In this document: piece by piece, positions 1 to 64,000 of the stretch
How the letters are laid out: the number at the start of each line of letters is the position of its first letter
How positions within the stretch are numbered: the first letter of the stretch is position 1
Source: Cobetia sp. L2A1
GTDB taxonomy: Bacteria > Pseudomonadota > Gammaproteobacteria > Pseudomonadales > Halomonadaceae
Assembly: GCF_009796845.1 (NCBI RefSeq)
Contig: NZ_CP047025.1
Coordinates: 1,550,001 to 1,614,000, forward strand
Direction of reading: 5' to 3'
DNA length: 64,000 nucleotides
Made by a program: the position numbers and the translations under genes
The notes under the pieces: model-generated
Databases searched by the model: none
Told to the model about the DNA's origin: nothing
What the model saw: only the letters and a program-made list of their open reading frames with translations

Positions 1-51
1 CGCGCGTAGTTGCATCAACTCATCAGTCTTGCTTTCGCAACAGCTTTTCAT
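1..51 (-). CDS. Cation efflux (CDF-type) transporter, N-terminus only
   Basis: Partial gene running off the left edge. It encodes the first 17 residues, MKSCCESKTDELMQLRA, read leftward from ATG at 51, with a strong AAGGAGG at 64-70. This opening, with a Cys pair before a charged helix, resembles cation diffusion facilitator transporters that sit next to MerR regulators in proteobacteria. The first transmembrane helix would lie off-window, so the family call rests on the N-terminus and on the divergent MerR gene with its operator. Expected role: export of a soft metal cation from the cytoplasm. Confidence 0.55.
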   Translation of the reverse strand, partial: MKSCCESKTDELMQLRA

Positions 52-83
52 AGGGTGTCTTGGCCTCCTTCAGAATTGCTGTC

Positions 84-114
84 AGCATGGGGGTTATAGC
101 TACTATAAGGTCAA
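84..114 (-). promoter_or_regulatory. MerR-type promoter/operator for the divergent efflux gene
   Basis: Read leftward there is a -35 TTGACC (114-109), the dyad TTATAG-N3-CTATAA (108-94) filling a 19-bp spacer, and a weak -10 CATGCT (89-84). An over-long 19-20 bp spacer occupied by a dyad is the hallmark of promoters activated by MerR-family metal sensors. It points at the leftward efflux gene, with the regulator transcribed the other way. Confidence 0.75.
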
Positions 115-162
115 GTGTTCACCGTACTGATATGGTAGACGGGAGCGATACCGTGGAGAGAA

Positions 163-621
163 GTGATGAGAAAAGACGTTCCGGATAGCAATGCCACACC
201 GCCCGCTGACCACGTGATGACCATCGGGCAGCTGGCGGAGCGTGCCCAGGTGAAGTCAGTGACCATCCGCTACTACGAGAAACAGGGGTTGTTGTCACCC
301 GCGCGACGCAACGGCAGCGGCTATCGCGAATATGGAAGTGCTCAGCTCAAGCGACTGACCTTCATCCGCCGCAGTCGTCGGTTGGGTTTTACACTGGAGG
401 ACATTCGCGCCTTGCTGGGGCTGGCGGATCAACACGCACTGTCATGTGATCAGCTGGATGCGCGCATCGAGAATCAGCTGGCGCAGGTGCGCGAGCGACA
501 GCGCGATCTGGCGGCCATGGAGGCGGAGTTGGTACGCCTCACCTCCTGTTGTGCGGGCGGTATCATCTCCCAGTGCCGTATTGTCGAAGCGCTATCACAT
601 GCTCCCGCCTCGCCCACGTGA
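163..621 (+). CDS. MerR-family heavy-metal-responsive regulator
   Basis: A 152-residue MerR-type activator. The winged HTH opens at about residue 20 (MTIGQLAERAQVKSVTIRYY), followed by the dimerization helix at about 90-125. The C-terminal metal loop has CC at about 128-129 and a third Cys about 8 residues later, as in Zn/Cd/Pb sensors of the ZntR/CadR/PbrR group. Start is GTG at 163, immediately followed by ATG at 166; a further in-frame ATG lies just before the HTH. It is divergent from the efflux gene and separated from it by the MerR-type operator. Metal specificity cannot be decided from sequence. Confidence 0.85.
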   Translation: MMRKDVPDSNATPPADHVMTIGQLAERAQVKSVTIRYYEKQGLLSPARRNGSGYREYGSAQLKRLTFIRRSRRLGFTLEDIRALLGLADQHALSCDQLDARIENQLAQVRERQRDLAAMEAELVRLTSCCAGGIISQCRIVEALSHAPASPT

Positions 622-755
622 ATCACTGAGCAAGGCTATCGCCCCTGTTGCCCAGCCTCGCCAGCCGCTACAATGCCCGCCATTCGTTTTGTTCTGCTAT
701 TCACCACACAGTGTGCACGGCGTGCCCTCACGTCGAGCCGGATACCTTTCAGCCC

Positions 756-2345
756 ATGTCAGATTCCCAGATTGCCAAGGCGGCCGACATTCGCCGTACG
801 TTCGCCATCATCTCTCACCCCGATGCCGGTAAGACCACCATTACCGAGAAGCTGTTGCTGTTCGGGAATGCCATCCAGATGGCAGGGTCGGTCAAGAGCA
901 AGCGTGCTGATCGCCATGCGACATCCGATTGGATGAAGATGGAGCAAGAGCGCGGTATTTCTGTCACGACCTCCGTGATGCAGTTCCCCTATAAGGGCCG
1001 CATGGTCAATTTGCTGGATACACCAGGGCACGAGGATTTCTCGGAAGATACCTATCGTACGTTGACAGCAGTGGATTCGGCGCTGATGGTTATCGATGGT
1101 GCAAAAGGTGTCGAGGAACGTACGGTCAAGCTGATGGAGGTCTGTCGTCTTCGTACCACGCCGATCTTGACCTTCATCAACAAGATGGACCGTGAGACAC
1201 GTGATCCGATCGAAGTGATGGACGAAGTCGAGACAGTCCTGAATATCCAGTGTGCGCCAATGACCTGGCCGATTGGTGTCGGTAAAGGCTTCAAGGGCGT
1301 CTACCATTTCTATACTGATGAGATTCATCTCTACAAGCAGGGGCAGGGTAGTCGCATCCCTGATGATGTTCGCATCAAGGGCCTTGCAAGTCCGGAAGCC
1401 ATCAAGGTGCTGGGCGAAGACCTCGTCGAAGAGCTGAGCATGGAAGTGGAACTGGTGCGGGGCGCCTCGCACAAGTTCGATCTGGATGCTTATCGTCGTG
1501 GTGACTTGACGCCGGTCTACTTTGGTACCGCGATGGGCAATTTTGGTGTGCGCGAGATGCTTGATGGTTTCGTTGAATACGCGCCGCCGCCCCAGCCGCG
1601 TGATACCGATACTCGTGAGGTGACCGCTCACGACGGGCGCTTTACCGGTTTCGTCTTCAAGATTCAGGCGAACATGGACCCGAAGCATCGCGACCGCGTG
1701 GCCTTCCTGCGAGTCTGTTCAGGCAAGTACGAGAAGAACATGAAGATGCGCCATGTGCGTATCAACAAGGACGTCAAGATCCCTGATGCGCTGACCTTCA
1801 TGGCCGCTGATCGCTCTCACGTCGAAGAAGCCTGGCCGGGTGACATCATCGGGTTGCACAACCACGGTACGATCCAGATCGGCGATACCTTCACGGTGGG
1901 TGAAGACATGCGCTTCACGGGTATTCCTCACTTCGCACCGGAACTCTTCAAGCGTGTGCGTCTGAAGGATCCCCTCAAGATGAAGGCGTTGCAGAAGGGT
2001 CTTCAACAGCTGTCTGAAGAGGGCGCGACTCAGGTCTTCCAGCCCTTCGATAACAATGATCTGATCGTGGGTGCAGTAGGGACTCTGCAGTTCGATGTTG
2101 TCGCGCATCGCCTGAAGGAAGAGTACAAGGTTGAGTGCATGTACGAGGCGGTCAATGTAAAAACAGCGCGATGGATCTACTGTGATGACATCAAGATGCT
2201 TGAAGACTTCAAGCGTAAAGCCAGTACTAACCTTGCTTACGATGGTGGTGGTTGTCTGACGTACATCGCACCGACACGGGTCAATCTTCAATTGACCCAA
2301 GAGCGCTGGCCGGACATCACCTTCCTCGCCACACGCGAGCACTGA
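756..2345 (+). CDS. prfC: Peptide chain release factor 3
   Basis: RF3 is the GTPase that removes RF1/RF2 from the ribosome after peptide release. At 529 residues from ATG 756 the protein has the same length as the E. coli factor. The G1 loop SHPDAGKTT is at residues 20-28, followed by the switch DTPGHEDF and the G4 motif NKMD. An upstream in-frame ATG at 648 would add 36 unrelated residues and is rejected. Monocistronic, with a strong intrinsic terminator 20 bp after the stop. Confidence 0.97.
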
Positions 2346-2366
2346 TTGCGCTATCGGTTGCTGACA

Positions 2367-2400
2367 TAAAAAACGCCACCCTTCGAGGTGGCGTTTTTTA
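2367..2400 (+). terminator. Intrinsic terminator of prfC
   Basis: Stem AACGCCACC / GGTGGCGTT around the loop CTTCGA, preceded by an A-run and followed by a T-run. It can work on both strands. Confidence 0.9.
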
Positions 2401-2586
2401 TGTCATAACAATCTCCGGTTACTTAGCGTTTACCTTGTAAACCTTTTGGGAGGGCAATGCTCGCCATACTGCCACCGCTGGCATAATCGTCACGGGTGAA
2501 TCCAGTTACGGTTACGTGCCAGCCCCAATCATGCCCTCGGATATGCTGCAGAAAGGGCAGCGCCTTATTGATAATGGAGACAACAA

Positions 2587-3069
2587 ATGGCTGGTTTCAT
2601 GCAGGAATTCCGTGATTTCGCGGTCAAGGGTAATGTTGTCGATATGGCAGTAGGTATCATTATCGGGGGCGCCTTCACCCTTATTGTCAAAAGTCTTGTG
2701 GGTGACTTGCTCAATCCATTGATTGGCTTGTTGATCGGAGAGGTGGACTTCGCCAATTTCTTCGTTGTACTCAAGGAGGGAGCGGCAGCAGGGCCCTATG
2801 CAAGTCTTGATGCCGCCAAGGAGGCCGGCGCTGTCACGCTAAACTATGGCCTGTTCATCAATGCCATCATCAGCTTTGCGTTGGTAGCATTGGCTGTTTT
2901 CGTGTTGATTCGTCAGATCAACAAGTTGAAGAAAGAGGCCGAGGCAGAGCCAGAAGAAGTGACTGACAAGGATTGCCCTTACTGCTTGTCCAAAGTGCCA
3001 CTTGCCGCAACACGCTGTGGGCACTGTACGTCCGAGATCACATCCTTGACGCCTGTCGAAGTGGCTTGA
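2587..3069 (+). CDS. mscL: Large-conductance mechanosensitive channel with zinc-ribbon-like tail
   Basis: MscL is the inner-membrane homopentamer that opens on hypo-osmotic shock. The N-terminal amphipathic helix and TM1 are canonical (EFRDFAVKGNVVDMAVGIIIG), TM2 lies at about residues 90-110, and a cytoplasmic charged helix follows. At 160 residues it is longer than the roughly 136-residue E. coli protein. The extra C-terminus carries two CxxC pairs (CPYC and CGHC, residues about 134-151), a probable zinc ribbon known in some other MscL proteins. SD GGAG lies 7-8 nt before ATG 2587. Monocistronic. Confidence 0.95.
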   Translation: MAGFMQEFRDFAVKGNVVDMAVGIIIGGAFTLIVKSLVGDLLNPLIGLLIGEVDFANFFVVLKEGAAAGPYASLDAAKEAGAVTLNYGLFINAIISFALVALAVFVLIRQINKLKKEAEAEPEEVTDKDCPYCLSKVPLAATRCGHCTSEITSLTPVEVA

Positions 3070-3174
3070 TATAGCCTGTTTCAGGGATGGCATATGTACC
3101 GTCATTACTGTGATCAGTACTTGGCAATACGATTCTTGCTATTTGAGTCTGTGATATCGCGTGAGCGGAGGCAG

Positions 3175-3213
3175 CAACAAAAAAACCGGCCATAATGGCC
3201 GGTTTTTTTGTTG
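3175..3213. terminator. Perfectly symmetric bidirectional terminator
   Basis: A 39-bp palindrome with 19-bp arms and a single central base: an A7 run, the GC core ACCGGCCAT / ATGGCCGGT, then a T7 run. It ends mscL transcription 105 bp after the stop. Confidence 0.9.
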
Positions 3214-3287
3214 CAACGATAAGCCAATCCGTGACCTTGCACATATGGTGCTTCATCATGTGCGAGATAGCCGCCCGGAGAGCGTTC

Positions 3288-4052
3288 ATGCTGATTGATA
3301 GTCACTGCCATCTGGATTTTGCTGTCTTTGACGGCGATCGAACACAGGTGCTGGCGCGCGCGATCGCCGCTGGTGTTGGTACTTTCCTCGTGCCCGCGAC
3401 AACGGCAGCAAGTTTTGAGAAGGTACAGGCACTTTCACGAGCGAACGTTCAGGTACATGCTGCACTAGGACTTCATCCCTATTTCATGTCTGAGCATGAT
3501 GACGGCGCTTTAGCAGTGCTCCGTGATGCGCTGATTGACAATTCTCAGGTGGTGGCAGTAGGAGAGTGCGGCTTTGATGCACGGCTGCCTGACCCACAAC
3601 AGCAATGGGAATTGTTTGATGCACAGCTCGCGATAGCAAAAGAGTTTTCGCTACCGGTCATCGTACATTGCGTGCGTGCCAATGATGAGGTGGCCAAGCA
3701 CCTACGTGAGGCTCGTCTGCCACGTGGGGGTATCATTCATGCGTTTGCTGGTAGCCAAGTGCAGGCTGAGCGCTTCCTCGCGCTAGGGTTTGTGCTAGGA
3801 CTGGGAGGCAGTGTGACCTATCCCCGTGCGCAGAAGCTGCGTCATGTCGTTACTCAATTGCCAGATGACGGCTTTGTCCTCGAGACGGATAGTCCGGATA
3901 TGCCATTGAGTGGTTATCAAGGACAAAGAAATGAGCCAGCGAGAATGGTACAGGTAGCGGAGGTGGTGGCTGAGCTGCGCGGAGTCCCTGTGCAGCATGT
4001 CGGGGAACTAACAACGACGAATGTTCGGCATGTTCTTCAACTCAGCGCCTGA
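3288..4052 (+). CDS. TatD-family metal-dependent hydrolase (YjjV-like)
   Basis: A 254-residue TIM-barrel hydrolase of the TatD family (metal-dependent deoxyribonuclease or phosphoesterase). The metal ligands are recognisable: HxH at residues 6-8 (DSHCHLD), the Glu in VAVGECGFD, His in IVHC and IIHAF, and the final Asp in LETDSPDMP. Start ATG 3288 is preceded by GGAG at 7 nt; an ORF extension back to 3195 would begin inside the terminator and is rejected. Length and motifs are closest to E. coli YjjV. Physiological substrate unknown. Confidence 0.9.
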   Translation: MLIDSHCHLDFAVFDGDRTQVLARAIAAGVGTFLVPATTAASFEKVQALSRANVQVHAALGLHPYFMSEHDDGALAVLRDALIDNSQVVAVGECGFDARLPDPQQQWELFDAQLAIAKEFSLPVIVHCVRANDEVAKHLREARLPRGGIIHAFAGSQVQAERFLALGFVLGLGGSVTYPRAQKLRHVVTQLPDDGFVLETDSPDMPLSGYQGQRNEPARMVQVAEVVAELRGVPVQHVGELTTTNVRHVLQLSA

Positions 4053-4067
4053 TCTAGACTGGTAACA

Positions 4068-6959
4068 GTGGCTAAGAAACGCATGCCACATTGCCCAGGA
4101 GGTCGCGTAATCATCGGTAAAGCAATGTTTCGTTCTTCAGTGTCTGATCCATCCTCTCGTGCGCTACACCACGAGACGCTTACTGCTTTTGATAATGAAA
4201 CGCTTTCCGATAATCCTCGCTATCGGTTCCTGCTGATTCCCCTACTGTTGATAGCATTGATATCAGCGGTTGGCTGGTTGTCCGTTAGCCAGGTAAATCA
4301 ACTACGTGATCATGATCGCCTGGCTGCCACACAGCGACTGACGCTATGGGTCGATACCCAGCAACGTATGCTAAGAGGGCAATTACGAGAGCATGCATAT
4401 TGGGAAGAAGCCGTCGAAGAAATGCTGCGTTTGCCTGTCCCTGACAAGGCGTGGCTCGATTATATGTATGGGCCCGAGTTCGCGATCAACACGGATATTC
4501 ATCTGATGGGTATCGTCCGTGGAAATGGCCGTGTGGCTGCGTGGAGTGAGCACGACGCCGATTCATCCAGGCAATGGCTAACCGAGCAGCCAGGAAGCTG
4601 GAGGCAGGCAATTTCAGGCTTGTTGGCAAGGGCCTGGGATGCCCCTACGGTGCCTCAGATCGCTTGGCTACAAGTGAATGGACAGTCTTGGTTGGTCGGA
4701 GTGCAGGGGCTTTATGGCGATGAAGACGCGCTGCCAGCGCGTAATAAACAAGGCTTGCTGGTGTTTGGTATTCCGATGACGGATGCAGTGCTCGATGAGC
4801 AGGCAGTCGTCCTCGGTTTGAATGGTCTGAAAGTCGTCAGTAATCAATTATCAGAGCCAGCCGTTGCTGACCGGGTCTGCATGCCGCTGCCTCAGGTGCT
4901 TGACCAGGATGGGCCGCACAACAGTTCTCGAGCTTGCTGGCGAGATGAAAGCCGAGGCGTAGAGCTGCTGTTGAATCTTGGTGGGCCGTTAGCGGCACTA
5001 TTGCTCGTCATTTTACTGGCTGTCATCGGGGCGTGCTGCATGATCTGGCGCGATAATCTGCGCCGCAATAGAAGTCGTGCCAAAGATGTGCATTGTGCTG
5101 CTCAGCTCGATTTGCATCATCAATTCAATGAACAGTTTCTGACGGTACCCTACGAGACGCACAATCAGGAACATGCCAAGGCGACACTCTCGCAATATCT
5201 GCGTCGCGTGCGCGAGATGGTCGGTGCGGAAGTTATCATCTACCGACGGGAGGTGGGGAATCCGAGTGCGGGCTATCTGATTCTTCAAAGCCACGACGAG
5301 CGTGAATGGCTAAGTGAGGCATCGTTAAAGCGTGACCCTCTCTGGCGTTTGCCCGCCGGGGCAATTCGAATCAATAACCCTGAATTCCTGACGAAGGGCA
5401 TTGAGGATCGTGCATCGCTGCTTTGTCAGCGTTTGGGGGCGAGTCAGTTGTTGGGCTTTTCAGTCTCACCGCATCCAGGCCGAAGCGAGCTATTGTTGAT
5501 CGCGAGCCGCGGTAACGTCCTTGACGAAGCCGCACTGATGCCGGTATTGGACAGAACGCTGAATACACTGGTCATTCGTGGGTTAGAGCAGGAAAGAATA
5601 TTGCTGCAGCATCAATTGTTACAGGAGCGGGAAATTGATGCCGATACGGGACTATTGAGCCGTGAAGGCATGTTGCGACTGATCAAGATGCGTATCGACC
5701 AGCTTGGTGATGTTTCGCCGATGGATGGCTTTGTACTGATGGCTATTCGTATTGGTGGTCTTCAGGAGCTTTACGAGCACGAAGGGGCAAGCCTTGGAAA
5801 CTATCAGTTAGAACTGGCGCAGAAGCGCATTGTCTCGCTACTGGGCAATACTGGGCATATGGCGCGCTTGGAAACGGATCGTTTGCTGATCATGGTTCAG
5901 CGTCGTTTGCTGGAGGCAACTCGTGGCGGTATCAGCGGTTGGCTGGATAGTTTGTTGAGTGCTGTTCGCTATAAGGTCACGTTAGATAAAGAGGCGATCT
6001 ATCTGCATGCGAGCCTTGGCATCAGTCGCTATCCCGAAGATGGCCAGCAGATGGATGCCTTAGTGTATCGAAGTGAACGTGCGCTTCATGACACCTTGCA
6101 GCTCAAAAGAGAATGGCATTTCTTTAATGAGGAAGCCGGACGCGAAGTACGCCGCCTCAAGCAGCTGGAAGCCGAGTTCATTGTGGGTCTTAGGGAAGGG
6201 CAATTGCGCCTCCATCTTCAGCCGATCGTGGATGGTTGTGATGGGACACTCATGCTTTCCGAGGTATTGGTTCGTTGGCAGCATCCCGATCGTGGTTTGA
6301 TGGGATCAGCGGATTTCTTGCCAATCGTCGAATCGGCGAGGCTCGATGTAGCGCTGGGTCGCTGGGTGCTCAAGGAAAGTATTGCGACCTTGATTAGGGT
6401 ACATGAAGCTGGTCATGCGCTGCATTTGAGTGTCAATGTTACCGTGCGGCATATGATGGACAAGCGTTTCTTGTCTGATCTGGACTGGCTATTCCGCCAT
6501 CCTGAACTGTGCCAACAATTGACATTGGAACTGGTGGAAAGCCAGCTACCTGATGACATACAGACACTGGCGATACTGTTCCAGACAATACGCGGCCACG
6601 GTGTGGCATTGGCGCTGGATGATTTTGGCACTGGCTATTCATCGCTGTCCCAACTTCAGAGTTTACCGTTTGATAAACTCAAGATTGATCGGCAGTTTGT
6701 AATTGGTCTGGGCGAGGGTTCCAATCAGGGGCGTGCCATGATTGACGCCATGATGGGATTGGCGGAAGCCTTTCAGCTATCGGTAGTTGCAGAGGGGATA
6801 GAAACACCGGAACAGCGGGCAGCTTTGATCGCTCACGGATGTACACTGCATCAAGGGTATCTTTATTCTCGTCCAGTACCAGCACAAGAGCTTATTGAGC
6901 ACCTAATGGCGGGTGACCATTGGTTGCCGGCATCACTGCCCACATTGGATTCTCTCTGA
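4068..6959 (+). CDS. CHASE4-degenerate GGDEF-EAL signalling protein
   Basis: A 963-residue membrane signalling protein. TM1 is at about 54-74 and TM2 at about 306-327, enclosing a periplasmic CHASE4-like sensor (WVDTQQRMLRGQLREHAYWE). A middle cytoplasmic region (about 380-520) may be GAF-like. A GGDEF-like domain follows (about 530-680) in which the signature is replaced by ETDRL, so cyclase activity is unlikely. The C-terminal EAL domain (about 710-945) keeps the catalytic landmarks: EVL in place of EAL, ELVES, DDFGTGYSS, KID, AEGIE and HQGYLYS. Probably a c-di-GMP phosphodiesterase. Start uncertain: GTG 4068 lacks a clear SD; ATG 4083 and 4125 are alternatives. Confidence 0.88.
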   Translation: MAKKRMPHCPGGRVIIGKAMFRSSVSDPSSRALHHETLTAFDNETLSDNPRYRFLLIPLLLIALISAVGWLSVSQVNQLRDHDRLAATQRLTLWVDTQQRMLRGQLREHAYWEEAVEEMLRLPVPDKAWLDYMYGPEFAINTDIHLMGIVRGNGRVAAWSEHDADSSRQWLTEQPGSWRQAISGLLARAWDAPTVPQIAWLQVNGQSWLVGVQGLYGDEDALPARNKQGLLVFGIPMTDAVLDEQAVVLGLNGLKVVSNQLSEPAVADRVCMPLPQVLDQDGPHNSSRACWRDESRGVELLLNLGGPLAALLLVILLAVIGACCMIWRDNLRRNRSRAKDVHCAAQLDLHHQFNEQFLTVPYETHNQEHAKATLSQYLRRVREMVGAEVIIYRREVGNPSAGYLILQSHDEREWLSEASLKRDPLWRLPAGAIRINNPEFLTKGIEDRASLLCQRLGASQLLGFSVSPHPGRSELLLIASRGNVLDEAALMPVLDRTLNTLVIRGLEQERILLQHQLLQEREIDADTGLLSREGMLRLIKMRIDQLGDVSPMDGFVLMAIRIGGLQELYEHEGASLGNYQLELAQKRIVSLLGNTGHMARLETDRLLIMVQRRLLEATRGGISGWLDSLLSAVRYKVTLDKEAIYLHASLGISRYPEDGQQMDALVYRSERALHDTLQLKREWHFFNEEAGREVRRLKQLEAEFIVGLREGQLRLHLQPIVDGCDGTLMLSEVLVRWQHPDRGLMGSADFLPIVESARLDVALGRWVLKESIATLIRVHEAGHALHLSVNVTVRHMMDKRFLSDLDWLFRHPELCQQLTLELVESQLPDDIQTLAILFQTIRGHGVALALDDFGTGYSSLSQLQSLPFDKLKIDRQFVIGLGEGSNQGRAMIDAMMGLAEAFQLSVVAEGIETPEQRAALIAHGCTLHQGYLYSRPVPAQELIEHLMAGDHWLPASLPTLDSL

Positions 6960-7012
6960 CAAGACCCGGTGAGTCTTTACCGTTGTCTTTCAACGCCCCT
7001 CATCAATGTCTC

Positions 7013-7050
7013 CAATACCCCCGCTCACTATCTGTTGGACGGGGGTATTG
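7013..7050. terminator. Hairpin between convergent genes
   Basis: An 11-bp inverted repeat CAATACCCCCG / CGGGGGTATTG around a 16-nt loop, between the converging EAL protein and ygfZ genes. No strong T-run follows on either strand, so termination is inferred from position. Confidence 0.5.
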
Positions 7051-7103
7051 TGGTATCTGAAAGAGGACTGAAAGAAGGCTCTTCTGGCTGGAGAGGGTGT
7101 GCC

Positions 7104-8150
7104 TTAGTCCTTGAGGCGCTCCGGGTCGCGTCGCTCGACTTCGTAGGGAAGGGTTACGCGAGTCAATGGCTGCTGTGTCTCAAGCTTCAAGGTGGCATTT
7201 TCATCGCGCAAGCTAACGACAGCTAGTACTTCCAAGGCGCCGTCGGGCGTATGGGCAGCGGTCAATACTTCACCCAATGCCTTGTCATTGCCATCCATTA
7301 CCTTGGTGCCAGCGGTAGGCAGAGTCATTTCTTGACGATAGGTCAAGCGCATCAAACGCTTCTTTACCTGGCCACGAAAATGCGCGCGTGCTACCACCTC
7401 CTGTCCGGTATAGCAGCCCTTCTTGAAACTGATGGCAGCCAGTGCCTCGAGATTGAGCATTTGCGGCAACCAGCTATCCATCTGTATAGACGTAACCCAT
7501 TGCAGTCCCGCGCAGATATCCCCCAACGTCCAGCTTCTGCTATCAGCAGGCGTAACTCCGGCTTCAAGTAGTCGTTGCGTTATCTCAGCCACCTGTGTCT
7601 CGTTACCTATCAGTACTGCGCGTGGCTCTGCTTGAGCAGGCTGCCGAGCCAGTACGATGCTGTCTTTGGTCAGCATGGCAAAGTCGTGTGATGCCAGCAT
7701 CTGCTCGCCATCGACGAGGTTTGCAGCTGATAACAATGCGTCTACACCGCTGATCCCGATGACCTTCAGTGTGTCGGATACCTCGAGTGTTACCTTGTAG
7801 AAGGGAGCAAACTTCGCCAGGTGAGCACGAAGAGGCTCGGCGGTGCCGGTTGGCATCAACATCCAGAGTCTTTCTGGGGTCACACGTATCAGCTGGGCCA
7901 TCCCCAGAATCCGCCCCTTGGGCGTACAAAAGGCGGTCAAGGGAGCAAGACTGCCATCCACCAGTGTCAGCTGCTGGGACGTCTGGCCTTGGAGAAAGCG
8001 TTCACCATCCTTTCCGCTGACCTCAAGTATCTCGAATGTCTCTAGCGGTGCAAGATAGTGGCTATCACATACGAGGGTCTCCAGTGTCAGACTGCCGTCG
8101 TCAGCAGAGTGATAGCCGTGTTGCTGCATCAAGGCTTTGAGCGTATTCAT
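7104..8150 (-). CDS. ygfZ: Folate-binding protein YgfZ (Fe-S cluster repair, GcvT-like)
   Basis: A 348-residue GcvT-fold protein that binds tetrahydrofolate and supports iron-sulfur enzymes such as MiaB. The diagnostic motif KGCYTGQEVVAR is intact at about residues 235-246, including the essential Cys. ATG 8150 is chosen over TTG 8156 because AGGA lies about 10 nt upstream of the ATG. It is divergent from the small HMA-like gene. Length matches the family (about 325-350). Confidence 0.92.
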   Translation of the reverse strand: MNTLKALMQQHGYHSADDGSLTLETLVCDSHYLAPLETFEILEVSGKDGERFLQGQTSQQLTLVDGSLAPLTAFCTPKGRILGMAQLIRVTPERLWMLMPTGTAEPLRAHLAKFAPFYKVTLEVSDTLKVIGISGVDALLSAANLVDGEQMLASHDFAMLTKDSIVLARQPAQAEPRAVLIGNETQVAEITQRLLEAGVTPADSRSWTLGDICAGLQWVTSIQMDSWLPQMLNLEALAAISFKKGCYTGQEVVARAHFRGQVKKRLMRLTYRQEMTLPTAGTKVMDGNDKALGEVLTAAHTPDGALEVLAVVSLRDENATLKLETQQPLTRVTLPYEVERRDPERLKD

Positions 8151-8379
8151 GAACAAGCATCCTGTTGCGAGGTAGGCGAGGTGTCAGCCTGTCGCCGACA
8201 TTCCTGATGACAGCATTGTCACGCGCCAGCTGCCGACTGTCAGCCCCTGTCGTCCATGAGCCCTATATTCTCTATGCGAGGACTTATGCCGGCTCTGTCC
8301 CACGAACATAACCGTGCTACCCTTGGCGGCTGCAATGCGTCTCGGCGCGCTCATTTCTCCGCATGACAGGAACTACACG

Positions 8380-8571
8380 ATGGCCAGTTTTTCCCTGACG
8401 TTGATCGGCGTCGAAAGTGTCAACGACGTTAACAAGGTCACCACGGCGCTAATGATGATGGATGGCGTCAAGGAAGCCGAAGTCGGGCGCGGATTTGCTG
8501 AGGTTGATGGTCAGGTGCGCTATGAGGCTGTGGTCAAGGTGGTAGAGAAGGCGGGCTACAAGGTCAAGTGA
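8380..8571 (+). CDS. Small HMA-fold-like protein lacking CxxC
   Basis: A 63-residue protein with the beta-alpha-beta-beta-alpha-beta pattern of heavy-metal-associated domains (start FSLTLIGV, end VVEKAGYKV). The position expected to carry the metal-binding CxxC reads ESVN, so classical copper binding is unlikely. Start ATG 8380 has AGGAA about 8 nt upstream; an earlier in-frame ATG at 8314 adds unrelated residues. It lies 44 bp before the OsmC gene and may be co-transcribed with it. Function unknown. Confidence 0.7.
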   Translation: MASFSLTLIGVESVNDVNKVTTALMMMDGVKEAEVGRGFAEVDGQVRYEAVVKVVEKAGYKVK

Positions 8572-8615
8572 TCCGGTCAGCCCCTTGCGTGTAATAACGA
8601 CAGGGAAGATAACGC

Positions 8616-9041
8616 ATGAGCATCGAGGTAATTACTCGTCAGTCAGGAAGTTTCGTTCAGCGCGTCAAGGTCGGAAGCTTCGATGAGTTGTTGGTAGATA
8701 TTCCTGCGGTGGTCGGGGGCGACGACAGTGCCCCTGATCCTCATGACTACTTTGACCTGTCGCTAGGTGCCTGCAAGTCGATCACCGTGTTGATGTACGC
8801 ACGGCGAAAGGCACTGCCGCTGGCGAAAATCATGACGACCGTGGATCGTGATGACAGCGACGAGCGGCGGGGCGAGTATCGCCTCACTGTTAGCATGCAG
8901 TTCATCGCCGAGCCCGGCAGCAAGCTCGATGAGGCGACGCGGGCACGCTTGCTCGAGATATCGGAGCGTTGTCCGATTCATCGTCTGATGACCAGTAGTC
9001 AGGTTTCGGTAGTGAGTCGAGAGGCTAGCATTGATGCCTGA
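8616..9041 (+). CDS. OsmC/Ohr-family peroxidase-like protein
   Basis: A 141-residue OsmC-family protein. The two redox Cys positions are present: GACKS at about residues 51-55 and ERCPIHR at about 122-128. Such proteins reduce organic hydroperoxides with a thiol reductant in the cytoplasm. It follows the HMA-like gene by 44 bp and precedes uvrB by 60 bp. Sub-family (YhfA-type versus true Ohr) was not resolved. Confidence 0.88.
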   Translation: MSIEVITRQSGSFVQRVKVGSFDELLVDIPAVVGGDDSAPDPHDYFDLSLGACKSITVLMYARRKALPLAKIMTTVDRDDSDERRGEYRLTVSMQFIAEPGSKLDEATRARLLEISERCPIHRLMTSSQVSVVSREASIDA

Positions 9042-9101
9042 TAAGGCTCGCGTGGCGAGTCGCCAGTTGAATAGCGCCATGACCGCCACCATTGAGAACG
9101 C

Positions 9102-11129
9102 ATGAGCAAACCATTTCGCATCGAGTCCAAGTTCAAGCCTGCCGGTGATCAGCCAGCAGCCATCGAGAAGCTGATTACTGGCCTTGAAGCTGGTTTGGCG
9201 CATCAGACGCTGCTGGGGGTGACCGGCTCGGGCAAGACATTCACGGTCGCCAATGTCGTGGAGCGCCTGCAGCGTCCCACTATCGTCATGGCACCCAACA
9301 AGACGTTGGCGGCTCAGCTGTACGGTGAGTTCAAGGCATTTTTCCCCGACAACGCCATCGAATACTTCGTCTCCTATTACGATTACTACCAGCCAGAAGC
9401 CTACGTCGCCTCCTCGGATACCTTCATCGAGAAGGATGCCTCGATCAATGATCATATCGAGCAGATGCGGCTGTCAGCGACCAAGGCACTTCTGGAGCGG
9501 CGCGATGCGCTGATCGTCGTGTCCGTCTCGGCCATCTACGGCTTGGGTGATCCTGAGCAGTATTTGAAGATGCGTCTGCACTTCAATCGTGGCGAGCAGA
9601 TTGATCAGCGTGCCTTCCTGCGTCGATTGGCGGAGCTTCAATACACGCGTAACGACATGGATTTCCGGCGCGGCACCTATCGTGTGCGGGGCGATGTCAT
9701 TGATGTCTTCCCTGCAGACTCTGAAGAGCAGGCGGTGCGGGTAGAGTTGTTTGATGATGAAATTGACTCTATCCGGCTGTTTGATCCGCTGACAGGAGAG
9801 GTCAGCGAGTCGGTGCCGCGGATGACTATCTATCCCAAGAGTCACTATGTCACGCCTCGCGAGACCATCGTGGCCGCGATAGACCACATCAAGGCCGAGC
9901 TAGTCGAGCGCCTCGCGTATTTGCGAAAGAACGACAAGCTGGTCGAAGCGCAGCGGCTCGAGCAACGCACCCTCTATGACATCGAAATGATGATGGAGCT
10001 GGGCTACTGCAATGGTATTGAAAACTACTCCCGCTATCTTTCAGGGCGTGATCCGGGTCAGGCGCCACCGACTTTCTTTGATTACCTGCCGAAAGACGCA
10101 TTGGTTTTCATTGATGAGTCTCACGTCAGCGTGCCGCAGGTAGGGGGCATGTATCGCGGCGACCGTTCGCGCAAGGAAACCCTCGTTGAATATGGCTTCC
10201 GTCTGCCGTCGGCGCTTGATAACCGACCGATGAAATTCGAGGAATGGGAAAGTATTCTTCCGCAGGCTGTCTTCGTCTCTGCAACACCGGGGGCGTATGA
10301 AGCAGAGCATACGGGGCAGGTCGTTGAGCAGGTGGTGCGACCTACAGGACTGTTGGATCCGGTTATCGAGGTACGTTCGGCTTCTACTCAAGTCGACGAT
10401 GTACTGTCCGAGATTCGTGCCCGGGTTGAGGTCGGCGAACGCGTATTGATCACGACACTTACCAAGCGTATGTCTGAAGACTTGACCGAATATCTGGGTG
10501 AGCATGATGTGCGTGTTCGCTATCTGCACTCTGATATCGATACTGTGGAACGTGTCGAGATCATTCGCGATTTGCGCTTGGGCAAGTTCGATGTGCTGGT
10601 TGGTATCAACCTGCTGCGTGAAGGGTTGGATATTCCCGAGGTCTCGCTTGTCGCCATTCTCGATGCCGATAAAGAAGGCTTCCTGCGTTCGGAACGTTCA
10701 CTGATCCAGACCATCGGTCGCGCAGCACGTAATGCCAACGGTAAGGCGATTCTTTACGGTAATCGCATCACCGACTCCATGCAGCGCGCTATCGCCGAGA
10801 CAGAACGCCGCCGTGAGAAGCAGACCGAATTCAATGCAGAACATGGTATTACGCCGCGCACCATTACCAAGTCGGTCGCCGATATCATGGAAGGTGCGCA
10901 AGCACCGGGACGTAAAAGCAGCCGTCGCAAGAATAATGAGCGCCAGGTTGCCGAAGAAACGCCTGACTATGCGGCGCTGGCAGCACAGGGACCGAAGGCG
11001 CTGGAAAAAGAAATCAGTCGCCTCGAGGATGGTATGTACGCTGCCGCCAAGAATCTCGAGTTCGAGACAGCAGGGAGGCTGCGTGATCAGATCAATGATG
11101 TACGCAATCGTCTGATCGCACTCGGCTAG
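9102..11129 (+). CDS. uvrB: Excinuclease ABC subunit B
   Basis: UvrB is the damage-verifying helicase-like subunit of nucleotide excision repair. At 675 residues it is full length (E. coli 673). Walker A is GVTGSGKT at 39-46, the Tyr-rich beta-hairpin [10 protein letters not shown] is at about 92-101, the helicase motif DESHVSVPQ follows, and the C-terminal UVR domain for UvrC contact lies at about 636-673. No close SOS box was found in the 60 bp before the start. Confidence 0.98.
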
Positions 11130-11171
11130 CCAGCTACCCTGTCAGTACAGCTGCCACGTCAGTACTGTTAT

Positions 11172-11200
11172 CGCCCGATACGGCATTGCCGTATCGGGCG
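11172..11200 (+). terminator. uvrB terminator hairpin
   Basis: Strong stem CGCCCGATACGGC / GCCGTATCGGGCG followed by ATTGTCTTCC, about 43 bp after the uvrB stop. Confidence 0.8.
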
Positions 11201-11710
11201 ATTGTCTTCCCCCCCGCCCGATGTATAGCGTCATGCACGTCCGCGAGGCTTGATGTCGTGTTATCACGTCATTCATGGTGAGGTGAATGATTGCAGTGCC
11301 TACCACCTTGGCCGCAAACACACGCCCTTGAGCGATGCGACATCATGGTGCAATTTCGGAGATAAACTCTTTTATTTAGCTAGTTCCATTATGCAAACAC
11401 TGGATTATCTTTATATCGCCACAGATTACTTTGTCAAAAATGCCAAAGTAGGGATTTAGTCTGTTGGTGACTCGTTGAATGCACGCATAATCTGTCAAAC
11501 GGCCGCTTTACATGCGTATTCCCTGCTGCCAATAATGATGTCAGGGCATTCCTGTGTGTGATGCTGTGCTTTACCTCGGCAGCGTCAGGTCCACTGACTC
11601 TGTGGTTGATGGCCAGTGCTTCACTCGGGACATCCAGGCGTCATCAGAACGCATCTGCCAGGTCTGCCAGACTCGCAGTACAACAATAATCGGGAACAGG
11701 AATATCTATC
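11201..11710. other. Intergenic leader region before livK
   Basis: About 510 bp without a convincing gene. Small ORFs (for example 11250-11459) lack an SD and recognisable composition. The region is more AT-rich than its flanks and must contain the livK promoter. No convincing sigma-54 site, riboswitch or attenuator was recognised. Confidence 0.4.
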
Positions 11711-12814
11711 ATGATGCGCAGGTCACTTCTCGTCCTGGGGATCGCCGCGGCGATCTCGACCCAGGCTCAGGCAGACATCACTATCGCGATGGCAGGTCCG
11801 GTTACCGGCCCGGTGGCACAGTATGGTGACATGCAGTTCACTGGTGCCGAGATGGCCATCGAGCGAATCAATGCCGCCGGTGGTGTTAATGGTGAGATGC
11901 TCAAAGGCGTCAAGTATGATGATGCCTGCGATCCGAAACAGGCTGTGGCAGTTGCCAACCAGATCGTCAACGACGGTATTCAGTATGTCGTGGGTCATCT
12001 GTGTTCCAGCGCTACACAGCCGGCATCTGACATCTATGCCGAGGAAGGCGTAATGATGATCACGGCAGCCTCTACCAGCCCGACCATCACCGAGCAGGGC
12101 TATGAGCTGGTCTTCCGCACCATTGGCCTGGATTCGCTGCAAGGGCCGGTCGCGGGTCGTTATATCGCCAATACCATCCAGCCAAAGCACATGGCCATCA
12201 TTCACGACAAGCAGCAGTACGGTGAGGGTATTGCAACGGGTGTGCGCGAAACCGTCAAGGAAGCTGGCATCGATGTTGTGCTCTTTGAAGGCATCACTGC
12301 GGGTGACAAGGACTTCTCGGCACTGATCTCCAAGCTCAAGAAAGAGAATGTCGATTTCGTCTACTACGGTGGCTACCACCCGGAGTTGGGATTGTTGCTG
12401 CGTCAGTCACGTGAGCTGGGCTTTGATGCTCCGTTCATGGGGCCAGAAGGCGTAGGTAATCCGGACATTTCCAAGATCGCGGGTCAGGCGTCCGAAGGGT
12501 TATACGTGACCCTGCCGCCGGCCTTCGAGAATGACCCCAAGAACGCTGATCTGGTCGCGGCCTTCAAAGCCAAGAAGCAAGATCCATCGGGTCCATTCGT
12601 GATGCCGGCGTATACCGCCGTTGAACTGATCGCGGAAGGCATCAAGGGAGCGGATTCTACAGACCCTGAAGATGTGGCCGAGTACCTCAAGGCCAATAGT
12701 TTTGATACGCCTATCGGCAAGGTCGAATACGACGAGAAGGGTGACCTGAAGGACTTTAGCTTCGTGGTCTACAACTGGCATGCTGACGGCACGAAGAGCG
12801 AAGCTGCCCAGTAA
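11711..12814 (+). CDS. livK: Branched-chain amino acid ABC transporter, periplasmic binding protein
   Basis: A 367-residue periplasmic solute-binding protein of the Leu/Ile/Val (LivJ/LivK) type I fold. The signal peptide MRRSLLVLGIAAAISTQAQA is cleaved before DITIAM. The characteristic disulfide pair is present (DDAC and GHLC, spaced as in LivJ/LivK). ATG 11711 is directly followed by ATG 11714; ACAGGAA lies about 10 nt upstream. First gene of livKHMGF, with 171 bp to livH. Ligand specificity inferred from the operon. Confidence 0.93.
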   Translation: MMRRSLLVLGIAAAISTQAQADITIAMAGPVTGPVAQYGDMQFTGAEMAIERINAAGGVNGEMLKGVKYDDACDPKQAVAVANQIVNDGIQYVVGHLCSSATQPASDIYAEEGVMMITAASTSPTITEQGYELVFRTIGLDSLQGPVAGRYIANTIQPKHMAIIHDKQQYGEGIATGVRETVKEAGIDVVLFEGITAGDKDFSALISKLKKENVDFVYYGGYHPELGLLLRQSRELGFDAPFMGPEGVGNPDISKIAGQASEGLYVTLPPAFENDPKNADLVAAFKAKKQDPSGPFVMPAYTAVELIAEGIKGADSTDPEDVAEYLKANSFDTPIGKVEYDEKGDLKDFSFVVYNWHADGTKSEAAQ

Positions 12815-12985
12815 TCCACCTTCCTGCCCTCGTCCGGCCCACTGCGCTGTGACGAGGGTACTCTATTCGGTCGAGTCAGCGACGATGCAAGATCGTCGTG
12901 TCTTCCCGTTTTCGCCGTATACACGGCTTACCCCTGACAGCCAACGGCCACAAGCCCGCCACTGTCGCGGCCAAGGGTTGTTTCG

Positions 12986-13906
12986 ATGGAAGAAATCCTC
13001 TACTTCCTGCAGCAGGTCATCAATGGTCTGACCATTGGTAGTACCTATGCGTTGATCGCCATCGGCTATACGATGGTGTACGGCATTATCGGCATGATCA
13101 ATTTCGCGCATGGCGAGATCTACATGATCGGGACCTATGTGACGTTCATCGTCATTTCAGCGCTCGGCATGTTCGGCATTGCCAATCCCTTCTTTCTGAT
13201 GGCAGCCGCCTTGCTTGTGGCAGTGCTGGTCTCATGCGCCTACGGTTTCGCTGTGGAGCGGGTAGCCTATCGTCCGGTACGTGGCTCCAAGCGTTTGATT
13301 GCACTGATTTCAGCCATCGGCATGTCCATTTTTCTGCAAAACTACATGCGTCTCGCGCAAGGGTCGCGGGATATGGCGATTTCCAGTCTGATCCCTGGTG
13401 GCTGGGAGTTCGGTATCGAGAGCTTCGCCGTTAATCTGTCCTATATGCAGGTCATCATCTTTGGCGTAACACTCGGCTGCATGTTGCTGCTTTCGACCTT
13501 TATCTCGCGCTCACGCCTTGGACGCGCATGTCGTGCCTGCTCGCAGGATGCCGGTATGGCGCGTCTATTGGGTATCAATACCGACATGATCATCTCGATG
13601 ACCTTCGTGATCGGTGCCGCACTGGCCGCCGTCGCGGGACTGTTGCTTGGGATGTATTACGGCGTGGTCAATCCCTACATCGGTTTTCTTGCAGGACTTA
13701 AAGCCTTCACCGCAGCCGTACTAGGCGGTATCGGAAGCATCCCAGGTGCCATGCTGGGAGGCCTGTTGTTGGGTGTCGCTGAAGCGCTGACCGGCGGTTA
13801 TCTATCGACCGAATACAAGGATGTCGTGGCCTTTGGTCTGTTGATTCTCATTCTGCTATTTCGTCCTTCCGGGATCCTCGGCAAGCCCGAAGTGGAGAAG
13901 ATCTGA
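12986..13906 (+). CDS. livH: Branched-chain amino acid ABC transporter permease LivH
   Basis: A 306-residue inner-membrane permease with about eight hydrophobic helices. The N-terminal signature [19 protein letters not shown] and the loop [19 protein letters not shown] are typical of LivH. It pairs with LivM to form the channel. Its stop TGA (13904-13906) overlaps the livM ATG by one base, indicating translational coupling. Confidence 0.95.
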
Positions 13907-15231
13907 TGCCTCCCTTGAACAAGCAAGTTCTCAAGATGGCAGGGACTTCACCTGCCGAAGCGATCTCTCCTCAACCGTCCTATCGGCGCCCCTGGTGGTC
14001 GGCGATAGCCGCCGCCGTACTGACGTTGGTACTGGGTGGCTCGGTGCTCGGGGTGCAGCTTGAATCCAGTGGTATCACCACTACTGTACGACTGATGGGC
14101 ATGGAGACATGGGGCTGGTTGCTGGCGGCAGCATTCGCCGTCTTTGTGCATCAGCTGGTTCGCCCGCAGATCGAGGAGTGGCGAGCCAGAACGCGTCAAC
14201 CTTCTCGTTTTACGATGCCCAAGGTACTCAGTGGTCAAAAGCGCCAGCTATGGATCATGCTGACGATCGGGGCATTGCTGATCTTCCCCTTCATGTCCAA
14301 TCGCTCAGCTGTCGATCTGGCGACGCTGACACTGATCTACATCATGCTGGGGCTGGGCCTCAATGTGGTGGTGGGGCTGGCCGGTCTGTTGGATCTTGGC
14401 TATGTCGGCTTCTACGCTATCGGCGCCTATACCTATGCGCTGCTCAACAGCTACCTGGGCTTCAGTTTCTGGGAAGCGTTACCGCTCGCGGGCCTGATGA
14501 CGGCACTGTTTGGTTATCTGCTCGGTTTTCCGGTGCTTAGATTGAGAGGCGACTATCTGGCCATTGTCACATTGGGCTTTGGGGAGATTATTCGTATCTT
14601 GCTCAATAATTGGACCGAATTGACCGGCGGCCCCAATGGTATTGCCCGTATTCCGAAGCCAACCTTCTTCAACCTGGAATTTACGCGTAAGGCGCAAGAC
14701 GGCAATGTGCCGTTTCACGAGTATTTTGGAATAGCTTATGACCCGTCCTACAAGGTCATCTATCTCTATTTGCTAGCGCTGATTCTGGTGCTGATCACCT
14801 TGTTCGTGATTTACCGTCTACTGCGCATGCCGATTGGTCGTGCCTGGGAAGCACTGCGCGAGGATGATATCGCCTGCCGTTCGCTGGGCATGAATCCTAC
14901 CGGCATCAAGCTATCAGCATTCACCATTGGTGCCAGTTTCGCAGGCTTTGCCGGTGCCTTCTTTGCCGCGCGGCAAGGATTTATCAGCCCGGAATCTTTC
15001 ACCTTTATCGAATCTGCGATCATCCTCGCCATCGTGGTATTAGGGGGGATGGGCTCTCAGCTGGGTGTGATTCTGGCGGCCATTGCCATGACGCTACTGC
15101 CGGAGCTGGCGCGCGAGTTCAATGAATATCGCATGCTGCTGTTCGGGTTGATGATGGTGTTGATGATGGTATGGCGCCCGCAGGGTCTGGTGCCTCTCAA
15201 ACGACCGCACATGGAGCTCGACCGTGGCTGA
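13906..15231 (+). CDS. livM: Branched-chain amino acid ABC transporter permease LivM
   Basis: A 441-residue permease. The N-terminal ~110 residues contain two extra hydrophobic segments and a linker (the extra N-terminal module seen in gammaproteobacterial LivM). The conserved core begins near [20 protein letters not shown], with the EAA-like loop [18 protein letters not shown]. The start overlaps livH, and the end overlaps the livG GTG start by 8 bp, so livHMG is tightly coupled. Confidence 0.95.
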
Positions 15232-16057
15232 AGCTCTCCGTAATGCTGACAATGTAGATACGCCGTCTGCCACGCATGCGCGCCTGGCAGGAGAGCCACC
15301 TCTGCTGAAGGTACGTGATCTCACCATGCAGTTCGGTGGCCTCAAGGCAGTCGATGGTGTTGCACTGAAAGTGCACTCAGGCGAGGTGGTCTCGGTGATA
15401 GGGCCGAATGGCGCCGGGAAGACTACCGTCTTCAACTGTATCTCCGGTTTCTATCAGCCCACCGGGGGTGAGGTGTATTTCGAGGATAAGCCCATGCATC
15501 GTCTGCCGGGCTTCAAGATTGCCCGGGCGGGCATGGTGCGTACCTTTCAGAACGTGCGGTTGTTCAAGGAAATGACCGTCGTAGAGAATTTGCTGGTCGC
15601 TCAGCACATGCATGCTGAGCGTAATCTACTGCGAGGCCTGTTCAAGACGCCAGGCTATCGTCGCAGTGAAAAAGCGCTGATGCAGCAGGCGGGCGACTGG
15701 CTAGAGCGTGTCGGGCTACTTGAATTCGCTAACCGCGAAGCCGGGAATCTAGCCTACGGCCAGCAGCGTCGACTCGAGATTGCACGCTGCATGGTGGCAA
15801 GGCCGAAGCTTCTGATGCTGGATGAGCCTGCCGCAGGTTTGAATCCCAACGAGACACGCGACCTGAATGACTTGATCGTGAGTCTGACGCGTGATGAAGG
15901 GGTTTCTGTACTGCTGATCGAACACGATATGAGTCTGGTCATGGGGATCTCGGACCACATTTATGTGGTCAATCAGGGCCAACCGCTGGCAGAGGGCACG
16001 CCTGATGAGATTCGTAGCAATGACGCCGTGATCAAAGCCTATCTTGGGGAGGAGTAG
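15224..16057 (+). CDS. livG: Branched-chain amino acid ABC transporter ATPase LivG
   Basis: A 277-residue ABC ATPase. Walker A is GPNGAGKTT, the signature is the LivG variant [13 protein letters not shown], Walker B is [15 protein letters not shown] and the switch region is [11 protein letters not shown] 15224 lies within the livM 3' end; the first ~28 residues precede the conserved domain, so a slightly later start is possible. LivG and LivF form the ATPase heterodimer on the cytoplasmic face. Confidence 0.95.
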
Positions 16058-16059
16058 CG

Positions 16060-16833
16060 ATGACCGAGCTTGTGAAAGGCGTTGGGGCATCAATGGCCTA
16101 TACCGGCGAGACCCTGGCGCCGCAAGATGCCATGTTGGCACTCGAGAATCTGACGACTCATTACGGACCGGTACAGGCACTCAATGATGTCTCTCTGGCG
16201 GTAGGCAAGGGCGAAATCGTGACATTGATCGGTGCCAATGGTGCTGGTAAGACCACACTTTTGATGTCGATCTGTGGCGATCCGCGACCGACCAGTGGGC
16301 ATGTATGGTTTGAGGGTGAAGAGATTACCGGTACACCTACTGCACGCGTGATGCGTGGAGGGCTTTCGGTCGTGCCGGAAGGACGGCGTATTTTCACTGG
16401 CATGACAGTGGAAGAGAATCTGGCGATGGGCGGTTACTACCAGACACGTGAAGAGAACGAACGCAGCATCGAGCATGTGCTTGATCTCTTCCCACGCTTG
16501 CGAGAGCGCTTCAATCAGCGTGGAGGCACCATGTCTGGCGGCGAGCAGCAGATGCTGGCTATCGGGCGCGCATTGATGAGTCGCCCGCGGCTATTATTGC
16601 TGGACGAGCCCTCACTAGGCCTGGCTCCGATCGTGATCGGCCAGATTTTCGATATTGTCGAACAGCTGCGTGAGCAGGGCACGACTATCTTCCTGGTCGA
16701 GCAGAATGCTCATCGTGCACTGTCGATTGCTGATCGCGGCTATGTGCTGGAGCATGGTCATGTCGTGCTAGCCGACAGCGGTAAGGCGCTGCTGGCCAAT
16801 GATGATGTGCGACGCGCCTATCTGGGCGGCTAG
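16060..16833 (+). CDS. livF: Branched-chain amino acid ABC transporter ATPase LivF
   Basis: A 257-residue ABC ATPase with Walker A GANGAGKTT, signature MSGGEQQMLAIGRAL, Walker B LLLLDEPSLGLAP and switch EQNAHRAL, all typical of LivF. It begins 2 bp after the livG stop and is the last gene of the operon; a strong hairpin follows within 40 bp. About 25 N-terminal residues precede the conserved start of the domain. Confidence 0.95.
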   Translation: MTELVKGVGASMAYTGETLAPQDAMLALENLTTHYGPVQALNDVSLAVGKGEIVTLIGANGAGKTTLLMSICGDPRPTSGHVWFEGEEITGTPTARVMRGGLSVVPEGRRIFTGMTVEENLAMGGYYQTREENERSIEHVLDLFPRLRERFNQRGGTMSGGEQQMLAIGRALMSRPRLLLLDEPSLGLAPIVIGQIFDIVEQLREQGTTIFLVEQNAHRALSIADRGYVLEHGHVVLADSGKALLANDDVRRAYLGG

Positions 16834-16871
16834 CTGTTCTCGAGGATTGGCGCAGCTCATCATCCAGACAT

Positions 16872-16906
16872 GATGGCCACGACTGATTCCTTCAGTCGTG
16901 GCCATC
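16872..16906. terminator. Hairpin terminator between livF and the convergent gene
   Basis: Perfect 15-bp stem GATGGCCACGACTGA / TCAGTCGTGGCCATC with a 5-nt loop between two convergent genes. The T-run is poor, so bidirectional termination is inferred from stem strength and position. Confidence 0.7.
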
Positions 16907-16930
16907 GTCGTACGAACCGTCAGCGCTTTA

Positions 16931-17386
16931 TCAGGCAGACAGTGGTCGCTTGATCTCTTCAGGCGAGTAGGCGACTCCATCCATGATGCAGTAGTGAATC
17001 GTCGGGCCGCTCTCCAGACACTGAGCGACGCAGGTCTCGCTTGCCGGAATTTGGCGGAGCGGATAGCGCACGCCGTCCTGGCAAAGCTCCAGCATCTTCT
17101 TCAAGGCGCTGCGTTCACAATACCCACACAGACACTCCAGGGCGTTATCCAGGCAGGTGTCCTCATCCATGCCTGCGCCATAGATACGCTGATCATCACA
17201 GACGACGAAACCATGTGACACCATGGCTCCGAGTACGGTGCCTTCCATTGATGCTGGCAAAGTCATTGCCTGGCGCAGCACCTCACGCTCTGTTGCAGAT
17301 GCCACGTCGGATGGTGTTGCAGACATGGGTTCAGGTGCAGTTTCAGGTACTGTTTCAGGCACTACGCTGAGAATGTTATCGGACAT
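16931..17386 (-). CDS. Cys-rich protein of unknown function
   Basis: A 151-residue protein not assigned to a family. Residues 1-40 are low-complexity, rich in Pro, Glu, Thr and Val. The C-terminal ~90 residues hold nine Cys, including CLCGYC, TCVAQC and HYC, which suggests metal or Fe-S binding or disulfides. No signal peptide or TM segment is seen. Start ATG 17386 is chosen because GAGG lies 6 nt upstream; a longer reading to 17518 is unsupported. Monocistronic, convergent with livF. Confidence 0.65.
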   Translation of the reverse strand: MSDNILSVVPETVPETAPEPMSATPSDVASATEREVLRQAMTLPASMEGTVLGAMVSHGFVVCDDQRIYGAGMDEDTCLDNALECLCGYCERSALKKMLELCQDGVRYPLRQIPASETCVAQCLESGPTIHYCIMDGVAYSPEEIKRPLSA

Positions 17387-17592
17387 GGTGGACCTCATTG
17401 GAATGGGGTGATCCGGCTTCTCTGAGCCAGTGATGGCCACTATCAGCAATGTCCTTCCTTGGCCACGACTGTCTATAGGGTAGACGTCGTTTTCCCACGC
17501 GCCATTCCCTTCGGACAACCTGCTGCAGGCAGTTCCGATGCTGCGTCACCTTTATGACAGCGGCATGACAGTTGGATTGCCAAGAGGTCTGC

Positions 17593-18558
17593 TCAGTCGA
17601 ACGAGCAGGCCGTTGTGTGGCGATAGCGCGCTACCAGAGACAGCAGGATAGCGGCACTCTCGGCATCGAATGCACCCGTGATGGCACCGGGACGAAAGTG
17701 TGCCTGGAACGCAGCAATCGCCAACCAGGAACGCTCTGGTTCCACTGGATATCCATAGACAGTCAATGCTGTCAGCAAGGTGTCATTCTCTGGTAGGCCG
17801 TCATGAGCCAGCTGTCGTTGGAAACAGGTTACGTCTTCTGGCAATGGCCAGGCGCCGATACCTGCCTCGTGCAGACGTTTCCAGGGAAAGCGTGGGCCCG
17901 GGTCTGTCTTGCGATCAGGCGCGATGTCCGAGTGGCCAATGACATCGACTGGGGCGATGTCATGACGGGCCAGTATGGGGGTGATCAGCGCGACAAGTGC
18001 CGTGATCTGCTTGTCATCCCAGGCGGCAAACTCACGTGAGGGTGACCAGCGGCGGGCGACAGCGGCGCTGGCTGTCTCAAACTCTGACTCTGATGTGGAT
18101 GCGGGGGCGAGTGGCAATGGTCCAGCATTGACGATCTCGATCCCGATGGAGGTGTCATTGAGGTTGTCGCGCCCCCCCCAATGGCTGACGCCAGCGTGCC
18201 AGGCGCGCCGTGATTCCGGCACCAGCTTATAAACACGCGGCAGGTCTGTCGGCGGTTGTGGACCAGACAGCAGATAATGTGCGCTGACATCAGGCCCCGT
18301 CAGGCTCTTCAGTGAACCGGTGAGATCATCATCGGTGTAGTGCAGTACCAGATGACGCACACGTGAATTGCTTTCTCCCACAAGGAGAGGAGTGTCAGTC
18401 AACTGATAGGCAGTGATGGCAGGCCCAGTGATGACAGGCCCAGTCGAGACAGAGGTAGAGGTACATCCCGCCAGGGATAGTGGGATGGCCCATAGCAGCG
18501 CGGCCGTCGCACGGAATGCTTTCAAGGACAGCAGCGGTGGCAAGTGAAGCAAGTGCAT
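17593..18558 (-). CDS. N-acetylmuramoyl-L-alanine amidase lipoprotein (AmiD-like)
   Basis: A 321-residue cell-wall amidase that cleaves MurNAc-L-Ala bonds. The signal peptide ends in a lipobox, LAGC (Cys about 32), predicting outer-membrane anchoring. The amidase_2 zinc site is visible: His in LVLHYTDDD, then the Trp/His region AWHAGVSHWGG, and His plus Asp in IGHSDIAPDRKTDPGP. A peptidoglycan-binding-like C-terminal segment follows (about 250-320). ATG 18558 is preferred to TTG 18561; GAGG lies about 6 nt upstream. Divergent from fumarase. Confidence 0.9.
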   Translation of the reverse strand: MHLLHLPPLLSLKAFRATAALLWAIPLSLAGCTSTSVSTGPVITGPAITAYQLTDTPLLVGESNSRVRHLVLHYTDDDLTGSLKSLTGPDVSAHYLLSGPQPPTDLPRVYKLVPESRRAWHAGVSHWGGRDNLNDTSIGIEIVNAGPLPLAPASTSESEFETASAAVARRWSPSREFAAWDDKQITALVALITPILARHDIAPVDVIGHSDIAPDRKTDPGPRFPWKRLHEAGIGAWPLPEDVTCFQRQLAHDGLPENDTLLTALTVYGYPVEPERSWLAIAAFQAHFRPGAITGAFDAESAAILLSLVARYRHTTACSFD

Positions 18559-18677
18559 CAAAGCCTCGAATATCAGCGGATGAATGTGAGTGACGTAAGA
18601 GCTGGGCAGAGTTGCTGAGCCGATGGCAGGAGTTGTCGGTTGCAGGATTCACTCTGCCGCGAGGTGCTTGCATGAGG

Positions 18678-18683
18678 TATAAT
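18678..18683 (+). promoter_or_regulatory. Candidate -10 box of the fumarase promoter
   Basis: A perfect TATAAT lies 130 bp before the fumarase start, in the 255-bp gap between divergent genes. The hexamer 17 bp upstream (TGCCGC) is a poor -35, so an activator may be needed. Confidence 0.4.
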
Positions 18684-18813
18684 ACCTGCCACCTGAACTG
18701 GCACCCGCCCCGTGGCTACGCGATTTCTGTGCCTGACAACAGTAATCGCGACAAGGCCCTGCGTGCCAGAGTATTTGCCTTCAATATTGCTTGCCTCCAA
18801 GGAGCCGATCCTG

Positions 18814-20319
18814 ATGACCGTGATCCGCCAGGATGATCTGATCCAGAGCGTTGCCGACGCACTGCAGTACATTTCCTATTACCATCCGAAAGATTTCATT
18901 GACGCCATGAATGCGGCGTACGAGCGCGAAGAGAATCCGGCGGCGAAAGATGCCATCGCCCAGATTCTGATCAACTCGCGGATGTGTGCCCTGGGTCATC
19001 GCCCGATTTGCCAGGATACCGGCATCGTCACGGTCTTCGTGAATATCGGCATGGACGTGCGCTTCGAGGCTGACATGAGTCTTGACGACATGGTCAATGA
19101 AGGGGTTCGTCGCGCTTACCTGCTGCCGGATAATGTGCTGCGCGCTTCAGTGCTGGCCGACCCGGATGGCAAGCGTGCCAATACCAAGGACAACACGCCA
19201 GCGATCATCCATCACAAGCTGGTGCCGGGTGACACACTCGAGATTCATGTTGCAGCCAAGGGCGGCGGCAGCGAAGCCAAGTCCAAGTTCGCGATGCTCA
19301 ATCCGTCCGATTCTGTCGTTGACTGGGTGCTCGAGCAGATTCCGAAGATGGGGGCAGGCTGGTGCCCGCCTGGCATGCTGGGTATCGGTATCGGCGGAAC
19401 TGCCGAGAAGGCGATGCTACTGGCCAAGGAATCGCTGCTTGAGCCGATCGACATTCAAGAGCTGCAAGCGCGTGGGGCGTCCAACCGCGCCGAAGAGATC
19501 CGTCTGGAGCTGTTCGACAAGGTCAATGCCACGGGTGTCGGTGCTCAGGGGCTTGGCGGGTTGACCACCGTGCTCGACATCAAGGTCATGGATTACCCGA
19601 CTCACGCGGCTAACAAGCCGGTGGCGATCATCCCGAACTGTGCAGCGACGCGTCACGTACACTTCACACTGGACGGCAGCGGTGCGGCAGAACTGCCGGC
19701 ACCGAAGCTTGAAGACTGGCCGGAAATTACCCGTGAAGCGGGTGACAGTGTCAAGCGTGTCAATCTCGACACCATTACGCCTGAAGAGGTGCAGAGCTGG
19801 CAGCCGGGCGATACGCTACTGCTCAATGGCAAGCTGCTGACCGGCCGCGATGCCGCGCACAAGCGTATGACCGAGATGCTGGCACGTGGCGAGACGCTGC
19901 CGGTTGATTTGAAAGGTCGCTTCATCTACTACGTTGGCCCGGTGGATCCGATTCGTGATGAAGTTGTGGGGCCCGCGGGTCCGACCACTGCGACGCGTAT
20001 GGACAAGTTCACTCGTACGCTGCTGGAAGAGACAGGCCTGTTGGGCATGGTCGGCAAGGCTGAGCGTGGGCCAACAGCGATCGACGCGATTCGTGACAAC
20101 AAATCCAGTTACCTGATGGCCGTTGGTGGTGCTGCGTATCTCGTCGCTCAGGCGATCAAGAAATCTCGCGTGCTGGCATTTGAAGACTTGGGGATGGAAG
20201 CGATTTACGAGTTTGAGGTCGAAGACATGCCGGTGACCGTCGCCGTCGATAGCGCGGGTATCTCCGTGCATCAGACAGGTCCGGCCAAGTGGAAAGAAAT
20301 CATCGCTAGCCGCGCGTGA
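18814..20319 (+). CDS. fumA: Fumarate hydratase, class I (iron-sulfur)
   Basis: A 501-residue class I fumarase interconverting fumarate and L-malate in the TCA cycle. It carries both fused domains (alpha-like N-terminal, beta-like C-terminal). The 4Fe-4S Cys ligands are visible in RPICQDTG, AGWCPPGM and IPNCAATRH. Start ATG 18814 has AAGGAG 9 nt upstream; an ORF back to 18712 lacks SD and homology. The symbol is by family; whether it is fumA or fumB by regulation cannot be told. Confidence 0.95.
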   Translation: MTVIRQDDLIQSVADALQYISYYHPKDFIDAMNAAYEREENPAAKDAIAQILINSRMCALGHRPICQDTGIVTVFVNIGMDVRFEADMSLDDMVNEGVRRAYLLPDNVLRASVLADPDGKRANTKDNTPAIIHHKLVPGDTLEIHVAAKGGGSEAKSKFAMLNPSDSVVDWVLEQIPKMGAGWCPPGMLGIGIGGTAEKAMLLAKESLLEPIDIQELQARGASNRAEEIRLELFDKVNATGVGAQGLGGLTTVLDIKVMDYPTHAANKPVAIIPNCAATRHVHFTLDGSGAAELPAPKLEDWPEITREAGDSVKRVNLDTITPEEVQSWQPGDTLLLNGKLLTGRDAAHKRMTEMLARGETLPVDLKGRFIYYVGPVDPIRDEVVGPAGPTTATRMDKFTRTLLEETGLLGMVGKAERGPTAIDAIRDNKSSYLMAVGGAAYLVAQAIKKSRVLAFEDLGMEAIYEFEVEDMPVTVAVDSAGISVHQTGPAKWKEIIASRA

Positions 20320-20377
20320 TAGTGAGTTTCGGCTGATACCTGTTGAATGGTAATGCTGAGCTGCACGATGATTGATT

Positions 20378-20409
20378 CAAGAACCCCGCCCTTTGTGGCG
20401 GGGTTCTTG
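20378..20409 (+). terminator. Fumarase terminator
   Basis: 13-bp stem CAAGAACCCCGCC / GGCGGGGTTCTTG around a 6-nt loop, 58 bp after the fumarase stop. Confidence 0.85.
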
Positions 20410-20524
20410 CGTCTGACGATCGGGCCATTCGTCTTCAGTCGTACTGTCAGCAGAGAGGGCCACATCGTTGCGTGGCGTCCTGTGGCATACTTCGCATCAT
20501 CTTGATGCTTGCAATGGAGTTGCA

Positions 20525-21952
20525 ATGACCGCTTGGTTACTTGGCTTTTTACTGCTGACCAGTCACGTGCTCGGAGCCATGACGGCTGTCGTTGCGCTGA
20601 TGTCCAGTCGCACCTCGCAGGGAGCGATCGCCTGGATCCTCTGTCTGTTGACCTTCCCCTATGTGGCACTGCCACTATATTGGGTGTTTGGTCGCCCACG
20701 CTTTTACGGCTATGTGAGTGCGCGTGAAGAGCGCGATTCCACCATGCGACGTGTCCTGATGCGTTTCCGGCCCAAGCTTTCACCGTGGCTATCGCGACCG
20801 TTGGGCGGTAATCCCACGCATCTGGATGCCATTGAACGGTTGGCGATGATGCCGGTCACCACTGGCAACCGTGCCCAGTTGTTGATAAACGGCGAGCAGA
20901 CCTTTGAGTCTCTCTTCCAGGGTATCGATGAAGCGGAAGAGTATATTCTCATCCAGTTTTTCATCGTGCGTCACGATGAACTGGGGGTACAGCTCAAGCA
21001 TAAGTTGATGCACAAGGCCGAGCGTGGCGTGCGGGTGTGTTTTCTCTATGACGAAATCGGCTCGCGCAAACTCTCGGATGGCTATCTAAAGGACCTTGAA
21101 GAGGCTGGCTGTGAAGTCAGCGCTTTCAATTCTTCACGTGGCTGGCGACACCGTTTTCAGATCAACTTCCGCAATCATCGCAAGATCACGGTGGTGGATG
21201 GCCGCATCGGGTTTGTCGGTGGACTGAATGTCGGCAATGAATACCTTGGCCATTCCGAGCGTTATGGTGCGTGGCGTGATACGCACCTCAAGCTCGAGGG
21301 CCCCAGCGTGATGGGGTTGCAGGAAGCCTTCTGGGAAGACTGGCACTGGGCAACAGGCGAAGTCTTGTCGCTGGAGTGGCAGCCACGCATCAGTTGCGAT
21401 GAATGTCAGCATGTCGTCATCGTGCCGTCAGGCCCGGCAGATCGCCGCGAGACGGCGAGTCTGCTGGTTCAGCAGGCCATCCATTCCTCCGTTAGCCGTA
21501 TCTGGATCACTAGCCCCTACTTCGTGCCTGATCAGGGTGTGCAGGATGCGCTCAAGATCGCCGCTCTGCGTGGAGTGGATGTGCGCGTGATGATCCCCGA
21601 GCGCCCCGACCATCTGCTGGTCTTCCTGTCAGCATTTTCCTTCCTCTCGGACATGATTCGCTCTGGTGTGCGCGTGTTCCGTTATCAGCCGGGCTTTCTG
21701 CATCAGAAGGTAATGCTGATGGACAGCCATACGGCGACTATTGGCACGGTCAATCTGGACAACCGTTCGTTCCGACTCAATTTCGAGGTGACCGCTTTTG
21801 TGCCGGACCATCGGTTTGCCTCCGAAGTGGAGGCCATGCTGGAAGAAGATTTCAGGCATTGTCGTGAAATCAGCTGTGAAGAGCTGGAAGCACGTCCCAT
21901 GTGGCGCAAGCTTGTCTCACGTGCCGCGTATCTTCTTGCTCCCATTCAGTGA
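20525..21952 (+). CDS. cls: Cardiolipin synthase (phospholipase D superfamily)
   Basis: A 475-residue cardiolipin synthase of the ClsA type. Two N-terminal TM helices (about 3-25 and 32-54) are followed by two PLD catalytic motifs: HRKITVVD with His218/Lys220/Asp225 and HQKVMLMD with His393/Lys395/Asp400. It condenses two phosphatidylglycerols into cardiolipin and glycerol at the inner membrane. Start ATG 20525 has GGAG 7-8 nt upstream. Monocistronic. Confidence 0.95.
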   Translation: MTAWLLGFLLLTSHVLGAMTAVVALMSSRTSQGAIAWILCLLTFPYVALPLYWVFGRPRFYGYVSAREERDSTMRRVLMRFRPKLSPWLSRPLGGNPTHLDAIERLAMMPVTTGNRAQLLINGEQTFESLFQGIDEAEEYILIQFFIVRHDELGVQLKHKLMHKAERGVRVCFLYDEIGSRKLSDGYLKDLEEAGCEVSAFNSSRGWRHRFQINFRNHRKITVVDGRIGFVGGLNVGNEYLGHSERYGAWRDTHLKLEGPSVMGLQEAFWEDWHWATGEVLSLEWQPRISCDECQHVVIVPSGPADRRETASLLVQQAIHSSVSRIWITSPYFVPDQGVQDALKIAALRGVDVRVMIPERPDHLLVFLSAFSFLSDMIRSGVRVFRYQPGFLHQKVMLMDSHTATIGTVNLDNRSFRLNFEVTAFVPDHRFASEVEAMLEEDFRHCREISCEELEARPMWRKLVSRAAYLLAPIQ

Positions 21953-22095
21953 TGGGTCTACTCCTGGCGTGATAATGACTCATGCCGGGATGAATAAAAT
22001 TCCCACTGCAAGGGCTTGTCATTCATCGCTTTTGCGGGCATCTTTAGTGCTATAAGCGATTGCCCTGTTATTCTTTTATTGAATAAGGAAGTGCC

Positions 22096-22155
22096 ATGTT
22101 AGCGTCGTTATTTGATGCTCTTCACGGCCAGAGGCTCCGACAGATTCCGCACTGA
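22096..22155 (+). CDS. Candidate 19-residue leader peptide before mtnK
   Basis: A very short ORF encoding MLASLFDALHGQRLRQIPH. It has an excellent SD (AAGGAAGTG, about 6 nt before ATG 22096) and its stop lies 8 bp before the mtnK ATG, so ribosomes finishing it could re-initiate on mtnK. No run of repeated regulatory codons is present, so classical attenuation is not suggested. Support is only SD quality and position. Confidence 0.35.
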   Translation: MLASLFDALHGQRLRQIPH

Positions 22156-22163
22156 GATACGCC

Positions 22164-23423
22164 ATGACTGCCCAAGACACGCTTGTCGATACGTCTGCCG
22201 CCGCAACAACGTTGGTTGCTTACCAGTTTCGTGATGATGCTGATGTCATCGACTTTGCGCGCCAGCATGTGGGGGATCAGCACCCGGCTTTTGCTCAAGC
22301 GACATTACTGCAGGTGGAAGAGATTGGTGATGGCAATATCAATTATGTCTATCGCGTCTGTACGCCAGATCACTCTGCCTCGGTGATCGTCAAGCAGGGG
22401 CTGCCATGGGTGCGGATCATCGGTGAGAGTTGGCCGCTTTCGTTGGTGCGTGTTCGCATAGAAGCTGAAACCCTGGCGTTCGAAGCCGAGTGTGCAGCGG
22501 ATCTTGTGCCGGCGCTTTATCATTTCGATGATGCGCGGTCCGCTATCGTGATGGAGGATATCGGCGATCACCGCAATTTGCGTCACGCCTTCATTGATCG
22601 TGAGCCCTTGCCGATGCTGGGCCAGCACATGGGCCGTTTTCTGGCCGCGACACTCTATCGCAGCAGTGATCTGGCACTGGATGCACACGACAAGAAAGTG
22701 CGTATTGCGCGCTTCATCAATCCTGACCAATGCAAGATCACCGAAGATCTTTTCTTCTTCGATCCGTTCTGTGATCACGAGCGCAACAGCATCAATCCTG
22801 CACTGCGCCCTGATGCTGAAGCGCTGTGGAGCGACCAGCAACTGAAAGTGGAAGTGGCTGAGCTCAAGTTACGCTTCCTATCGGCTCCCGAGGCCTTGTT
22901 GCATGGCGACCTTCACGCGGGCTCCATCTTTGTGCGTGATGACAGTACCAAGATCATTGATCCTGAATTCGCCTTCTTTGGTCCTGCAGGATTTGATATT
23001 GGAAGTTGGATGGCAGGTCTATGGTTGGCGGCCTGCGCGCATACCGAGCTTGAGGCGGGTGCCAACAACGCATATATCGAGCAGCTTTGTGCGCATGCCA
23101 CCACAAGCTGGGAAACCTTTTCTGCGCTGTATCACGCGCAGGCGCTCACCACTGACGATGCAAGCTTTGCCGCGGCGGGTGTTGCTGAACGTTGTCTGCA
23201 GCGCATGCTGAGTGACGCCATTGGCTACGCTGGCTGTGAACTGGTCAGGCGAACGCTGGGGCTGGCCCATGTGCTGGAGCTTGAGTCGATTGAAGATGGG
23301 GAAGTGCGCGCCAGGGCAGAGCGTCGTGCGCTGGCATTGGGTCGTGAGCTGATTCTTGATCGACACACACTGACCAACATGGCAGCGATTGATGTCGTGA
23401 TCCGTCGTCACCTGGCGAGTTAG
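22164..23423 (+). CDS. mtnK: Methylthioribose kinase
   Basis: A 419-residue kinase of the aminoglycoside-phosphotransferase fold that converts 5-methylthioribose to its 1-phosphate in methionine salvage. Typical features are GDGNINYVYRV (glycine loop, about 53-63), VKQGLPWVRIIGESWPL (Lys), catalytic HGDLHAGSIFV and metal-binding DPEFAFFGPAGFDIG. The own SD is weak; the preceding 19-codon ORF may drive translation. The usual partner isomerase gene mtnA is not in this window. Confidence 0.92.
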   Translation: MTAQDTLVDTSAAATTLVAYQFRDDADVIDFARQHVGDQHPAFAQATLLQVEEIGDGNINYVYRVCTPDHSASVIVKQGLPWVRIIGESWPLSLVRVRIEAETLAFEAECAADLVPALYHFDDARSAIVMEDIGDHRNLRHAFIDREPLPMLGQHMGRFLAATLYRSSDLALDAHDKKVRIARFINPDQCKITEDLFFFDPFCDHERNSINPALRPDAEALWSDQQLKVEVAELKLRFLSAPEALLHGDLHAGSIFVRDDSTKIIDPEFAFFGPAGFDIGSWMAGLWLAACAHTELEAGANNAYIEQLCAHATTSWETFSALYHAQALTTDDASFAAAGVAERCLQRMLSDAIGYAGCELVRRTLGLAHVLELESIEDGEVRARAERRALALGRELILDRHTLTNMAAIDVVIRRHLAS

Positions 23424-23559
23424 CAGGGCGGAAACCACTGTGCTCGGGCTTTTGATCGCCTACTCGGGTAGACTTCCCGCACGGTATTCCATGAGCCTGT
23501 TCCTGATAGGCCCATGTGTCTTGCGAATACGCTCACTGCATGCTCACCAAGAGATTTTC

Positions 23560-24099
23560 ATGGCCCTGTCTTCCACGCCTTACAAGGTGGATCTGTCGCT
23601 GACCGACCTTGACCGCGGCGTCTATGAGACCCTGCGTTTCACCGTTGCACGCCATCCGTCTGAAACCGAGCTGCGCCTATGCGTTCGCCTGCTGGGCCAT
23701 GCACTGTGGTACAGCGAGAATATCGCCTTCGGCCGTGGGCTTTCTGATGTTGATGAGCCTGCACTGTGGGAAAAGAGCCTCGACGGTCGTGTACTGCATT
23801 GGATTGAAGTCGGGCAGCCGGATGCTGATCGTCTGACCTGGTGCTCGCGACGTACCGAGCGCACTTCATTACTGGCCTATGGTAGCCTGCGTGTCTGGGA
23901 AGGCAAAATACTGCCTGCCGTGGCGGGGCTCTCCAATCTCAATATTGCCGCTGTCCCTGAGGGGGCGCTGGATGTCATCACTGCCTCATTGCCGCGCAAT
24001 ATCAAGTGGACGGTGATGATCACTGAAGGCACCATCTTCATTACGGACGATAACGGCCAGCACGAGATCAACCTTGAATGGCTCAAAGGCGAACGCTAA
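23560..24099 (+). CDS. yaeQ: YaeQ family protein
   Basis: A 179-residue protein matching YaeQ (about 181 residues in E. coli). Recognisable features are YKVDLSLTDLDRGVYETL at the N-terminus, RLCVRLLGHAL, and LWEKSLDGRVLHWIEVGQPD. The family has a PD-(D/E)xK nuclease-like fold, but its biochemical role is unsettled. Start ATG 23560 follows AAGAGA; an ORF back to 23440 adds non-homologous residues. A terminator follows. Confidence 0.93.
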   Translation: MALSSTPYKVDLSLTDLDRGVYETLRFTVARHPSETELRLCVRLLGHALWYSENIAFGRGLSDVDEPALWEKSLDGRVLHWIEVGQPDADRLTWCSRRTERTSLLAYGSLRVWEGKILPAVAGLSNLNIAAVPEGALDVITASLPRNIKWTVMITEGTIFITDDNGQHEINLEWLKGER

Positions 24100-24123
24100 A
24101 CGCGTGTCACGTGCTTCGTCTAT

Positions 24124-24162
24124 CAAAATGCCCTCGCAAGCCAAGCTTGTGGGGGCATTTTG
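24124..24162. terminator. Terminator between yaeQ and the convergent diguanylate cyclase
   Basis: Imperfect stem CAAAATGCCC...CAAG / CTTG...GGGGCATTTTG between two convergent genes; A- and T-runs flank it on both strands. Confidence 0.75.
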
Positions 24163-24194
24163 CCTTTATGGTACGGGGATACTTCGTAGAGATG

Positions 24195-25298
24195 TCACAC
24201 GACATTCATGTCGCGGTCCACGATCAGTTGGTCCCGGCCATTGGCTTTGGCGTGATAAAGCGCTTCATCACTGCGCTTGACCCAGCTGGTCAGAGTGCTC
24301 TGCTTGCACAGCTCACTGGCTCCCGTGCAGAAGCGAACCGACCCATGCGGCAGCGGCGAAGCATCGCAGCGATCGCGTAGCTGTCGGTCGAACTGGCGAG
24401 CTACGGCCAAACCACCAGGTAACAGGATCATGAACTCTTCTCCTCCGTAGCGCCCAGCCTTGCCTTCAAACTTCTGACTCAGTGCTAGAATCCAGGATGA
24501 GAAGTGCGTCAGTACCTGGTCTCCATAAGGATGACCATGGACATCATTGATCAATTTGAAATGGTCGAGATCACAGATCAGAAGACAGGCTCTCTCGTAC
24601 TGATTGATCCAGATCTCGGCATGTTCGTGGATGGTGCGGTGATTATAGAGTCCTGTAAGGCTATCGAGGCGACTCAGGTGCTCAAGCTTGTGAGCGTAGA
24701 TGCGTGCCAGATCACGTTCTTCGCGAATACGCTTGGCATAGCCGGCGATCACCACACTGAGCAAACCAAATGCCAGGGTATAGCTGATACCCATGTCCAG
24801 ACTGCGAATGGCGGGGCTTTCGTAGGCGACCACCAGGCCGGGGCGTGCATGTTCCAGTGTCAGCAATAGCCACGGCATGAACATCAGCCCGCTGATGATG
24901 ATCCCTCGCCGTATGGGGCTGGGAGGCAATACTCCCAGTACATAGGCCGAAGCCATCAGAAAGAACAGGAGGGTCGGGCCATCCATACCGTTGTTGAATA
25001 GCCAGCTGGCCGGCAGCATGACGAAGGTAACCAGTGTACAGAATAGCCATGACATGCGGCGAAACTCGCCGTGAAAGCGGGAGCGATACCACATCACCAT
25101 GATCATCAGGCTGATCACCAGCAAGGCCAGGCTGTAGGCTGGTACGGTGAGTTCCATCAGGTAGTTGAAGACAGCTGAGAACAAGCCGATCAGCACGGTA
25201 GAGACCAAAAAACCATGGTGCAAGATCTGACGTGCCGAGCCATTCTCGCCTACCAGCCAGCGCCATGAAGACCCAATCATTTTCAGAGGACTGGCCAT
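24195..25298 (-). CDS. Membrane diguanylate cyclase (GGDEF)
   Basis: A 367-residue protein. Roughly six hydrophobic helices (residues about 25-190) form a membrane sensor module, followed by a GGDEF domain (about 207-365) with the intact signature GGEEF at 285-289, plus DSLTGLYNHR and the metal site DLDHFKLIND. It should make c-di-GMP from two GTP. The RxxD inhibitory site is absent upstream of the signature, so product inhibition of the usual kind is not expected. Monocistronic. Confidence 0.92.
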   Translation of the reverse strand: MASPLKMIGSSWRWLVGENGSARQILHHGFLVSTVLIGLFSAVFNYLMELTVPAYSLALLVISLMIMVMWYRSRFHGEFRRMSWLFCTLVTFVMLPASWLFNNGMDGPTLLFFLMASAYVLGVLPPSPIRRGIIISGLMFMPWLLLTLEHARPGLVVAYESPAIRSLDMGISYTLAFGLLSVVIAGYAKRIREERDLARIYAHKLEHLSRLDSLTGLYNHRTIHEHAEIWINQYERACLLICDLDHFKLINDVHGHPYGDQVLTHFSSWILALSQKFEGKAGRYGGEEFMILLPGGLAVARQFDRQLRDRCDASPLPHGSVRFCTGASELCKQSTLTSWVKRSDEALYHAKANGRDQLIVDRDMNVV

Positions 25299-25422
25299 GT
25301 CACCTCACTGTCAGAGGGCTGCCACCCAGAATGAAGGGCTCAAGTATTGAGTAAAAGAACGCTGAAGGAGAGGGCATTGCAGTCACTCCATGGCTGATCA
25401 GCATTATGTTGGAGGAATACAC

Positions 25423-25488
25423 ATGGCATTTAAGGTCATTTATAGGCAAAGCTTACCCGAAATGATGAAGTGGCTAGTCTACCTTTAG
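25423..25488 (+). CDS. Candidate 21-residue small protein
   Basis: A short ORF encoding a Met/Lys-rich 21-mer (MAFKVIYRQSL...WLVYL) with a near-perfect SD, GGAGG, 7 nt before ATG 25423. It lies alone in the 246-bp gap between two leftward genes and on the opposite strand. The hydrophobic C-terminal end (MMKWLVYL) could touch the membrane. Only the SD and clean ORF support it. Confidence 0.3.
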   Translation: MAFKVIYRQSLPEMMKWLVYL

Positions 25489-25544
25489 CTAACGCAGCGT
25501 CTTGGCGACGTCAGGTGATGCTGCACGCTCAACGTCTTGCTCCA

Positions 25545-25820
25545 TCACTTCCAAGGTGTATAGCGATAGCTCTCCGGGTCCTTGGCATCAGGCACATCCG
25601 CTTCACACAGCAGCACGATAGTATGGCCATCATCATCCTGCTCCGTGCCTGTTACCTTGACTGGAAAGTTCGGTGACATGGCATCCAGCGCTGGCCAGTC
25701 GCCCTTGGCGATGCTACTGCCGGTAGCGGGAGCATCATGAGCGCCCACCTTGACTGGGTCACCGTGCACTCGTGCACCACTACTTATTGTTGTAGTGAGC
25801 TTGAAATAGAGTTCTGTCAT
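25545..25820 (-). CDS. Small protein of unknown function
   Basis: A 91-residue acidic protein, not recognised. It begins MTELYFKLTTTISSGARVHG and is soluble-looking, with DAPATG and GTEQDDDGHTIVLL segments suggesting a small beta-rich fold. Start ATG 25820 is set by AGGAG 8 nt upstream; the ORF extends to 25904 without support. It lies between the diguanylate cyclase and tRNA-Pro. Confidence 0.65.
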   Translation of the reverse strand: MTELYFKLTTTISSGARVHGDPVKVGAHDAPATGSSIAKGDWPALDAMSPNFPVKVTGTEQDDDGHTIVLLCEADVPDAKDPESYRYTPWK

Positions 25821-26027
25821 TTCATGTCTCCTGTGACGGGGTAAAGAGTGATCACCACTAGAACATGCGTCGTTGTCGGACGGATTGCAATGACGGTGTG
25901 CCAATGGCTTGGATTTTTACGAGCCAGATGCCGTGGCTGAAAAAATCTTTAATTCCCGCTTTTCTTTTTGAGATCAATGCGGTACATTACGTCTCGTCTT
26001 GAGAGGTAAGCCTTTCGGGACTGTCGT

Positions 26028-26104
26028 CGGGACGTGGCGCAGCTTGGTAGCGCGCTGCAATGGGGTTGCAGAGGTCGCAGGTTCGAATCCTGTCGTCCCG
26101 ACCA
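26028..26104 (+). tRNA. tRNA-Pro (anticodon GGG)
   Basis: Full cloverleaf: acceptor CGGGACG / CGTCCCG, D-arm with GCGC pairs, anticodon stem CTGCA / TGCAG (26055-26071) with loop ATGGGGT giving anticodon GGG at 26062-26064, T-arm GCAGG TTCGAAT CCTGT, and encoded CCA at 26102-26104. The C1-G72 pair and CGG start are typical of tRNA-Pro. Confidence 0.97.
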
Positions 26105-26113
26105 GAATCAAGT

Positions 26114-26148
26114 AAAAAGACCATCCAGTTTCTGGGTGGTCTTTTTTT
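26114..26148 (+). terminator. tRNA-Pro terminator
   Basis: Stem AAAAAGACCA-TCCAG / CTGGG-TGGTCTTTTT followed by a T-run, 10 bp after the tRNA. Confidence 0.9.
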
Positions 26149-26278
26149 ATGTGTCTACTTTCCGCCGCGTACCCCACCTGTCCTGAAAACCCATTAATTG
26201 CTACGATAATCTTCCATACTCTGTCCAAATTCGTGCCTCAAGGTTAGTGCTCAGCAACGCTATCACTTAGAGGTTCGC

Positions 26279-27091
26279 ATGTTTTTAACTGATGATATTA
26301 TCTATATCCAGATGCAGAAGACAGGATGTAGTCATATTGCCATGTTGTTGTCCAGAATGTTCAAGGGACAACAAATAGGGAAACATAATCCTGCGACAGA
26401 AGCATTGCTCACTGGCAATTATCATTTTATTTCATCGATACGCAATCCATGGGATTGGTACCTGTCCCTTTGGTCCTATGGAGTGCAGGGTAAAGGAGGG
26501 CTGCATGATAGGCTTGTTAATAAGAAATATCGAAGAATCTTGAGACACTTTCATCAGCATCCACTGGTAAAAATTGAGTCTCTTATAAAAGAGATGAGAA
26601 AGGATACCGATGCTTGGCGTGAGGTCTATGCGGATGCCAGCGATGTTGAATTGTTCAGGCGCTGGCTGAAGATGATCCACGCCGCTGAGAATGCATCGTG
26701 GCTAGGCGAAAATTACGTAGAATCAGGCCTCTCGGAGCTCTGTGGTTTCATGTCTCACCGATACCTTTCGCTGTGTTGTTCTGCCCGACTGCATCCATCG
26801 AAATTGATTGCGGTAAAAGATATTCATATGTTGGCGGATTATGAGCGACACCACTGTCATGTTGATGATTTTATACGCCAAGAGTCCCTTGAGGATGACC
26901 TGTGCAAGGTGCTTGAACGTCTTTCATTATTAAGGCATGAAGATAAATCTCTCATCTATTCAATGAAGAAAACCAATGCATCACACCGGTATCGAAGTAT
27001 CGGAGAGTATTATGACAAGGAATGTGCCGAACTAGTGGGGTTACGAGAAAAGATCGTGATCGACAAGTTTGATTATCAATCGCCAATGTAA
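26279..27091 (+). CDS. Sulfotransferase-family protein
   Basis: A 270-residue protein with sulfotransferase-like PAPS sites: a 5'-phosphosulfate loop near residues 9-20 (YIQMQKTGCSHI) and a 3'-phosphate motif SSIRNPWDWYLSLW at about 51-64. The acceptor substrate is unknown; family members often modify cell-surface glycans. It is distinctly more AT-rich than neighbours and uses codons such as ATA, AGA and TTA. It lies directly downstream of tRNA-Pro, a common integration locus, although no integrase is visible. Probably horizontally acquired. Confidence 0.78.
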   Translation: MFLTDDIIYIQMQKTGCSHIAMLLSRMFKGQQIGKHNPATEALLTGNYHFISSIRNPWDWYLSLWSYGVQGKGGLHDRLVNKKYRRILRHFHQHPLVKIESLIKEMRKDTDAWREVYADASDVELFRRWLKMIHAAENASWLGENYVESGLSELCGFMSHRYLSLCCSARLHPSKLIAVKDIHMLADYERHHCHVDDFIRQESLEDDLCKVLERLSLLRHEDKSLIYSMKKTNASHRYRSIGEYYDKECAELVGLREKIVIDKFDYQSPM

Positions 27092-27172
27092 GGCGTTTGC
27101 TATTCCCCTCGATGGTAAGATGCTGTGAGCTGACGACTTTCTAGACACAGTTGAACCTCCGAGATTCGATCA

Positions 27173-27580
27173 TTATGGCAGCATGTCTCGTCTGCTGACA
27201 TCTGTGCAATGCGCCCGATAATATGCCACCAAGGTGCGGGCCTTGGTCGATATCAGATGTCCGGGAGGATTGACTGCGTAAGTCCCGCCTGTCGCCAGCT
27301 GCCAGAGTGGCAAGAGATGGATCCGCTGGACTGATGCAAGCGCAGAGGCTGCACTCAGCGTATCCAGCACAGTGATACCGCCGCCGTCGCAAACCAGACG
27401 CTTCAGCAGTGTGATGGTGTCAGTGCTCAAACGGCTCCGCATCCTGACAGTGCGCTGGATGCCTTCTTGAGAGATGAATGTCCACTGGCGCGGCGAAGGA
27501 AGCAGGCCTAATGCCAGCCAATCATGCGTTGAGAGGGCTTCTGACGTCATTTTCGTCATCTCTCCATTTTCAGCCTGCAT
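27173..27580 (-). pseudogene. Truncated LysR regulator (effector domain only)
   Basis: The ORF reads like the C-terminal half of a LysR-type regulator's effector domain: HDWLALGLLPSPRQWTF, an RMRSRLSTDTITLLKRLVCDGGGI segment and the closing TGGTYAVNPPGHLISTKAR. No helix-turn-helix sequence precedes it; upstream DNA is the divergent response-regulator promoter. It is therefore most likely a 5'-deleted remnant, though a start (ATG 27580, or 27556) and an open frame remain, so a free-standing domain cannot be excluded. Confidence 0.65.
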
Positions 27581-27671
27581 TCAGGCTTGAGAGGTAAAAG
27601 AAGGCATACTAAGCCCTGCAGTGATGACGTGATATAGCGCCGAAAACTACCGAAGTCCAAGGAGGGATGAC

Positions 27672-28337
27672 ATGAAGCTGCTCTTGCTTGAAGACGATGA
27701 TTTGCTGGCGGATAGCCTGGCTGAAATGCTGGAAGATAATGGCTATCGACTGGATATCGCGTCCTCCATCCGAGAAGCGGAAGCCTTTGTCACCACGCAG
27801 GAATACGCGCTCGCGATTCTTGATCTCGGTCTGCCGGACGGCAGTGGACTGGACCTGCTGGCACGCTGGCGTCAGCAGCACCGTGATATCCCGGTGCTTA
27901 TCCTGACTGCGCGCGATACCTGGGAAGATAAGGTGGTTGGACTACGCGGCGGAGCAGATGACTATCTCACCAAACCCTTTCATGAAGCTGAATTATTGGC
28001 ACGACTCCATGCGCTACTCAGGCGCCACACGGGAGGGAGTACTCAGTACTTGCAAGTCAGTGGCATTCAGCTGGATGAGCAAATGCAGAGTGTGAGTCGT
28101 GATGGAGAGCAGTGGGAGCCGCTGACAGCCACTGAGTTTCGGTTGTTACGCTATTTGATGCATCACCCGGATAGGGTGCACTCCAAGGATCAACTGTTGG
28201 ATCAGCTGTATGCCCTTGATCAGGATGCCGCTGCTTCCAATCTGGTGGAAGTCTATATCGCCAAATTACGTCGACGATTGGGTCGCGAGTTGATCGTGAC
28301 GCGACGCGGACAAGGGTATCTCTTTGCTTCACATTGA
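27672..28337 (+). CDS. OmpR/PhoB-type response regulator of the copper cluster
   Basis: A 221-residue response regulator. The receiver domain has acidic ED at residues 7-8, phospho-acceptor Asp51 (LDLGLPDG) and Lys in YLTKPFHEAELLAR at about 101; the winged-helix DNA-binding domain covers about 125-219 (LTATEFRLLRYLM, VYIAKLRRRLG, TRRGQGY). SD AAGGAGGG lies just before ATG 27672. It overlaps the kinase gene by 14 bp and stands upstream of copAB, so copper-responsive control is likely but inferred. Confidence 0.9.
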   Translation: MKLLLLEDDDLLADSLAEMLEDNGYRLDIASSIREAEAFVTTQEYALAILDLGLPDGSGLDLLARWRQQHRDIPVLILTARDTWEDKVVGLRGGADDYLTKPFHEAELLARLHALLRRHTGGSTQYLQVSGIQLDEQMQSVSRDGEQWEPLTATEFRLLRYLMHHPDRVHSKDQLLDQLYALDQDAAASNLVEVYIAKLRRRLGRELIVTRRGQGYLFASH

Positions 28338-29685
28338 CCGCCGCAGCCTTCGTTTTCGCCTGCTCACTCGACTGGGTGGCGTGGCGCTGGCTGTCGTTCT
28401 ACTGGCCTGGTATCTACATGGCTACTTTTTGCACCAGCTGGCACAGGACTTCCTGGGTGAGCGCCTCAAGGATGAAGCGATACATGTCGAGGCGTTGCTC
28501 AAGCAGGGCGATCGACCCGCAGTCGAGCTCCTGACAGCGTCGCGTGAGGAATATCAGGTTTTCCACCACTTCTATGTATTGGGCATTGCAGGTCAGACCA
28601 GCACCTCACATCCCGCCATGCTCAAGACACTGATGCCACTATTGGCTGGCAGAGATGCGCTGTTCACGCTTTCGGATCAACGGCACCCACTACTGGTATA
28701 TCGCCATGCCTTCCAGGTGCGAGGTCAGCCGGCGCAACTGTTGATCGCCGAGAACTTCTCTCCCGTGCAGCAAGGTCTTGAGCGTGTGCACTGGTGGATA
28801 GGAGGCACGGCCATCCTGTTATGGGGCGTATTGGTTTCTCTCAACTTGCTGGCTGTCAGGCGTGGTCTTCGCCCTCTAGTGACGCTAGGGCATCAGTTGA
28901 AAGAATTGCAGACGGGTCGCCGCAAGCGAATTGCGCTGGAGGCACCTTCGGAGCTTGATTCGCTGGTCACGCAGCTCAATCATTTATTGGATGAATTCGA
29001 TCGACGTCTGACGCGCTCGCGTGAGTCGGTCGCCAATCTCTCGCATGCGCTCAAGACACCCTTGGCAGCACTGGCTCAGGTATTACGAGGTAGACGGCCG
29101 ATTGACGCTGTGCGGCGTACTAAAATGCTAGCGCGTGTCGAGTCGTTACATGCGCAGCTGGCTGCAGAATTACAACGTGCACGCATTGCAGGTCCGCGGG
29201 CTGGCCAGGCGACACGTCCCGTTGAAGAAGCTGAACGGTTGATAGAGATGTTCTGCGGACTGTATCCAGAACGAAGGTTCAGTCTTGAGGTGGCCAGTAG
29301 TGAAGTGAGCCAGTCGAGTAGTGGAGCGTCTAGTTGGGTCAGTATCGAAACTCAGGACTTCACTGAAATGCTGGGCATTGTGCTCGATAATGCTGGCAAG
29401 TGGTCACGTCAGCAGGTGCGTTGTCGGCTGGCGATCAACGCGACCACGCTAAGGCTGACGGTGGACGATGATGGACCCGGTGTGCCACATGAGGAGCATG
29501 ATCGATTGGGGGAGCGTGGTCGTCGATTGGATGAGCGTTATCCTGGCTATGGGCTTGGGTTATCCATTCTCGCCCAGCTCGTGACGCACTATGCAGGCCA
29601 ACTGCACTATTCCAGCGCCCCTGAAGGAGGATTGCGGGTCGAGATGACTCTCCCCGTAAACCAGCCAACACCTATTCAGGCTTGA
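28324..29685 (+). CDS. Sensor histidine kinase of the copper cluster
   Basis: A 453-residue membrane kinase. TM1 is at about 15-34 and TM2 at about 157-177, enclosing a ~120-residue periplasmic sensor; then a HAMP-like linker, the H-box NLSHALKTPLAAL with His241, the N-box VLDNAGKWS and the G-box DDDGPGVP. The start is TTG 28324 inside the response-regulator gene, with AAGGG upstream; no ATG precedes TM1. Its partner is the preceding regulator. The signal is presumably periplasmic copper, judged only from the adjacent oxidase genes. Confidence 0.88.
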   Translation: MLHIDRRSLRFRLLTRLGGVALAVVLLAWYLHGYFLHQLAQDFLGERLKDEAIHVEALLKQGDRPAVELLTASREEYQVFHHFYVLGIAGQTSTSHPAMLKTLMPLLAGRDALFTLSDQRHPLLVYRHAFQVRGQPAQLLIAENFSPVQQGLERVHWWIGGTAILLWGVLVSLNLLAVRRGLRPLVTLGHQLKELQTGRRKRIALEAPSELDSLVTQLNHLLDEFDRRLTRSRESVANLSHALKTPLAALAQVLRGRRPIDAVRRTKMLARVESLHAQLAAELQRARIAGPRAGQATRPVEEAERLIEMFCGLYPERRFSLEVASSEVSQSSSGASSWVSIETQDFTEMLGIVLDNAGKWSRQQVRCRLAINATTLRLTVDDDGPGVPHEEHDRLGERGRRLDERYPGYGLGLSILAQLVTHYAGQLHYSSAPEGGLRVEMTLPVNQPTPIQA

Positions 29686-29735
29686 TTCAGGTTTGCGTGG
29701 TGTCATCGCATCATGACTTATTACTGGAGATGGCC

Positions 29736-31496
29736 ATGAAGGGCACGACATCCACGTTTTCCACTTCCCGCCGGCAGCTGCTCAAAACGAGTTCAGCGCT
29801 GGGCCTGGGGGCGATGGCGCTGGGCATGACACCTGCCTGGGCATCGCCTTTGGGACGTGCGGCAGCGGCTTCCCGAACGGTGGAGTCCGGCCCGGAGATT
29901 GCGTTGGCCATCCGCCGGGAAGATCGTCTGGTTGCGGGTCAGCGTACCCGGCCAATCACCATCAATGGCAGTAGCCCTGGCCCGATGGTGCGCCTCAAGG
30001 AAGGTCAAGAGGCAGTGATCCGGGTGACCAACCTGATGGATGAACCTACCTCGATCCACTGGCACGGCATCATTCTGCCGCCTGAAATGGATGGTGTACC
30101 AGGCATCAGCTTTGCGGGTATCGCCCCCGGTGACACCTTTACCTATCGTTTCCCTGTCACGCAAAGCGGTACCTATTGGTATCACAGCCACTCGGGCCTT
30201 CAAGAGCAGGAAGGTCACGCGGGGCCGTTGATCATTGATGCCGCGACTCCCGACGCCTTTCAGTATGACCGTGAGCACGTATTATTACTGACCGATTGGA
30301 CATTCGAGGATCCCAAGAACGTCTTCCGTAATCTCAAGACCATGGAAGGCTACTACAACTTCCAGGAGCGCACCGTGGCGGACTTCTTCGCCGATGTGCG
30401 CCGCAATGGTCTACAAGATACCGTCGAGGCGCGCAGTATGTGGGCTGAGATGCGCATGAGCTCACGTGACATCTCCGATGTGACCGGCAGCACCTATACC
30501 TATCTACTCAATGGCAATGCGCCTGACGAGAACTGGACAGGCCTGTTCCGCCGCGGTGAGACCGTGCGTCTTCGTGTCATCAATGGCTCTGCCATGAGCT
30601 ACTTCGATCTGCGTATCCCTGGACTCAAGATGACAGTAGTTGCCGCTGACGGTCAGCCCGTTCAGCCGGTGCCGGTCGATGAGTTTCGCATCGGTGTTGC
30701 TGAGGCGTATGACGTGCTGGTGACGCCGGAAGATGACAAGGCATACACCATCTTTGCCGAAGCGATGGACCGTAGTGGCTATGCCCGCGCCACTCTGGCA
30801 CCGCGCATGGGCATGCAAGCGAACATTCCTGCACGGCGTGACATTGCCGATCGTGGCATGGAGGCCATGGGTGCGCATGGCAGCATGAATCACTCCAAGA
30901 TGGCAGGTATGGACCACTCCAAGATGGCCGACATGGATCATTCCGAGATGGCAGGCATGGATCACTCCAAGATGGCCGGTATGCAAGGCGAAGCACTGGC
31001 CGCAGGCATGCTGGCGGCAGGTGCCGTGCAGCCGGGGGCACGTTATGACCAAGCGGGTATCGGATTGGACCAGCAGCAACGCCGCGTACTGGTTTATCAG
31101 GACCTCAAGGCATTGGCACCTTGGCCTGATCGGCGCCCCCCGCAACGGGAGATAGAGCTACATCTTACTGGCAACATGGAGCGCTACATGTGGTCATTTG
31201 ATGGCAAGAAATTCAGTGAGGTGAATGGCCCGATTCACTTCAACAAGGATGAGCGTCTGCGCCTGATCCTGATCAACGACACCATGATGGAGCATCCGAT
31301 TCATCTGCATGGCATGTGGATGGAGCTGGAAAATGGTCACGGTGAGATGATTCCCCGCAAGCACACCCTGAACGTCAAGCCAGGAGAGCGCGTTTCTGCG
31401 CTGATCACCGCGGATGCCGAGGGCAGCTGGGCGTTTCACTGCCACCTGCTTTATCACATGGATGCGGGCATGTTCCGCGTGGTCAAGGTTTCCTGA
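29736..31496 (+). CDS. copA: Multicopper oxidase, CopA-type copper resistance protein
   Basis: A 586-residue periplasmic multicopper oxidase that probably oxidises or binds Cu(I). A Tat signal with SRRQLLK (Arg12-Arg13) precedes the mature protein. Copper ligands are present: HWHG, WYHSHSG, HPIHLHGMW and HCHLLYHMDAGMF. A Met/His-rich segment encoded at about 30866-30985 holds four to five repeats of the MDHSKMAG type, as in CopA of Pseudomonas copper operons. ATG 29736 is preferred to ATG 29730 by its spacing to GGAG. copB follows 9 bp later. Confidence 0.93.
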   Translation: MKGTTSTFSTSRRQLLKTSSALGLGAMALGMTPAWASPLGRAAAASRTVESGPEIALAIRREDRLVAGQRTRPITINGSSPGPMVRLKEGQEAVIRVTNLMDEPTSIHWHGIILPPEMDGVPGISFAGIAPGDTFTYRFPVTQSGTYWYHSHSGLQEQEGHAGPLIIDAATPDAFQYDREHVLLLTDWTFEDPKNVFRNLKTMEGYYNFQERTVADFFADVRRNGLQDTVEARSMWAEMRMSSRDISDVTGSTYTYLLNGNAPDENWTGLFRRGETVRLRVINGSAMSYFDLRIPGLKMTVVAADGQPVQPVPVDEFRIGVAEAYDVLVTPEDDKAYTIFAEAMDRSGYARATLAPRMGMQANIPARRDIADRGMEAMGAHGSMNHSKMAGMDHSKMADMDHSEMAGMDHSKMAGMQGEALAAGMLAAGAVQPGARYDQAGIGLDQQQRRVLVYQDLKALAPWPDRRPPQREIELHLTGNMERYMWSFDGKKFSEVNGPIHFNKDERLRLILINDTMMEHPIHLHGMWMELENGHGEMIPRKHTLNVKPGERVSALITADAEGSWAFHCHLLYHMDAGMFRVVKVS

Positions 31497-31505
31497 GGAG
31501 TCGAC

Positions 31506-32291
31506 ATGTCCATTATCTGTATCTCAAGGCATGCCGTTATTGCATCGGCTGCTTCCGCAGCACTGAGCGTCATGCCGCTACTGGCTTACGCTGAAGATGG
31601 TTATGACGCGCCTGCTGACTGGCCCTCGCCGATGGCCGAACATCTACAATGGTCTGCTGCGTTTGATCGACTGGAATACGCCAGTCCCGATAAGGGTAAT
31701 AATGCTCTGGTATGGGATTTTCAGGCTTGGTATGGCAGTGACGTCAATCGACTGTATGTGAAGTCGGAAGGCGAGAATATTCAGGGTGATGGTGAAGACG
31801 CCGAATTTGAGTCACTGGAGTTGTTGTACAGTCGTCTGGTGGCTGACTTCTGGGAATTTCAGGCCGGTATGGGCTACCAGGGTGGCGTGTTCAGTGACGA
31901 TCATGAGGAGAGAGTCTACGGCGTCCTCGGATTCCAAGGCACGGCACCTTACCGGATAGAAACGGATGCAGCGCTTCAGTTCAATGAAGGTGGAATCGTC
32001 ACGGCAAGCATTGAGCTTGAGCATGATGTCCGTCTGACTCAGCGTTGGTACCTGCAACCTCGCAGTGAAATAGTGGTCGCCGCCAATGAATCAGAAGCAT
32101 TGGGTATCGGAAGAGGCGTCAATTCCCTACGCATCGGACTGCGCGCACGCTATGAGATCACGCGGCGATTTGCTCCTTATGTCGGCATGTATTGGGAGCG
32201 TCAATATGGCGCGACCGCTGATATGCAGCGCGCTGAGGGCGAAGAAGTAGAAAATACCGGTGTCGTCGTCGGAGTGAAATTGATGTTTTGA
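31506..32291 (+). CDS. copB: Copper resistance protein B, outer membrane
   Basis: A 261-residue CopB-family outer-membrane beta-barrel. The signal peptide ends near LLAYA (about residue 29). The barrel shows alternating strands from LVWDFQAWYGSDVNRLYVKSEG through RYEITRRFAPYVGMYWERQYG to the terminal GVKLMF. It lacks the long Met-rich N-terminal region of Pseudomonas CopB, so copper storage is probably done by CopA instead. Nine bp after copA; same operon. Confidence 0.9.
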   Translation: MSIICISRHAVIASAASAALSVMPLLAYAEDGYDAPADWPSPMAEHLQWSAAFDRLEYASPDKGNNALVWDFQAWYGSDVNRLYVKSEGENIQGDGEDAEFESLELLYSRLVADFWEFQAGMGYQGGVFSDDHEERVYGVLGFQGTAPYRIETDAALQFNEGGIVTASIELEHDVRLTQRWYLQPRSEIVVAANESEALGIGRGVNSLRIGLRARYEITRRFAPYVGMYWERQYGATADMQRAEGEEVENTGVVVGVKLMF

Positions 32292-32400
32292 TATTGCGTT
32301 GTGGTTTACATGCTGAGTAAAAAATAGAGTGGCAGCAATATATTCAGCGTCATTTCAGACTCAGTGGTTATAGTCTCTTTGCCTCCATAAAGAGGCTATC

Positions 32401-32418
32401 ATGATGAAATCAAGATAA
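32401..32418 (+). other. Five-codon ORF overlapping the next gene start
   Basis: ATG ATG AAA TCA AGA TAA (MMKSR), with SD AGAGG 5-6 nt upstream. Its stop overlaps the ATG of the following gene in a TAATG junction. It supplies exactly the basic n-region missing from the next protein's signal peptide, in a different frame. Confidence 0.45.
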
Positions 32419-32813
32419 TGATGCCGGCAGTCGGTATTGTATTTTCATCAATGGCAGTACAGGCCAATAATACTCAGAATAACCTGCCGTTACTGACGGA
32501 GGGTGTTTTCGATACTCAGGCACTGGTGGCGGGGCAGGTAAAGCGCTATCAGCTTGATATTGAACACCCCATCAGTCTGAAAATCGTAAGCCGACCCTTT
32601 GCAGGGTCTTCCAGTCAGCACAACATGATATCTGCGACATTGCGTGGACCTGATGGCAGTGCCGTTGCAGCAGCCATGGATGCCAATGGTCATTTTGTTC
32701 TGCAGCGCTCAGTCGTCGATGGCCGCTATCAGCTGGAGGTGACCGGGGCATCCAGCAATGGGGCTGCTGACGAAAGTAACAATCAATATTCATTGGGAGT
32801 GTCATTCAATTAA
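32418..32813 (+). CDS. Secreted PPC-like beta-domain protein
   Basis: A 131-residue protein. The h-region and cleavage site of a signal peptide are present (VGIVFSSMAVQA) but the basic start is missing in this frame; it lies in the preceding 5-codon ORF. The mature part resembles a bacterial pre-peptidase C-terminal (PPC) beta-sandwich: GQVKRYQLDI, ISATLRGPDGSAVAAAMD, VVDGRYQLEVTG and YSLGVSFN. No metal motif is evident. Probably transcribed with or after the copper genes. Family call is tentative. Confidence 0.6.
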   Translation: MMPAVGIVFSSMAVQANNTQNNLPLLTEGVFDTQALVAGQVKRYQLDIEHPISLKIVSRPFAGSSSQHNMISATLRGPDGSAVAAAMDANGHFVLQRSVVDGRYQLEVTGASSNGAADESNNQYSLGVSFN

Positions 32814-32979
32814 TTGATAAAAGAGAGGTTTGCGTAAATATAATATTACATGACTATGAATGATGACTTACGTGCTATTCCTGAGTTCCTTGACAGATGC
32901 TCGTATTGACGGCTGGACATTGCTGGCCTTTTTTTAAATTTCCTCGTATTTATCTTGCCAATGAGTATGGAAAAGCCAT

Positions 32980-33783
32980 ATGAAAAAAGTGCTGATCACA
33001 GTAAGTATGACATTATCTCTTTTTGCTGCTATCGGGATTGGAGGAGTGTACTCCGGTGTGATAAATGTCGGTGCGGATAGTCCTCATGAAGGCTGGGTGT
33101 ATGCGTTATTGGATACGGCGCGTACTCGCTCGGTAGAACGACATTCTTCGAATATTGAAGTACCAGATCTGCAGGGGGAGGCATTGATAATGGCAGGAGC
33201 AGGCAATTACGCTGCCATGTGTACCAGTTGTCATCTCGCACCTGACATGCTGGAAACAGAGCTGAGTCAGGGCCTATATCCCCAGCCGCCCAATTTTTGG
33301 CAAGCCGGTGTGAATGATAATCCCGCTGAAAACTTCTGGATCATCAAACATGGGATAAAAGCCAGTGGCATGCCTGCTTGGGGGAAAAGCATGCAGGATG
33401 TCTATATCTGGCAGATGGTGGCATTCATGGATGAACTACCGAGCATGAGCCCGCAGCGTTATCAGACACTGGTGGCGTCAAGTGCTGGCCATCAGCATGG
33501 TGGGGGAGAAACGCCAAGTGCCCATCACGCTAACAATGCGGGCGATTCACATCATGAGATGATGACTGAGACTGTTCAGCAACAAGCACAGGATGCCGAT
33601 GAGGCTTCGGTGAGTCATTCTGCAGATGGGGGTAAAACAGTCAATAACGTCCATCATGGCGAGGCGGCAGTCGCTGCTTCTGCACAAGAGAATACAGCAG
33701 TAGACAGTGAAGCCCATCACAGTGAAGTGCCAACTCAGGATTCGCACTCTCAAGAACCCCATGAGCATTCAAGTGAGCATTGA
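32980..33783 (+). CDS. Cytochrome c with His-rich C-terminal tail
   Basis: A 267-residue membrane-anchored or secreted c-type cytochrome. An N-terminal hydrophobic segment (about 4-27) is followed by one heme site, CTSCH at about residues 81-85; the distal Met probably lies in GIKASGMPAWG. Residues about 170-267 are low-complexity and packed with His, Glu and Ser (QHGGGE, SAHHAN, SHHEMM, EPHEHSSEH), a likely metal-binding tail. Similar cytochromes without the long tail occur in proteobacterial copper islands. SD is weak. Confidence 0.85.
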   Translation: MKKVLITVSMTLSLFAAIGIGGVYSGVINVGADSPHEGWVYALLDTARTRSVERHSSNIEVPDLQGEALIMAGAGNYAAMCTSCHLAPDMLETELSQGLYPQPPNFWQAGVNDNPAENFWIIKHGIKASGMPAWGKSMQDVYIWQMVAFMDELPSMSPQRYQTLVASSAGHQHGGGETPSAHHANNAGDSHHEMMTETVQQQAQDADEASVSHSADGGKTVNNVHHGEAAVAASAQENTAVDSEAHHSEVPTQDSHSQEPHEHSSEH

Positions 33784-34043
33784 TATTCGCTTGTACAACA
33801 TCTCGTGTCGAAATAGCGCTGCGGCCAGATGTCAGACTCTGGTGCTCAAGCCCGCTTTCCGTCGTGCCAGCTCTGTCATGACACGTTGATATGACTGAGC
33901 TGATACGACTGAAGGGCTTGTAAGGAATTGATCGAGATCAAGCTTTCAGGAATCTGGACGATTGGCTACGGAAGGGTGAGTTTTCTACAGAAGATAGCAT
34001 TAGATTTCTCGTATATACTTGCTCGCCTTCACAGGAGGTGAGA

Positions 34044-34370
34044 ATGCAAATAGTAGAGATTTATACTGAAACACGCTTCAATCCCGAGCGTTCCATCCTC
34101 AAGGAGCGGCTCGGGGAGGACTATGTGGTGCAAACCTGTGCTGCGGATGCGCCAAATTTCTGTTTTGAGGTGAGTCAAGGCCGAAATTTCATCTTGGGAT
34201 TTGAAGTGGCAGGTGCTCGTAGTGCGGAGTTTCTTTCGATCATTACCGAAGACTACGTCTATCAACATCCGGGGATATTGCCCGAGGTGCTATCAGAGTA
34301 TTTGAAGAGCCGTGCTCGGCACCCCCTACGTCGTCAGCGCAAAACGTCGCTCACGGCATCTGCTTGCTGA
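34044..34370 (+). CDS. Small protein of unknown function
   Basis: A 108-residue cytoplasmic protein, not recognised. It opens MQIVEIYTETRFNPERSILKE, carries Cys at TCAADAPNFC, and ends in a basic tail (RHPLRRQRKTS). ATG 34044 is set by a perfect AGGAGG 6 nt upstream; GTG 34038 overlaps the SD and is rejected. Stands alone between the copper cluster and the aldo/keto reductase. Confidence 0.7.
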   Translation: MQIVEIYTETRFNPERSILKERLGEDYVVQTCAADAPNFCFEVSQGRNFILGFEVAGARSAEFLSIITEDYVYQHPGILPEVLSEYLKSRARHPLRRQRKTSLTASAC

Positions 34371-34910
34371 GACCTGGCAGTTGATCATGGGTAGCAGATA
34401 CCACCAGTAGCGTATCGCTCACACACACCGTGAGTGTCAGGGTGAGATAGAACAGCAGAGAGGCAGGTAAACGCTCAGACACCGAGCGATGATATGTAGC
34501 AAGCTTACCATTGCGTTCTCATTGCCGCCTCTGCACATGTCATTCTTGGATTGACTCCTTGGCTTGAATCTTTCAGCTTCTGATAGCTGTTCGTATAGCG
34601 TGCGTGGTCTTGGCGCACGCCAAGCGAGCGATAAAGCACTCTGGCCGAAGCTTGTGAAAGTTGACCTGGAGGACTTGCTGCAAGGGCTGGCTTGCTGCGC
34701 GCACCGTACTATAGCGACTGCATGATCATGATCTCACTAATCCACAACTGGCACTGAAGAGGCCACCCGTGGACTGTGGTTGAGCGTGGAGAGTGCAGTC
34801 GTGTATTACGTGTTGGCCGTTGTCAGTCACGACTTGATGACTGATGAATCCTGTTGAAAGGTGCTTGTCGTCTGGTCTGAGCATCCCCCCCAGACATACG
34901 CTAGTCACAA
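34371..34910. other. Long intergenic region without recognisable gene
   Basis: 540 bp with only short ORFs lacking SD (for example leftward 34908-34726). No RNA gene, repeat or recognisable IS end seen. It might be a decayed gene. Confidence 0.35.
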
Positions 34911-34944
34911 CAAAAGAAGGCCTCCCGCGGGAGGCCTTCTTTTG
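34911..34944. terminator. Perfect 34-bp palindromic terminator
   Basis: 17-bp arms CAAAAGAAGGCCTCCCG / CGGGAGGCCTTCTTTTG, flanked by A/T runs. It can terminate the leftward aldo/keto reductase transcript and any rightward transcript. Confidence 0.88.
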
Positions 34945-35081
34945 TTCTTTGTCTGACAGGTACTGACGTTCAGTGCATGAGCCGATGTCTGGTTCATGTG
35001 CACATATGGCATGTACCTGGCAGATCGTGCTGCCTCAGCAAGCCAGGCCCAGGGAGGCGGGCGTGACCTAAGCGACAGCGC

Positions 35082-35888
35082 TTAGTCCCAATCAGGTGCG
35101 AAGTCCGGATTGGCGATGCGCTCACCACGGTCCAGCTCAGCAATCTTCGCCATGTCTTCTCCGGTCAGTGTCATCGAGAAAGCATCGAAATTGCTCTGGA
35201 TGTTCTTCGCCTTGGTGGAGGACGGGAAGGTCACGATGTCCTGCATCTTGAGCCAGGCCAAGGCAATCTGGGCTGGGCTTGCCCCATGGCGTTCGGCGAT
35301 GGCCTTGAGGGTCTCGTCATCCATTACCTTGCCGACGGCCAATGGCATGAAGGCGGTGACCTCGATCCCCAGTTCATGACATTTGTCGATGACTTTACGG
35401 TTCTGCATGAAGGGATGCACTTCGATCTGGTTGGTCAGCAGCTCGTCACGACCCACGATACCCACGGCGCGCTCAAGTTGGTCGCAGGTAAAGTTTGAGA
35501 CGCCGATATGACGCGCCTTGCCTGCGGCCTTCAGCTTGGCTAGAACAGGCAAGTAATCCTCCATCGGCACTTCGTCGTTGGGTGACGGCCAGTGGATCAG
35601 CAGCAGGTCCACATAGTCAGTCTTGAGGCGTTCAAGGCTCTCCTCGACACTCTTTTCCATATCCCCCGGCACTAGGCGGTCGTGCCAGATTTTGGTGGTG
35701 ATGAAGAGCTCTTCGCGCGGGACGCTGCTGTCGGAGATGATCTGTCCGACCTCGGCTTCATTGCCGTAGAACTGGGCGGTATCGATATGGCGATAGCCTA
35801 CTTCCAGTGCCGCATTGAGACTCTGACGCAGAGTGTCACCTTCAAGACGGAAGGTGCCAAAGCCGGGGTTCGGTAGTGTAGTCGACAT
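35082..35888 (-). CDS. Aldo/keto reductase (DkgB-like)
   Basis: A 268-residue NADPH-dependent aldo/keto reductase. The catalytic tetrad is visible: Asp and Tyr in HIDTAQFYGNE, Lys in ITTKIWH, His in LLLIHWPSP; the cofactor loop is PSSTKAKNIQSNFDAF. Length and sequence are nearest to DkgB (2,5-diketo-D-gluconate reductase B, 267 residues), which also reduces methylglyoxal. Start ATG 35888 has AGGAG 7-8 nt upstream; a longer ORF to 36038 is unsupported. Confidence 0.92.
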   Translation of the reverse strand: MSTTLPNPGFGTFRLEGDTLRQSLNAALEVGYRHIDTAQFYGNEAEVGQIISDSSVPREELFITTKIWHDRLVPGDMEKSVEESLERLKTDYVDLLLIHWPSPNDEVPMEDYLPVLAKLKAAGKARHIGVSNFTCDQLERAVGIVGRDELLTNQIEVHPFMQNRKVIDKCHELGIEVTAFMPLAVGKVMDDETLKAIAERHGASPAQIALAWLKMQDIVTFPSSTKAKNIQSNFDAFSMTLTGEDMAKIAELDRGERIANPDFAPDWD

Positions 35889-36134
35889 GTGTGAACTCCT
35901 GTTGAATGTGCCCGAAGAGATGACTGATGGGCACGTATCCATGTGGTGTAGATCAAGAGCTGGGGCTATGAGATCGCCACAACAATGGCATACATGCGCA
36001 TCAGTCCTGTGCCAGTATCGCAACAATGCCGATGACACCGCCTGTCACTCTCTTGCCGGCGCTTGAGGCAAGTGTGTGCCGAATCACCTCAAGGTACGCG
36101 AGTGGCATCTCTCAGTCTCATGCTCCATCAAGGT

Positions 36135-36394
36135 TTATTCGTTGGCAGTGATCACGAATCTGAGCGCACTTGGCTCTCCACGTTTCAGCTCGTCAAGACG
36201 GCTTGTCAGGGCAGTGAAACCATCCACCTGAGGCGCGGGCTGATACATCTTCCTACTCACGATAGCATCTAGCAGGGATTCACCTGCTGCGACCAGTTCT
36301 TCCCAGTCATCGTCGTTACCAGTCCGAGAAACACGAACTCGGTGGTACCGATGACAAAGGCGCTCAGCGTGAGCGCCAGTAAGGCAAGGGGCAT
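36135..36394 (-). pseudogene. Composite scar: MFS transporter start joined to a dehydrogenase-like tail
   Basis: Leftward from ATG 36394 the frame encodes 29 residues typical of the first helix of sugar-efflux-type MFS transporters (MPLALLALTLSAFVIGTTEF), then loses similarity near 36307 and stops at 36269. A second frame, from about 36299 to 36135, reads like a tail end of another enzyme (LVAAGESLLDAIV, then GFTALTSRLDELKRGEPSAL), possibly a medium-chain dehydrogenase. A deletion seems to have fused two gene ends. Neither product should be functional. Confidence 0.5.
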
Positions 36395-36513
36395 TGAGTG
36401 ACGCTCGCATGCGTGTAGTTTGTCGTGCGTTATCTTTGTGATAATCGTAATGAAAAGTGAAATACTTTTGCTGTTTTTGTCGCTAGTTGAGTGGGCACTG
36501 CCTGATGTAGCCG

Positions 36514-36927
36514 CTACGAAGAGGGCGTGAAGCGCTTGGCTAGCCACCAGCCCAGCACCATCGTGATCAGAAAGCCGGCCAGGGGCAGACTCATGGCGCT
36601 ACTCGAGGCGATGGCGGGCCCAGGGCAATAACCACTCAGACCCCAGCCAGTGCCGAAGAATGCTGCACCGGTCAGCAGACGAGCATCGATATCGCGGCGA
36701 GTGGGGAGTTGGAAGCGCTCTCCAAGCATCGGGCCTTCTCGACGCCAGACGAGACGGTAGCCGATAAAGGTGGTAATGACAGCGGCTCCGAGTACGAAAA
36801 TCAACGTCGGGTCCCAGTGACCGGTGACATCCAGAAAGCCAATCACCCGTGCGGGATCTGTCATGCCACTGAGGGTCAACCCCAGGCTGAATATCAGCCC
36901 GGTCACTAACCCGATGACGATCTTCAT
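36514..36927 (-). CDS. YeeE/YedE-type transporter, second half
   Basis: A 137-residue membrane protein with four hydrophobic helices. It carries the family Cys motif GYCPGPA and the typical start GLVTGLIFSLGLTLSGMTDPARVIGFLD. YeeE/YedE proteins move thiosulfate or related sulfur compounds; here the protein is split in two genes, a common arrangement. ATG 36927 is set by GGAGGT upstream and overlaps the stop of the first half by 4 bp, so they are coupled. Confidence 0.88.
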   Translation of the reverse strand: MKIVIGLVTGLIFSLGLTLSGMTDPARVIGFLDVTGHWDPTLIFVLGAAVITTFIGYRLVWRREGPMLGERFQLPTRRDIDARLLTGAAFFGTGWGLSGYCPGPAIASSSAMSLPLAGFLITMVLGWWLAKRFTPSS

Positions 36928-37382
36928 TGTCCACCTCCGGTCAGCGTCCGAGTGACAAGGACGGTCAGCATGGCGACTGTCACGAAGACGGCAGTTGCCA
37001 CGATCGAGCGCGGTGATAGACGTGCCATGCCACAGACTCCATGGCCACTGGTACATCCGCCCCCAATGCCTGTGCCGACCCCAACCAGCACCCCGGCGAT
37101 CATCATTGGCAGCACGCCATTGATGGGGTTACCAATCATGGCGTGGGACTGTGCTGCCACATTGCCCCAGTCGAGATTCAAGATCGTCAATAGCAGCGGT
37201 CCTGACACCAGGCCGATAACGAAGGCGATACGCCAACCACGATCCGTCCCTGCATCGAACAAGGCACCACGCGTGATACCACTGATACCAGCGATACGCC
37301 CCAGAAAGCCCATCAGCATCACAGCTGACACTCCGATCAGCCCCCCGCCCATCAATCCCTTCAGACTGCTAATCGTGTCCAA
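36924..37382 (-). CDS. YeeE/YedE-type transporter, first half
   Basis: A 152-residue membrane protein with about five hydrophobic helices and the conserved motif GGGCTSGHGVCG, whose Cys are involved in sulfur-compound transfer in this family. It partners the downstream 137-residue protein. The neighbourhood lacks a persulfide dioxygenase or sulfur regulator, so the substrate remains open. The start ATG 37382 follows AGGAG. Confidence 0.88.
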   Translation of the reverse strand: MDTISSLKGLMGGGLIGVSAVMLMGFLGRIAGISGITRGALFDAGTDRGWRIAFVIGLVSGPLLLTILNLDWGNVAAQSHAMIGNPINGVLPMMIAGVLVGVGTGIGGGCTSGHGVCGMARLSPRSIVATAVFVTVAMLTVLVTRTLTGGGQ

Positions 37383-37568
37383 TGGTGTACTCCTTGTGTC
37401 ACGAGATGTCTTCGCATTTTATCAGTAGGGAGTGTGGCGCCTTTCTGTCGTTGGCGCTTCATTCGCGGACATCAATTCTTGCGGCCCTTTATCTCACGCC
37501 TCATGACCCCATATGAGAAAAGAGGTGGTTCGGTGACGGGCTATCAAACGTGACGGAAGGGAGCGCTC

Positions 37569-38273
37569 ATGCGCGACAAGAACGAGCAGGGCGACAAGCG
37601 CGAGAAAATCATACTGATCACTGGCGCCTCCAGCGGTATTGGTGAAGCCACCGCACGGACTTTGGTCAACGCCGGGCACAAGGTGGTAGTAACGGCGCGG
37701 CGCAAGGAGCGCCTTGATGCGCTGGTGGAGGAGCTAGGCAGTGACAAGGTGCTGGCTATCGCTGCGGATGCCACCGACTACGATCAGCAGGCCAAGGTGG
37801 TCGAGCAGGCCATCGCACACTATGGTCGTCTGGATGTGGCGTTTGCCAATGCCGGCGCCGGCGTCAGTCAGGCGGGAACCGAGAACGGTGATCCGCAGGA
37901 GTGGAAGCGCGTTGTCGATATCAACATCAATGCCTTGTTGTGGACCGCTCACGCCACCTTGCCATATCTGCGTGAGACGCAGGGACATTTCATCCTGACC
38001 AGTTCGGTGGCAGGACGTACCAATCATGCTGGCTCCATCTACAGTTCCACCAAGTGGTTTGCCTATGGATTTGGCCAGAATCTGGCGAGGGAGATGGCCG
38101 AATGGAAGGGGCGTTGCACCACCATTACACCGGGCATGGTCAACACTGCCTTCTTTGACGAACCCAAGCCGGACAAGCTGGACCCGCAGGACGTGGCCGA
38201 TGCCGTTCTCTATGCCATCAGCGCGTCGCCGCGAGCCAATATCCGCGAAGTGCATCTGATGCCGACGTACTGA
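37569..38273 (+). CDS. Short-chain dehydrogenase/reductase
   Basis: A 234-residue classical SDR. Cofactor motif TGASSGIG at about residues 18-25, NAG in FANAGAG, Ser in SSVAG, and the catalytic YxxxK in YSSTK. TARRKER after beta-2 suggests NADP preference. Substrate not predictable; closest in character to YdfG-type 3-hydroxy acid dehydrogenases. SD GGAAGGGAG lies upstream of ATG 37569. Monocistronic. Confidence 0.9.
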   Translation: MRDKNEQGDKREKIILITGASSGIGEATARTLVNAGHKVVVTARRKERLDALVEELGSDKVLAIAADATDYDQQAKVVEQAIAHYGRLDVAFANAGAGVSQAGTENGDPQEWKRVVDININALLWTAHATLPYLRETQGHFILTSSVAGRTNHAGSIYSSTKWFAYGFGQNLAREMAEWKGRCTTITPGMVNTAFFDEPKPDKLDPQDVADAVLYAISASPRANIREVHLMPTY

Positions 38274-38328
38274 GTTAGGTGGGGCCAGTATGACGGCCCG
38301 TCGCTGACTTATCTTCTCACACGACTGG

Positions 38329-39615
38329 CTATCGCAGTTGTTTCAACTCCTGCCATCTGGTCGTATAGCGCGCACTGCGGTGCGCGCAGCGAAGTTGCCA
38401 GGCAGCATCGGGGCGTGCGACGCCGAGACGCACGGTGCCACGGCCCATCTTCTGATTCATCGTGTCCAGTGTGGCCATCAGCTGTCGACTACGCTCGCGC
38501 CTGGCGATGTCTTCCTCGTTGTCCAGCAACGAGAGCTGCTCGCGAGGCTGATCGACGAGGTCCAGCAGCATCACTCCCGCCTTCATGAAGCGATAGCCGC
38601 GCAGAAAGATGCTTTCAAGCCCTTCGCGTGCGGCAGCAAGTATGTCGCGCGTGTCACTGGTTGGCGCAGTTAGCTCGACGATGGTGCTGGGCGAGTACTG
38701 GGGCAGGTCGGGCCGATGGCGATTGCTTTTGAGAAAGATCATCACCGCGCGTGTCAGGCTACCCTGTTGGCGCAGCTTCTCGGCGCCACGCTGGGCATGT
38801 TGGCGGATGGCATCCTGCAGTTCGCTCAATTCTCCGGTCATGCGACCGAAGGAACGTGAGGTCATGATGCGCTGACGGGCCTCATCGACATCATTCATCT
38901 CAAGGCATGGCGTGCCGCGAAGTTCGAGCACGGTACGTTCAAGCACCACAGAATAACGCTGACGAATGGCCTGCGGGTCAGCCTGGCGTAGATCCCAGGC
39001 GGTGCGCATGCCTTGCAGTGCCAGTCGCTCGACCAGCCGTCGCCCCACACCCCACACGTCACTCAGCGGCGTATCCTCCAGCAGGCGCTGGGTGCCGACG
39101 TCCTCTGGCTCCAGCACGCAGACTCCCTTGAATTCCGGACGCTTCTTGGCTGCGCGATTGGCCAGTTTGGCCAGCGTGCGGGTCGGCGCCACACCCACGC
39201 AGACGGGGATGCCGGTGAACTTGCGCACATTGCGGTGCAGGGTACGGCTCAGTGTCAGCATCGAGTTGCGATCAAAGCCGTCGAATCGCACGAACATCTC
39301 ATCGATGGAATAGGGTTCGACGCCAGCGGAGAATTCTTCCAACACTTCGCGTACGCGCGTTGACATGTCGCCATACAGTTCATAATTGGAGGAGAGCAGA
39401 TGAATCCGCCCCTCGCGCACCAGTTGCTGCAGCTGGAAGACAGGCGTGCCCATCTCGATACCCAGTGCCTTGAGCTCGTTGGAGCGCGCGATGACACAGC
39501 CATCATTGTTCGACATTACCCCTAGTGGGCGACCTTCCAGGCGCGGATCAAAGACCCGTTCGCAGCTGGCGTAGAAGTTGTTGCAGTCAACCAGGCCAAT
39601 CATCGGCGGGGTCAT
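38329..39615 (-). CDS. umuC: DNA polymerase V catalytic subunit
   Basis: A 428-residue Y-family translesion polymerase (E. coli UmuC is 422). The polymerase active site is clear: GLVDCNNFYASCERVFDP near the N-terminus and YSIDEMFVRFDGF for the second metal site; helix-hairpin-helix VWGVGRRLVERL follows. Start ATG 39615 overlaps the umuD stop in an ATGA junction; ATG 39603, four residues later, is the usual conserved start. Co-transcribed with umuD under LexA. Confidence 0.96.
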   Translation of the reverse strand: MTPPMIGLVDCNNFYASCERVFDPRLEGRPLGVMSNNDGCVIARSNELKALGIEMGTPVFQLQQLVREGRIHLLSSNYELYGDMSTRVREVLEEFSAGVEPYSIDEMFVRFDGFDRNSMLTLSRTLHRNVRKFTGIPVCVGVAPTRTLAKLANRAAKKRPEFKGVCVLEPEDVGTQRLLEDTPLSDVWGVGRRLVERLALQGMRTAWDLRQADPQAIRQRYSVVLERTVLELRGTPCLEMNDVDEARQRIMTSRSFGRMTGELSELQDAIRQHAQRGAEKLRQQGSLTRAVMIFLKSNRHRPDLPQYSPSTIVELTAPTSDTRDILAAAREGLESIFLRGYRFMKAGVMLLDLVDQPREQLSLLDNEEDIARRERSRQLMATLDTMNQKMGRGTVRLGVARPDAAWQLRCAHRSARYTTRWQELKQLR

Positions 39616-40073
39616 ACCGCGTATTCGTGGATGACGGAACGTACCACTCCCCACACCTGACATTCGAGATCAAAGATGGCAACCGGTGGATACATCGCAT
39701 TGCCTGAGCACAGATAAGGGCGCTGCCCGATCAGCTCATAGCGCTTGACCACCACCTCACCCTCGACCAGCGCCACCACGATATGCCCGGGACGTGCATC
39801 GATGGAACGGTCCACCACCAGCGTATCGCCTGGATAGATGCCGTAGCCTTCCATGCTGTCACCCGCCACCGTCATGAAGAAGGTTGCCGCTGGGCGCTTG
39901 ATCAGCCGTTCGTTGAGGTCCAGCGTGCGCCCTGCGTAATCCTCGGCGGGTGACGGGAAGCCGGAAATGCCTGCCCGGCTAGTGACAGTGGGGTGTGGCA
40001 ACGCACAGCGCTCAGGTGCCGGGTGAGGGCAAGCCAGTGTCTCGTGGGAGGCTATAGCTGCAGAAGTGGTCAT
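39612..40073 (-). CDS. umuD: UmuD, LexA-like autoprotease subunit of Pol V
   Basis: A 153-residue S24-family protein. The probable RecA-stimulated cleavage site is Ala-Gly in SRAGISGFPSP at about residues 33-35; the catalytic dyad is Ser in GDSMEG and Lys in VVVKRYE. Removal of the N-terminal tail would produce UmuD' that binds UmuC. A LexA box lies 20 bp upstream of the start codon. First gene of umuDC. Confidence 0.95.
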   Translation of the reverse strand: MTTSAAIASHETLACPHPAPERCALPHPTVTSRAGISGFPSPAEDYAGRTLDLNERLIKRPAATFFMTVAGDSMEGYGIYPGDTLVVDRSIDARPGHIVVALVEGEVVVKRYELIGQRPYLCSGNAMYPPVAIFDLECQVWGVVRSVIHEYAV

Positions 40074-40092
40074 GGGTGGAGTCTCCTATCGA

Positions 40093-40112
40093 TACTGTAT
40101 ATGAATACAGTA
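40093..40112 (-). promoter_or_regulatory. LexA (SOS) box of umuDC
   Basis: TACTGTATATGAATACAGTA, a near-ideal CTGT-N8-ACAG operator, 20 bp before the umuD ATG. It places umuDC under SOS control. Confidence 0.93.
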
Positions 40113-40321
40113 TCGGTGCTGAGGCGCTCACAGGCAACTACTGATCCATGCGAGTGCTGCACATTCATGAGACGCAGATCAAGCGCACTGAACCTGTGTG
40201 CAATGGTAGAGATCGAGAAAAGCTGCTAGCGAGAAAATACCTTTGCAGATCGTGTGTTTGCGTTTCCAGGGTGTCCGCATTACCTTAATTATTCCTTATA
40301 TAATAATATTAGAGGTGGACG

Positions 40322-41569
40322 ATGCGGCTTTCGATGTTGGCGATGGGCTTGGCCTACGGGTTGTGTACTGTCAGTGCACAGGCTGCGGACTATCAAGACG
40401 TGCAGGATGCCGTTGAGCAACAGCGAGAACCCTTGCTGAAGACCTTGGAAACGCTGGTCAATGTGGATTCGGGGACGGGTTACAGTGAAGGGCTGAGCGA
40501 TGTTGAAGCCATGCTCACCCAGCATCTCAAGGCCCTTGGCGCACAGATAGAGACGTATCCTGCCAAGACCTATGGCGGCAATACGATTGTCGGCCGGATA
40601 CAGGGCGAGGGCAGCCGCAAGATCATGTTGATGATCCATTACGACACTGTCTTTGATGAAGGTGCCGCCACTGAGCGTGCCTTCCGTATCGAGGATGGAC
40701 GTGCCTATGGCCCGGGTGTGGGAGATGCCAAGGGCGGCGTCGCCGTTATTCTGCACAGCCTTGAAGCACTGAAGACACTGGGATATGACGACTACGGCCA
40801 AGTCACCGTGGTCTTCAATCCGGATGAGGAAAAGGGCTCTCCGGGATCGCATGAGGTGATTCACAAGCTGTCCGCGGATCAGGATGCCGTTCTGGTCTTC
40901 GAGCCAACCTTTGCTGAGCCAGGGGTAGATGCCGTGACGGTTGTCACCAAGGGCATCAACTACGCCTTTCTCGAGGTGAAAGGGCGTGCATCGCATGCGG
41001 GTGGCGCACCTGAGAAAGGGCGTAATGCCATCATGGAACTATCACATCAGCTGCTGCAGCTGGATGATCTCGGTGATGCGGACAAGCAGACGACGCTCAA
41101 CTGGACGATCGTGGAAGGCGGCGCCAAGCGCAATATCATCCCTGAGCATGCCAAGGCAGAAGGAGATATGCGCTATTTCGATAGTAGCGAGTATGAGCGC
41201 GTTCTGAATGAGGCTCAGAAAATCACTGAGAATCAGCTGGTTGAAGGTACCGAGGTAGCGTTCCATCTCGAAAAAGGGCGTCCGCCGCTGCCTGACAATC
41301 CTCAGAGTCAGAAGCTTGCCAAGCAGGCACAGAAGATCTATCAGGAGCTTGGTCAGTCGCTGCAGGCGGTCGAGATTGGCGGTGGTACCGATGCGGCCTA
41401 CGCCTATCATGAAGGGTCTGATAAGCCTGCAGTACTCGAGTCTCTCGGTCTCGTCGGAGGTGGATATCATAGTGACAAGGAGTTTGTGCTTGTCGATAGT
41501 GTGGTGCCGCGTCTTTATCTGACGACCCGTATGATCATGGAGCTCTCCGACGAAGCGTCTGATGACTGA
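40322..41569 (+). CDS. Secreted M20 metallopeptidase (glutamate carboxypeptidase-like)
   Basis: A 415-residue zinc peptidase resembling carboxypeptidase G2. The signal peptide MRLSMLAMGLAYGLCTVSAQA predicts export. Metal and catalytic positions are recognisable: HYDTVF (His, Asp), GPGVGDAKGG (bridging Asp), NPDEEKGSPGS (Glu general base and ligand), FEPT, and HSDKE near the C-terminus. The dimerization domain starts at about residue 215 (ASHAGGAPEKG). It would release C-terminal glutamate from folate-like or peptide substrates. SD AGAGG lies 6 nt upstream of ATG 40322. Confidence 0.9.
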   Translation: MRLSMLAMGLAYGLCTVSAQAADYQDVQDAVEQQREPLLKTLETLVNVDSGTGYSEGLSDVEAMLTQHLKALGAQIETYPAKTYGGNTIVGRIQGEGSRKIMLMIHYDTVFDEGAATERAFRIEDGRAYGPGVGDAKGGVAVILHSLEALKTLGYDDYGQVTVVFNPDEEKGSPGSHEVIHKLSADQDAVLVFEPTFAEPGVDAVTVVTKGINYAFLEVKGRASHAGGAPEKGRNAIMELSHQLLQLDDLGDADKQTTLNWTIVEGGAKRNIIPEHAKAEGDMRYFDSSEYERVLNEAQKITENQLVEGTEVAFHLEKGRPPLPDNPQSQKLAKQAQKIYQELGQSLQAVEIGGGTDAAYAYHEGSDKPAVLESLGLVGGGYHSDKEFVLVDSVVPRLYLTTRMIMELSDEASDD

Positions 41570-41641
41570 GCTGGATAGTGGAGTGTGACAACTGACGTTG
41601 ACGGTGCAAAGAAGCGTTATCGTTTTTGATGCTAGACCGAA

Positions 41642-41672
41642 GACGCCCCAGCCTTTGAAAGGCTGGGGCGTC
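41642..41672. terminator. Bidirectional terminator
   Basis: 15-bp stem GACGCCCCAGCCTTT / GAAAGGCTGGGGCGTC (inner pairs form the loop) between convergent M20 peptidase and oxygenase genes. Confidence 0.8.
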
Positions 41673-41742
41673 TTCAGTCGTGGCTAACGCCAACATGGGG
41701 CGGGAGTCTTCAGTCGTGGCTAACGCCAACATGGGGCGGGAG
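41671..41742. repeat. Tandem duplication of a 36-bp unit
   Basis: Two identical 36-bp copies (41671-41706 and 41707-41742) abut the terminator and end one base before the oxygenase stop codon. Each begins TCTTCAGTCGTGGCTAACGC and ends GGGGCGGGAG. It looks like a recent replication-slippage duplication. Confidence 0.9.
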
Positions 41743-41743
41743 T

Positions 41744-42493
41744 CTAAAAGAGAATATCGCTACGAATAATGTACTTGGTGCCCGAGGTAATGGATTCACC
41801 GGCATGTACGCAGTGAAGAGGGTGAGCGCCGTGTGGGAAACACAGTACCGCGCCCTTGGGTGTTGATACCGACACGGTTTTTACGTCATCGCGTGACTGG
41901 GCTGGCTTGCCAGGTTCAGAGCGACTGACTAAAAACTCGGTGCGTCCGCCGTCATAACCATCACTGAGGAAGATGAGGAAAGTGTACTGACTCATCAGGC
42001 CAGGATAGGCATCCATCACGATCTGCCCATCGATGACGCGACTGCCTGGCCAGGCACCATCGGTATGTGGCTTGAAGAAGTCGCCTTTCTCGTAGCGATA
42101 GAGACGGAACCGCGCATTGATCCCCTTGGCAGATCTTCCCTCGATCATTTCGGATACCAGATGGCCAGCACGTGCCCAGATGACTTGATCGATGGCCTCA
42201 CTGACAATCCAGTTGACGTTATGGTTATGACGTACCGAGCGAGGTAGCGAGACAGGGGCATCCTCGTCGAAGCCCATCTCCTCTGCCGCTTGTACGAAGT
42301 TATTGGCTTCAGTGGGTGTCAGCACATTGAGTAGCTGAAAGGCGCCTGGCACTTCGTCGATATCCTGACGCGTCGGCTGGAGGGTCGCGTCGGTCTCGTA
42401 GAAGGTGGCGACATCACCGTTGTCACTCCAGATGGGCAGCGGTGTGGGATGAAAGCCGCGCTCATGACTGACGGCGTGAAAGGCTAGGCTCAT
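41744..42493 (-). CDS. 2-oxoglutarate/Fe(II)-dependent oxygenase, prolyl 4-hydroxylase-like
   Basis: A 249-residue oxygenase of the P4Hc type. The iron triad is visible as HTDGAW (His, Asp) at about residues 143-147 and His in LHCVHAGE; the 2-oxoglutarate-binding basic residue is in GTKYIIRSDI. The substrate is unknown: bacterial members hydroxylate proteins, free amino acids or small metabolites. ATG 42493 is set by AAGGAG about 8 nt upstream. Monocistronic. Confidence 0.85.
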   Translation of the reverse strand: MSLAFHAVSHERGFHPTPLPIWSDNGDVATFYETDATLQPTRQDIDEVPGAFQLLNVLTPTEANNFVQAAEEMGFDEDAPVSLPRSVRHNHNVNWIVSEAIDQVIWARAGHLVSEMIEGRSAKGINARFRLYRYEKGDFFKPHTDGAWPGSRVIDGQIVMDAYPGLMSQYTFLIFLSDGYDGGRTEFLVSRSEPGKPAQSRDDVKTVSVSTPKGAVLCFPHGAHPLHCVHAGESITSGTKYIIRSDILF

Positions 42494-42712
42494 GACAATT
42501 AACTCCTTGGGTGTCGCGTGAATACGAAAACCTTGATCAGTAACGTGATCGTAAGGAGGGTGCTGTGCGACAGCCACGAGGCTAGAGCAATCGTGAAAGC
42601 GACGAAAGGTGAGTCTATGCAATTGGCTATTGCCGATTCGGCACTAATGGCTAATGGCACGATAATCCAAACCCCCGTCAGCCACTGGCAGGGAGTGGGA
42701 TACACGGGCTGT

Positions 42713-43033
42713 CTAGTGTCCACTTGTCAGGTGCAAGCCGACGATGGAGAGAACGATGACGCCAATGCACGCCATGCGTCGCAGTGAGAAGTACTCCTTC
42801 CAGAACATTACGCCGATCACGGCGCTGACCACGGTTCCGATACCGGAGAAGACGGCATAGGCAATGCCCAGGCTGATGCTGTCCATCGCGAGATAGAGCA
42901 AGCTGAGCGAGGAACTGAAGCCGATCGCCACCAGCGCGACGCCCAGGCGGCGGCTGTTTTTGGCGTACTGGTTGAAGCCGGCGACACCGATGACTTCACA
43001 GAAGCCGGAGGCGATCAGAAATACCCAATCCAT
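42713..43033 (-). CDS. Small multidrug resistance (SMR) subunit B
   Basis: A 106-residue four-helix SMR protein with the essential Glu in SGFCEVIGVAGF (about residue 13) and typical GTVVSAVIGV. It begins 14 bp after the end of the partner SMR gene; two adjacent SMR genes usually encode an obligate heterodimer (EbrAB or YkkCD types). Substrates could be quaternary ammonium ions or guanidinium; not decidable here. SD AGGAG before ATG 43033. Confidence 0.88.
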   Translation of the reverse strand: MDWVFLIASGFCEVIGVAGFNQYAKNSRRLGVALVAIGFSSSLSLLYLAMDSISLGIAYAVFSGIGTVVSAVIGVMFWKEYFSLRRMACIGVIVLSIVGLHLTSGH

Positions 43034-43047
43034 GGTGAAGCTCCTGT

Positions 43048-43431
43048 TCAATCAGTGGCGGGACGCTGCGTCGTTGCGTCGTGTGAACCCGGCCGCCCGT
43101 TTGAAGGCGTGATCGAGGCGGAAGTGGGGGCGGTCTTCAACAGAATGATCCCGATGAGCATCAGCGCCACGAAGCCGAGGGTCGACCAGTGGAATTCGAG
43201 ATCGAAGAACAACAGATCAGCGACGACAGTCCCGACGGTGCCCAGGCCTACGAAGATGGCATAGGTGGTACTGGCGGGGAGCGTCTTGGCGACCTGTGTC
43301 ACCAGACTCAAGCTGATGATGACCAGCAGGACGGTCAAGGCCCATTCAAGAGGACTGTCAGCCAACTTGAGGCCGATGGCCCAGCCAACTTCACATAGCA
43401 TCGAGATCAGAAAGAAGAGCGTGATACGCAT
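43048..43431 (-). CDS. Small multidrug resistance (SMR) subunit A
   Basis: A 127-residue SMR protein: four helices with the essential Glu in SMLCEVGWAIGLK and the G-rich GLGTVGTVVADLLFF. It has a hydrophilic ~25-residue C-terminal extension rich in Ser, Thr and Pro that is unusual for the ~105-110 residue family. ATG 43431 has AGGA upstream; a longer ORF to 43545 is unsupported. First gene of the pair. Confidence 0.88.
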   Translation of the reverse strand: MRITLFFLISMLCEVGWAIGLKLADSPLEWALTVLLVIISLSLVTQVAKTLPASTTYAIFVGLGTVGTVVADLLFFDLEFHWSTLGFVALMLIGIILLKTAPTSASITPSNGRPGSHDATTQRPATD

Positions 43432-43630
43432 GAAGAGGAGAGTTCCTGTCGTTAGGCACGGGGCCGATAGTCGATGGCCAAGCCAAGAGTGTGGGCGGCA
43501 AACAGCGGCATGAAACAGTTGCGGCCATGCAGAGAGCACCAGCATGTGGTCTGCAAGTGATCATGAAGTGGTGAAGCATGAGTCTTTGCGATTAATTTAA
43601 TTAGAATATTTGAATATATAGCACGGAAAA

Positions 43631-43648
43631 GCGGGGCATAAGCCCCGC
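43631..43648 (-). terminator. tmm1 terminator
   Basis: 7-bp GC stem GCGGGGC / GCCCCGC with a 4-nt loop, followed leftward by TTTTCC, 44 bp after the tmm1 stop. Confidence 0.75.
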
Positions 43649-43691
43649 AGTGAGAGAAAAGGATAAAGGGGGTGTCAGGAAAAGTCGCTGA

Positions 43692-45101
43692 TCACGTCGC
43701 AAGAGGAGTCACCGCACTGACGGCAGGCGCAGTTACCGTCTCGGTCACCAGTGTGCGCTGGGGTTGTGCCAGATAGGCTTCCAGCGAATCATCCATCGCC
43801 TCAAGCCATGTCGTGTGGTGCTTGGGCGCCAGCGTGCCGGTCATCAGTGAGCGATAGGAGTAGTCACGGAAGGTCATGATGTTCTCGTGCTTGTGATGTT
43901 CCCACTCCAGGAAGGTGCGGTTGACGCCATCGATATCGAAACTCGGGTAATCGGTTTCGCCAATCAATGATTTCACGTAATCCCCCTGGAAGAGGATCAT
44001 CGACCCATCGTCATCCAGCGTTTCCTCGCGGCCGCGCCATGCCAGGCTATCCGCCTTCATTACGTCCACTGAGGGCAGGGCGATAGCATCGAGAATCACG
44101 TCACGTACCCACCAGGCCTGGGCATCAAACATGTTGAAGGTGTACCACTGGTCCTGCATGCCGAGATAGAACAGACGTGGGTTCTCTTCCCACACCACAC
44201 CCTTGTAGAGGCCCAGTGGCCACATGCGATTGCCGGTCTTGAGGCGAAGCGATTCTTCCAGATACGGGAAGTGATGCAAATAGCCGGTGCACAGGATGAT
44301 GGCGTCGATGTGCTTGCTGCTGCCATCCTTGAAGTAGGCGATATCGTTCTCGACGCGCTCCAGCAGGGGCTTTTCTTCCCAGTTGTCTGGCCAGGCAAAT
44401 CCCATTGGCGCGGTACGATAGCTAGTGGTGATGCTGCGTGCGCCGTACTTGTAGCACTGTGAGCCGATGTCCTCAGCTGAGTAGCTGCTGCCGATCAACA
44501 ACAGGTCCTTGCCCTTGAATTCCAGTGCATCACGGAAATCATGGGCATGCAGAATACGGCCATTGAAGGTAGAGAAACCGGAGAATTCCGGCACATTGGG
44601 CGTCGAGAAGTGCCCGGACGCCACGATGACGTGATCAAAGACTTCACTGGTGACTTCATCGAGTGCCTGATCGTGAACACTCACCGTGAATAGCTGCGTC
44701 ACATCATCGAAGGTGACCTGACGTACCGGGCAGCCAAAGCGGATGTATTGACGGACGCCGGCTTTCTCGACACGCCCCTTGATGTAATCAAAGATCACCG
44801 CACGTGGCGGATAGGAGGCGATGGGACGTCCGAAATGTTCTTCAAAGGAATAGTCCGCGAATTCGAGGCATTCCTTGGGTCCATTCGACCACAGATAACG
44901 ATACATGCTGCCATGCGCTGGCTCGCCATGCGCATCCAGTCCAGTGCGCCAGCTGTAATTCCAGAGACCGCCCCAGTCATCCTGCTTTTCAAAACAGACG
45001 ATCTCGGGAATGTCGATTCCCTTGTCAGCGGCGGATTGAAAGGCGCGAAGCTGTGCCAGGCCACTGGGCCCTGCACCGATGATCGCAATACGTTTGGTCA
45101 T
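43692..45101 (-). CDS. tmm: Trimethylamine monooxygenase, copy 1
   Basis: A 469-residue flavin-containing monooxygenase that oxidises trimethylamine to TMAO with NADPH and O2. FAD loop GAGPSG is at residues 9-14; [12 protein letters not shown] and [15 protein letters not shown] are typical of bacterial Tmm; the NADPH loop is [10 protein letters not shown]. Start ATG 45101 has AGGA upstream. It is about 95% identical to the second copy at 60718-62121 over the first ~450 residues (about 23 differences counted by eye), but the last ~20 residues differ. The upstream direct repeat is shared with tdm. Confidence 0.9.
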
Positions 45102-45223
45102 GGGTGTCGTCCTGTTCTTGTTGTGTCGTCTTGCTGTCGCGGGTCGAGGCGAGAGCATCGCGTCGATGATCGCTCACACTGAAACAGGCTAACGGGATGG
45201 TGCCGGGCTGAAAATTGCTCGGA

Positions 45224-45244
45224 AAGGGTAGCCAATTAGGGGTA
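45224..45244 (-). promoter_or_regulatory. NarL-type heptamer direct repeat upstream of tmm1
   Basis: On the gene's coding strand: TACCCCT (45244-45238), 7 bp, TACCCTT (45230-45224). Both match the NarL-family heptamer TACYYMT, and the same 14-bp-phased pair occurs upstream of tdm. It lies about 123-143 bp before the tmm1 ATG. Confidence 0.6.
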
Positions 45245-45300
45245 GTCATCCGTCAGAAGCCCGGCAAGGTGCTCGATATGAATGGAAAAACCGATCGTGA

Positions 45301-46146
45301 TCATGTCTCCTCTTCCACGGCAAAGATGATGCCTTCCACGGCCAGTGGTGTGCCGTCGGGCGAGTAGATGCCATGCCCTTTCTCCTGCACATGGACCAAT
45401 GTGCCTGTCAGGTGACGTATGCGATATCGCAAGGTGAAGGGCGCATGCGCCTGCAGCGCCTGCTGGACCTTGTCCCAGACGCGATCGGCATCTTCTGGGT
45501 GGATGATGTCGCCGTAGCTGAGTGGCGGATGATTGAGCAGTGCCTCAGCACTGAGCCCCGTCAGTCCAAGGCAACCTTCACTGACGTATTCCATTGACCA
45601 ATGGCGATTGTTGAGCGCGCGATACAGCATGCCAGGCAGGCCGCTGGTCAACTGCGTCAGGCTGCGCAGGCTGGCAGCATGAATCTGTTCACGCTGGACC
45701 TGTTCGGTGACGTCGCAGAGCAGCAAGGTGGCAGGCCACGGGCCCTTGGTCGCTGATCGCTGGCTGCGCACATCGCACCAGCGATAGTGATTGTCTTGTC
45801 CCAGGATACGAAGTCGCCATACACCAGGGTGAGCGCTGATCGAGAGGTGGTGGACCAGCGCCTGCCATTGCGCCAGGTCTGCCGGATGTAGCGCCGCCAT
45901 GAGGGATGCGGGAGGCTCCATCGACATGCCGCCGTGGCCATCACGAGCGGTGCCATGAGTGTCACCACGAGTGACGTTGCCTCGCAGATGATGCCAACCG
46001 GCAGAGGTATAGAGCAGCTCGCCGCTGGCCTCTATCACCACCACGGTATCCCCCAGGCTTGCCAGTATGTCCTCGGCCACGAGAGTCGCGGGTAGCGTGA
46101 CCGAAGAGCGAGAGGCTGCTGCGAGATGCTCTAGTGGCCCCCTCAT
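45301..46146 (-). CDS. Stand-alone tandem PAS protein
   Basis: A 281-residue soluble protein with two PAS-like domains (about 25-150 and 160-278) and no output domain. The second is the better match (YVSEGCLGLTGLSAEALL, IIHPEDADRVWDKV, HVQEKGHGIYSPDG). The first ends in a PAC-like RWCDVRSQR. Its start overlaps the response-regulator stop by 4 bp, so it forms one operon with kinase and regulator. A role as ligand or redox sensor feeding the kinase is inferred. Confidence 0.8.
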   Translation of the reverse strand: MRGPLEHLAAASRSSVTLPATLVAEDILASLGDTVVVIEASGELLYTSAGWHHLRGNVTRGDTHGTARDGHGGMSMEPPASLMAALHPADLAQWQALVHHLSISAHPGVWRLRILGQDNHYRWCDVRSQRSATKGPWPATLLLCDVTEQVQREQIHAASLRSLTQLTSGLPGMLYRALNNRHWSMEYVSEGCLGLTGLSAEALLNHPPLSYGDIIHPEDADRVWDKVQQALQAHAPFTLRYRIRHLTGTLVHVQEKGHGIYSPDGTPLAVEGIIFAVEEET

Positions 46147-46982
46147 GCTGAATCCTCCTGGTAGGGTGTCTTGCTGAGGCCACTGGCCATATCACGTGAT
46201 CCCCCGATGCCGTGGGTCTTGTGAGCACTGTCTGGTGCGAGTGGATGTGCGTAGACCCAGGCCGCCAGTTCGAGGCGCGAGTGCAGGTTGAGTTTGCGTA
46301 GCAGATTCTTGACGTAGACCTTGACGGTGCTATCGCTGATGCCCAGTTCGCGGGCGATAAGCTTGTTGCTCAGCCCTCGGCCAATCCAGGTCAGGGTATC
46401 GCGCTCGCGTTCGGTCAGCCCCTCCCAGCCATCGGGTGGCGCAAGGCGGTAAGAGGGGGCTATCGCATCGCCATGGTCATCCGGCGTATCGGGGCGCGTG
46501 TCAGTCGTGCTGGTGCGTATTTCAGCCGTGCTGGAAGCCTCGATGCTGGCGCGATGATCGCGTTGCAGGCGTCGCGCCAGCATCAGGATCGATTCCTCAT
46601 CCAGCCCCAGCTTGCCTTCGATGACCGCTTGCAGCCGCTCAAGAATGAGGTCTGGGTTCGTGTCCTTGAGCAGGTAGCCATCGGCGCCTTGCTGGATCGC
46701 ATTGAGCAGGTTGTCACTGTCATCCGAGGCGGTGAGCAGCACCACCTTCAGGTTGTCATCGAGCGCCTTGAGGCGCCGCATCAAGGTGATGCCATCAATC
46801 TCAGGCATCTGCCAATCGACGATGATCAGTGCCGGGGCGAGTGTGGTGACAACCTCTAGCAACGCCAGACCGCTGTCGAATTCTGCCACTATCTCGAAGT
46901 GGCCGCCTTCACTGAGAAGCTCGCCCAGACCACGACGAAATAGAGGATGGTCATCGACGAGTACCACGCGTATGGCGGTCAT
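46143..46982 (-). CDS. NarL/FixJ-type response regulator
   Basis: A 279-residue regulator. The receiver has phospho-acceptor Asp56 (IVDWQMPEIDG) and Lys in YLLKDTNPD; a low-complexity linker (about 140-190, rich in Ser, Thr, Asp) is followed by a LuxR-type HTH (GLTERERDTLTWIGRGLSNKLIA...). It overlaps both neighbours by 4 bp (kinase upstream, PAS protein downstream). NarL-type heptamer repeats at the flanking tmm1 and tdm promoters make it the obvious candidate to control them. Confidence 0.9.
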   Translation of the reverse strand: MTAIRVVLVDDHPLFRRGLGELLSEGGHFEIVAEFDSGLALLEVVTTLAPALIIVDWQMPEIDGITLMRRLKALDDNLKVVLLTASDDSDNLLNAIQQGADGYLLKDTNPDLILERLQAVIEGKLGLDEESILMLARRLQRDHRASIEASSTAEIRTSTTDTRPDTPDDHGDAIAPSYRLAPPDGWEGLTERERDTLTWIGRGLSNKLIARELGISDSTVKVYVKNLLRKLNLHSRLELAAWVYAHPLAPDSAHKTHGIGGSRDMASGLSKTPYQEDSA

Positions 46983-48322
46983 GGGGCCATGCGCTCCCAG
47001 TGCAGTGTCACGCGAGTGCCACCGCCATCTCGTGGCATGACCGCAAGCTGCGCGCCGATGCTGCGAGCACGTTCCTGCATGATCCCCAACCCGAAATGCG
47101 CCGGCGCTACCTCGGCGGGATCAAAGCCGTGGCCGTTGTCCTCAATGACGACCAGTACGTGTGCTGAGTCCGGATAGTGACATTGAAGGCGTGCATGTGA
47201 GGCATGTGCGTGACGTACGGCATTGGTCAGCGCCTCGCGCACGATGAACAGCACATGCAGAGACTCGGTTTCAGGCAGGTGTAGTGAGGGAATGCGGTTA
47301 TCGAGTTCAAACACCATCGCGGAGCGCGTCTCGAATTCTTCTATCAATGTCGCCAGCACACTGGCGAGTGAGGCATCTCCCCAGCTGGCATGTGCGCCAT
47401 TGATGAGCTCGCGCGTCTGGCGATAGGCGCGGCGTGACTGGGTGTGAACATCACTTGCCAATGTCTGGAGGGCTTCATCCGCGTCACGGGTCGCTCTGGC
47501 GAAGCGTGCCGTCTGCATCTGCAGGTAGCTCAATTCCTGAGCGAGGGTGTCATGCAGCTCTGCGGCCAGTGTTCGACGCTCCTTGAGGATGGCGTCACGC
47601 ACGGCGGTCTTGATGACCTCCGCCGTGTGGGTATGTCGCTGATGGTGTGCTATTAGGCCATGGGTGAGTATCTCGCGCATATCGGCCTGTCGTGGGGCAT
47701 CCGCGCTCAGATGAAGCCAGACGCTGGTGCCATCTGCCAGAGACAGCAGCGGATGCCAATGAGGGGAAGGCGCACTGCTGGACATCAGCGCCTTGGACAG
47801 CTGACGTGCCAGTGATCGGGACAATGTCGGGGCGCCAGCGGTTGATAGGGTGTCAGGCTCTTGAGATTGCACACGCGTGGTAGGTGCTGGCGCAATGAGG
47901 CGCAGACCAGGTTCGCGTGAGGTCTGGACAGGTGTCTCGTGTCCGACGGCGCCGTGGGTACTGTGCGCCCCATTGGCGCCGCCAGGGGAGCAGTAGATGA
48001 CGCTGCCCTGTGCGGGTGTCTCCGTTGCTGTCCTGTCCATTGGCGGGAGTTGTCGCGCCGCGAGGTACGGGTGTTCGAGCGTCGCCAAGGGCAGCAACTC
48101 GGCCAGCAGGGCAGGTAATTCACGTGGCAGGTCATCACAGGCCGCGATTCGCAATATCAGCGTTTCGGCCTGAAGCGCCAGAGGATGATCTCTCGAGAGC
48201 ACCGCCTTCTGCGCTCCAGCAGCATGACGACCGGTTGATGGGTCCTCTGCGGCGGAGGCGTGGGTATCCACGCTGCCTTGCCATCGTGACCACATCTTCG
48301 TCATCCCCAGACCGATATTCAT
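46979..48322 (-). CDS. Soluble NarX-type sensor histidine kinase
   Basis: A 447-residue kinase without TM segments. The N-terminal ~230 residues form a poorly conserved, partly low-complexity input region. The HisKA_3 motif ERRTLAAELHDTLAQELS has His257, and the ATPase has REALTNAVRHAHA and EDNGHGF, ending GLGIMQERARSIGA. First gene of a three-gene operon (kinase, regulator, PAS), each overlapping by 4 bp, divergent from tdm. The signal is unknown; trimethylamine, TMAO or redox state are candidates. Confidence 0.88.
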   Translation of the reverse strand: MNIGLGMTKMWSRWQGSVDTHASAAEDPSTGRHAAGAQKAVLSRDHPLALQAETLILRIAACDDLPRELPALLAELLPLATLEHPYLAARQLPPMDRTATETPAQGSVIYCSPGGANGAHSTHGAVGHETPVQTSREPGLRLIAPAPTTRVQSQEPDTLSTAGAPTLSRSLARQLSKALMSSSAPSPHWHPLLSLADGTSVWLHLSADAPRQADMREILTHGLIAHHQRHTHTAEVIKTAVRDAILKERRTLAAELHDTLAQELSYLQMQTARFARATRDADEALQTLASDVHTQSRRAYRQTRELINGAHASWGDASLASVLATLIEEFETRSAMVFELDNRIPSLHLPETESLHVLFIVREALTNAVRHAHASHARLQCHYPDSAHVLVVIEDNGHGFDPAEVAPAHFGLGIMQERARSIGAQLAVMPRDGGGTRVTLHWERMAP

Positions 48323-48458
48323 GCAAGCTCCCTGTTCTGCTCATGATCGTTGACGTCTGGTGATACCCGCGCATCCGGCCGTGATCACTGACACGTCAAG
48401 CGCTCGGCATTCCCCTCAAGTCCTCGATATTCAGCAAGCTTCATGCCAGCGGATGGAT

Positions 48459-48512
48459 TACCCCTTCCGGATTACCCCTCTTGATGGATTGTCGTTATCT
48501 CTACTGGGGGTA
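48459..48512 (+). promoter_or_regulatory. NarL-type heptamer cluster in the kinase/tdm divergent promoter
   Basis: TACCCCT (48459-48465), 7 bp, TACCCCT (48473-48479) in direct orientation, plus an inverted near-copy GGGGGTA (48506-48512). The repeat is about 160-180 bp upstream of the tdm ATG and about 140-160 bp from the divergent kinase start, so it could serve both. Confidence 0.6.
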
Positions 48513-48637
48513 AATTTAATTCACCGTGAAGAACATCGCGGAATGCGTTTCGTCGTGGCGCAGGTAGCAGCGTCTACTGCACCACGAGGGGTCATTGATG
48601 ACGACAGCCGGCGGCTGTCACAAGAGGTATCACCACC

Positions 48638-50917
48638 ATGGGACTTGCAGTCGAGCTACCCGCGGTTCAGCCATGTCGACCCTTTCGCTATCGTATTGCC
48701 GGGTTGGAGGCACTGACGCTGACACTGGCGCCTGGCGACAGCCTTGAGGTCGTGTCGGTGGATGGTGAACAGCCATGCGAGTGGTGGGTCATCTGCCCTG
48801 ACACCGGTATCGATCTAACGCACTGGGCGCGGGCGAGTCGTGCGGTGAAGGGTGACGTTCACGCCGCATGTCTTGTTGAGCATGGCATCGGGCCTGAGCA
48901 GCTTGGCTTTCGCCAGCACATTGCTGCTGCGGACTTGCCTTGGGAATATCACTGGCCAATGGACGCGCCGCTGGCCAAATGCGTGATGCTTGCACCGGGT
49001 CATGAGATGACGATGGCAGGCGAGCATCTGGCGACTGAGCTTGAGGTCTCTCACTGGCGGCATTCTCTTGCTGCCCAGGAAGCGCTTCCCGATCCATTGG
49101 CGCAGGTGAAGCAGGAGGTAAGAATCGCAGCGGGTACGGTCGAGGTCTATGAGGTAAAGAAGGGCGACTGGATCCAGATCATTGATGTGGCAGGGCGGCA
49201 GTGCTCCGACTTCGTAGCCTTCGATGCCGGTGCCTTGGCTCGCGGCGAGGAACTGGGGCTGGACGGAGGGGCAACACGCAGTCTTTCCGGACATGCCATG
49301 CCGCAGCCGGGTCTTTTCTCCGTATTCTTCGATCAGAATCTGCAGCCAATGCTGGAAGTGGTGCAGGACACGGTCGGGCGCCACGATAGCTTCATGTTGG
49401 CCTGCTCACCTCAGTATTACGATCATCACGGCTACTTTGGCCACGATAGCTGCACGGTCAATTTCAACAATGCACTCTTTGCGTCGCATGGCATCCGCAA
49501 GCGTGCGAGCTGGCCGGCCATCAACTTTTTCTACAATGCCTATCTGGAACCCTGCGGCACGTTGTCGGTGGACGAGCCGTGGTCACGCCCTGGAGACCAC
49601 GTGCTGTTGCGGGCAGACCGTGACCTCGTGTGTGCCTCGTCCGCCTGTCCGGATGACATCGACCCCGCCAATGGCTGGGTGCCGACCGATATTCATGTGC
49701 GCATCTATGACGCTGAGCACGATTTTCCCCGTGGAATCGCCTACCGCAACAGGCCCGAGGAACTGCCTCGCATGACACTCCCCACCGCTTTTCATTCCTG
49801 CACCTCCGCGCTGACCAAGCAGTTCGTCGATTACAACGGATATTGGCTGCCCACTGTCTATGAAGGATGGGGCGCGCGTGCCGAATACCTCGCCTGCCGT
49901 GAGCGCGTGGCCATGATGGATCTGTCGGCGCTGCGCAAGTTCGAGGTGGTCGGGCCAGATGCCGAGCGACTGCTGCAGTACGCGCTCACCCGCAACGTGC
50001 GCCGGCTCTCCGTAGGTGAGGTGGTGTACTCCGCCATGTGTCAGGAGACCGGCGGCATGCTGGATGACGGCACGCTATTCAGGCTTGGCGAGCAGGCCTT
50101 CCGCTGGATCTGTGGCGACCCCGCCAGTGGCCAATGGCTTCGTGATATTGCGCAGCGGGAGGGCTATCGCGTCTCGGTGCGTGATTCATCCTCTCAGTTG
50201 CACAACATCGCCCTCCAGGGCCCCAGGAGTCGCGAGATATTGGCGCCGTTGATCTGGAATGCACGCACTCAGCCGGAGGTTCAGACACTGGGCTGGTTCC
50301 GTTTCATGATCGGGCGACTCACCGGGCCGGACGGCATTCCGCTGATGGTCTCGCGTACCGGCTATACCGGTGAGCTGGGTTATGAAATCTGGTGCCATCC
50401 CGAGCATGCCGAAGCGGTGTGGAGTGCCATCTGGGAGGCCGGCAAGCCACATGGCCTCGCACCGTTGGGCCTGGATGCGCTCGATATGCTGCGCATCGAG
50501 GCGGGATTGATCTTTGCCGGGCATGAATTCTGCCCGCTGACCTCTCCCTATGAGGCGGGGATTGGCTTCACCGTGCCGATGAAGAGCAAGGAAGATGACT
50601 TCGTCGGGCGTGCGGCGCTGCAACGAGAGGCTCCGGAATCACGCCAGCGGATCATGGGACTCAAGGTGAGTGGCTACGAGCAGGTACACCATGGCGACAT
50701 GATCTATCACGGTCGCTATCCAGTGGGCGTTGTCACCAGCGCGACCCAATCGCCGCTGCTCAACCAGTCCATTGCGATGTGTCGTCTGGCGCCTGACTAC
50801 GCCAGTCCCGGTACGACATTGGAAATCGGCCAGCTGGATGGCCATCAGAAACGCCTGGCAGCTGAGGTCGTCTCATTGCCGTTCCATGACCCTGAGCGTC
50901 TGAAGGTGCGTAGCTGA
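48638..50917 (+). CDS. tdm: TMAO demethylase (DUF1989-GcvT fusion)
   Basis: A 759-residue protein with the two-part architecture of Tdm, which splits TMAO into dimethylamine and formaldehyde. Residues 158-345 form the zinc-type DUF1989 domain (VEVYEVKKGDWIQIIDVAGR, DSCTVNF with Cys272, CASSACP with Cys332/337); residues about 395-755 form a GcvT-like tetrahydrofolate domain (DLSALRKFEVVGPDAERLL, SRTGYTGELGYEIW) that could capture the one-carbon unit. An extra ~130-residue N-terminal region weakly resembles a second DUF1989 copy. Start ATG 48638 has AGAGGT upstream. Tmm nearby supports the assignment; other DUF1989-GcvT functions cannot be excluded. Confidence 0.82.
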   Translation: MGLAVELPAVQPCRPFRYRIAGLEALTLTLAPGDSLEVVSVDGEQPCEWWVICPDTGIDLTHWARASRAVKGDVHAACLVEHGIGPEQLGFRQHIAAADLPWEYHWPMDAPLAKCVMLAPGHEMTMAGEHLATELEVSHWRHSLAAQEALPDPLAQVKQEVRIAAGTVEVYEVKKGDWIQIIDVAGRQCSDFVAFDAGALARGEELGLDGGATRSLSGHAMPQPGLFSVFFDQNLQPMLEVVQDTVGRHDSFMLACSPQYYDHHGYFGHDSCTVNFNNALFASHGIRKRASWPAINFFYNAYLEPCGTLSVDEPWSRPGDHVLLRADRDLVCASSACPDDIDPANGWVPTDIHVRIYDAEHDFPRGIAYRNRPEELPRMTLPTAFHSCTSALTKQFVDYNGYWLPTVYEGWGARAEYLACRERVAMMDLSALRKFEVVGPDAERLLQYALTRNVRRLSVGEVVYSAMCQETGGMLDDGTLFRLGEQAFRWICGDPASGQWLRDIAQREGYRVSVRDSSSQLHNIALQGPRSREILAPLIWNARTQPEVQTLGWFRFMIGRLTGPDGIPLMVSRTGYTGELGYEIWCHPEHAEAVWSAIWEAGKPHGLAPLGLDALDMLRIEAGLIFAGHEFCPLTSPYEAGIGFTVPMKSKEDDFVGRAALQREAPESRQRIMGLKVSGYEQVHHGDMIYHGRYPVGVVTSATQSPLLNQSIAMCRLAPDYASPGTTLEIGQLDGHQKRLAAEVVSLPFHDPERLKVRS

Positions 50918-51110
50918 CGGACAACCTGGCGGCAATATGCGCAAGGATGCACGTCACATCACGGTGCAATATCTCCGCTGATTGCCTCACCGAATGGCAC
51001 TCGGCGGGAATGCACACCCCAATGTGCTTCATATGTGAAGGTGCGCATTGACTTACAGGGAATTTTATTTGAAATCAGGGAGTTGAAGAAAGGGTGAATC
51101 AGGTGGCATC

Positions 51111-51126
51111 TGGCATGTCACTTGCT
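51111..51126 (+). promoter_or_regulatory. Sigma-54 promoter of the ammonium transporter gene
   Basis: TGGCATGTCACTTGCT matches the -24/-12 consensus TGGCAC-N5-TTGC with correct spacing, about 88 bp upstream of the amt start. It implies RpoN and an enhancer-binding protein, probably NtrC, although no perfect NtrC site was found. Confidence 0.75.
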
Positions 51127-51213
51127 TCATTACAGAGGGTCCCCTTAACAACAACAACAACCTCCGCAGGGCAATGCCTCTGATTGCCTGTACCGCGAGA
51201 AGGAGAATCGACA

Positions 51214-52572
51214 ATGGATGAAGCGAGTCTGAAAAGCATATTGGATATGCATCAAGCCATGAACATCGAGGTGTTCTATTGGTGGTGTACCGCGATCATG
51301 TTCTTGATCCATGCCGGATTCCTGGCCTATGAAATTGGCGCTTCCCGCTCGAAGAATGCGCTGGCATCCGGCATGAAGAACGTGCTGACGCTAGCCTCCA
51401 TCATTCCTGCGTTCTACTTCGTGGGCTGGTGGATCTACAACGCCTTCCCCAATGGACTGATTCCCATCGATGCATCGGCGGCCTTGCCGTGGAGCGCCAG
51501 CATGCGTCCAGACGTCGATGACATGGGCACTGGCATCTTCTTTGCGGCGTTCGCCCTGTTTGGCGCGACGACAGGCTCCATCCTGTCGGGTGCGGTGATC
51601 GAGCGCATTCGTCTGGGAGCCTTCCTCACTCTGGCCGTGATTCTCGGTGCTGGCGTCTGGATTCTGGCAGGTGCCTGGGGCTGGCATCCGGATGGCTGGA
51701 TGCTGCACAAGCTGGGCTATCACGATGTGGGCGCGGCAGGTGTGGTACATGCGGTGGCTGGCTTCTTCGCATTGGGCGTCGTGCTGAATCTGGGCGCGCG
51801 TATCGGCAAGTACCGCGAGGATGGCACGCCACAGGTCATCGCCCCACACAACATGCCGATGACGTTGATCGGCCTGATGCTGATCATCGTCGGATTCTTC
51901 GGCTTCCTCGGTGGCTGCATCATCTTCAATACCGGCGATATCGGCTGGACCACCATCTACGGCAATCGCACCAATCTGTCGGCCTTTGCCTTCAATACGT
52001 TGATGGGCTTCGGTGGCGGTGTGATCGGTGCCTACCTCTCCTCGCGTGACCCGTTCTGGACCATGTCCGGTGCACTGGGTGGCATCATTACCGTGGCGGC
52101 AGGGCTTGATCTCTACAACCCAGGCCTGGCCTTCGTGCTGGCGGTCACCGGGGGCGCATTGATGCCGAAGATCGGCGCGATGCTTGAGAAACGTGGTGTG
52201 GATGACTCAGTTGGTGCCTTTGCGGTCCATGGCTTCTGTGGCTTCTACGGCGTGGTGCTGGTGGGTATCTTTGCCGCTGGCTTTTCCAATGCGGGTGAAG
52301 GCGTGCCGGACATCTCCTTCACGGGTCAGCTGATAGGTGCAATCGTGATGGCAGTGACAGGCTTCGTGCCAGGCTGGGGTATTTCCTACGCACTCAAGAA
52401 GTTCAACCTGCTGCGCGTGCCACCGCATGTTGAGGTGCTGGGGCTGGATCTATTCGAAGTCCCCGCCAAGGCCTACCCGGAGAGTCTGGCCTCCGAATCC
52501 TATTCCAGCGTGCCGGCACGTTCCGGTGGCGTGGTCGCAGCACCGATGGACAAGCGTCCGGACATCAGCTGA
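51214..52572 (+). CDS. amt: Ammonium transporter (Amt/MEP family)
   Basis: A 452-residue channel with about 11 helices. The twin pore His lie in VVHAVAGFFALG and AVHGFCGFYG. The N-terminus MDEASLKSILDMHQAMN has no clear signal peptide, unlike E. coli AmtB, and no glnK gene accompanies it. Start ATG 51214 has AAGGAG 8 nt upstream. Driven by a sigma-54 promoter; neighbouring tdm suggests recovery of ammonium or small amines alongside methylamine breakdown. Confidence 0.92.
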   Translation: MDEASLKSILDMHQAMNIEVFYWWCTAIMFLIHAGFLAYEIGASRSKNALASGMKNVLTLASIIPAFYFVGWWIYNAFPNGLIPIDASAALPWSASMRPDVDDMGTGIFFAAFALFGATTGSILSGAVIERIRLGAFLTLAVILGAGVWILAGAWGWHPDGWMLHKLGYHDVGAAGVVHAVAGFFALGVVLNLGARIGKYREDGTPQVIAPHNMPMTLIGLMLIIVGFFGFLGGCIIFNTGDIGWTTIYGNRTNLSAFAFNTLMGFGGGVIGAYLSSRDPFWTMSGALGGIITVAAGLDLYNPGLAFVLAVTGGALMPKIGAMLEKRGVDDSVGAFAVHGFCGFYGVVLVGIFAAGFSNAGEGVPDISFTGQLIGAIVMAVTGFVPGWGISYALKKFNLLRVPPHVEVLGLDLFEVPAKAYPESLASESYSSVPARSGGVVAAPMDKRPDIS

Positions 52573-52677
52573 GGCTTGGGGATCTCTCAACCTTTCTGAC
52601 CCTTGGCCCGCTTGTTGCTGCATGCCCTACAGAATGAGTGGGCCAACCCGTTTTCTGCTTTCGCAAGGAGTCTTGTC

Positions 52678-52845
52678 ATGGAAACTGTCGATACTGCGGT
52701 ACACGCCGCCAATTACGCGTTCTTCTTCAGTAACTCGGGGATGGTGGCCGTCAGTCTGTTGATTGCAGCGGGTATCTGCATCGCACTGAGTGTCAACATC
52801 CTGCGCCACGAGAAATCCGCATTCCGCAGCAAAAAGACGCCCTGA
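52678..52845 (+). CDS. Small single-pass membrane protein downstream of amt
   Basis: A 55-residue protein with one hydrophobic helix (about 22-42, MVAVSLLIAAGICIALSVNIL) and a basic tail (RHEKSAFRSKK). AAGGAG lies 7-8 nt before ATG 52678. It sits 105 bp after amt with a terminator behind it, so it is probably co-transcribed and might be a small partner of the transporter. Not recognised as a named family. Confidence 0.65.
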   Translation: METVDTAVHAANYAFFFSNSGMVAVSLLIAAGICIALSVNILRHEKSAFRSKKTP

Positions 52846-52880
52846 CTGACAGGTAAGATGTTGGCTAGTGAATAGTGTGA

Positions 52881-52913
52881 AAAACGCCGCAGAGCCTAGC
52901 TCTGCGGCGTTTT
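52881..52913. terminator. Bidirectional terminator after the amt operon
   Basis: 14-bp stem AAAACGCCGCAGAG / CTCTGCGGCGTTTT with loop CCTAG, between the amt-mini-protein operon and the convergent LacI gene. Confidence 0.9.
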
Positions 52914-52931
52914 GCGTCATGCAGGGCCGTT

Positions 52932-53942
52932 TCAGCTGCCGTTTCCCAGGCTCTGACCGTCTTGCATCTTGCAGGAGAAGCGTTGCTGAATATCGCGGCT
53001 TTCGCCCTCGATCAAGCCGATTACGATATCCACGGCAGCCTTGCCCATGGCATCGAATGGCTGCTCGATGGAGCACAGCGTAGGGGAGAGTAGCTGTGCG
53101 ATATCGTGGCCATTGAAGGTGGCAAGCGACATCTCGGCGGGTACCTTGATTCCGTGGCAGTGAAGAAGTCCAAGAACACGAAAGGCGAGAGAGTTGTGAG
53201 TCGTCAGCAGTACGCTGGGACGCTGCTGTGCCTTCAGCAGCTCCGTGATCAATGCCTCGCTGCCGTCGAGGGATAGCGGTAGCTCCTTGACATCGATATG
53301 TTGCGCTAACCCCGCAGCCGTCATGGCTTCACGGTAGCCTTGTGCGCGCAAGGCGTAGCGCTGGGCGCTCTTGAAGTCGCCTGCCAGAAGCGTGATGCGC
53401 TGATGCCCAAGAGAGATCACATGCTCGACGAGTTGTTGCATCGCAAGACGGTTCTCTGCAGCTACGAAAGGATACTGGCTGTGTTCCTCTTCATTGAATA
53501 ACAACACGAAGGGCACTTCCAGTTTCTCGAGCAGTGCAAGGTGCTCATCCAGGTGTGAAGAGCCCAGGTTGACGACCAGCCCGTCCACGCCACGTGCGAT
53601 GAGTGTCTCGAGGGCGAGCCGTTCATCGGCAGGCTCATAGGCCGTCGTCATCACTAGCGCGGCATAGCCACGCCCACGACAGGCACGCTGCAGGCTCTCG
53701 ACCGCCCAGGAGTAACTCTGCGGAATGATGCTGGGGATGACCACGCCGATGGTGCGTGAGCGATTTTCCTTGAGCGACTTGCCGACGAAGCTCGGGATAT
53801 AGCTCAGCTTCTCGATGGCAGCACGGATCCGCTCAGCGGTATCGTCGTTGACCAGTGCGGTCTGATTAAGATGTCGGGAGACTGTCGCAGTGGAGACACC
53901 GGCCTCTTTCGCGACTTGAGCAATGGTCGCACGTCGTTTCAT
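52932..53942 (-). CDS. LacI-family repressor of the Ugp-like operon
   Basis: A 336-residue LacI-type regulator: HTH at residues 1-58 ([32 protein letters not shown] hinge) and a periplasmic-binding-protein-like sensor (about 62-330). It is transcribed away from the ABC operon; a perfect palindrome TGTAATCGATTACA stands between the two, and a second copy lies inside the first transporter gene. The inducer is unknown, but regulator and target operon suggest a glycerophosphodiester or sugar-like ligand. Confidence 0.92.
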
Positions 53943-54015
53943 ATCATGTTTTTCCTGAGTGTTTTCTCACCGTCATATGGTTGTCACTTTACGCGTCAAT
54001 AATGACAATCATGTT

Positions 54016-54031
54016 ATGTAATCGATTACAT
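54016..54031. promoter_or_regulatory. LacI-family operator O1
   Basis: Perfect 16-bp palindrome ATGTAATCGATTACAT between the divergent repressor and transporter genes, of the central-CG type bound by LacI-family proteins. Confidence 0.85.
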
Positions 54032-54068
54032 GTACGCAATTCCTCTTTGTATTGCGGAGATGATGGCA

Positions 54069-55286
54069 ATGGCCTCCATTGAATTGAAAGCGCTCGAGAA
54101 GCACTACGGGGAGCAGCGAATCCTCAAAGGCATCGATCTGAGCGTGCGTGACGGTGAATTCATCAGTTTGGTAGGCGCGTCCGGCTGCGGTAAGTCCACC
54201 TTGCTGCGTACCATTGCGGGCCTAGAGCGACATAGTGCTGGCGAGATGACCATCGATGGCGAGCCAGCATTGCACCTGAAGCCTGCCGAACGCGATCTGG
54301 CAATGGTATTTCAGTCCTATGCGCTCTACCCGCACCTGAGTGTCTTCGACAATATCGCCATGCCGCTTCGCATGCGATGTAATCGATTACATCGATTACC
54401 GTTACTAGGTCGTTATCTGCCGGGTGCTTCAAGGCGTGAAGGCGAGATTCGTGCTCAGGTTGTGCAGGTTGCGGAGAATCTTCAGATCACATCGTTGCTA
54501 TCGCGCAAGCCCGGCCAGCTTTCGGGTGGCCAGCGCCAGCGCGTCGCATTGGGTCGCGCGATGGTGCGCAAGCCACGCGCCTTCCTGATGGATGAGCCGC
54601 TATCGAACCTGGATGCCAGCCTGCGGGTGCGCATGCGTCAGGAGCTGGTGCAGATGCATCGTGCGCTGGGCAGCACCTTCATCTATGTCACCCATGACCA
54701 GGTTGAGGCCATGACGATGTCAGACCGGGTTGCGGTGCTGATGGAGGGAGCGTTGGTGCAGGTCGCGAGTCCGGATGAGCTGTACCGGCGTCCGGCAGAT
54801 ATCCGCGTCGCACGCTTCATCGGCACGCCAGCGATCAATGAACTGCAAGCCACCGTAGCGCCTGATGGACGGCTGTGTCTGAGTGAAATCACGGAAAGTG
54901 CGCCGCTGGGCTGCTGGTTGCCGGTAGCCAAAGGCACTCGCGTGACACTGGCCGTGCGGCCGGAAGGACTGAGCTGTGTGCCTGCTGGCAAGGGGCATGT
55001 GCAGGGGCAGGTGAGTTACATGGAAAACCTGGGAGCTGAGGTTCTGGTGCAGCTGAGCTGCGAGAACGGCCAGGTGCTTAGCATTCGGGCGACACCACAG
55101 GAGGGCCGCGAGCTGTCAATCGGGCAGCCACTAGGCGTCAGGATCGCGGTGGATGCACTGCATATGTTCGACCACGAGGGGCTGCGTATCGATCAACAGC
55201 AAGCGGATGACAGTTCCGCGCAAGCCTCCAGTGCCATGCGTCTCAGTACCTTGATGGGCGGGGAGGTGAATCATGGCTTTGCCTGA
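54069..55286 (+). CDS. ABC transporter ATPase (UgpC/MalK-like)
   Basis: A 405-residue ATPase of carbohydrate/glycerol-3-phosphate importers. Walker A GASGCGKST, signature LSGGQRQRVALGRA, Walker B AFLMDEPLSNLD, and a C-terminal regulatory OB-fold (about 245-370). An unusual ~16-residue basic insertion (RCNRLHRLPLLGRYLPG, about residues 104-120) interrupts the helical domain and is encoded by an operator-like palindrome. Start ATG 54069 is preferred over 54060, 54063 and 54030 by SD spacing (GGAG 9 nt upstream). It overlaps the permease gene by 14 bp. Confidence 0.9.
   Translation: MASIELKALEKHYGEQRILKGIDLSVRDGEFISLVGASGCGKSTLLRTIAGLERHSAGEMTIDGEPALHLKPAERDLAMVFQSYALYPHLSVFDNIAMPLRMRCNRLHRLPLLGRYLPGASRREGEIRAQVVQVAENLQITSLLSRKPGQLSGGQRQRVALGRAMVRKPRAFLMDEPLSNLDASLRVRMRQELVQMHRALGSTFIYVTHDQVEAMTMSDRVAVLMEGALVQVASPDELYRRPADIRVARFIGTPAINELQATVAPDGRLCLSEITESAPLGCWLPVAKGTRVTLAVRPEGLSCVPAGKGHVQGQVSYMENLGAEVLVQLSCENGQVLSIRATPQEGRELSIGQPLGVRIAVDALHMFDHEGLRIDQQQADDSSAQASSAMRLSTLMGGEVNHGFA
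54376..54393. promoter_or_regulatory. Intragenic LacI-family operator O2
   Basis: Perfect 18-bp palindrome GATGTAATCGATTACATC inside the ATPase gene, containing the same TGTAATCGATTACA core as O1; the cores are 361 bp apart. A further half-site CGATTAC follows immediately. Confidence 0.8.
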
Positions 55287-56193
55287 CGCACTGCAGCGCT
55301 ATCTGAGTCGTCACAGGGGGCATAGAGCAGAAGCGCTCTGGGGACTGGCGCTGAGTGGACCGGCCATGCTGCTGATGCTGGTGTTATTGATCGGGCCGCT
55401 GCTGGCAATCACGCTGCTTTCGTTCAGCGACTGGCAGCTGGGCATGCCGGCGATGGGCTGGGTCGGTGTCGACAATTATCGCCAGCTGGCAGCCGATGAC
55501 GTCTTCTGGCAAGCGGTGCGCAATACCGCCGTCTATGTGCTGGTGGTGATGGTCGGGGCGGTGGGTCTGGGACTTCTGTTGGCGCTGTTGATTGAAGGCT
55601 GTACACGGGGCAAGGCGATCTATCGCACCCTGTTCTTCCTGCCAGTGATGGCCTCGTTGGTGGCGATGACCATCGTGTGGGAATTCCTGCTGCATCCCGA
55701 ATTCGGGTTGATCAATCAGCTGTTGATGATGGTGGGTGGCGAACCACGTAGCTGGTTGCGCGATGAAGACTGGGCGCTGGCGGCGCTGTGCGTGATCGGC
55801 ATCTGGCATCAGGCGGGTTTCAACATGGTGCTGTTCATGGCCGGCCTGACGGCGGTGCCGCGCACGCTCTATGAGGCTGCCGATATCGATGGAATACCCC
55901 GAGGCTTCACGCGCTTCAGACTGATCACCTGGCCATTGCTGGGGCCGGTCACGCTGTTCGTGGTGGTGATGACGGCAATCAATGCATTTCAGGTTTTCGA
56001 TACGGTGCAGATTCTGACTCAGGGCGGACCGAGTCATACCACTGAGGTGTTGCTGCTGACACTCTATCGCGAAGGATTCGAGTTCTTCCGCACCGGCTAT
56101 GCCGCGGCCATGACGGTGGTATTCCTCGGTGCAGTAATGCTGATCACATTGCTCAAGACACGCTTTTTGGAAAAGCGAGTGCACTACTCGTGA
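55273..56193 (+). CDS. ABC transporter permease (UgpA-like)
   Basis: A 306-residue inner-membrane permease with six helices. The EAA loop reads EAADIDGIPRGFTRFRLITWPLLGP, and the N-terminal pattern LSGPAMLLMLVLLIGPL is typical of UgpA/MalF-type subunits. It overlaps the ATPase gene by 14 bp and the next permease by 4 bp, showing tight coupling. It forms a heterodimer with the following permease. Confidence 0.9.
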   Translation: MALPDALQRYLSRHRGHRAEALWGLALSGPAMLLMLVLLIGPLLAITLLSFSDWQLGMPAMGWVGVDNYRQLAADDVFWQAVRNTAVYVLVVMVGAVGLGLLLALLIEGCTRGKAIYRTLFFLPVMASLVAMTIVWEFLLHPEFGLINQLLMMVGGEPRSWLRDEDWALAALCVIGIWHQAGFNMVLFMAGLTAVPRTLYEAADIDGIPRGFTRFRLITWPLLGPVTLFVVVMTAINAFQVFDTVQILTQGGPSHTTEVLLLTLYREGFEFFRTGYAAAMTVVFLGAVMLITLLKTRFLEKRVHYS

Positions 56194-57119
56194 AGATGGT
56201 GACCCCTATGCAAATGACTTCCCTGAGTTCTCGTTCCACGGCACATCAGCACGTTGACCGTGTGGTGACCCAGTCTGCTCGTATGGCTGTCGATTGGCCG
56301 CTGATGCTGGGCACACTACTGCGCCATGCGTTGCTGATCAGTCTGGCGCTGGTGATGCTGTTGCCTTTCGTATGGATGCTGCTGACCTCCTTCAAGCCTG
56401 CCGATGAGATATTCACCAACCAGTTGCGTTGGCTACCGGAAAATTGGGCATTGGTCGACAACTACACCAAGGCGCTGACGGAATCTTCCTTGCTCGGTTA
56501 CATGGGCAACGGCGCACTGGTGGTGATCGCGATCTTCGTCATTCAGGTGGTGGTCTCGGTGCCGGCAGCCTATGCGCTGGCCAAGCTGGACTTCCCCGGT
56601 CGCAAGGGCTTTTTTGCCGCCGTGTTGCTGTGCCTGATGGTACCGACCCAGGCTGTGGCGATCCCCTGGTATCTGGAATTGCACTATCTGGGCCTGCTCG
56701 ACGGTTTCTGGTCGCTGGTGTTGCCGTTCTCGCTGTCAGTGTTCGGCATCTTCCTGATGCGTCAGTTCTTCCTCGGTATCCCGGATGAGCTGATCGATGC
56801 CGCTCGCATGGATGGCATGAGCGAATGGCGCATCGTCTGGTGCGTGGTGTTTCCCAATGCAATTCCTGCTGTGGTGTCCTTTGGCATCTTCTCGGTGGTC
56901 GCTCACTGGAATGATTATTTCTGGCCGCTGATCGTGCTCAACAGTCAGGAGTTCTATACCCCGACCCTCGGCGTGGTCGATTTCCGTAATGCGGAATCAG
57001 GCACTGATTACGGCGCTCTGATGGCAGCGGCAACGCTGGTGGTAGTGCCACTGATGGCAGCTTTTCTACTTGCCCAACGGCGCTTCATTGAAGGTATCTC
57101 GATGAGCGGCATGAAATAG
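56190..57119 (+). CDS. ABC transporter permease (UgpE-like)
   Basis: A 309-residue permease. The EAA loop is DAARMDGMSEWRIVWCVVFPNAIPA; TM helices begin near residue 45. GTG 56190 overlaps the preceding stop; ATG 56196 or 56208 are plausible starts because the first ~40 residues are not conserved. The pattern FVWMLLTSFKPADEIF is characteristic of UgpE/MalG-type subunits. Confidence 0.9.
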   Translation: MKMVTPMQMTSLSSRSTAHQHVDRVVTQSARMAVDWPLMLGTLLRHALLISLALVMLLPFVWMLLTSFKPADEIFTNQLRWLPENWALVDNYTKALTESSLLGYMGNGALVVIAIFVIQVVVSVPAAYALAKLDFPGRKGFFAAVLLCLMVPTQAVAIPWYLELHYLGLLDGFWSLVLPFSLSVFGIFLMRQFFLGIPDELIDAARMDGMSEWRIVWCVVFPNAIPAVVSFGIFSVVAHWNDYFWPLIVLNSQEFYTPTLGVVDFRNAESGTDYGALMAAATLVVVPLMAAFLLAQRRFIEGISMSGMK

Positions 57120-57165
57120 CGCACACATCGCGACGTTGGATGAACCTGCTTTGCACACGTAATTC

Positions 57166-57249
57166 CTGCACCTGTCTCTGAATCTGCACCTGTCTCTGAA
57201 TCTGAATCTGAACCGCATCACACTCTCTGCTTCTGAACCGCATCACACT
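57166..57249. repeat. Short direct repeats before the binding-protein gene
   Basis: An 18-bp unit CTGCACCTGTCTCTGAAT occurs twice in tandem (57166-57183, 57184-57201), and CTGAACCGCATCACACT occurs at 57208-57224 and 57233-57249. They fill most of the 142-bp gap between the permease and binding-protein genes. Confidence 0.85.
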
Positions 57250-57261
57250 TCGGAGTTTTAG

Positions 57262-58593
57262 ATGAAAAGTCCCACGTTAAGCCTCATGAAGCGTTCCCTG
57301 AAGACGGCTTCTGCATTGTCCCTGCGTACTGGTCTGGCGTTGAGTAGCGTGGCATTGATCAGTCCGGTATTCATTGCCCCGGCACATGCTGCAGATGAAT
57401 CAGTCGAGCTGGTGGTGCAGTATGCCTATGGCTCGACGTTCAACCCGGCCATGGCGCGCCTCAAAAGCGAGTTTGAGCAGGCCAATCCCGACATCAGCAT
57501 TCGCTATCGTGCGCCGTATGAAAGCTACGAAGAGGGCAGTCAGAAGGTGATGCGCGAGTCGATCATCAAGCGTATGCCTGATATTTCGTTACAGGGGCTG
57601 AATCAGGTGCGTCCGCTGGCCAATCGAGAGATTGCCGTTGATCTTACGGCCTTCATCGAAAGTGAGACTGATTTCGCAGCGGCAGGTTATCGCGGGCCGA
57701 TGTTGGATCTGGGCCGTTTCGATGGTGGTGTCTACAGTTTGCCGTATGCCGTGTCGTTACCGATTGCCTACTACAACATGGAGCTGCTGGAGAAGGCCGG
57801 TTGGCAGAGCGATGCATTGCCCAGTGATTGGGATGAGATACTGAAGGTCGCCAGCGACATTCGCGCGCTGCCTGAGGCCAATAACGGCATGTACTACGAG
57901 TGGGATATCACGGGTAACTGGCTGTTCCAGGCGCCGGTCTTTGCGCGTGGCGGTCAGATGACCCGCAATGACGAGCACGACGTTGCCTTCAATGATGACT
58001 CCGGTCGCTTCGCGCTCAAGACGCTGTCGCGGATGGTCACCGAAGCCGGCATGAGCAACATGGGCTGGCAGTCTGCGTATGCCTCCTTCGCGGCTGGCAA
58101 TACGGGCATCCTGATTACCTCTGTCGGTAGTCTGCAGAGCCTGAGTGACCAGATCGGTGACAAGTTCACCCTCAAGACGGGGGCTTTCCCGGGTGTTCAG
58201 CCACAGGGTGGCCTACCGGCCGGTGGAACGGCGATGGTGATGTTGACGCGCGATGCTGACAAGCAGCAGGCCGCCTGGCGCTTCATGAAATTCGCGACTC
58301 AGGGGGAAGGTGCGATCATCGTCGCTGAAGAGACCGGCTACGCGCCGCCGAACCAGAAGGTCAATGAAGAGCAGTTGAGCGACTTCTATGCGCGTCACCC
58401 CAATCGTGCGGTGATGGTCCAGCAGCTGCCTCTGATGCAGCCCTGGTATGCCTTCCCTGGGGCCAATGGTCTCAAGATCACGGACATCATCAAGAATCAC
58501 ATGGAAAGCATCGTGACCGGCAAGCGCGCTGGGGAAAGTGATGCTGTGCTGGCAGAGATGGCAGAAGACGTGCAGGTACTATTGCCACATTGA
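57262..58593 (+). CDS. ABC transporter solute-binding protein (UgpB-like)
   Basis: A 443-residue extracellular binding protein of family 1 (UgpB/MalE-like). A long signal peptide (residues about 1-43) ends in PAHA before ADES. The mature protein begins ELVVQYAYGSTFNPAMARLKSEFE and contains the family motif YSLPYAVSLPIAYYN, similar to UgpB rather than to maltose-binding proteins. It lies 142 bp after the permease gene across a repeat-filled leader. Glycerol-3-phosphate or a glycerophosphodiester is the likely ligand, judged from the downstream phosphodiesterase. Confidence 0.88.
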   Translation: MKSPTLSLMKRSLKTASALSLRTGLALSSVALISPVFIAPAHAADESVELVVQYAYGSTFNPAMARLKSEFEQANPDISIRYRAPYESYEEGSQKVMRESIIKRMPDISLQGLNQVRPLANREIAVDLTAFIESETDFAAAGYRGPMLDLGRFDGGVYSLPYAVSLPIAYYNMELLEKAGWQSDALPSDWDEILKVASDIRALPEANNGMYYEWDITGNWLFQAPVFARGGQMTRNDEHDVAFNDDSGRFALKTLSRMVTEAGMSNMGWQSAYASFAAGNTGILITSVGSLQSLSDQIGDKFTLKTGAFPGVQPQGGLPAGGTAMVMLTRDADKQQAAWRFMKFATQGEGAIIVAEETGYAPPNQKVNEEQLSDFYARHPNRAVMVQQLPLMQPWYAFPGANGLKITDIIKNHMESIVTGKRAGESDAVLAEMAEDVQVLLPH

Positions 58594-58693
58594 GTGGCTC
58601 ACTGCATGTCTTGCATGTTGAGTGAAATGTCAGGGTATCGATCATCGTGATGCCCTGGCCCCTTGCTGATCCTCGTCTCTGGAGTCATGTGAC

Positions 58694-59620
58694 ATGAAGC
58701 TGATCCATCTGACCGATACTCATCTGGTCGCCCCTGACAAGCGACTTTACGGGCTGGACCCACGCGCACGGCTGGCGGCGGCAGTGGCTGACATCAATGC
58801 TCATCACGCGGATGCGCTGGGCGTGATCATCAGTGGTGACCTGTCCGATCGCGGCGAACCTGCCGCTTTTGAAGCCCTGCGCGATGTGCTCGATGTGCTG
58901 GTGATGCCGTATTACCTCGGCATGGGCAATCATGATGACCGCGATAACCTGTTGGCGGCATTTCCTGAACTGCCATGCGATGACAATGGCTTTGTGCAGT
59001 ATGCGCAGATCTTTGGTAAGCACACGGCAGATGAATGCGTGTTGGTCATGCTTGATTCAGCGATTGCTCACGATCCTGCCGGCTTCTTGTGTGAAGCGCG
59101 TCTGGCCTGGTTGGATACGTGCCTGGCCGAGCACCACGATCGGCGTGTATTGCTCGCGCTTCATCACCCGCCCATGGCGCTTGGCATTCGTTATATGGAC
59201 GATATTCGGCTGACAAATCCTGATGCACTGGACGGCGTGATCAAGCGGCATGGCAACGTCGAGCACCTGTTGTTCGGTCATGTACATCGCCCAGCCTCAG
59301 GTGTATGGCGCGGGCTGTCCTTCTCTACATTGCCGGGCGTCAATCACCAGGTCGGGTTGGATCTGGTATCCGATGCGTACTGTCTTGCCGGCAGTCATGA
59401 GCCACCGGCGTATGGCGTGCTGATGATAGAGGCAGAGCAGGTGGTCAATCATCTGCACCTCTACATGGATGACAGTCGTCGTTACTTCTTCCATGACACT
59501 CTTGAAGCTGCGCAATCTCTCGAAGCACTGGATGAGCTGATTCAACAGCAACGTGACCAGGTGATCCCCACGCGTGAGCGTGACGCCTGTATAGCTGTCG
59601 ATAGGACTGAGGGTCAATGA
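58694..59620 (+). CDS. Metallophosphodiesterase (GpdQ/CpdA-like)
   Basis: A 308-residue calcineurin-like phosphodiesterase. The binuclear metal motifs are complete: DTHLV, GDLSD, GNHDD, LHHPP and GHVH. Overall layout is closest to glycerophosphodiesterase GpdQ, with CpdA (cAMP phosphodiesterase) as alternative. Position in a Ugp-like operon favours hydrolysis of imported glycerophosphodiesters. No signal peptide, hence cytoplasmic. It overlaps the HAD gene in an ATGA junction. Confidence 0.85.
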   Translation: MKLIHLTDTHLVAPDKRLYGLDPRARLAAAVADINAHHADALGVIISGDLSDRGEPAAFEALRDVLDVLVMPYYLGMGNHDDRDNLLAAFPELPCDDNGFVQYAQIFGKHTADECVLVMLDSAIAHDPAGFLCEARLAWLDTCLAEHHDRRVLLALHHPPMALGIRYMDDIRLTNPDALDGVIKRHGNVEHLLFGHVHRPASGVWRGLSFSTLPGVNHQVGLDLVSDAYCLAGSHEPPAYGVLMIEAEQVVNHLHLYMDDSRRYFFHDTLEAAQSLEALDELIQQQRDQVIPTRERDACIAVDRTEGQ

Positions 59621-60306
59621 TGAGCAAGCCGTTGTTTGTATTTGATTTTGATGGCGTGATCGCTGATAGCCTGACGTTGTGCCTGCAAGCCTGTGAGCAT
59701 GCTGCATATCAGGAAGGGCGCAATATCACGCTGGCGCGGGATAGCTGGGAAGCACTGGACAACGTCACCTTTGAAGAGATGGCACGACATCACGGTTTCA
59801 CCGGTGAATCCGCAGCGCGCTTCGCGGCGCATGTGTTCGCCTATACGCGCAAAATGACACCGCCTGCGGTATTTGCTGGCATGCGTGAGTCGCTGTCAGT
59901 ACTGGCCGAGCAGGGTGAAGTAGTTGTGCTGTCTGCCAATCACAGCGAGATGATTCGTGCCACGCTCGCCTCCGCCGAGCTGATGAACTGTGTGAGCCAG
60001 GTACTGGGGGGGGAAGTGGCAGGGAGCAAGGGAGCCAAGTTGGGTCGTCTGTTGGCGGAGCCGTCGGTGGAGCTTGAGGCCAGCTGGATGATCGGTGATG
60101 CTGTCAGCGATATTCGCGCAGCACACGATGCAGGGTGCCGCGCGGCTGCCGTCAGTTGGGGATGGCAAAGTCCATCGCGACTTGCCAGCATGCTGCCTGA
60201 GCGGATGATCGCTCATCCACGTGATCTGGCAATGCTAAAAGCGTTCGCGCCTGATCAGTGCCTGACAGGCGTTCAAGCTGTGGCGCTGAAAGAAGACGTC
60301 GCGTAA
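59617..60306 (+). CDS. HAD-superfamily phosphatase (Gph/PhnX-like)
   Basis: A 229-residue HAD hydrolase with motif I DFDGVIADS (nucleophile Asp), motif II at VVLSANHSE, Lys in AGSKGAKLGRLL, and motif IV GDAVSDIRAA. The N-terminal helical cap is of C1 type. It is translationally coupled (4-bp overlap) to the phosphodiesterase, so it may remove phosphate from the product, but the substrate is unknown. Confidence 0.85.
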   Translation: MMSKPLFVFDFDGVIADSLTLCLQACEHAAYQEGRNITLARDSWEALDNVTFEEMARHHGFTGESAARFAAHVFAYTRKMTPPAVFAGMRESLSVLAEQGEVVVLSANHSEMIRATLASAELMNCVSQVLGGEVAGSKGAKLGRLLAEPSVELEASWMIGDAVSDIRAAHDAGCRAAAVSWGWQSPSRLASMLPERMIAHPRDLAMLKAFAPDQCLTGVQAVALKEDVA

Positions 60307-60334
60307 TGCGTGACAGCTAAAAAATTTGTGCTTG

Positions 60335-60379
60335 ATAGACCTCGTCATTGATTGAAATTCAACTGGCGAGGTCTATAGT
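60335..60379 (+). promoter_or_regulatory. arfA promoter overlapped by an inverted repeat
   Basis: -35 TTGAAA (60352-60357), 16-bp spacer, -10 TATAGT (60374-60379), about 52 bp before the arfA ATG. A perfect 10-bp inverted repeat ATAGACCTCG (60335-60344) / CGAGGTCTAT (60367-60376) covers the spacer and part of the -10, as a repressor site or hairpin might. Confidence 0.55.
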
Positions 60380-60430
60380 CAAGGCGCTCGTCATTCATTG
60401 ACGAGGCAAGACACACAGGAGAGCCAACGG

Positions 60431-60628
60431 ATGACACATAAACGCAAGGTGCAGGACAACGCCCTGAAAGCTGTATTGCGTACCCCGATGTTCAAGCAGC
60501 GCATCGTCAAGGCACGCAAGGGCAAGGGTAGCTATCAGCGAAACGGCAAGCAGCAAGGCAAGGTTGTCAACAGAGAGGCTCCTTCAGTCAGCACGATGCG
60601 TCTCATCAATGTGATGCGCGCTGCTTGA
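60431..60628 (+). CDS. arfA: Alternative ribosome-rescue factor A
   Basis: A 65-residue ArfA: conserved core DNALKAVLRTPMFKQRIVKA then KGKGSYQRNGK. ArfA recruits RF2 to ribosomes stalled on non-stop mRNA when tmRNA fails. Start ATG 60431 is chosen by AGGAGAG upstream; an ORF back to 60398 adds unrelated residues. The C-terminal tail after the KGKGSY region is encoded within a long stem-loop covering the stop codon, as in the self-truncating arfA mRNA of E. coli. Confidence 0.92.
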   Translation: MTHKRKVQDNALKAVLRTPMFKQRIVKARKGKGSYQRNGKQQGKVVNREAPSVSTMRLINVMRAA

Positions 60629-60640
60629 AGAAGCCTCTCT
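60572..60640 (+). promoter_or_regulatory. arfA 3' stem-loop spanning the stop codon
   Basis: Arms AGAGAGGCTCCTTC (60572-60585) and GAAGAAGCCTCTCT (60627-60640) pair over 14 positions with one mismatch; the stop codon lies at 60626-60628. In E. coli an equivalent hairpin is cut by RNase III, giving non-stop arfA mRNA policed by tmRNA. Confidence 0.75.
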
Positions 60641-60667
60641 GACCGATGATCGGATGGTTCCATGAAA

Positions 60668-60695
60668 ACGCCGCCGAGGGTGACCTCGGCGGCGT
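60668..60695. terminator. Bidirectional terminator between arfA and tmm2
   Basis: 12-bp GC-rich stem ACGCCGCCGAGG / CCTCGGCGGCGT with a 4-nt loop, between convergent genes. Confidence 0.8.
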
Positions 60696-60717
60696 CTGCG
60701 TGTCTTGCTTTCAAGAA

Positions 60718-62121
60718 TCAGGCGTCAGCGAGACTGTCTTCCTCGGCCTTGGGCGCAGCCGCCTTTTCAGGCGTACGCTGTGGCTGTGCCAGAAAAGCCT
60801 CCAGCGAATCATCCATCGCTTCAAGCCATGGCGTGTGGTGCTTGGGTGCCAGCGTGCCAGTCATCAGCGAGCGATAAGAGTAGTCACGGAAGGTCATGAT
60901 GTTCTCGTGCTTATGATGCTCCCACTCGAGGAAGGTGCGGTTGACGCCATCGATATCGAAACTCGGATAATCGGTCTCACCAATCAATGATTTCACGTAA
61001 TCCCCCTGGAAGAGGATCATCGACTCATCGTCATCAAGCGCTTCCTCGCGGGCACGCCATGCCAGGCTATCCGCCTGCATTTCATCTACTGAGGGCAGGG
61101 CGATGCCATCGAGAATCACGTCACGTACCCACCAGGCCTGGGCATCAAACATGTTGAAGGTGTACCACTGGTCCTGCATGCCGAGATAGAACAGACGTGG
61201 GTTCTCTTCCCACACCACACCCTTGTAGAGGCCCAGTGGCCACATGCGATTGCCGGTCTTGAGGCGCAGTGATTCTTCCAGGTATGGGAAGTGATGCAGA
61301 TAGCCGGTGCACAGGATGATGGCATCGACATGCTTGCTGCTGCCATCCTTGAAATAGGCAATATCGCTCTCGACCTTCAACAGCAGAGGCTTTTCTTCCC
61401 AGTTGTCCGGCCAGGTGAAGCCCATCGGCGCGGTGCGATAGCTGGTGGTGATGCTGCGTGCACCGTACTTGTAGCACTGTGAGCCGATGTCCTCAGCTGA
61501 GTAGCTGCTGCCGATCAACAACAGGTCCTTGCCCTTGAATTCCAGCGCATCACGAAAGTCATGGGCATGCAGAATACGGCCGTTGAACTCCGAGAAGCCC
61601 GGGAATTCCGGCACGTTGGGCGTCGAGAAGTGCCCGGATGCCACAATGACGTGATCAAAGACTTCACTGGTGACTTTATCGAGTGCCTGGTCATGAATAT
61701 TGACCGTGAATCGCTGTGTCGTGTCATCGAAGGTGACTTGACGTACCGGGCAGCCGAAGCGAATGAATTGTCGGACACCCGCTTTCTCGACACGCCCCTT
61801 GATGTAATCAAAGATCACCGCGCGTGGCGGGTATGAGGCAATGGGGCGTCCGAAATGTTCTTCGAAGGAGTAGTCAGCGAATTCGAGGCATTCCTTGGGT
61901 CCATTCGACCACAGATAGCGGTACATGCTGCCGTGAACGGGCTCGCCATGAGCATCCAGACCGGTACGCCAACTGTAATTCCAGAGACCCCCCCAATCGT
62001 TCTGTTTTTCAAAACAGACGATTTCGGGAATATCGATACCCTTGTCAGCGGCAGATTGAAAGGCGCGAAGCTGTGCCAGGCCACTGGGCCCTGCGCCGAT
62101 GATCGCAATGCGTTTTGTCAT
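60718..62121 (-). CDS. tmm: Trimethylamine monooxygenase, copy 2
   Basis: A 467-residue flavin-containing monooxygenase almost identical to the copy at 43692-45101, in the same orientation. FAD loop GAGPSG, NADPH loop [10 protein letters not shown] and the conserved [12 protein letters not shown] are all intact, so it should be active. Differences concentrate in surface segments; the C-terminal tail is Lys/Glu/Ala-rich instead of Val/Thr-rich. Upstream DNA is AT-rich and unrelated to the tmm1 promoter; no TACCCCT pair is seen. Separate regulation is therefore likely. Confidence 0.9.
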
Positions 62122-63099
62122 GGGTATGTTGTCCTATTGATAAAGATGTAATCAAGAATATTGATAGAGTTCGATAAGCAGTATGTCTGCTAGTGATTCC
62201 TTGCGTTGGAGGGTGGTAATTGGATTTAGAACGGTAATGTAGACTATCAATAAACGTCTTTTCCAGGTGCTACCAAAGAACTGAAATGTTCGCGAAGTTA
62301 ATCTCGCAAAAAGTTAATTTGTCAACCAGGTATTGGATAAATGGATAGCCACGGTGGCGTATCGTCGCAGAAAAGAGGTGTCATCTCAAATTCTGCCAAA
62401 GATAATTTCAGTATCATCAATAAATTCAGAGTGTTTATTTGAATTTTTCCATTGAGAAACAACTATTGTTGTAGATTGTTCTATTGATGATTAGAAATGA
62501 TCATATCGTTACGTATGAAGTTTTTATTTAAGTAGTTGATTTTTCAGAGATTGATTGGTGTTCAGTATCATTCGGGAATGATGGGAGATTCATGTGATAA
62601 TATAAAAGTCTCACGTTATTAATGATTATTATTAGTGCGTGATGTCGTTTCTGTTGATGCGCCAGTAAGACGAAAATACAGAAGGAGAGGAATGGAAATA
62701 TTAAGTGCATGATTGTAATTAATGGATATTGAAGGCTCGTGCTATTCCGCCACTAGTGAATTAATGGTCTCAATGAAAAACCTGAAAATCAAGCGTTCGC
62801 GAGAACGTATTTTCAATACTAGAGTAATGACAGTGACATCCGATTGAATAGTCAACAACAAGACCATTCATCATCTGATGGAGTCAGCAGTTGTGTGCCC
62901 TGTCTCCATAAATGATCGGGACTGGTTCCTCCTTGCACCATCAAAATCTTGTCAGTTTGTCATTGAGATGATGCCCACCCTGTACACCATAAGGAGGTAT
63001 TGACAATATCCGTCATCGAGTGAATATTAGTATACCATTATGGAAAGCGGGATTCAGGCACTATCTCTTTTGTGAATAAGATATATAAGGATAAGAGGT
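62122..63099. other. AT-rich intergenic region
   Basis: Nearly 1 kb, strongly AT-rich, without a convincing gene; the short ORFs present lack good SD sequences. It holds the promoters of tmm2 (leftward) and of the LysR gene (rightward). An inverted repeat, TGAAAAT / ATTTTCA flanking CGTTC-GCGA-GAACG, lies at 62783-62815. Confidence 0.5.
63000..63028 (+). promoter_or_regulatory. Candidate promoter of the LysR gene
   Basis: A perfect -35 TTGACA (63000-63005), 17-bp spacer, -10-like AATATT (63023-63028), about 72 bp before the LysR ATG. Confidence 0.5.
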
Positions 63100-64000
63100 A
63101 TGTCAGTAACGTTTCGTCAACTACGTGTATTTGTGACTGTCGCTAGACAACGAACATTGACTGCTGCCGCTGAGCAACTCTTCCTGACGACACCAGCTGT
63201 CAGCATGGCATTGGGAGAGTTGGAGCGACAGTACGGTCAAACATTATTTGATCGTCACCGCAATCGTCTTTATTTGAATGACTATGGACGACAATTACTC
63301 CCACTTGCTGATGAGTTGCTCACGCGAAGTCATGATATCGATCATTTTTTTGACACTTCACAGATAAGTGGCACATTACATATTGGTGCTAGCTATACTA
63401 TTGGTCACCAGGTATTACCCAGACTCCTGAGTGAGTTTCGTAGGGCCTTCGGGCATGAGCAACAGAAAATCACCATTGCGAATAGTACGACTATCTGTCG
63501 CTCACTCGAATCATTTGATCTTGATGTCGGATTGATCGAAGGACGAATCGTCGATGAGCGCTTTACCATTGTGCCTTGGTGTCATGATCGGATGTTGATT
63601 GCTGTTGCAGCTAACCACCCTTTAGCCGATAGATCGAATGTCGAGATAGAAGAGTTATCGAGTTATTCTTGGTTACTGAGAGAGCAAGGTTCTGGAACCC
63701 GAGAACAATTTATGCGTTTTGTCGCCCCTCATCTACCACAATGGAAGTTGGGGCTTGAGATAAATTCTGCAGAAGCGATCATCAATGCAGCTGCAGTAGG
63801 GCTTGGAATCACCTGTGTCTCAGAGCTTGAGGCCTATCGTGCTCTCAAGGATGGTCGTCTGAGAGAAATTTCGATAGGGATTGAAATGCATCGTGAGTTC
63901 AGTATGGTGCTACATAATAATAAATACTGTAGCCCGCTGATGCAGGCTTTCTTTGACTTCTGTCTTGGCTTTGAAAAACAGCAATTATGGGAGGGTATGT
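63100..64000 (+). CDS. LysR-family transcriptional regulator (cut by window end)
   Basis: 300 complete codons from ATG 63100 (AAGAGG upstream) with no stop before the window end. The N-terminal wHTH reads FRQLRVFVTVARQRTLTAAA then LTTPAVSMALGELERQYGQ, with effector domain from about residue 90 (TLHIGASYTIGHQVLP). Overall it resembles YeiE/CysB-like regulators. It is AT-rich, like the upstream gap, which suggests transfer. Whether it controls the divergent tmm2 gene is unknown, but it lies divergent from it across the shared gap. Confidence 0.88.
   Translation, partial: MSVTFRQLRVFVTVARQRTLTAAAEQLFLTTPAVSMALGELERQYGQTLFDRHRNRLYLNDYGRQLLPLADELLTRSHDIDHFFDTSQISGTLHIGASYTIGHQVLPRLLSEFRRAFGHEQQKITIANSTTICRSLESFDLDVGLIEGRIVDERFTIVPWCHDRMLIAVAANHPLADRSNVEIEELSSYSWLLREQGSGTREQFMRFVAPHLPQWKLGLEINSAEAIINAAAVGLGITCVSELEAYRALKDGRLREISIGIEMHREFSMVLHNNKYCSPLMQAFFDFCLGFEKQQLWEGM

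Follow-up and report, generated by a model that had tools for sequence, protein, structure and literature searches.

We analyzed a 64,000-nucleotide stretch of the Cobetia sp. L2A1 genome (contig NZ_CP047025.1, positions 1,550,001 to 1,614,000), here called the window. Between tmm1 and tdm lies a cassette of three overlapping open reading frames (ORFs), which encode a NarX/NarQ-type kinase, a NarL-family regulator, and a PAS protein, with the regulator in the middle (Table 1). A first-pass annotation of this DNA had placed a solitary NarL-type regulator between tmm1 and tdm; its position is correct, but the gene does not stand alone, being the middle member of a kinase-regulator-PAS set and thus part of a three-protein system.

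Table 1. Coordinates of genes and promoter elements in the window
Feature	Position	Strand	Evidence or remark
tmm1, trimethylamine monooxygenase	43692..45098	-	NCBIfam NF058570 equivalog
Paired heptamer TACCCCT-N7-TACCCTT, TACCCCTAATTGGCTACCCTT	45224..45244	-	Upstream of tmm1
PAS protein, cassette gene 3	45301..46146	-	One PF08447 match; alignments
NarL-family response regulator, receiver + GerE/LuxR DNA-binding domain	46143..46982	-	PF00072 (2.1e-27), PF00196 (1.2e-19)
NarX/NarQ-type histidine kinase	46979..48322	-	PF07730 + PF02518
Paired heptamer TACCCCT-N7-TACCCCT, TACCCCTTCCGGATTACCCCT	48459..48479	+	Between the divergent kinase and tdm genes, upstream of tdm
ATTG, putative -35 element	48488..48491	+	Fixed offset after boxes
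GGGGGTAAATT, putative -10 region	48506..48516	+	Includes GGGGGTA (48506-48512), annotated earlier as an inverted near-copy
tdm, trimethylamine N-oxide demethylase	48638..50917	+	DUF1989 + GCV_T + GCV_T_C
Ammonium transporter, adjoins tdm	51184..52572	+	PF00909; often kept in cluster (gene order)
tmm2, second tmm copy	60718..62121	-	Protein 94% identical to tmm1 product

Genes and proteins of the locus

The tmm1 ORF is open from 45158, but alignments with homologues begin at about residue 1 when counted from the Met at 45098. Scanned as 43692-45158, Tmm1 scored 831.7 bits against NF058570, over the cut-off of 675. Tdm matched NF053776 over nearly its full length with 1047.2 bits (cut-off 1100), and its domain architecture fits.

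Both signaling proteins of the cassette fall below the equivalog cut-offs of their namesakes. The kinase scored 170.9 versus 553 for NarQ and 130.2 versus 578 for NarX, and the regulator 188.7 bits versus a cut-off of 250 for the NarL equivalog NF007935. Residues needed for phosphotransfer are kept: kinase H257 is invariant in 32 aligned rows, and regulator residues D10, D11, D56, T84, and K106, which comprise the phospho-acceptor aspartate and switch residues, are invariant in six orthologues. The regulator helix STVKVYVKNLLRKL aligned to NarL STVKVHVKHMLKKM, making the recognition helices very similar. We detected no clear transmembrane segment in the kinase (hydropathy maximum 1.06).

The PAS protein reads as two PAS domains joined via a helix, judging from its AlphaFold model (mean pLDDT 85.6, pTM 0.56), and an orthologue at another locus has two PAS regions. 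No GntR helix-turn-helix was found at E≤0.001 in the seven proteins scanned. An AraC-type HTH_18 domain is likewise absent from the window; the regulator carries GerE instead.

Paired heptamers at the tmm1 and tdm promoters

Exact matches to TACCCCT-N7-TACCCYT occur twice in the window and in 0 of 100 dinucleotide shuffles (mean 0.00). Both repeats face their genes with the same 14-bp phase, just as the first-pass annotation had described. Allowing up to two mismatches returned the same two sites only (shuffle mean 0.20; two sites were reached in 4 of 100 shuffles). Across the single contig of 4,118,938 bases that makes up the genome, the pattern had two matches at zero or one mismatch, those at the tmm1 and tdm promoters, and a reversed control pattern had one. 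A profile (R1) built from 33 sites outside the genus returned the same pair (tmm1 site, E 0.0047; tdm site, E 0.05) and no others at E≤10, with 150 of 261 first-look candidates in the genome scored. The motif is thus not scattered through the genome at chance frequency. The genome-wide profile search found no box at the dmm operon. Upstream of tmm2, which serves as an internal negative control, there is no paired box (best score 4.9, rank 37). Among 201 genomes of the family, the exact 21-mer matched 18 times, four times in the same genus and 14 times in genomes without an identified tdm; a reversed control 21-mer matched five times. Specificity resides in the degenerate element within its promoter context, not in the exact 21-mer.

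The NarL heptamer class is TACYYMT. All three site sets contain the direct repeat with its 14-bp period, while an inverted half is clear in the tdm and type II sites only. The mean match of this inverted half was 5.80/7 for type I tdm sites, 5.62/7 for type II sites, and 4.86/7 for type I tmm sites; at both window sites, the NarL-like inverted half-site matches at five of seven positions. Conservation in type II sites is slightly higher for the inverted than for the direct half (5.62 versus 5.42 of 7). The inverted 7-2-7 arrangement overlaps the direct repeat in the tdm promoters of relatives and is spelled out in some (e.g., TACCCCT-GC-AGGGGTA at locus L090).

Downstream of the boxes, ATTG, which lies outside the 24-base matrices, occurs at an identical offset in 33/33 listed tdm promoters, and GTAA lies at offset 47-52 in 29 of the 33. 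The GGGGGTA sequence had been taken for a further copy of the box. It is present, but since GTAA is kept in relatives and the G-run is not, it is probably part of the -10 region rather than a third box. The -10-like hexamer TAAATT appears weak.

Cassette and box in other genomes

The cassette or a fused form adjoins tdm in 74 of 80 loci, and gene order is preserved in three Halomonadaceae genera. Close regulator orthologues (E<1e-40) were found in seven of the 201 family genomes, six with tdm and one with a decayed locus. The repeat also extends to orthologous promoters beyond Cobetia. A first weight matrix, made from 10 Halomonadaceae sites, was applied to loci of other families and gave a box at p≤0.05 upstream of tmm in 21/21 cases and upstream of tdm in 18/25 (a set that includes one cassette-less locus, L088); the other seven tdm promoters fell short of this threshold with that matrix. 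Control promoters gave no excess on the coding strand (amt, 2/17; PAS, 2/24; RR, 0/25), and on the reverse strand three, two, and four, respectively, reached p≤0.05.

In a second layout, represented by 47 loci, the kinase-facing site ranked first among 28,300-44,574 positions in 42 loci and second to fifth in five; best scores at four cassette-less loci used for comparison were at most 9.4. Best locus scores for tmm were at least 19.7 in 8/8 loci with the cassette and at most 14.1 in 36/36 without it, and none of these 36 had a comparable box. This co-occurrence of box and regulator, together with the lack of any similar box in loci without the regulator, supports the dedicated regulon that had been predicted from the two promoters. 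The exception is L088 of Pseudomonas juntendi, which has tdm and a strong box but lacks the cassette in the 10 kb upstream. Those 10 kb contain Tn3 transposase and resolvase genes, and a search of that genome found no close regulator relative (best E 1.3e-20).

In Cobetia amphilecti N-80, an ISL3-type element splits the kinase gene, with the regulator, PAS gene, and boxes retained. In five Pseudomonas loci, the PAS protein is fused to the regulator's DNA-binding domain, without kinase or receiver, and the box is kept at rank 1. The DNA-binding domains of cassettes and fusions lie on one side of a 100/100 branch, separate from 17 other LuxR-type domains. As the site sets were extended stepwise by matrices started from Cobetia sites, and many Pseudomonas loci are near-copies, tests made later lack full independence, and this selection partly accounts for the invariant TA in both boxes.

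Proposed control of tmm and tdm and its relation to known systems

The two repeats are very probably operators of a dedicated two-component system that activates tmm1 and tdm. This reading builds on the boxes, with their placement and conservation, on gene linkage, on domain content and phosphotransfer residues, on the matching presence and absence of box and cassette, and on the loci in which PAS is fused to the DNA-binding domain. The soluble kinase would phosphorylate the regulator, which would bind the paired TAC-boxes, immediately ahead of the putative -35 region at both promoters, and activate transcription. TMA would then be oxidized to TMAO and TMAO demethylated to DMA. The PAS protein would be the remaining functional component, most likely sensing in the cytoplasm and acting on either the regulator or the kinase, and the signal may be TMA, TMAO, DMA, or a downstream product.

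The same regulator might instead repress from the boxes and let go of them once methylated amines are present. The sign of regulation is not readable from sequence, and Ruegeria tmm is reported to be under the repressor TmoR and, mildly, TmaR (PMC13390433). However, in 33/33 tdm promoters the boxes immediately precede the putative -35, the usual place for an activator, and the -10-like hexamer seems to be weak. We consider repression unlikely. Very unlikely is control of the upper pathway in Cobetia by an AraC-type TmaR homologue, with the boxes doing something else. A Cobetia homologue is listed in a clade with <35% identity to TmaR (PMC13390433), but all 16 AraC-type HTH_18 domains of our genome lie outside the window and more than 50 kb from the dmm gene found, and the main text of that report uses none of the terms two-component, response regulator, histidine kinase, or NarL. 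TmaR may still act on the lower pathway, so control by TmaR and by the cassette are not exclusive.

Further NarL-like regulators in the genome, such as those at 3491766 (115.4 bits) and 3029440 (113.4 bits), could own the boxes and make the neighborhood incidental, a reading that also draws on the box without a cassette at L088. Against this, box and cassette are otherwise present or absent together, the fusion loci keep the box with the cassette-type DNA-binding domain as the only such domain in the locus, and the genome has no match over the NarL equivalog cut-off, which leaves another regulator highly improbable. Least credible of all is a reading of the element as chance or as a conserved part of the core promoter, and not as a regulator site. 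It does abut the conserved ATTG and GTAA, which resemble -35 and -10 elements, but no comparable box occurs at tmm2 or, L088 excepted, at cassette-less tmm/tdm loci, and control promoters show no excess.

Breakdown of TMA and TMAO is a main route for methylated-amine nitrogen in the sea. The only tmm/tdm regulators in the literature surveyed are TmaR and TmoR of a Roseobacter (PMC13390433). For Cobetia, Marinobacterium, Amphritea, Methylophaga, Acinetobacter, Pseudomonas, and Paraburkholderia, our analysis points instead to a conserved sensor-regulator cassette that is unrelated to these two and has a defined operator. Cassette and box travel together across many marine and soil bacteria, which points to a dedicated switch for this step of the nitrogen cycle, for which the exact proteins and 21-bp sites can now be named. 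The PAS fusions form a natural series from two-component to one-component control at a single operator. More tentatively, Gamma- and Betaproteobacteria could have in this cassette a new class of methylated-amine control, with a soluble double-PAS protein that recognizes a methylated amine or its product and exerts its effect on a NarL-type DNA-binding domain directly. Kinase and receiver would intervene in the three-gene form and would have been lost, probably twice, by PAS fusion, yielding a one-component regulator with the same operator.

The first-pass annotation knew of no described tmm/tdm regulator of this kind, a statement that needs amending: TmaR (AraC type) and TmoR (GntR type) are dedicated regulators of tmm/tdm and the methylated-amine pathway in Ruegeria pomeroyi, although from quite different families (PMC13390433). 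TmaR control has been inferred for some Gammaproteobacteria, including Cobetia (Cobetia sp. Dlab-2-U is proposed; PMC13390433). Unlike the cassette, both belong to unrelated one-component families, and the available text of that report mentions no kinase, receiver, LuxR-type domain, or paired TAC-box.

The CrbS/R acetate system of Pseudomonas has a LuxR/NarL-family regulator for a catabolic pathway and a conserved repeat just upstream of the core promoter that is absent where the system is missing (PMC5715377). The CrbR repeat lies at -52 to -36, similar to the box geometry here, but CrbS is fused to a solute symporter domain, and the ACTU motif and targets differ (PMC5715377). DmfR of Paracoccus aminophilus is likewise a LuxR-family activator for degradation of a methylated nitrogen compound, N,N-dimethylformamide; it controls dmfA1-dmfA2, not tmm/tdm (PMC4543880).

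With NarX/NarQ-NarL of Escherichia coli, the cassette shares the kinase transmitter and regulator families, a similar recognition helix, and the heptamer class. It differs in scoring below the equivalog cut-offs, in a kinase without a clear transmembrane segment, in the additional PAS protein, in the genes beside its boxes (tmm, tdm, and dmm), and in the direct repeat of all site sets. At yeaR, a single NarL site just upstream of the -35 suffices (PMC7419079), a geometry similar to that found here, and the 7-2-7 tdm sites of some relatives resemble NarL sites such as the engineered narG site, TACCCCTAAAGGGGTA (PMC4549865).

Paired boxes and gene order at the Cobetia locus

The first-pass annotation had reported two paired heptamers, one before tmm1 and one before tdm, each oriented alike with respect to its gene, and both were confirmed at the positions claimed. 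The NarL heptamer class is TACYYMT. The two sites are the only exact matches to the paired box (TACCCCT-N7-TACCCYT) in the window, and none occurred in 100 shuffles. At zero to one mismatch, the Cobetia genome contained two matches only, both at the tmm1 and tdm promoters (reversed control, one). Across the 201 family genomes, we found 18 matches to the exact 21-mer, four of them in genomes of the same genus, and five in the reversed control. As this 21-mer also occurs in family genomes where no tdm was found, the exact word by itself is no proof of function. Profile R1, built from 33 sites outside the genus, gave two matches and no more in the Cobetia genome at E<=10, one at the tmm1 promoter and one at the tdm promoter.

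Features of the window, which covers positions 1550001-1614000 of the 4,118,938-base contig
Feature	Window position	Strand	Remark
tmm1	43692-45098	-	
Paired box, tmm1	45224-45244	-	
PAS protein gene	45301-46146	-	
Response regulator gene	46143-46982	-	
Histidine kinase gene	46979-48322	-	
Paired box, tdm	48459-48479	+	
ATTG	48488-48491		putative -35, tdm promoter
TAAATT	48511-48516		putative -10, tdm promoter
tdm	48638-50917	+	
Ammonium transporter gene (amt)	51184-52572	+	
LacI-type regulator	52932-53942		between ammonium transporter and ABC transporter genes
ABC transporter genes	54030-58593		ATPase, permeases, solute-binding protein
tmm2	60718-62121	-	second tmm copy; protein 94% identical to tmm1

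Since the kinase and regulator ORFs, and the regulator and PAS ORFs, overlap by four bases, these three genes (the cassette) look like a single operon, divergent from tdm. Because tmm2 lacks the paired box, its regulation probably differs from that of tmm1. About 60 kb past the window, the same genome carries dmmABC-like genes and, at a separate place, dmmD-like genes (L230, 1335-10805), and the paired box was not found at either.

Conservation of the cassette in two layouts

Within the family sample, tdm was present in six and tmm in 16 of 201 genomes. Close orthologues of the regulator were found in seven, the six with tdm and G045, a genome of the same genus. All six tdm genomes, from three genera, keep the order tmm-PAS-RR-HK-tdm-amt (RR, response regulator; HK, histidine kinase), and in each both promoters carry the paired box in exact or degenerate form, the spacer bases having changed. 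The box was absent upstream of tmm2 and of tmm in the first five cassette-free relatives examined. G045 contains a decayed locus (L080, 9517-11414) with fragments of the regulator, kinase and ammonium transporter genes; neither tmm nor tdm was found in this stretch. In Cobetia amphilecti N-80 (L026, approximately 6745-10014), the kinase gene is split by an insertion that encodes an ISL3-family transposase, a cation efflux protein and signal peptidase II; this is a natural kinase disruption, and the regulator, PAS gene and both boxes are still present.

A scan of a species-genome collection with a Tdm alignment confirmed at least 552 loci, of which the 80 best were taken. The cassette, or a fused form of it, adjoins tdm in 74 of these best 80. 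Twenty-seven have the layout of the window (type I) and come from Halomonadaceae, Marinobacterium, Marinomonas, Neptuniibacter, Amphritea, Nitrincola, Neptunomonas, Acinetobacter, Methylophaga and others; tmm was not found in the stretch of four (L093, L094, L095 and L112). In the other 47 (type II; Pseudomonas, Stutzerimonas, Burkholderia/Paraburkholderia and two Nitrincola), PAS<RR<HK< faces >tmm>tdm or a longer operon. In one type II Pseudomonas locus, L121, the box is followed by dmmA-like, ferredoxin-type dmmB-like, HODM-type dmmC-like, GcvT-like, formyltransferase, tmm and tdm ORFs, an order suggesting that a single box may switch the pathway from TMA through to MMA.

The six loci without a cassette are L088, L096 and four from Hydrogenophaga/Rhodoferax/Malikia. 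L096 begins at tdm, and a regulator with 73% identity in the DNA-binding domain lies on another contig of that genome. L088 (Pseudomonas juntendi BML3, 4210-12286) has tdm and a strong paired box with no cassette upstream; as Tn3 transposase and resolvase genes lie upstream of tdm, the fragment looks mobilised.

Matrix searches and anatomy of the element

The searches with matrices and profile R1 build on one another, starting from the Cobetia sites, and the counts are of loci rather than events, near-identical loci included. Matrix 1, from 10 Halomonadaceae sites, was run on upstream regions of 26 window-layout loci of other families (including L088). Upstream of tmm, sites reached p<=0.05 in 21/21 loci, of which 16 had p<=0.01; all lay between -96 and -130, and the reverse strand gave 1/21. 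Upstream of tdm, 18/25 reached p<=0.05; the reverse strand gave 17/25, an expected result given the partly palindromic tdm element. Control genes gave 2/17 (amt), 2/24 (PAS) and 0/25 (RR), with three, two and four on the reverse strand.

Matrix 2, from 47 sites of those other-family loci and the Halomonadaceae loci, was run on type II loci, where the best site within 1,300 bases beyond the kinase match was ranked against 28,300-44,574 positions. The box ranked first in 42/47 and between second and fifth in the remaining five; in four cassette-free loci, the best score was at most 9.4. Conversely, with a matrix of 26 type II sites the tdm box ranked fifth or better in 33/34 rows and the tmm box in 23/32, the 32 including three tmm2 copies that failed as expected.

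In a phylum sample, tmm occurred in 29 of 398 genomes. Stretches were retrieved for 28 of these and for those family genomes with tmm that were not covered above. The best score per stretch was >=19.7 in 8/8 tmm loci with the cassette, where single sites can score lower (the window's tdm box, 17.2), and <=14.1 in 36/36 without it; some stretches are short, and a cassette may lie further away. Independent evidence comes most strongly from the constant site positions, the results for control genes, this presence/absence match and the ATTG offset in tdm promoters.

The consensus is approximately TACYCC(C/T) for the first box and TACYCNT for the second, with the 14-bp phase fixed in tmm and tdm sites. 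The TA of both boxes is identical in 33/33 tdm sites listed, partly a result of matrix selection. An inverted half-site overlapping the second box was also seen in tdm and type II sites, in a NarL-like 7-2-7 arrangement; it matches on average at 5.80 and 5.62 of 7 positions, respectively, versus 4.86 in tmm sites. At a fixed distance after the boxes comes ATTG (tdm) or, in most tmm sites, GGAATT. ATTG lies at one exact offset in 33/33 tdm promoters, outside the 24-base matrices and within profile R1. If ATTG and TAAATT are the -35 and -10 elements, the boxes would cover roughly -64 to -44. The single NarL site at yeaR (PMC7419079) and the CrbR repeat (PMC5715377) are reported to act close to this predicted position.

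Cassette proteins and known regulators

The conserved His is present in the kinase, in which no clear membrane-spanning segment was found. The PAS protein gave generic PAS matches, and its structure model reads as two PAS domains on a helix. At five Pseudomonas loci (L129, L131, L149, L151 and L163), PAS and a NarL-type DNA-binding domain form one protein of 204-236 aa that lacks a receiver, and the stretch gave no kinase match. The box is retained in the promoter facing the fusion gene, ranking first in 5/5. The fusion is a putative one-component form of the cassette. Among the best 82 of 120 listed homologues of one fusion, most have both domains; source names include 'histidine kinase' and 'NarL', which the domain content does not fit. 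A DNA-binding-domain tree, with only 62 columns and a bootstrap that has not settled, separates 62 cassette and five fusion rows from 17 other LuxR-type domains by a 100/100 branch. The fusion label needs two changes on this tree; most simply, there would have been two separate fusion events. The fusions suggest that the PAS partner is functionally tied to the regulator.

Receiver signature residues are present in the regulator, and its recognition helix resembles that of NarL, where the helix has a role in DNA contact. Its score falls below the NarL equivalog cut-off, above which the Cobetia genome has no match. Our searches, which covered an open-access library, found one regulator study of the tmm/tdm pathway. 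Its main text describes two Ruegeria pomeroyi regulators, TmaR (AraC type), an activator of tdm and of genes downstream as well as a mild repressor of tmm, and TmoR (GntR type), a repressor of tmm, and infers TmaR control for some Gammaproteobacteria, Cobetia included (PMC13390433). No AraC-type HTH_18 domain lies within 50 kb of the dmm gene found in the Cobetia genome. Since the main text of PMC13390433 contains none of the terms two-component, response regulator, histidine kinase or NarL, we take the cassette-operator pair to be undescribed in the library covered, as far as our searches show. The first-pass annotation, which predicted a dedicated regulon, was right in substance: the paired box is real, and it is a candidate operator that is conserved widely and linked to a dedicated NarL-family cassette.
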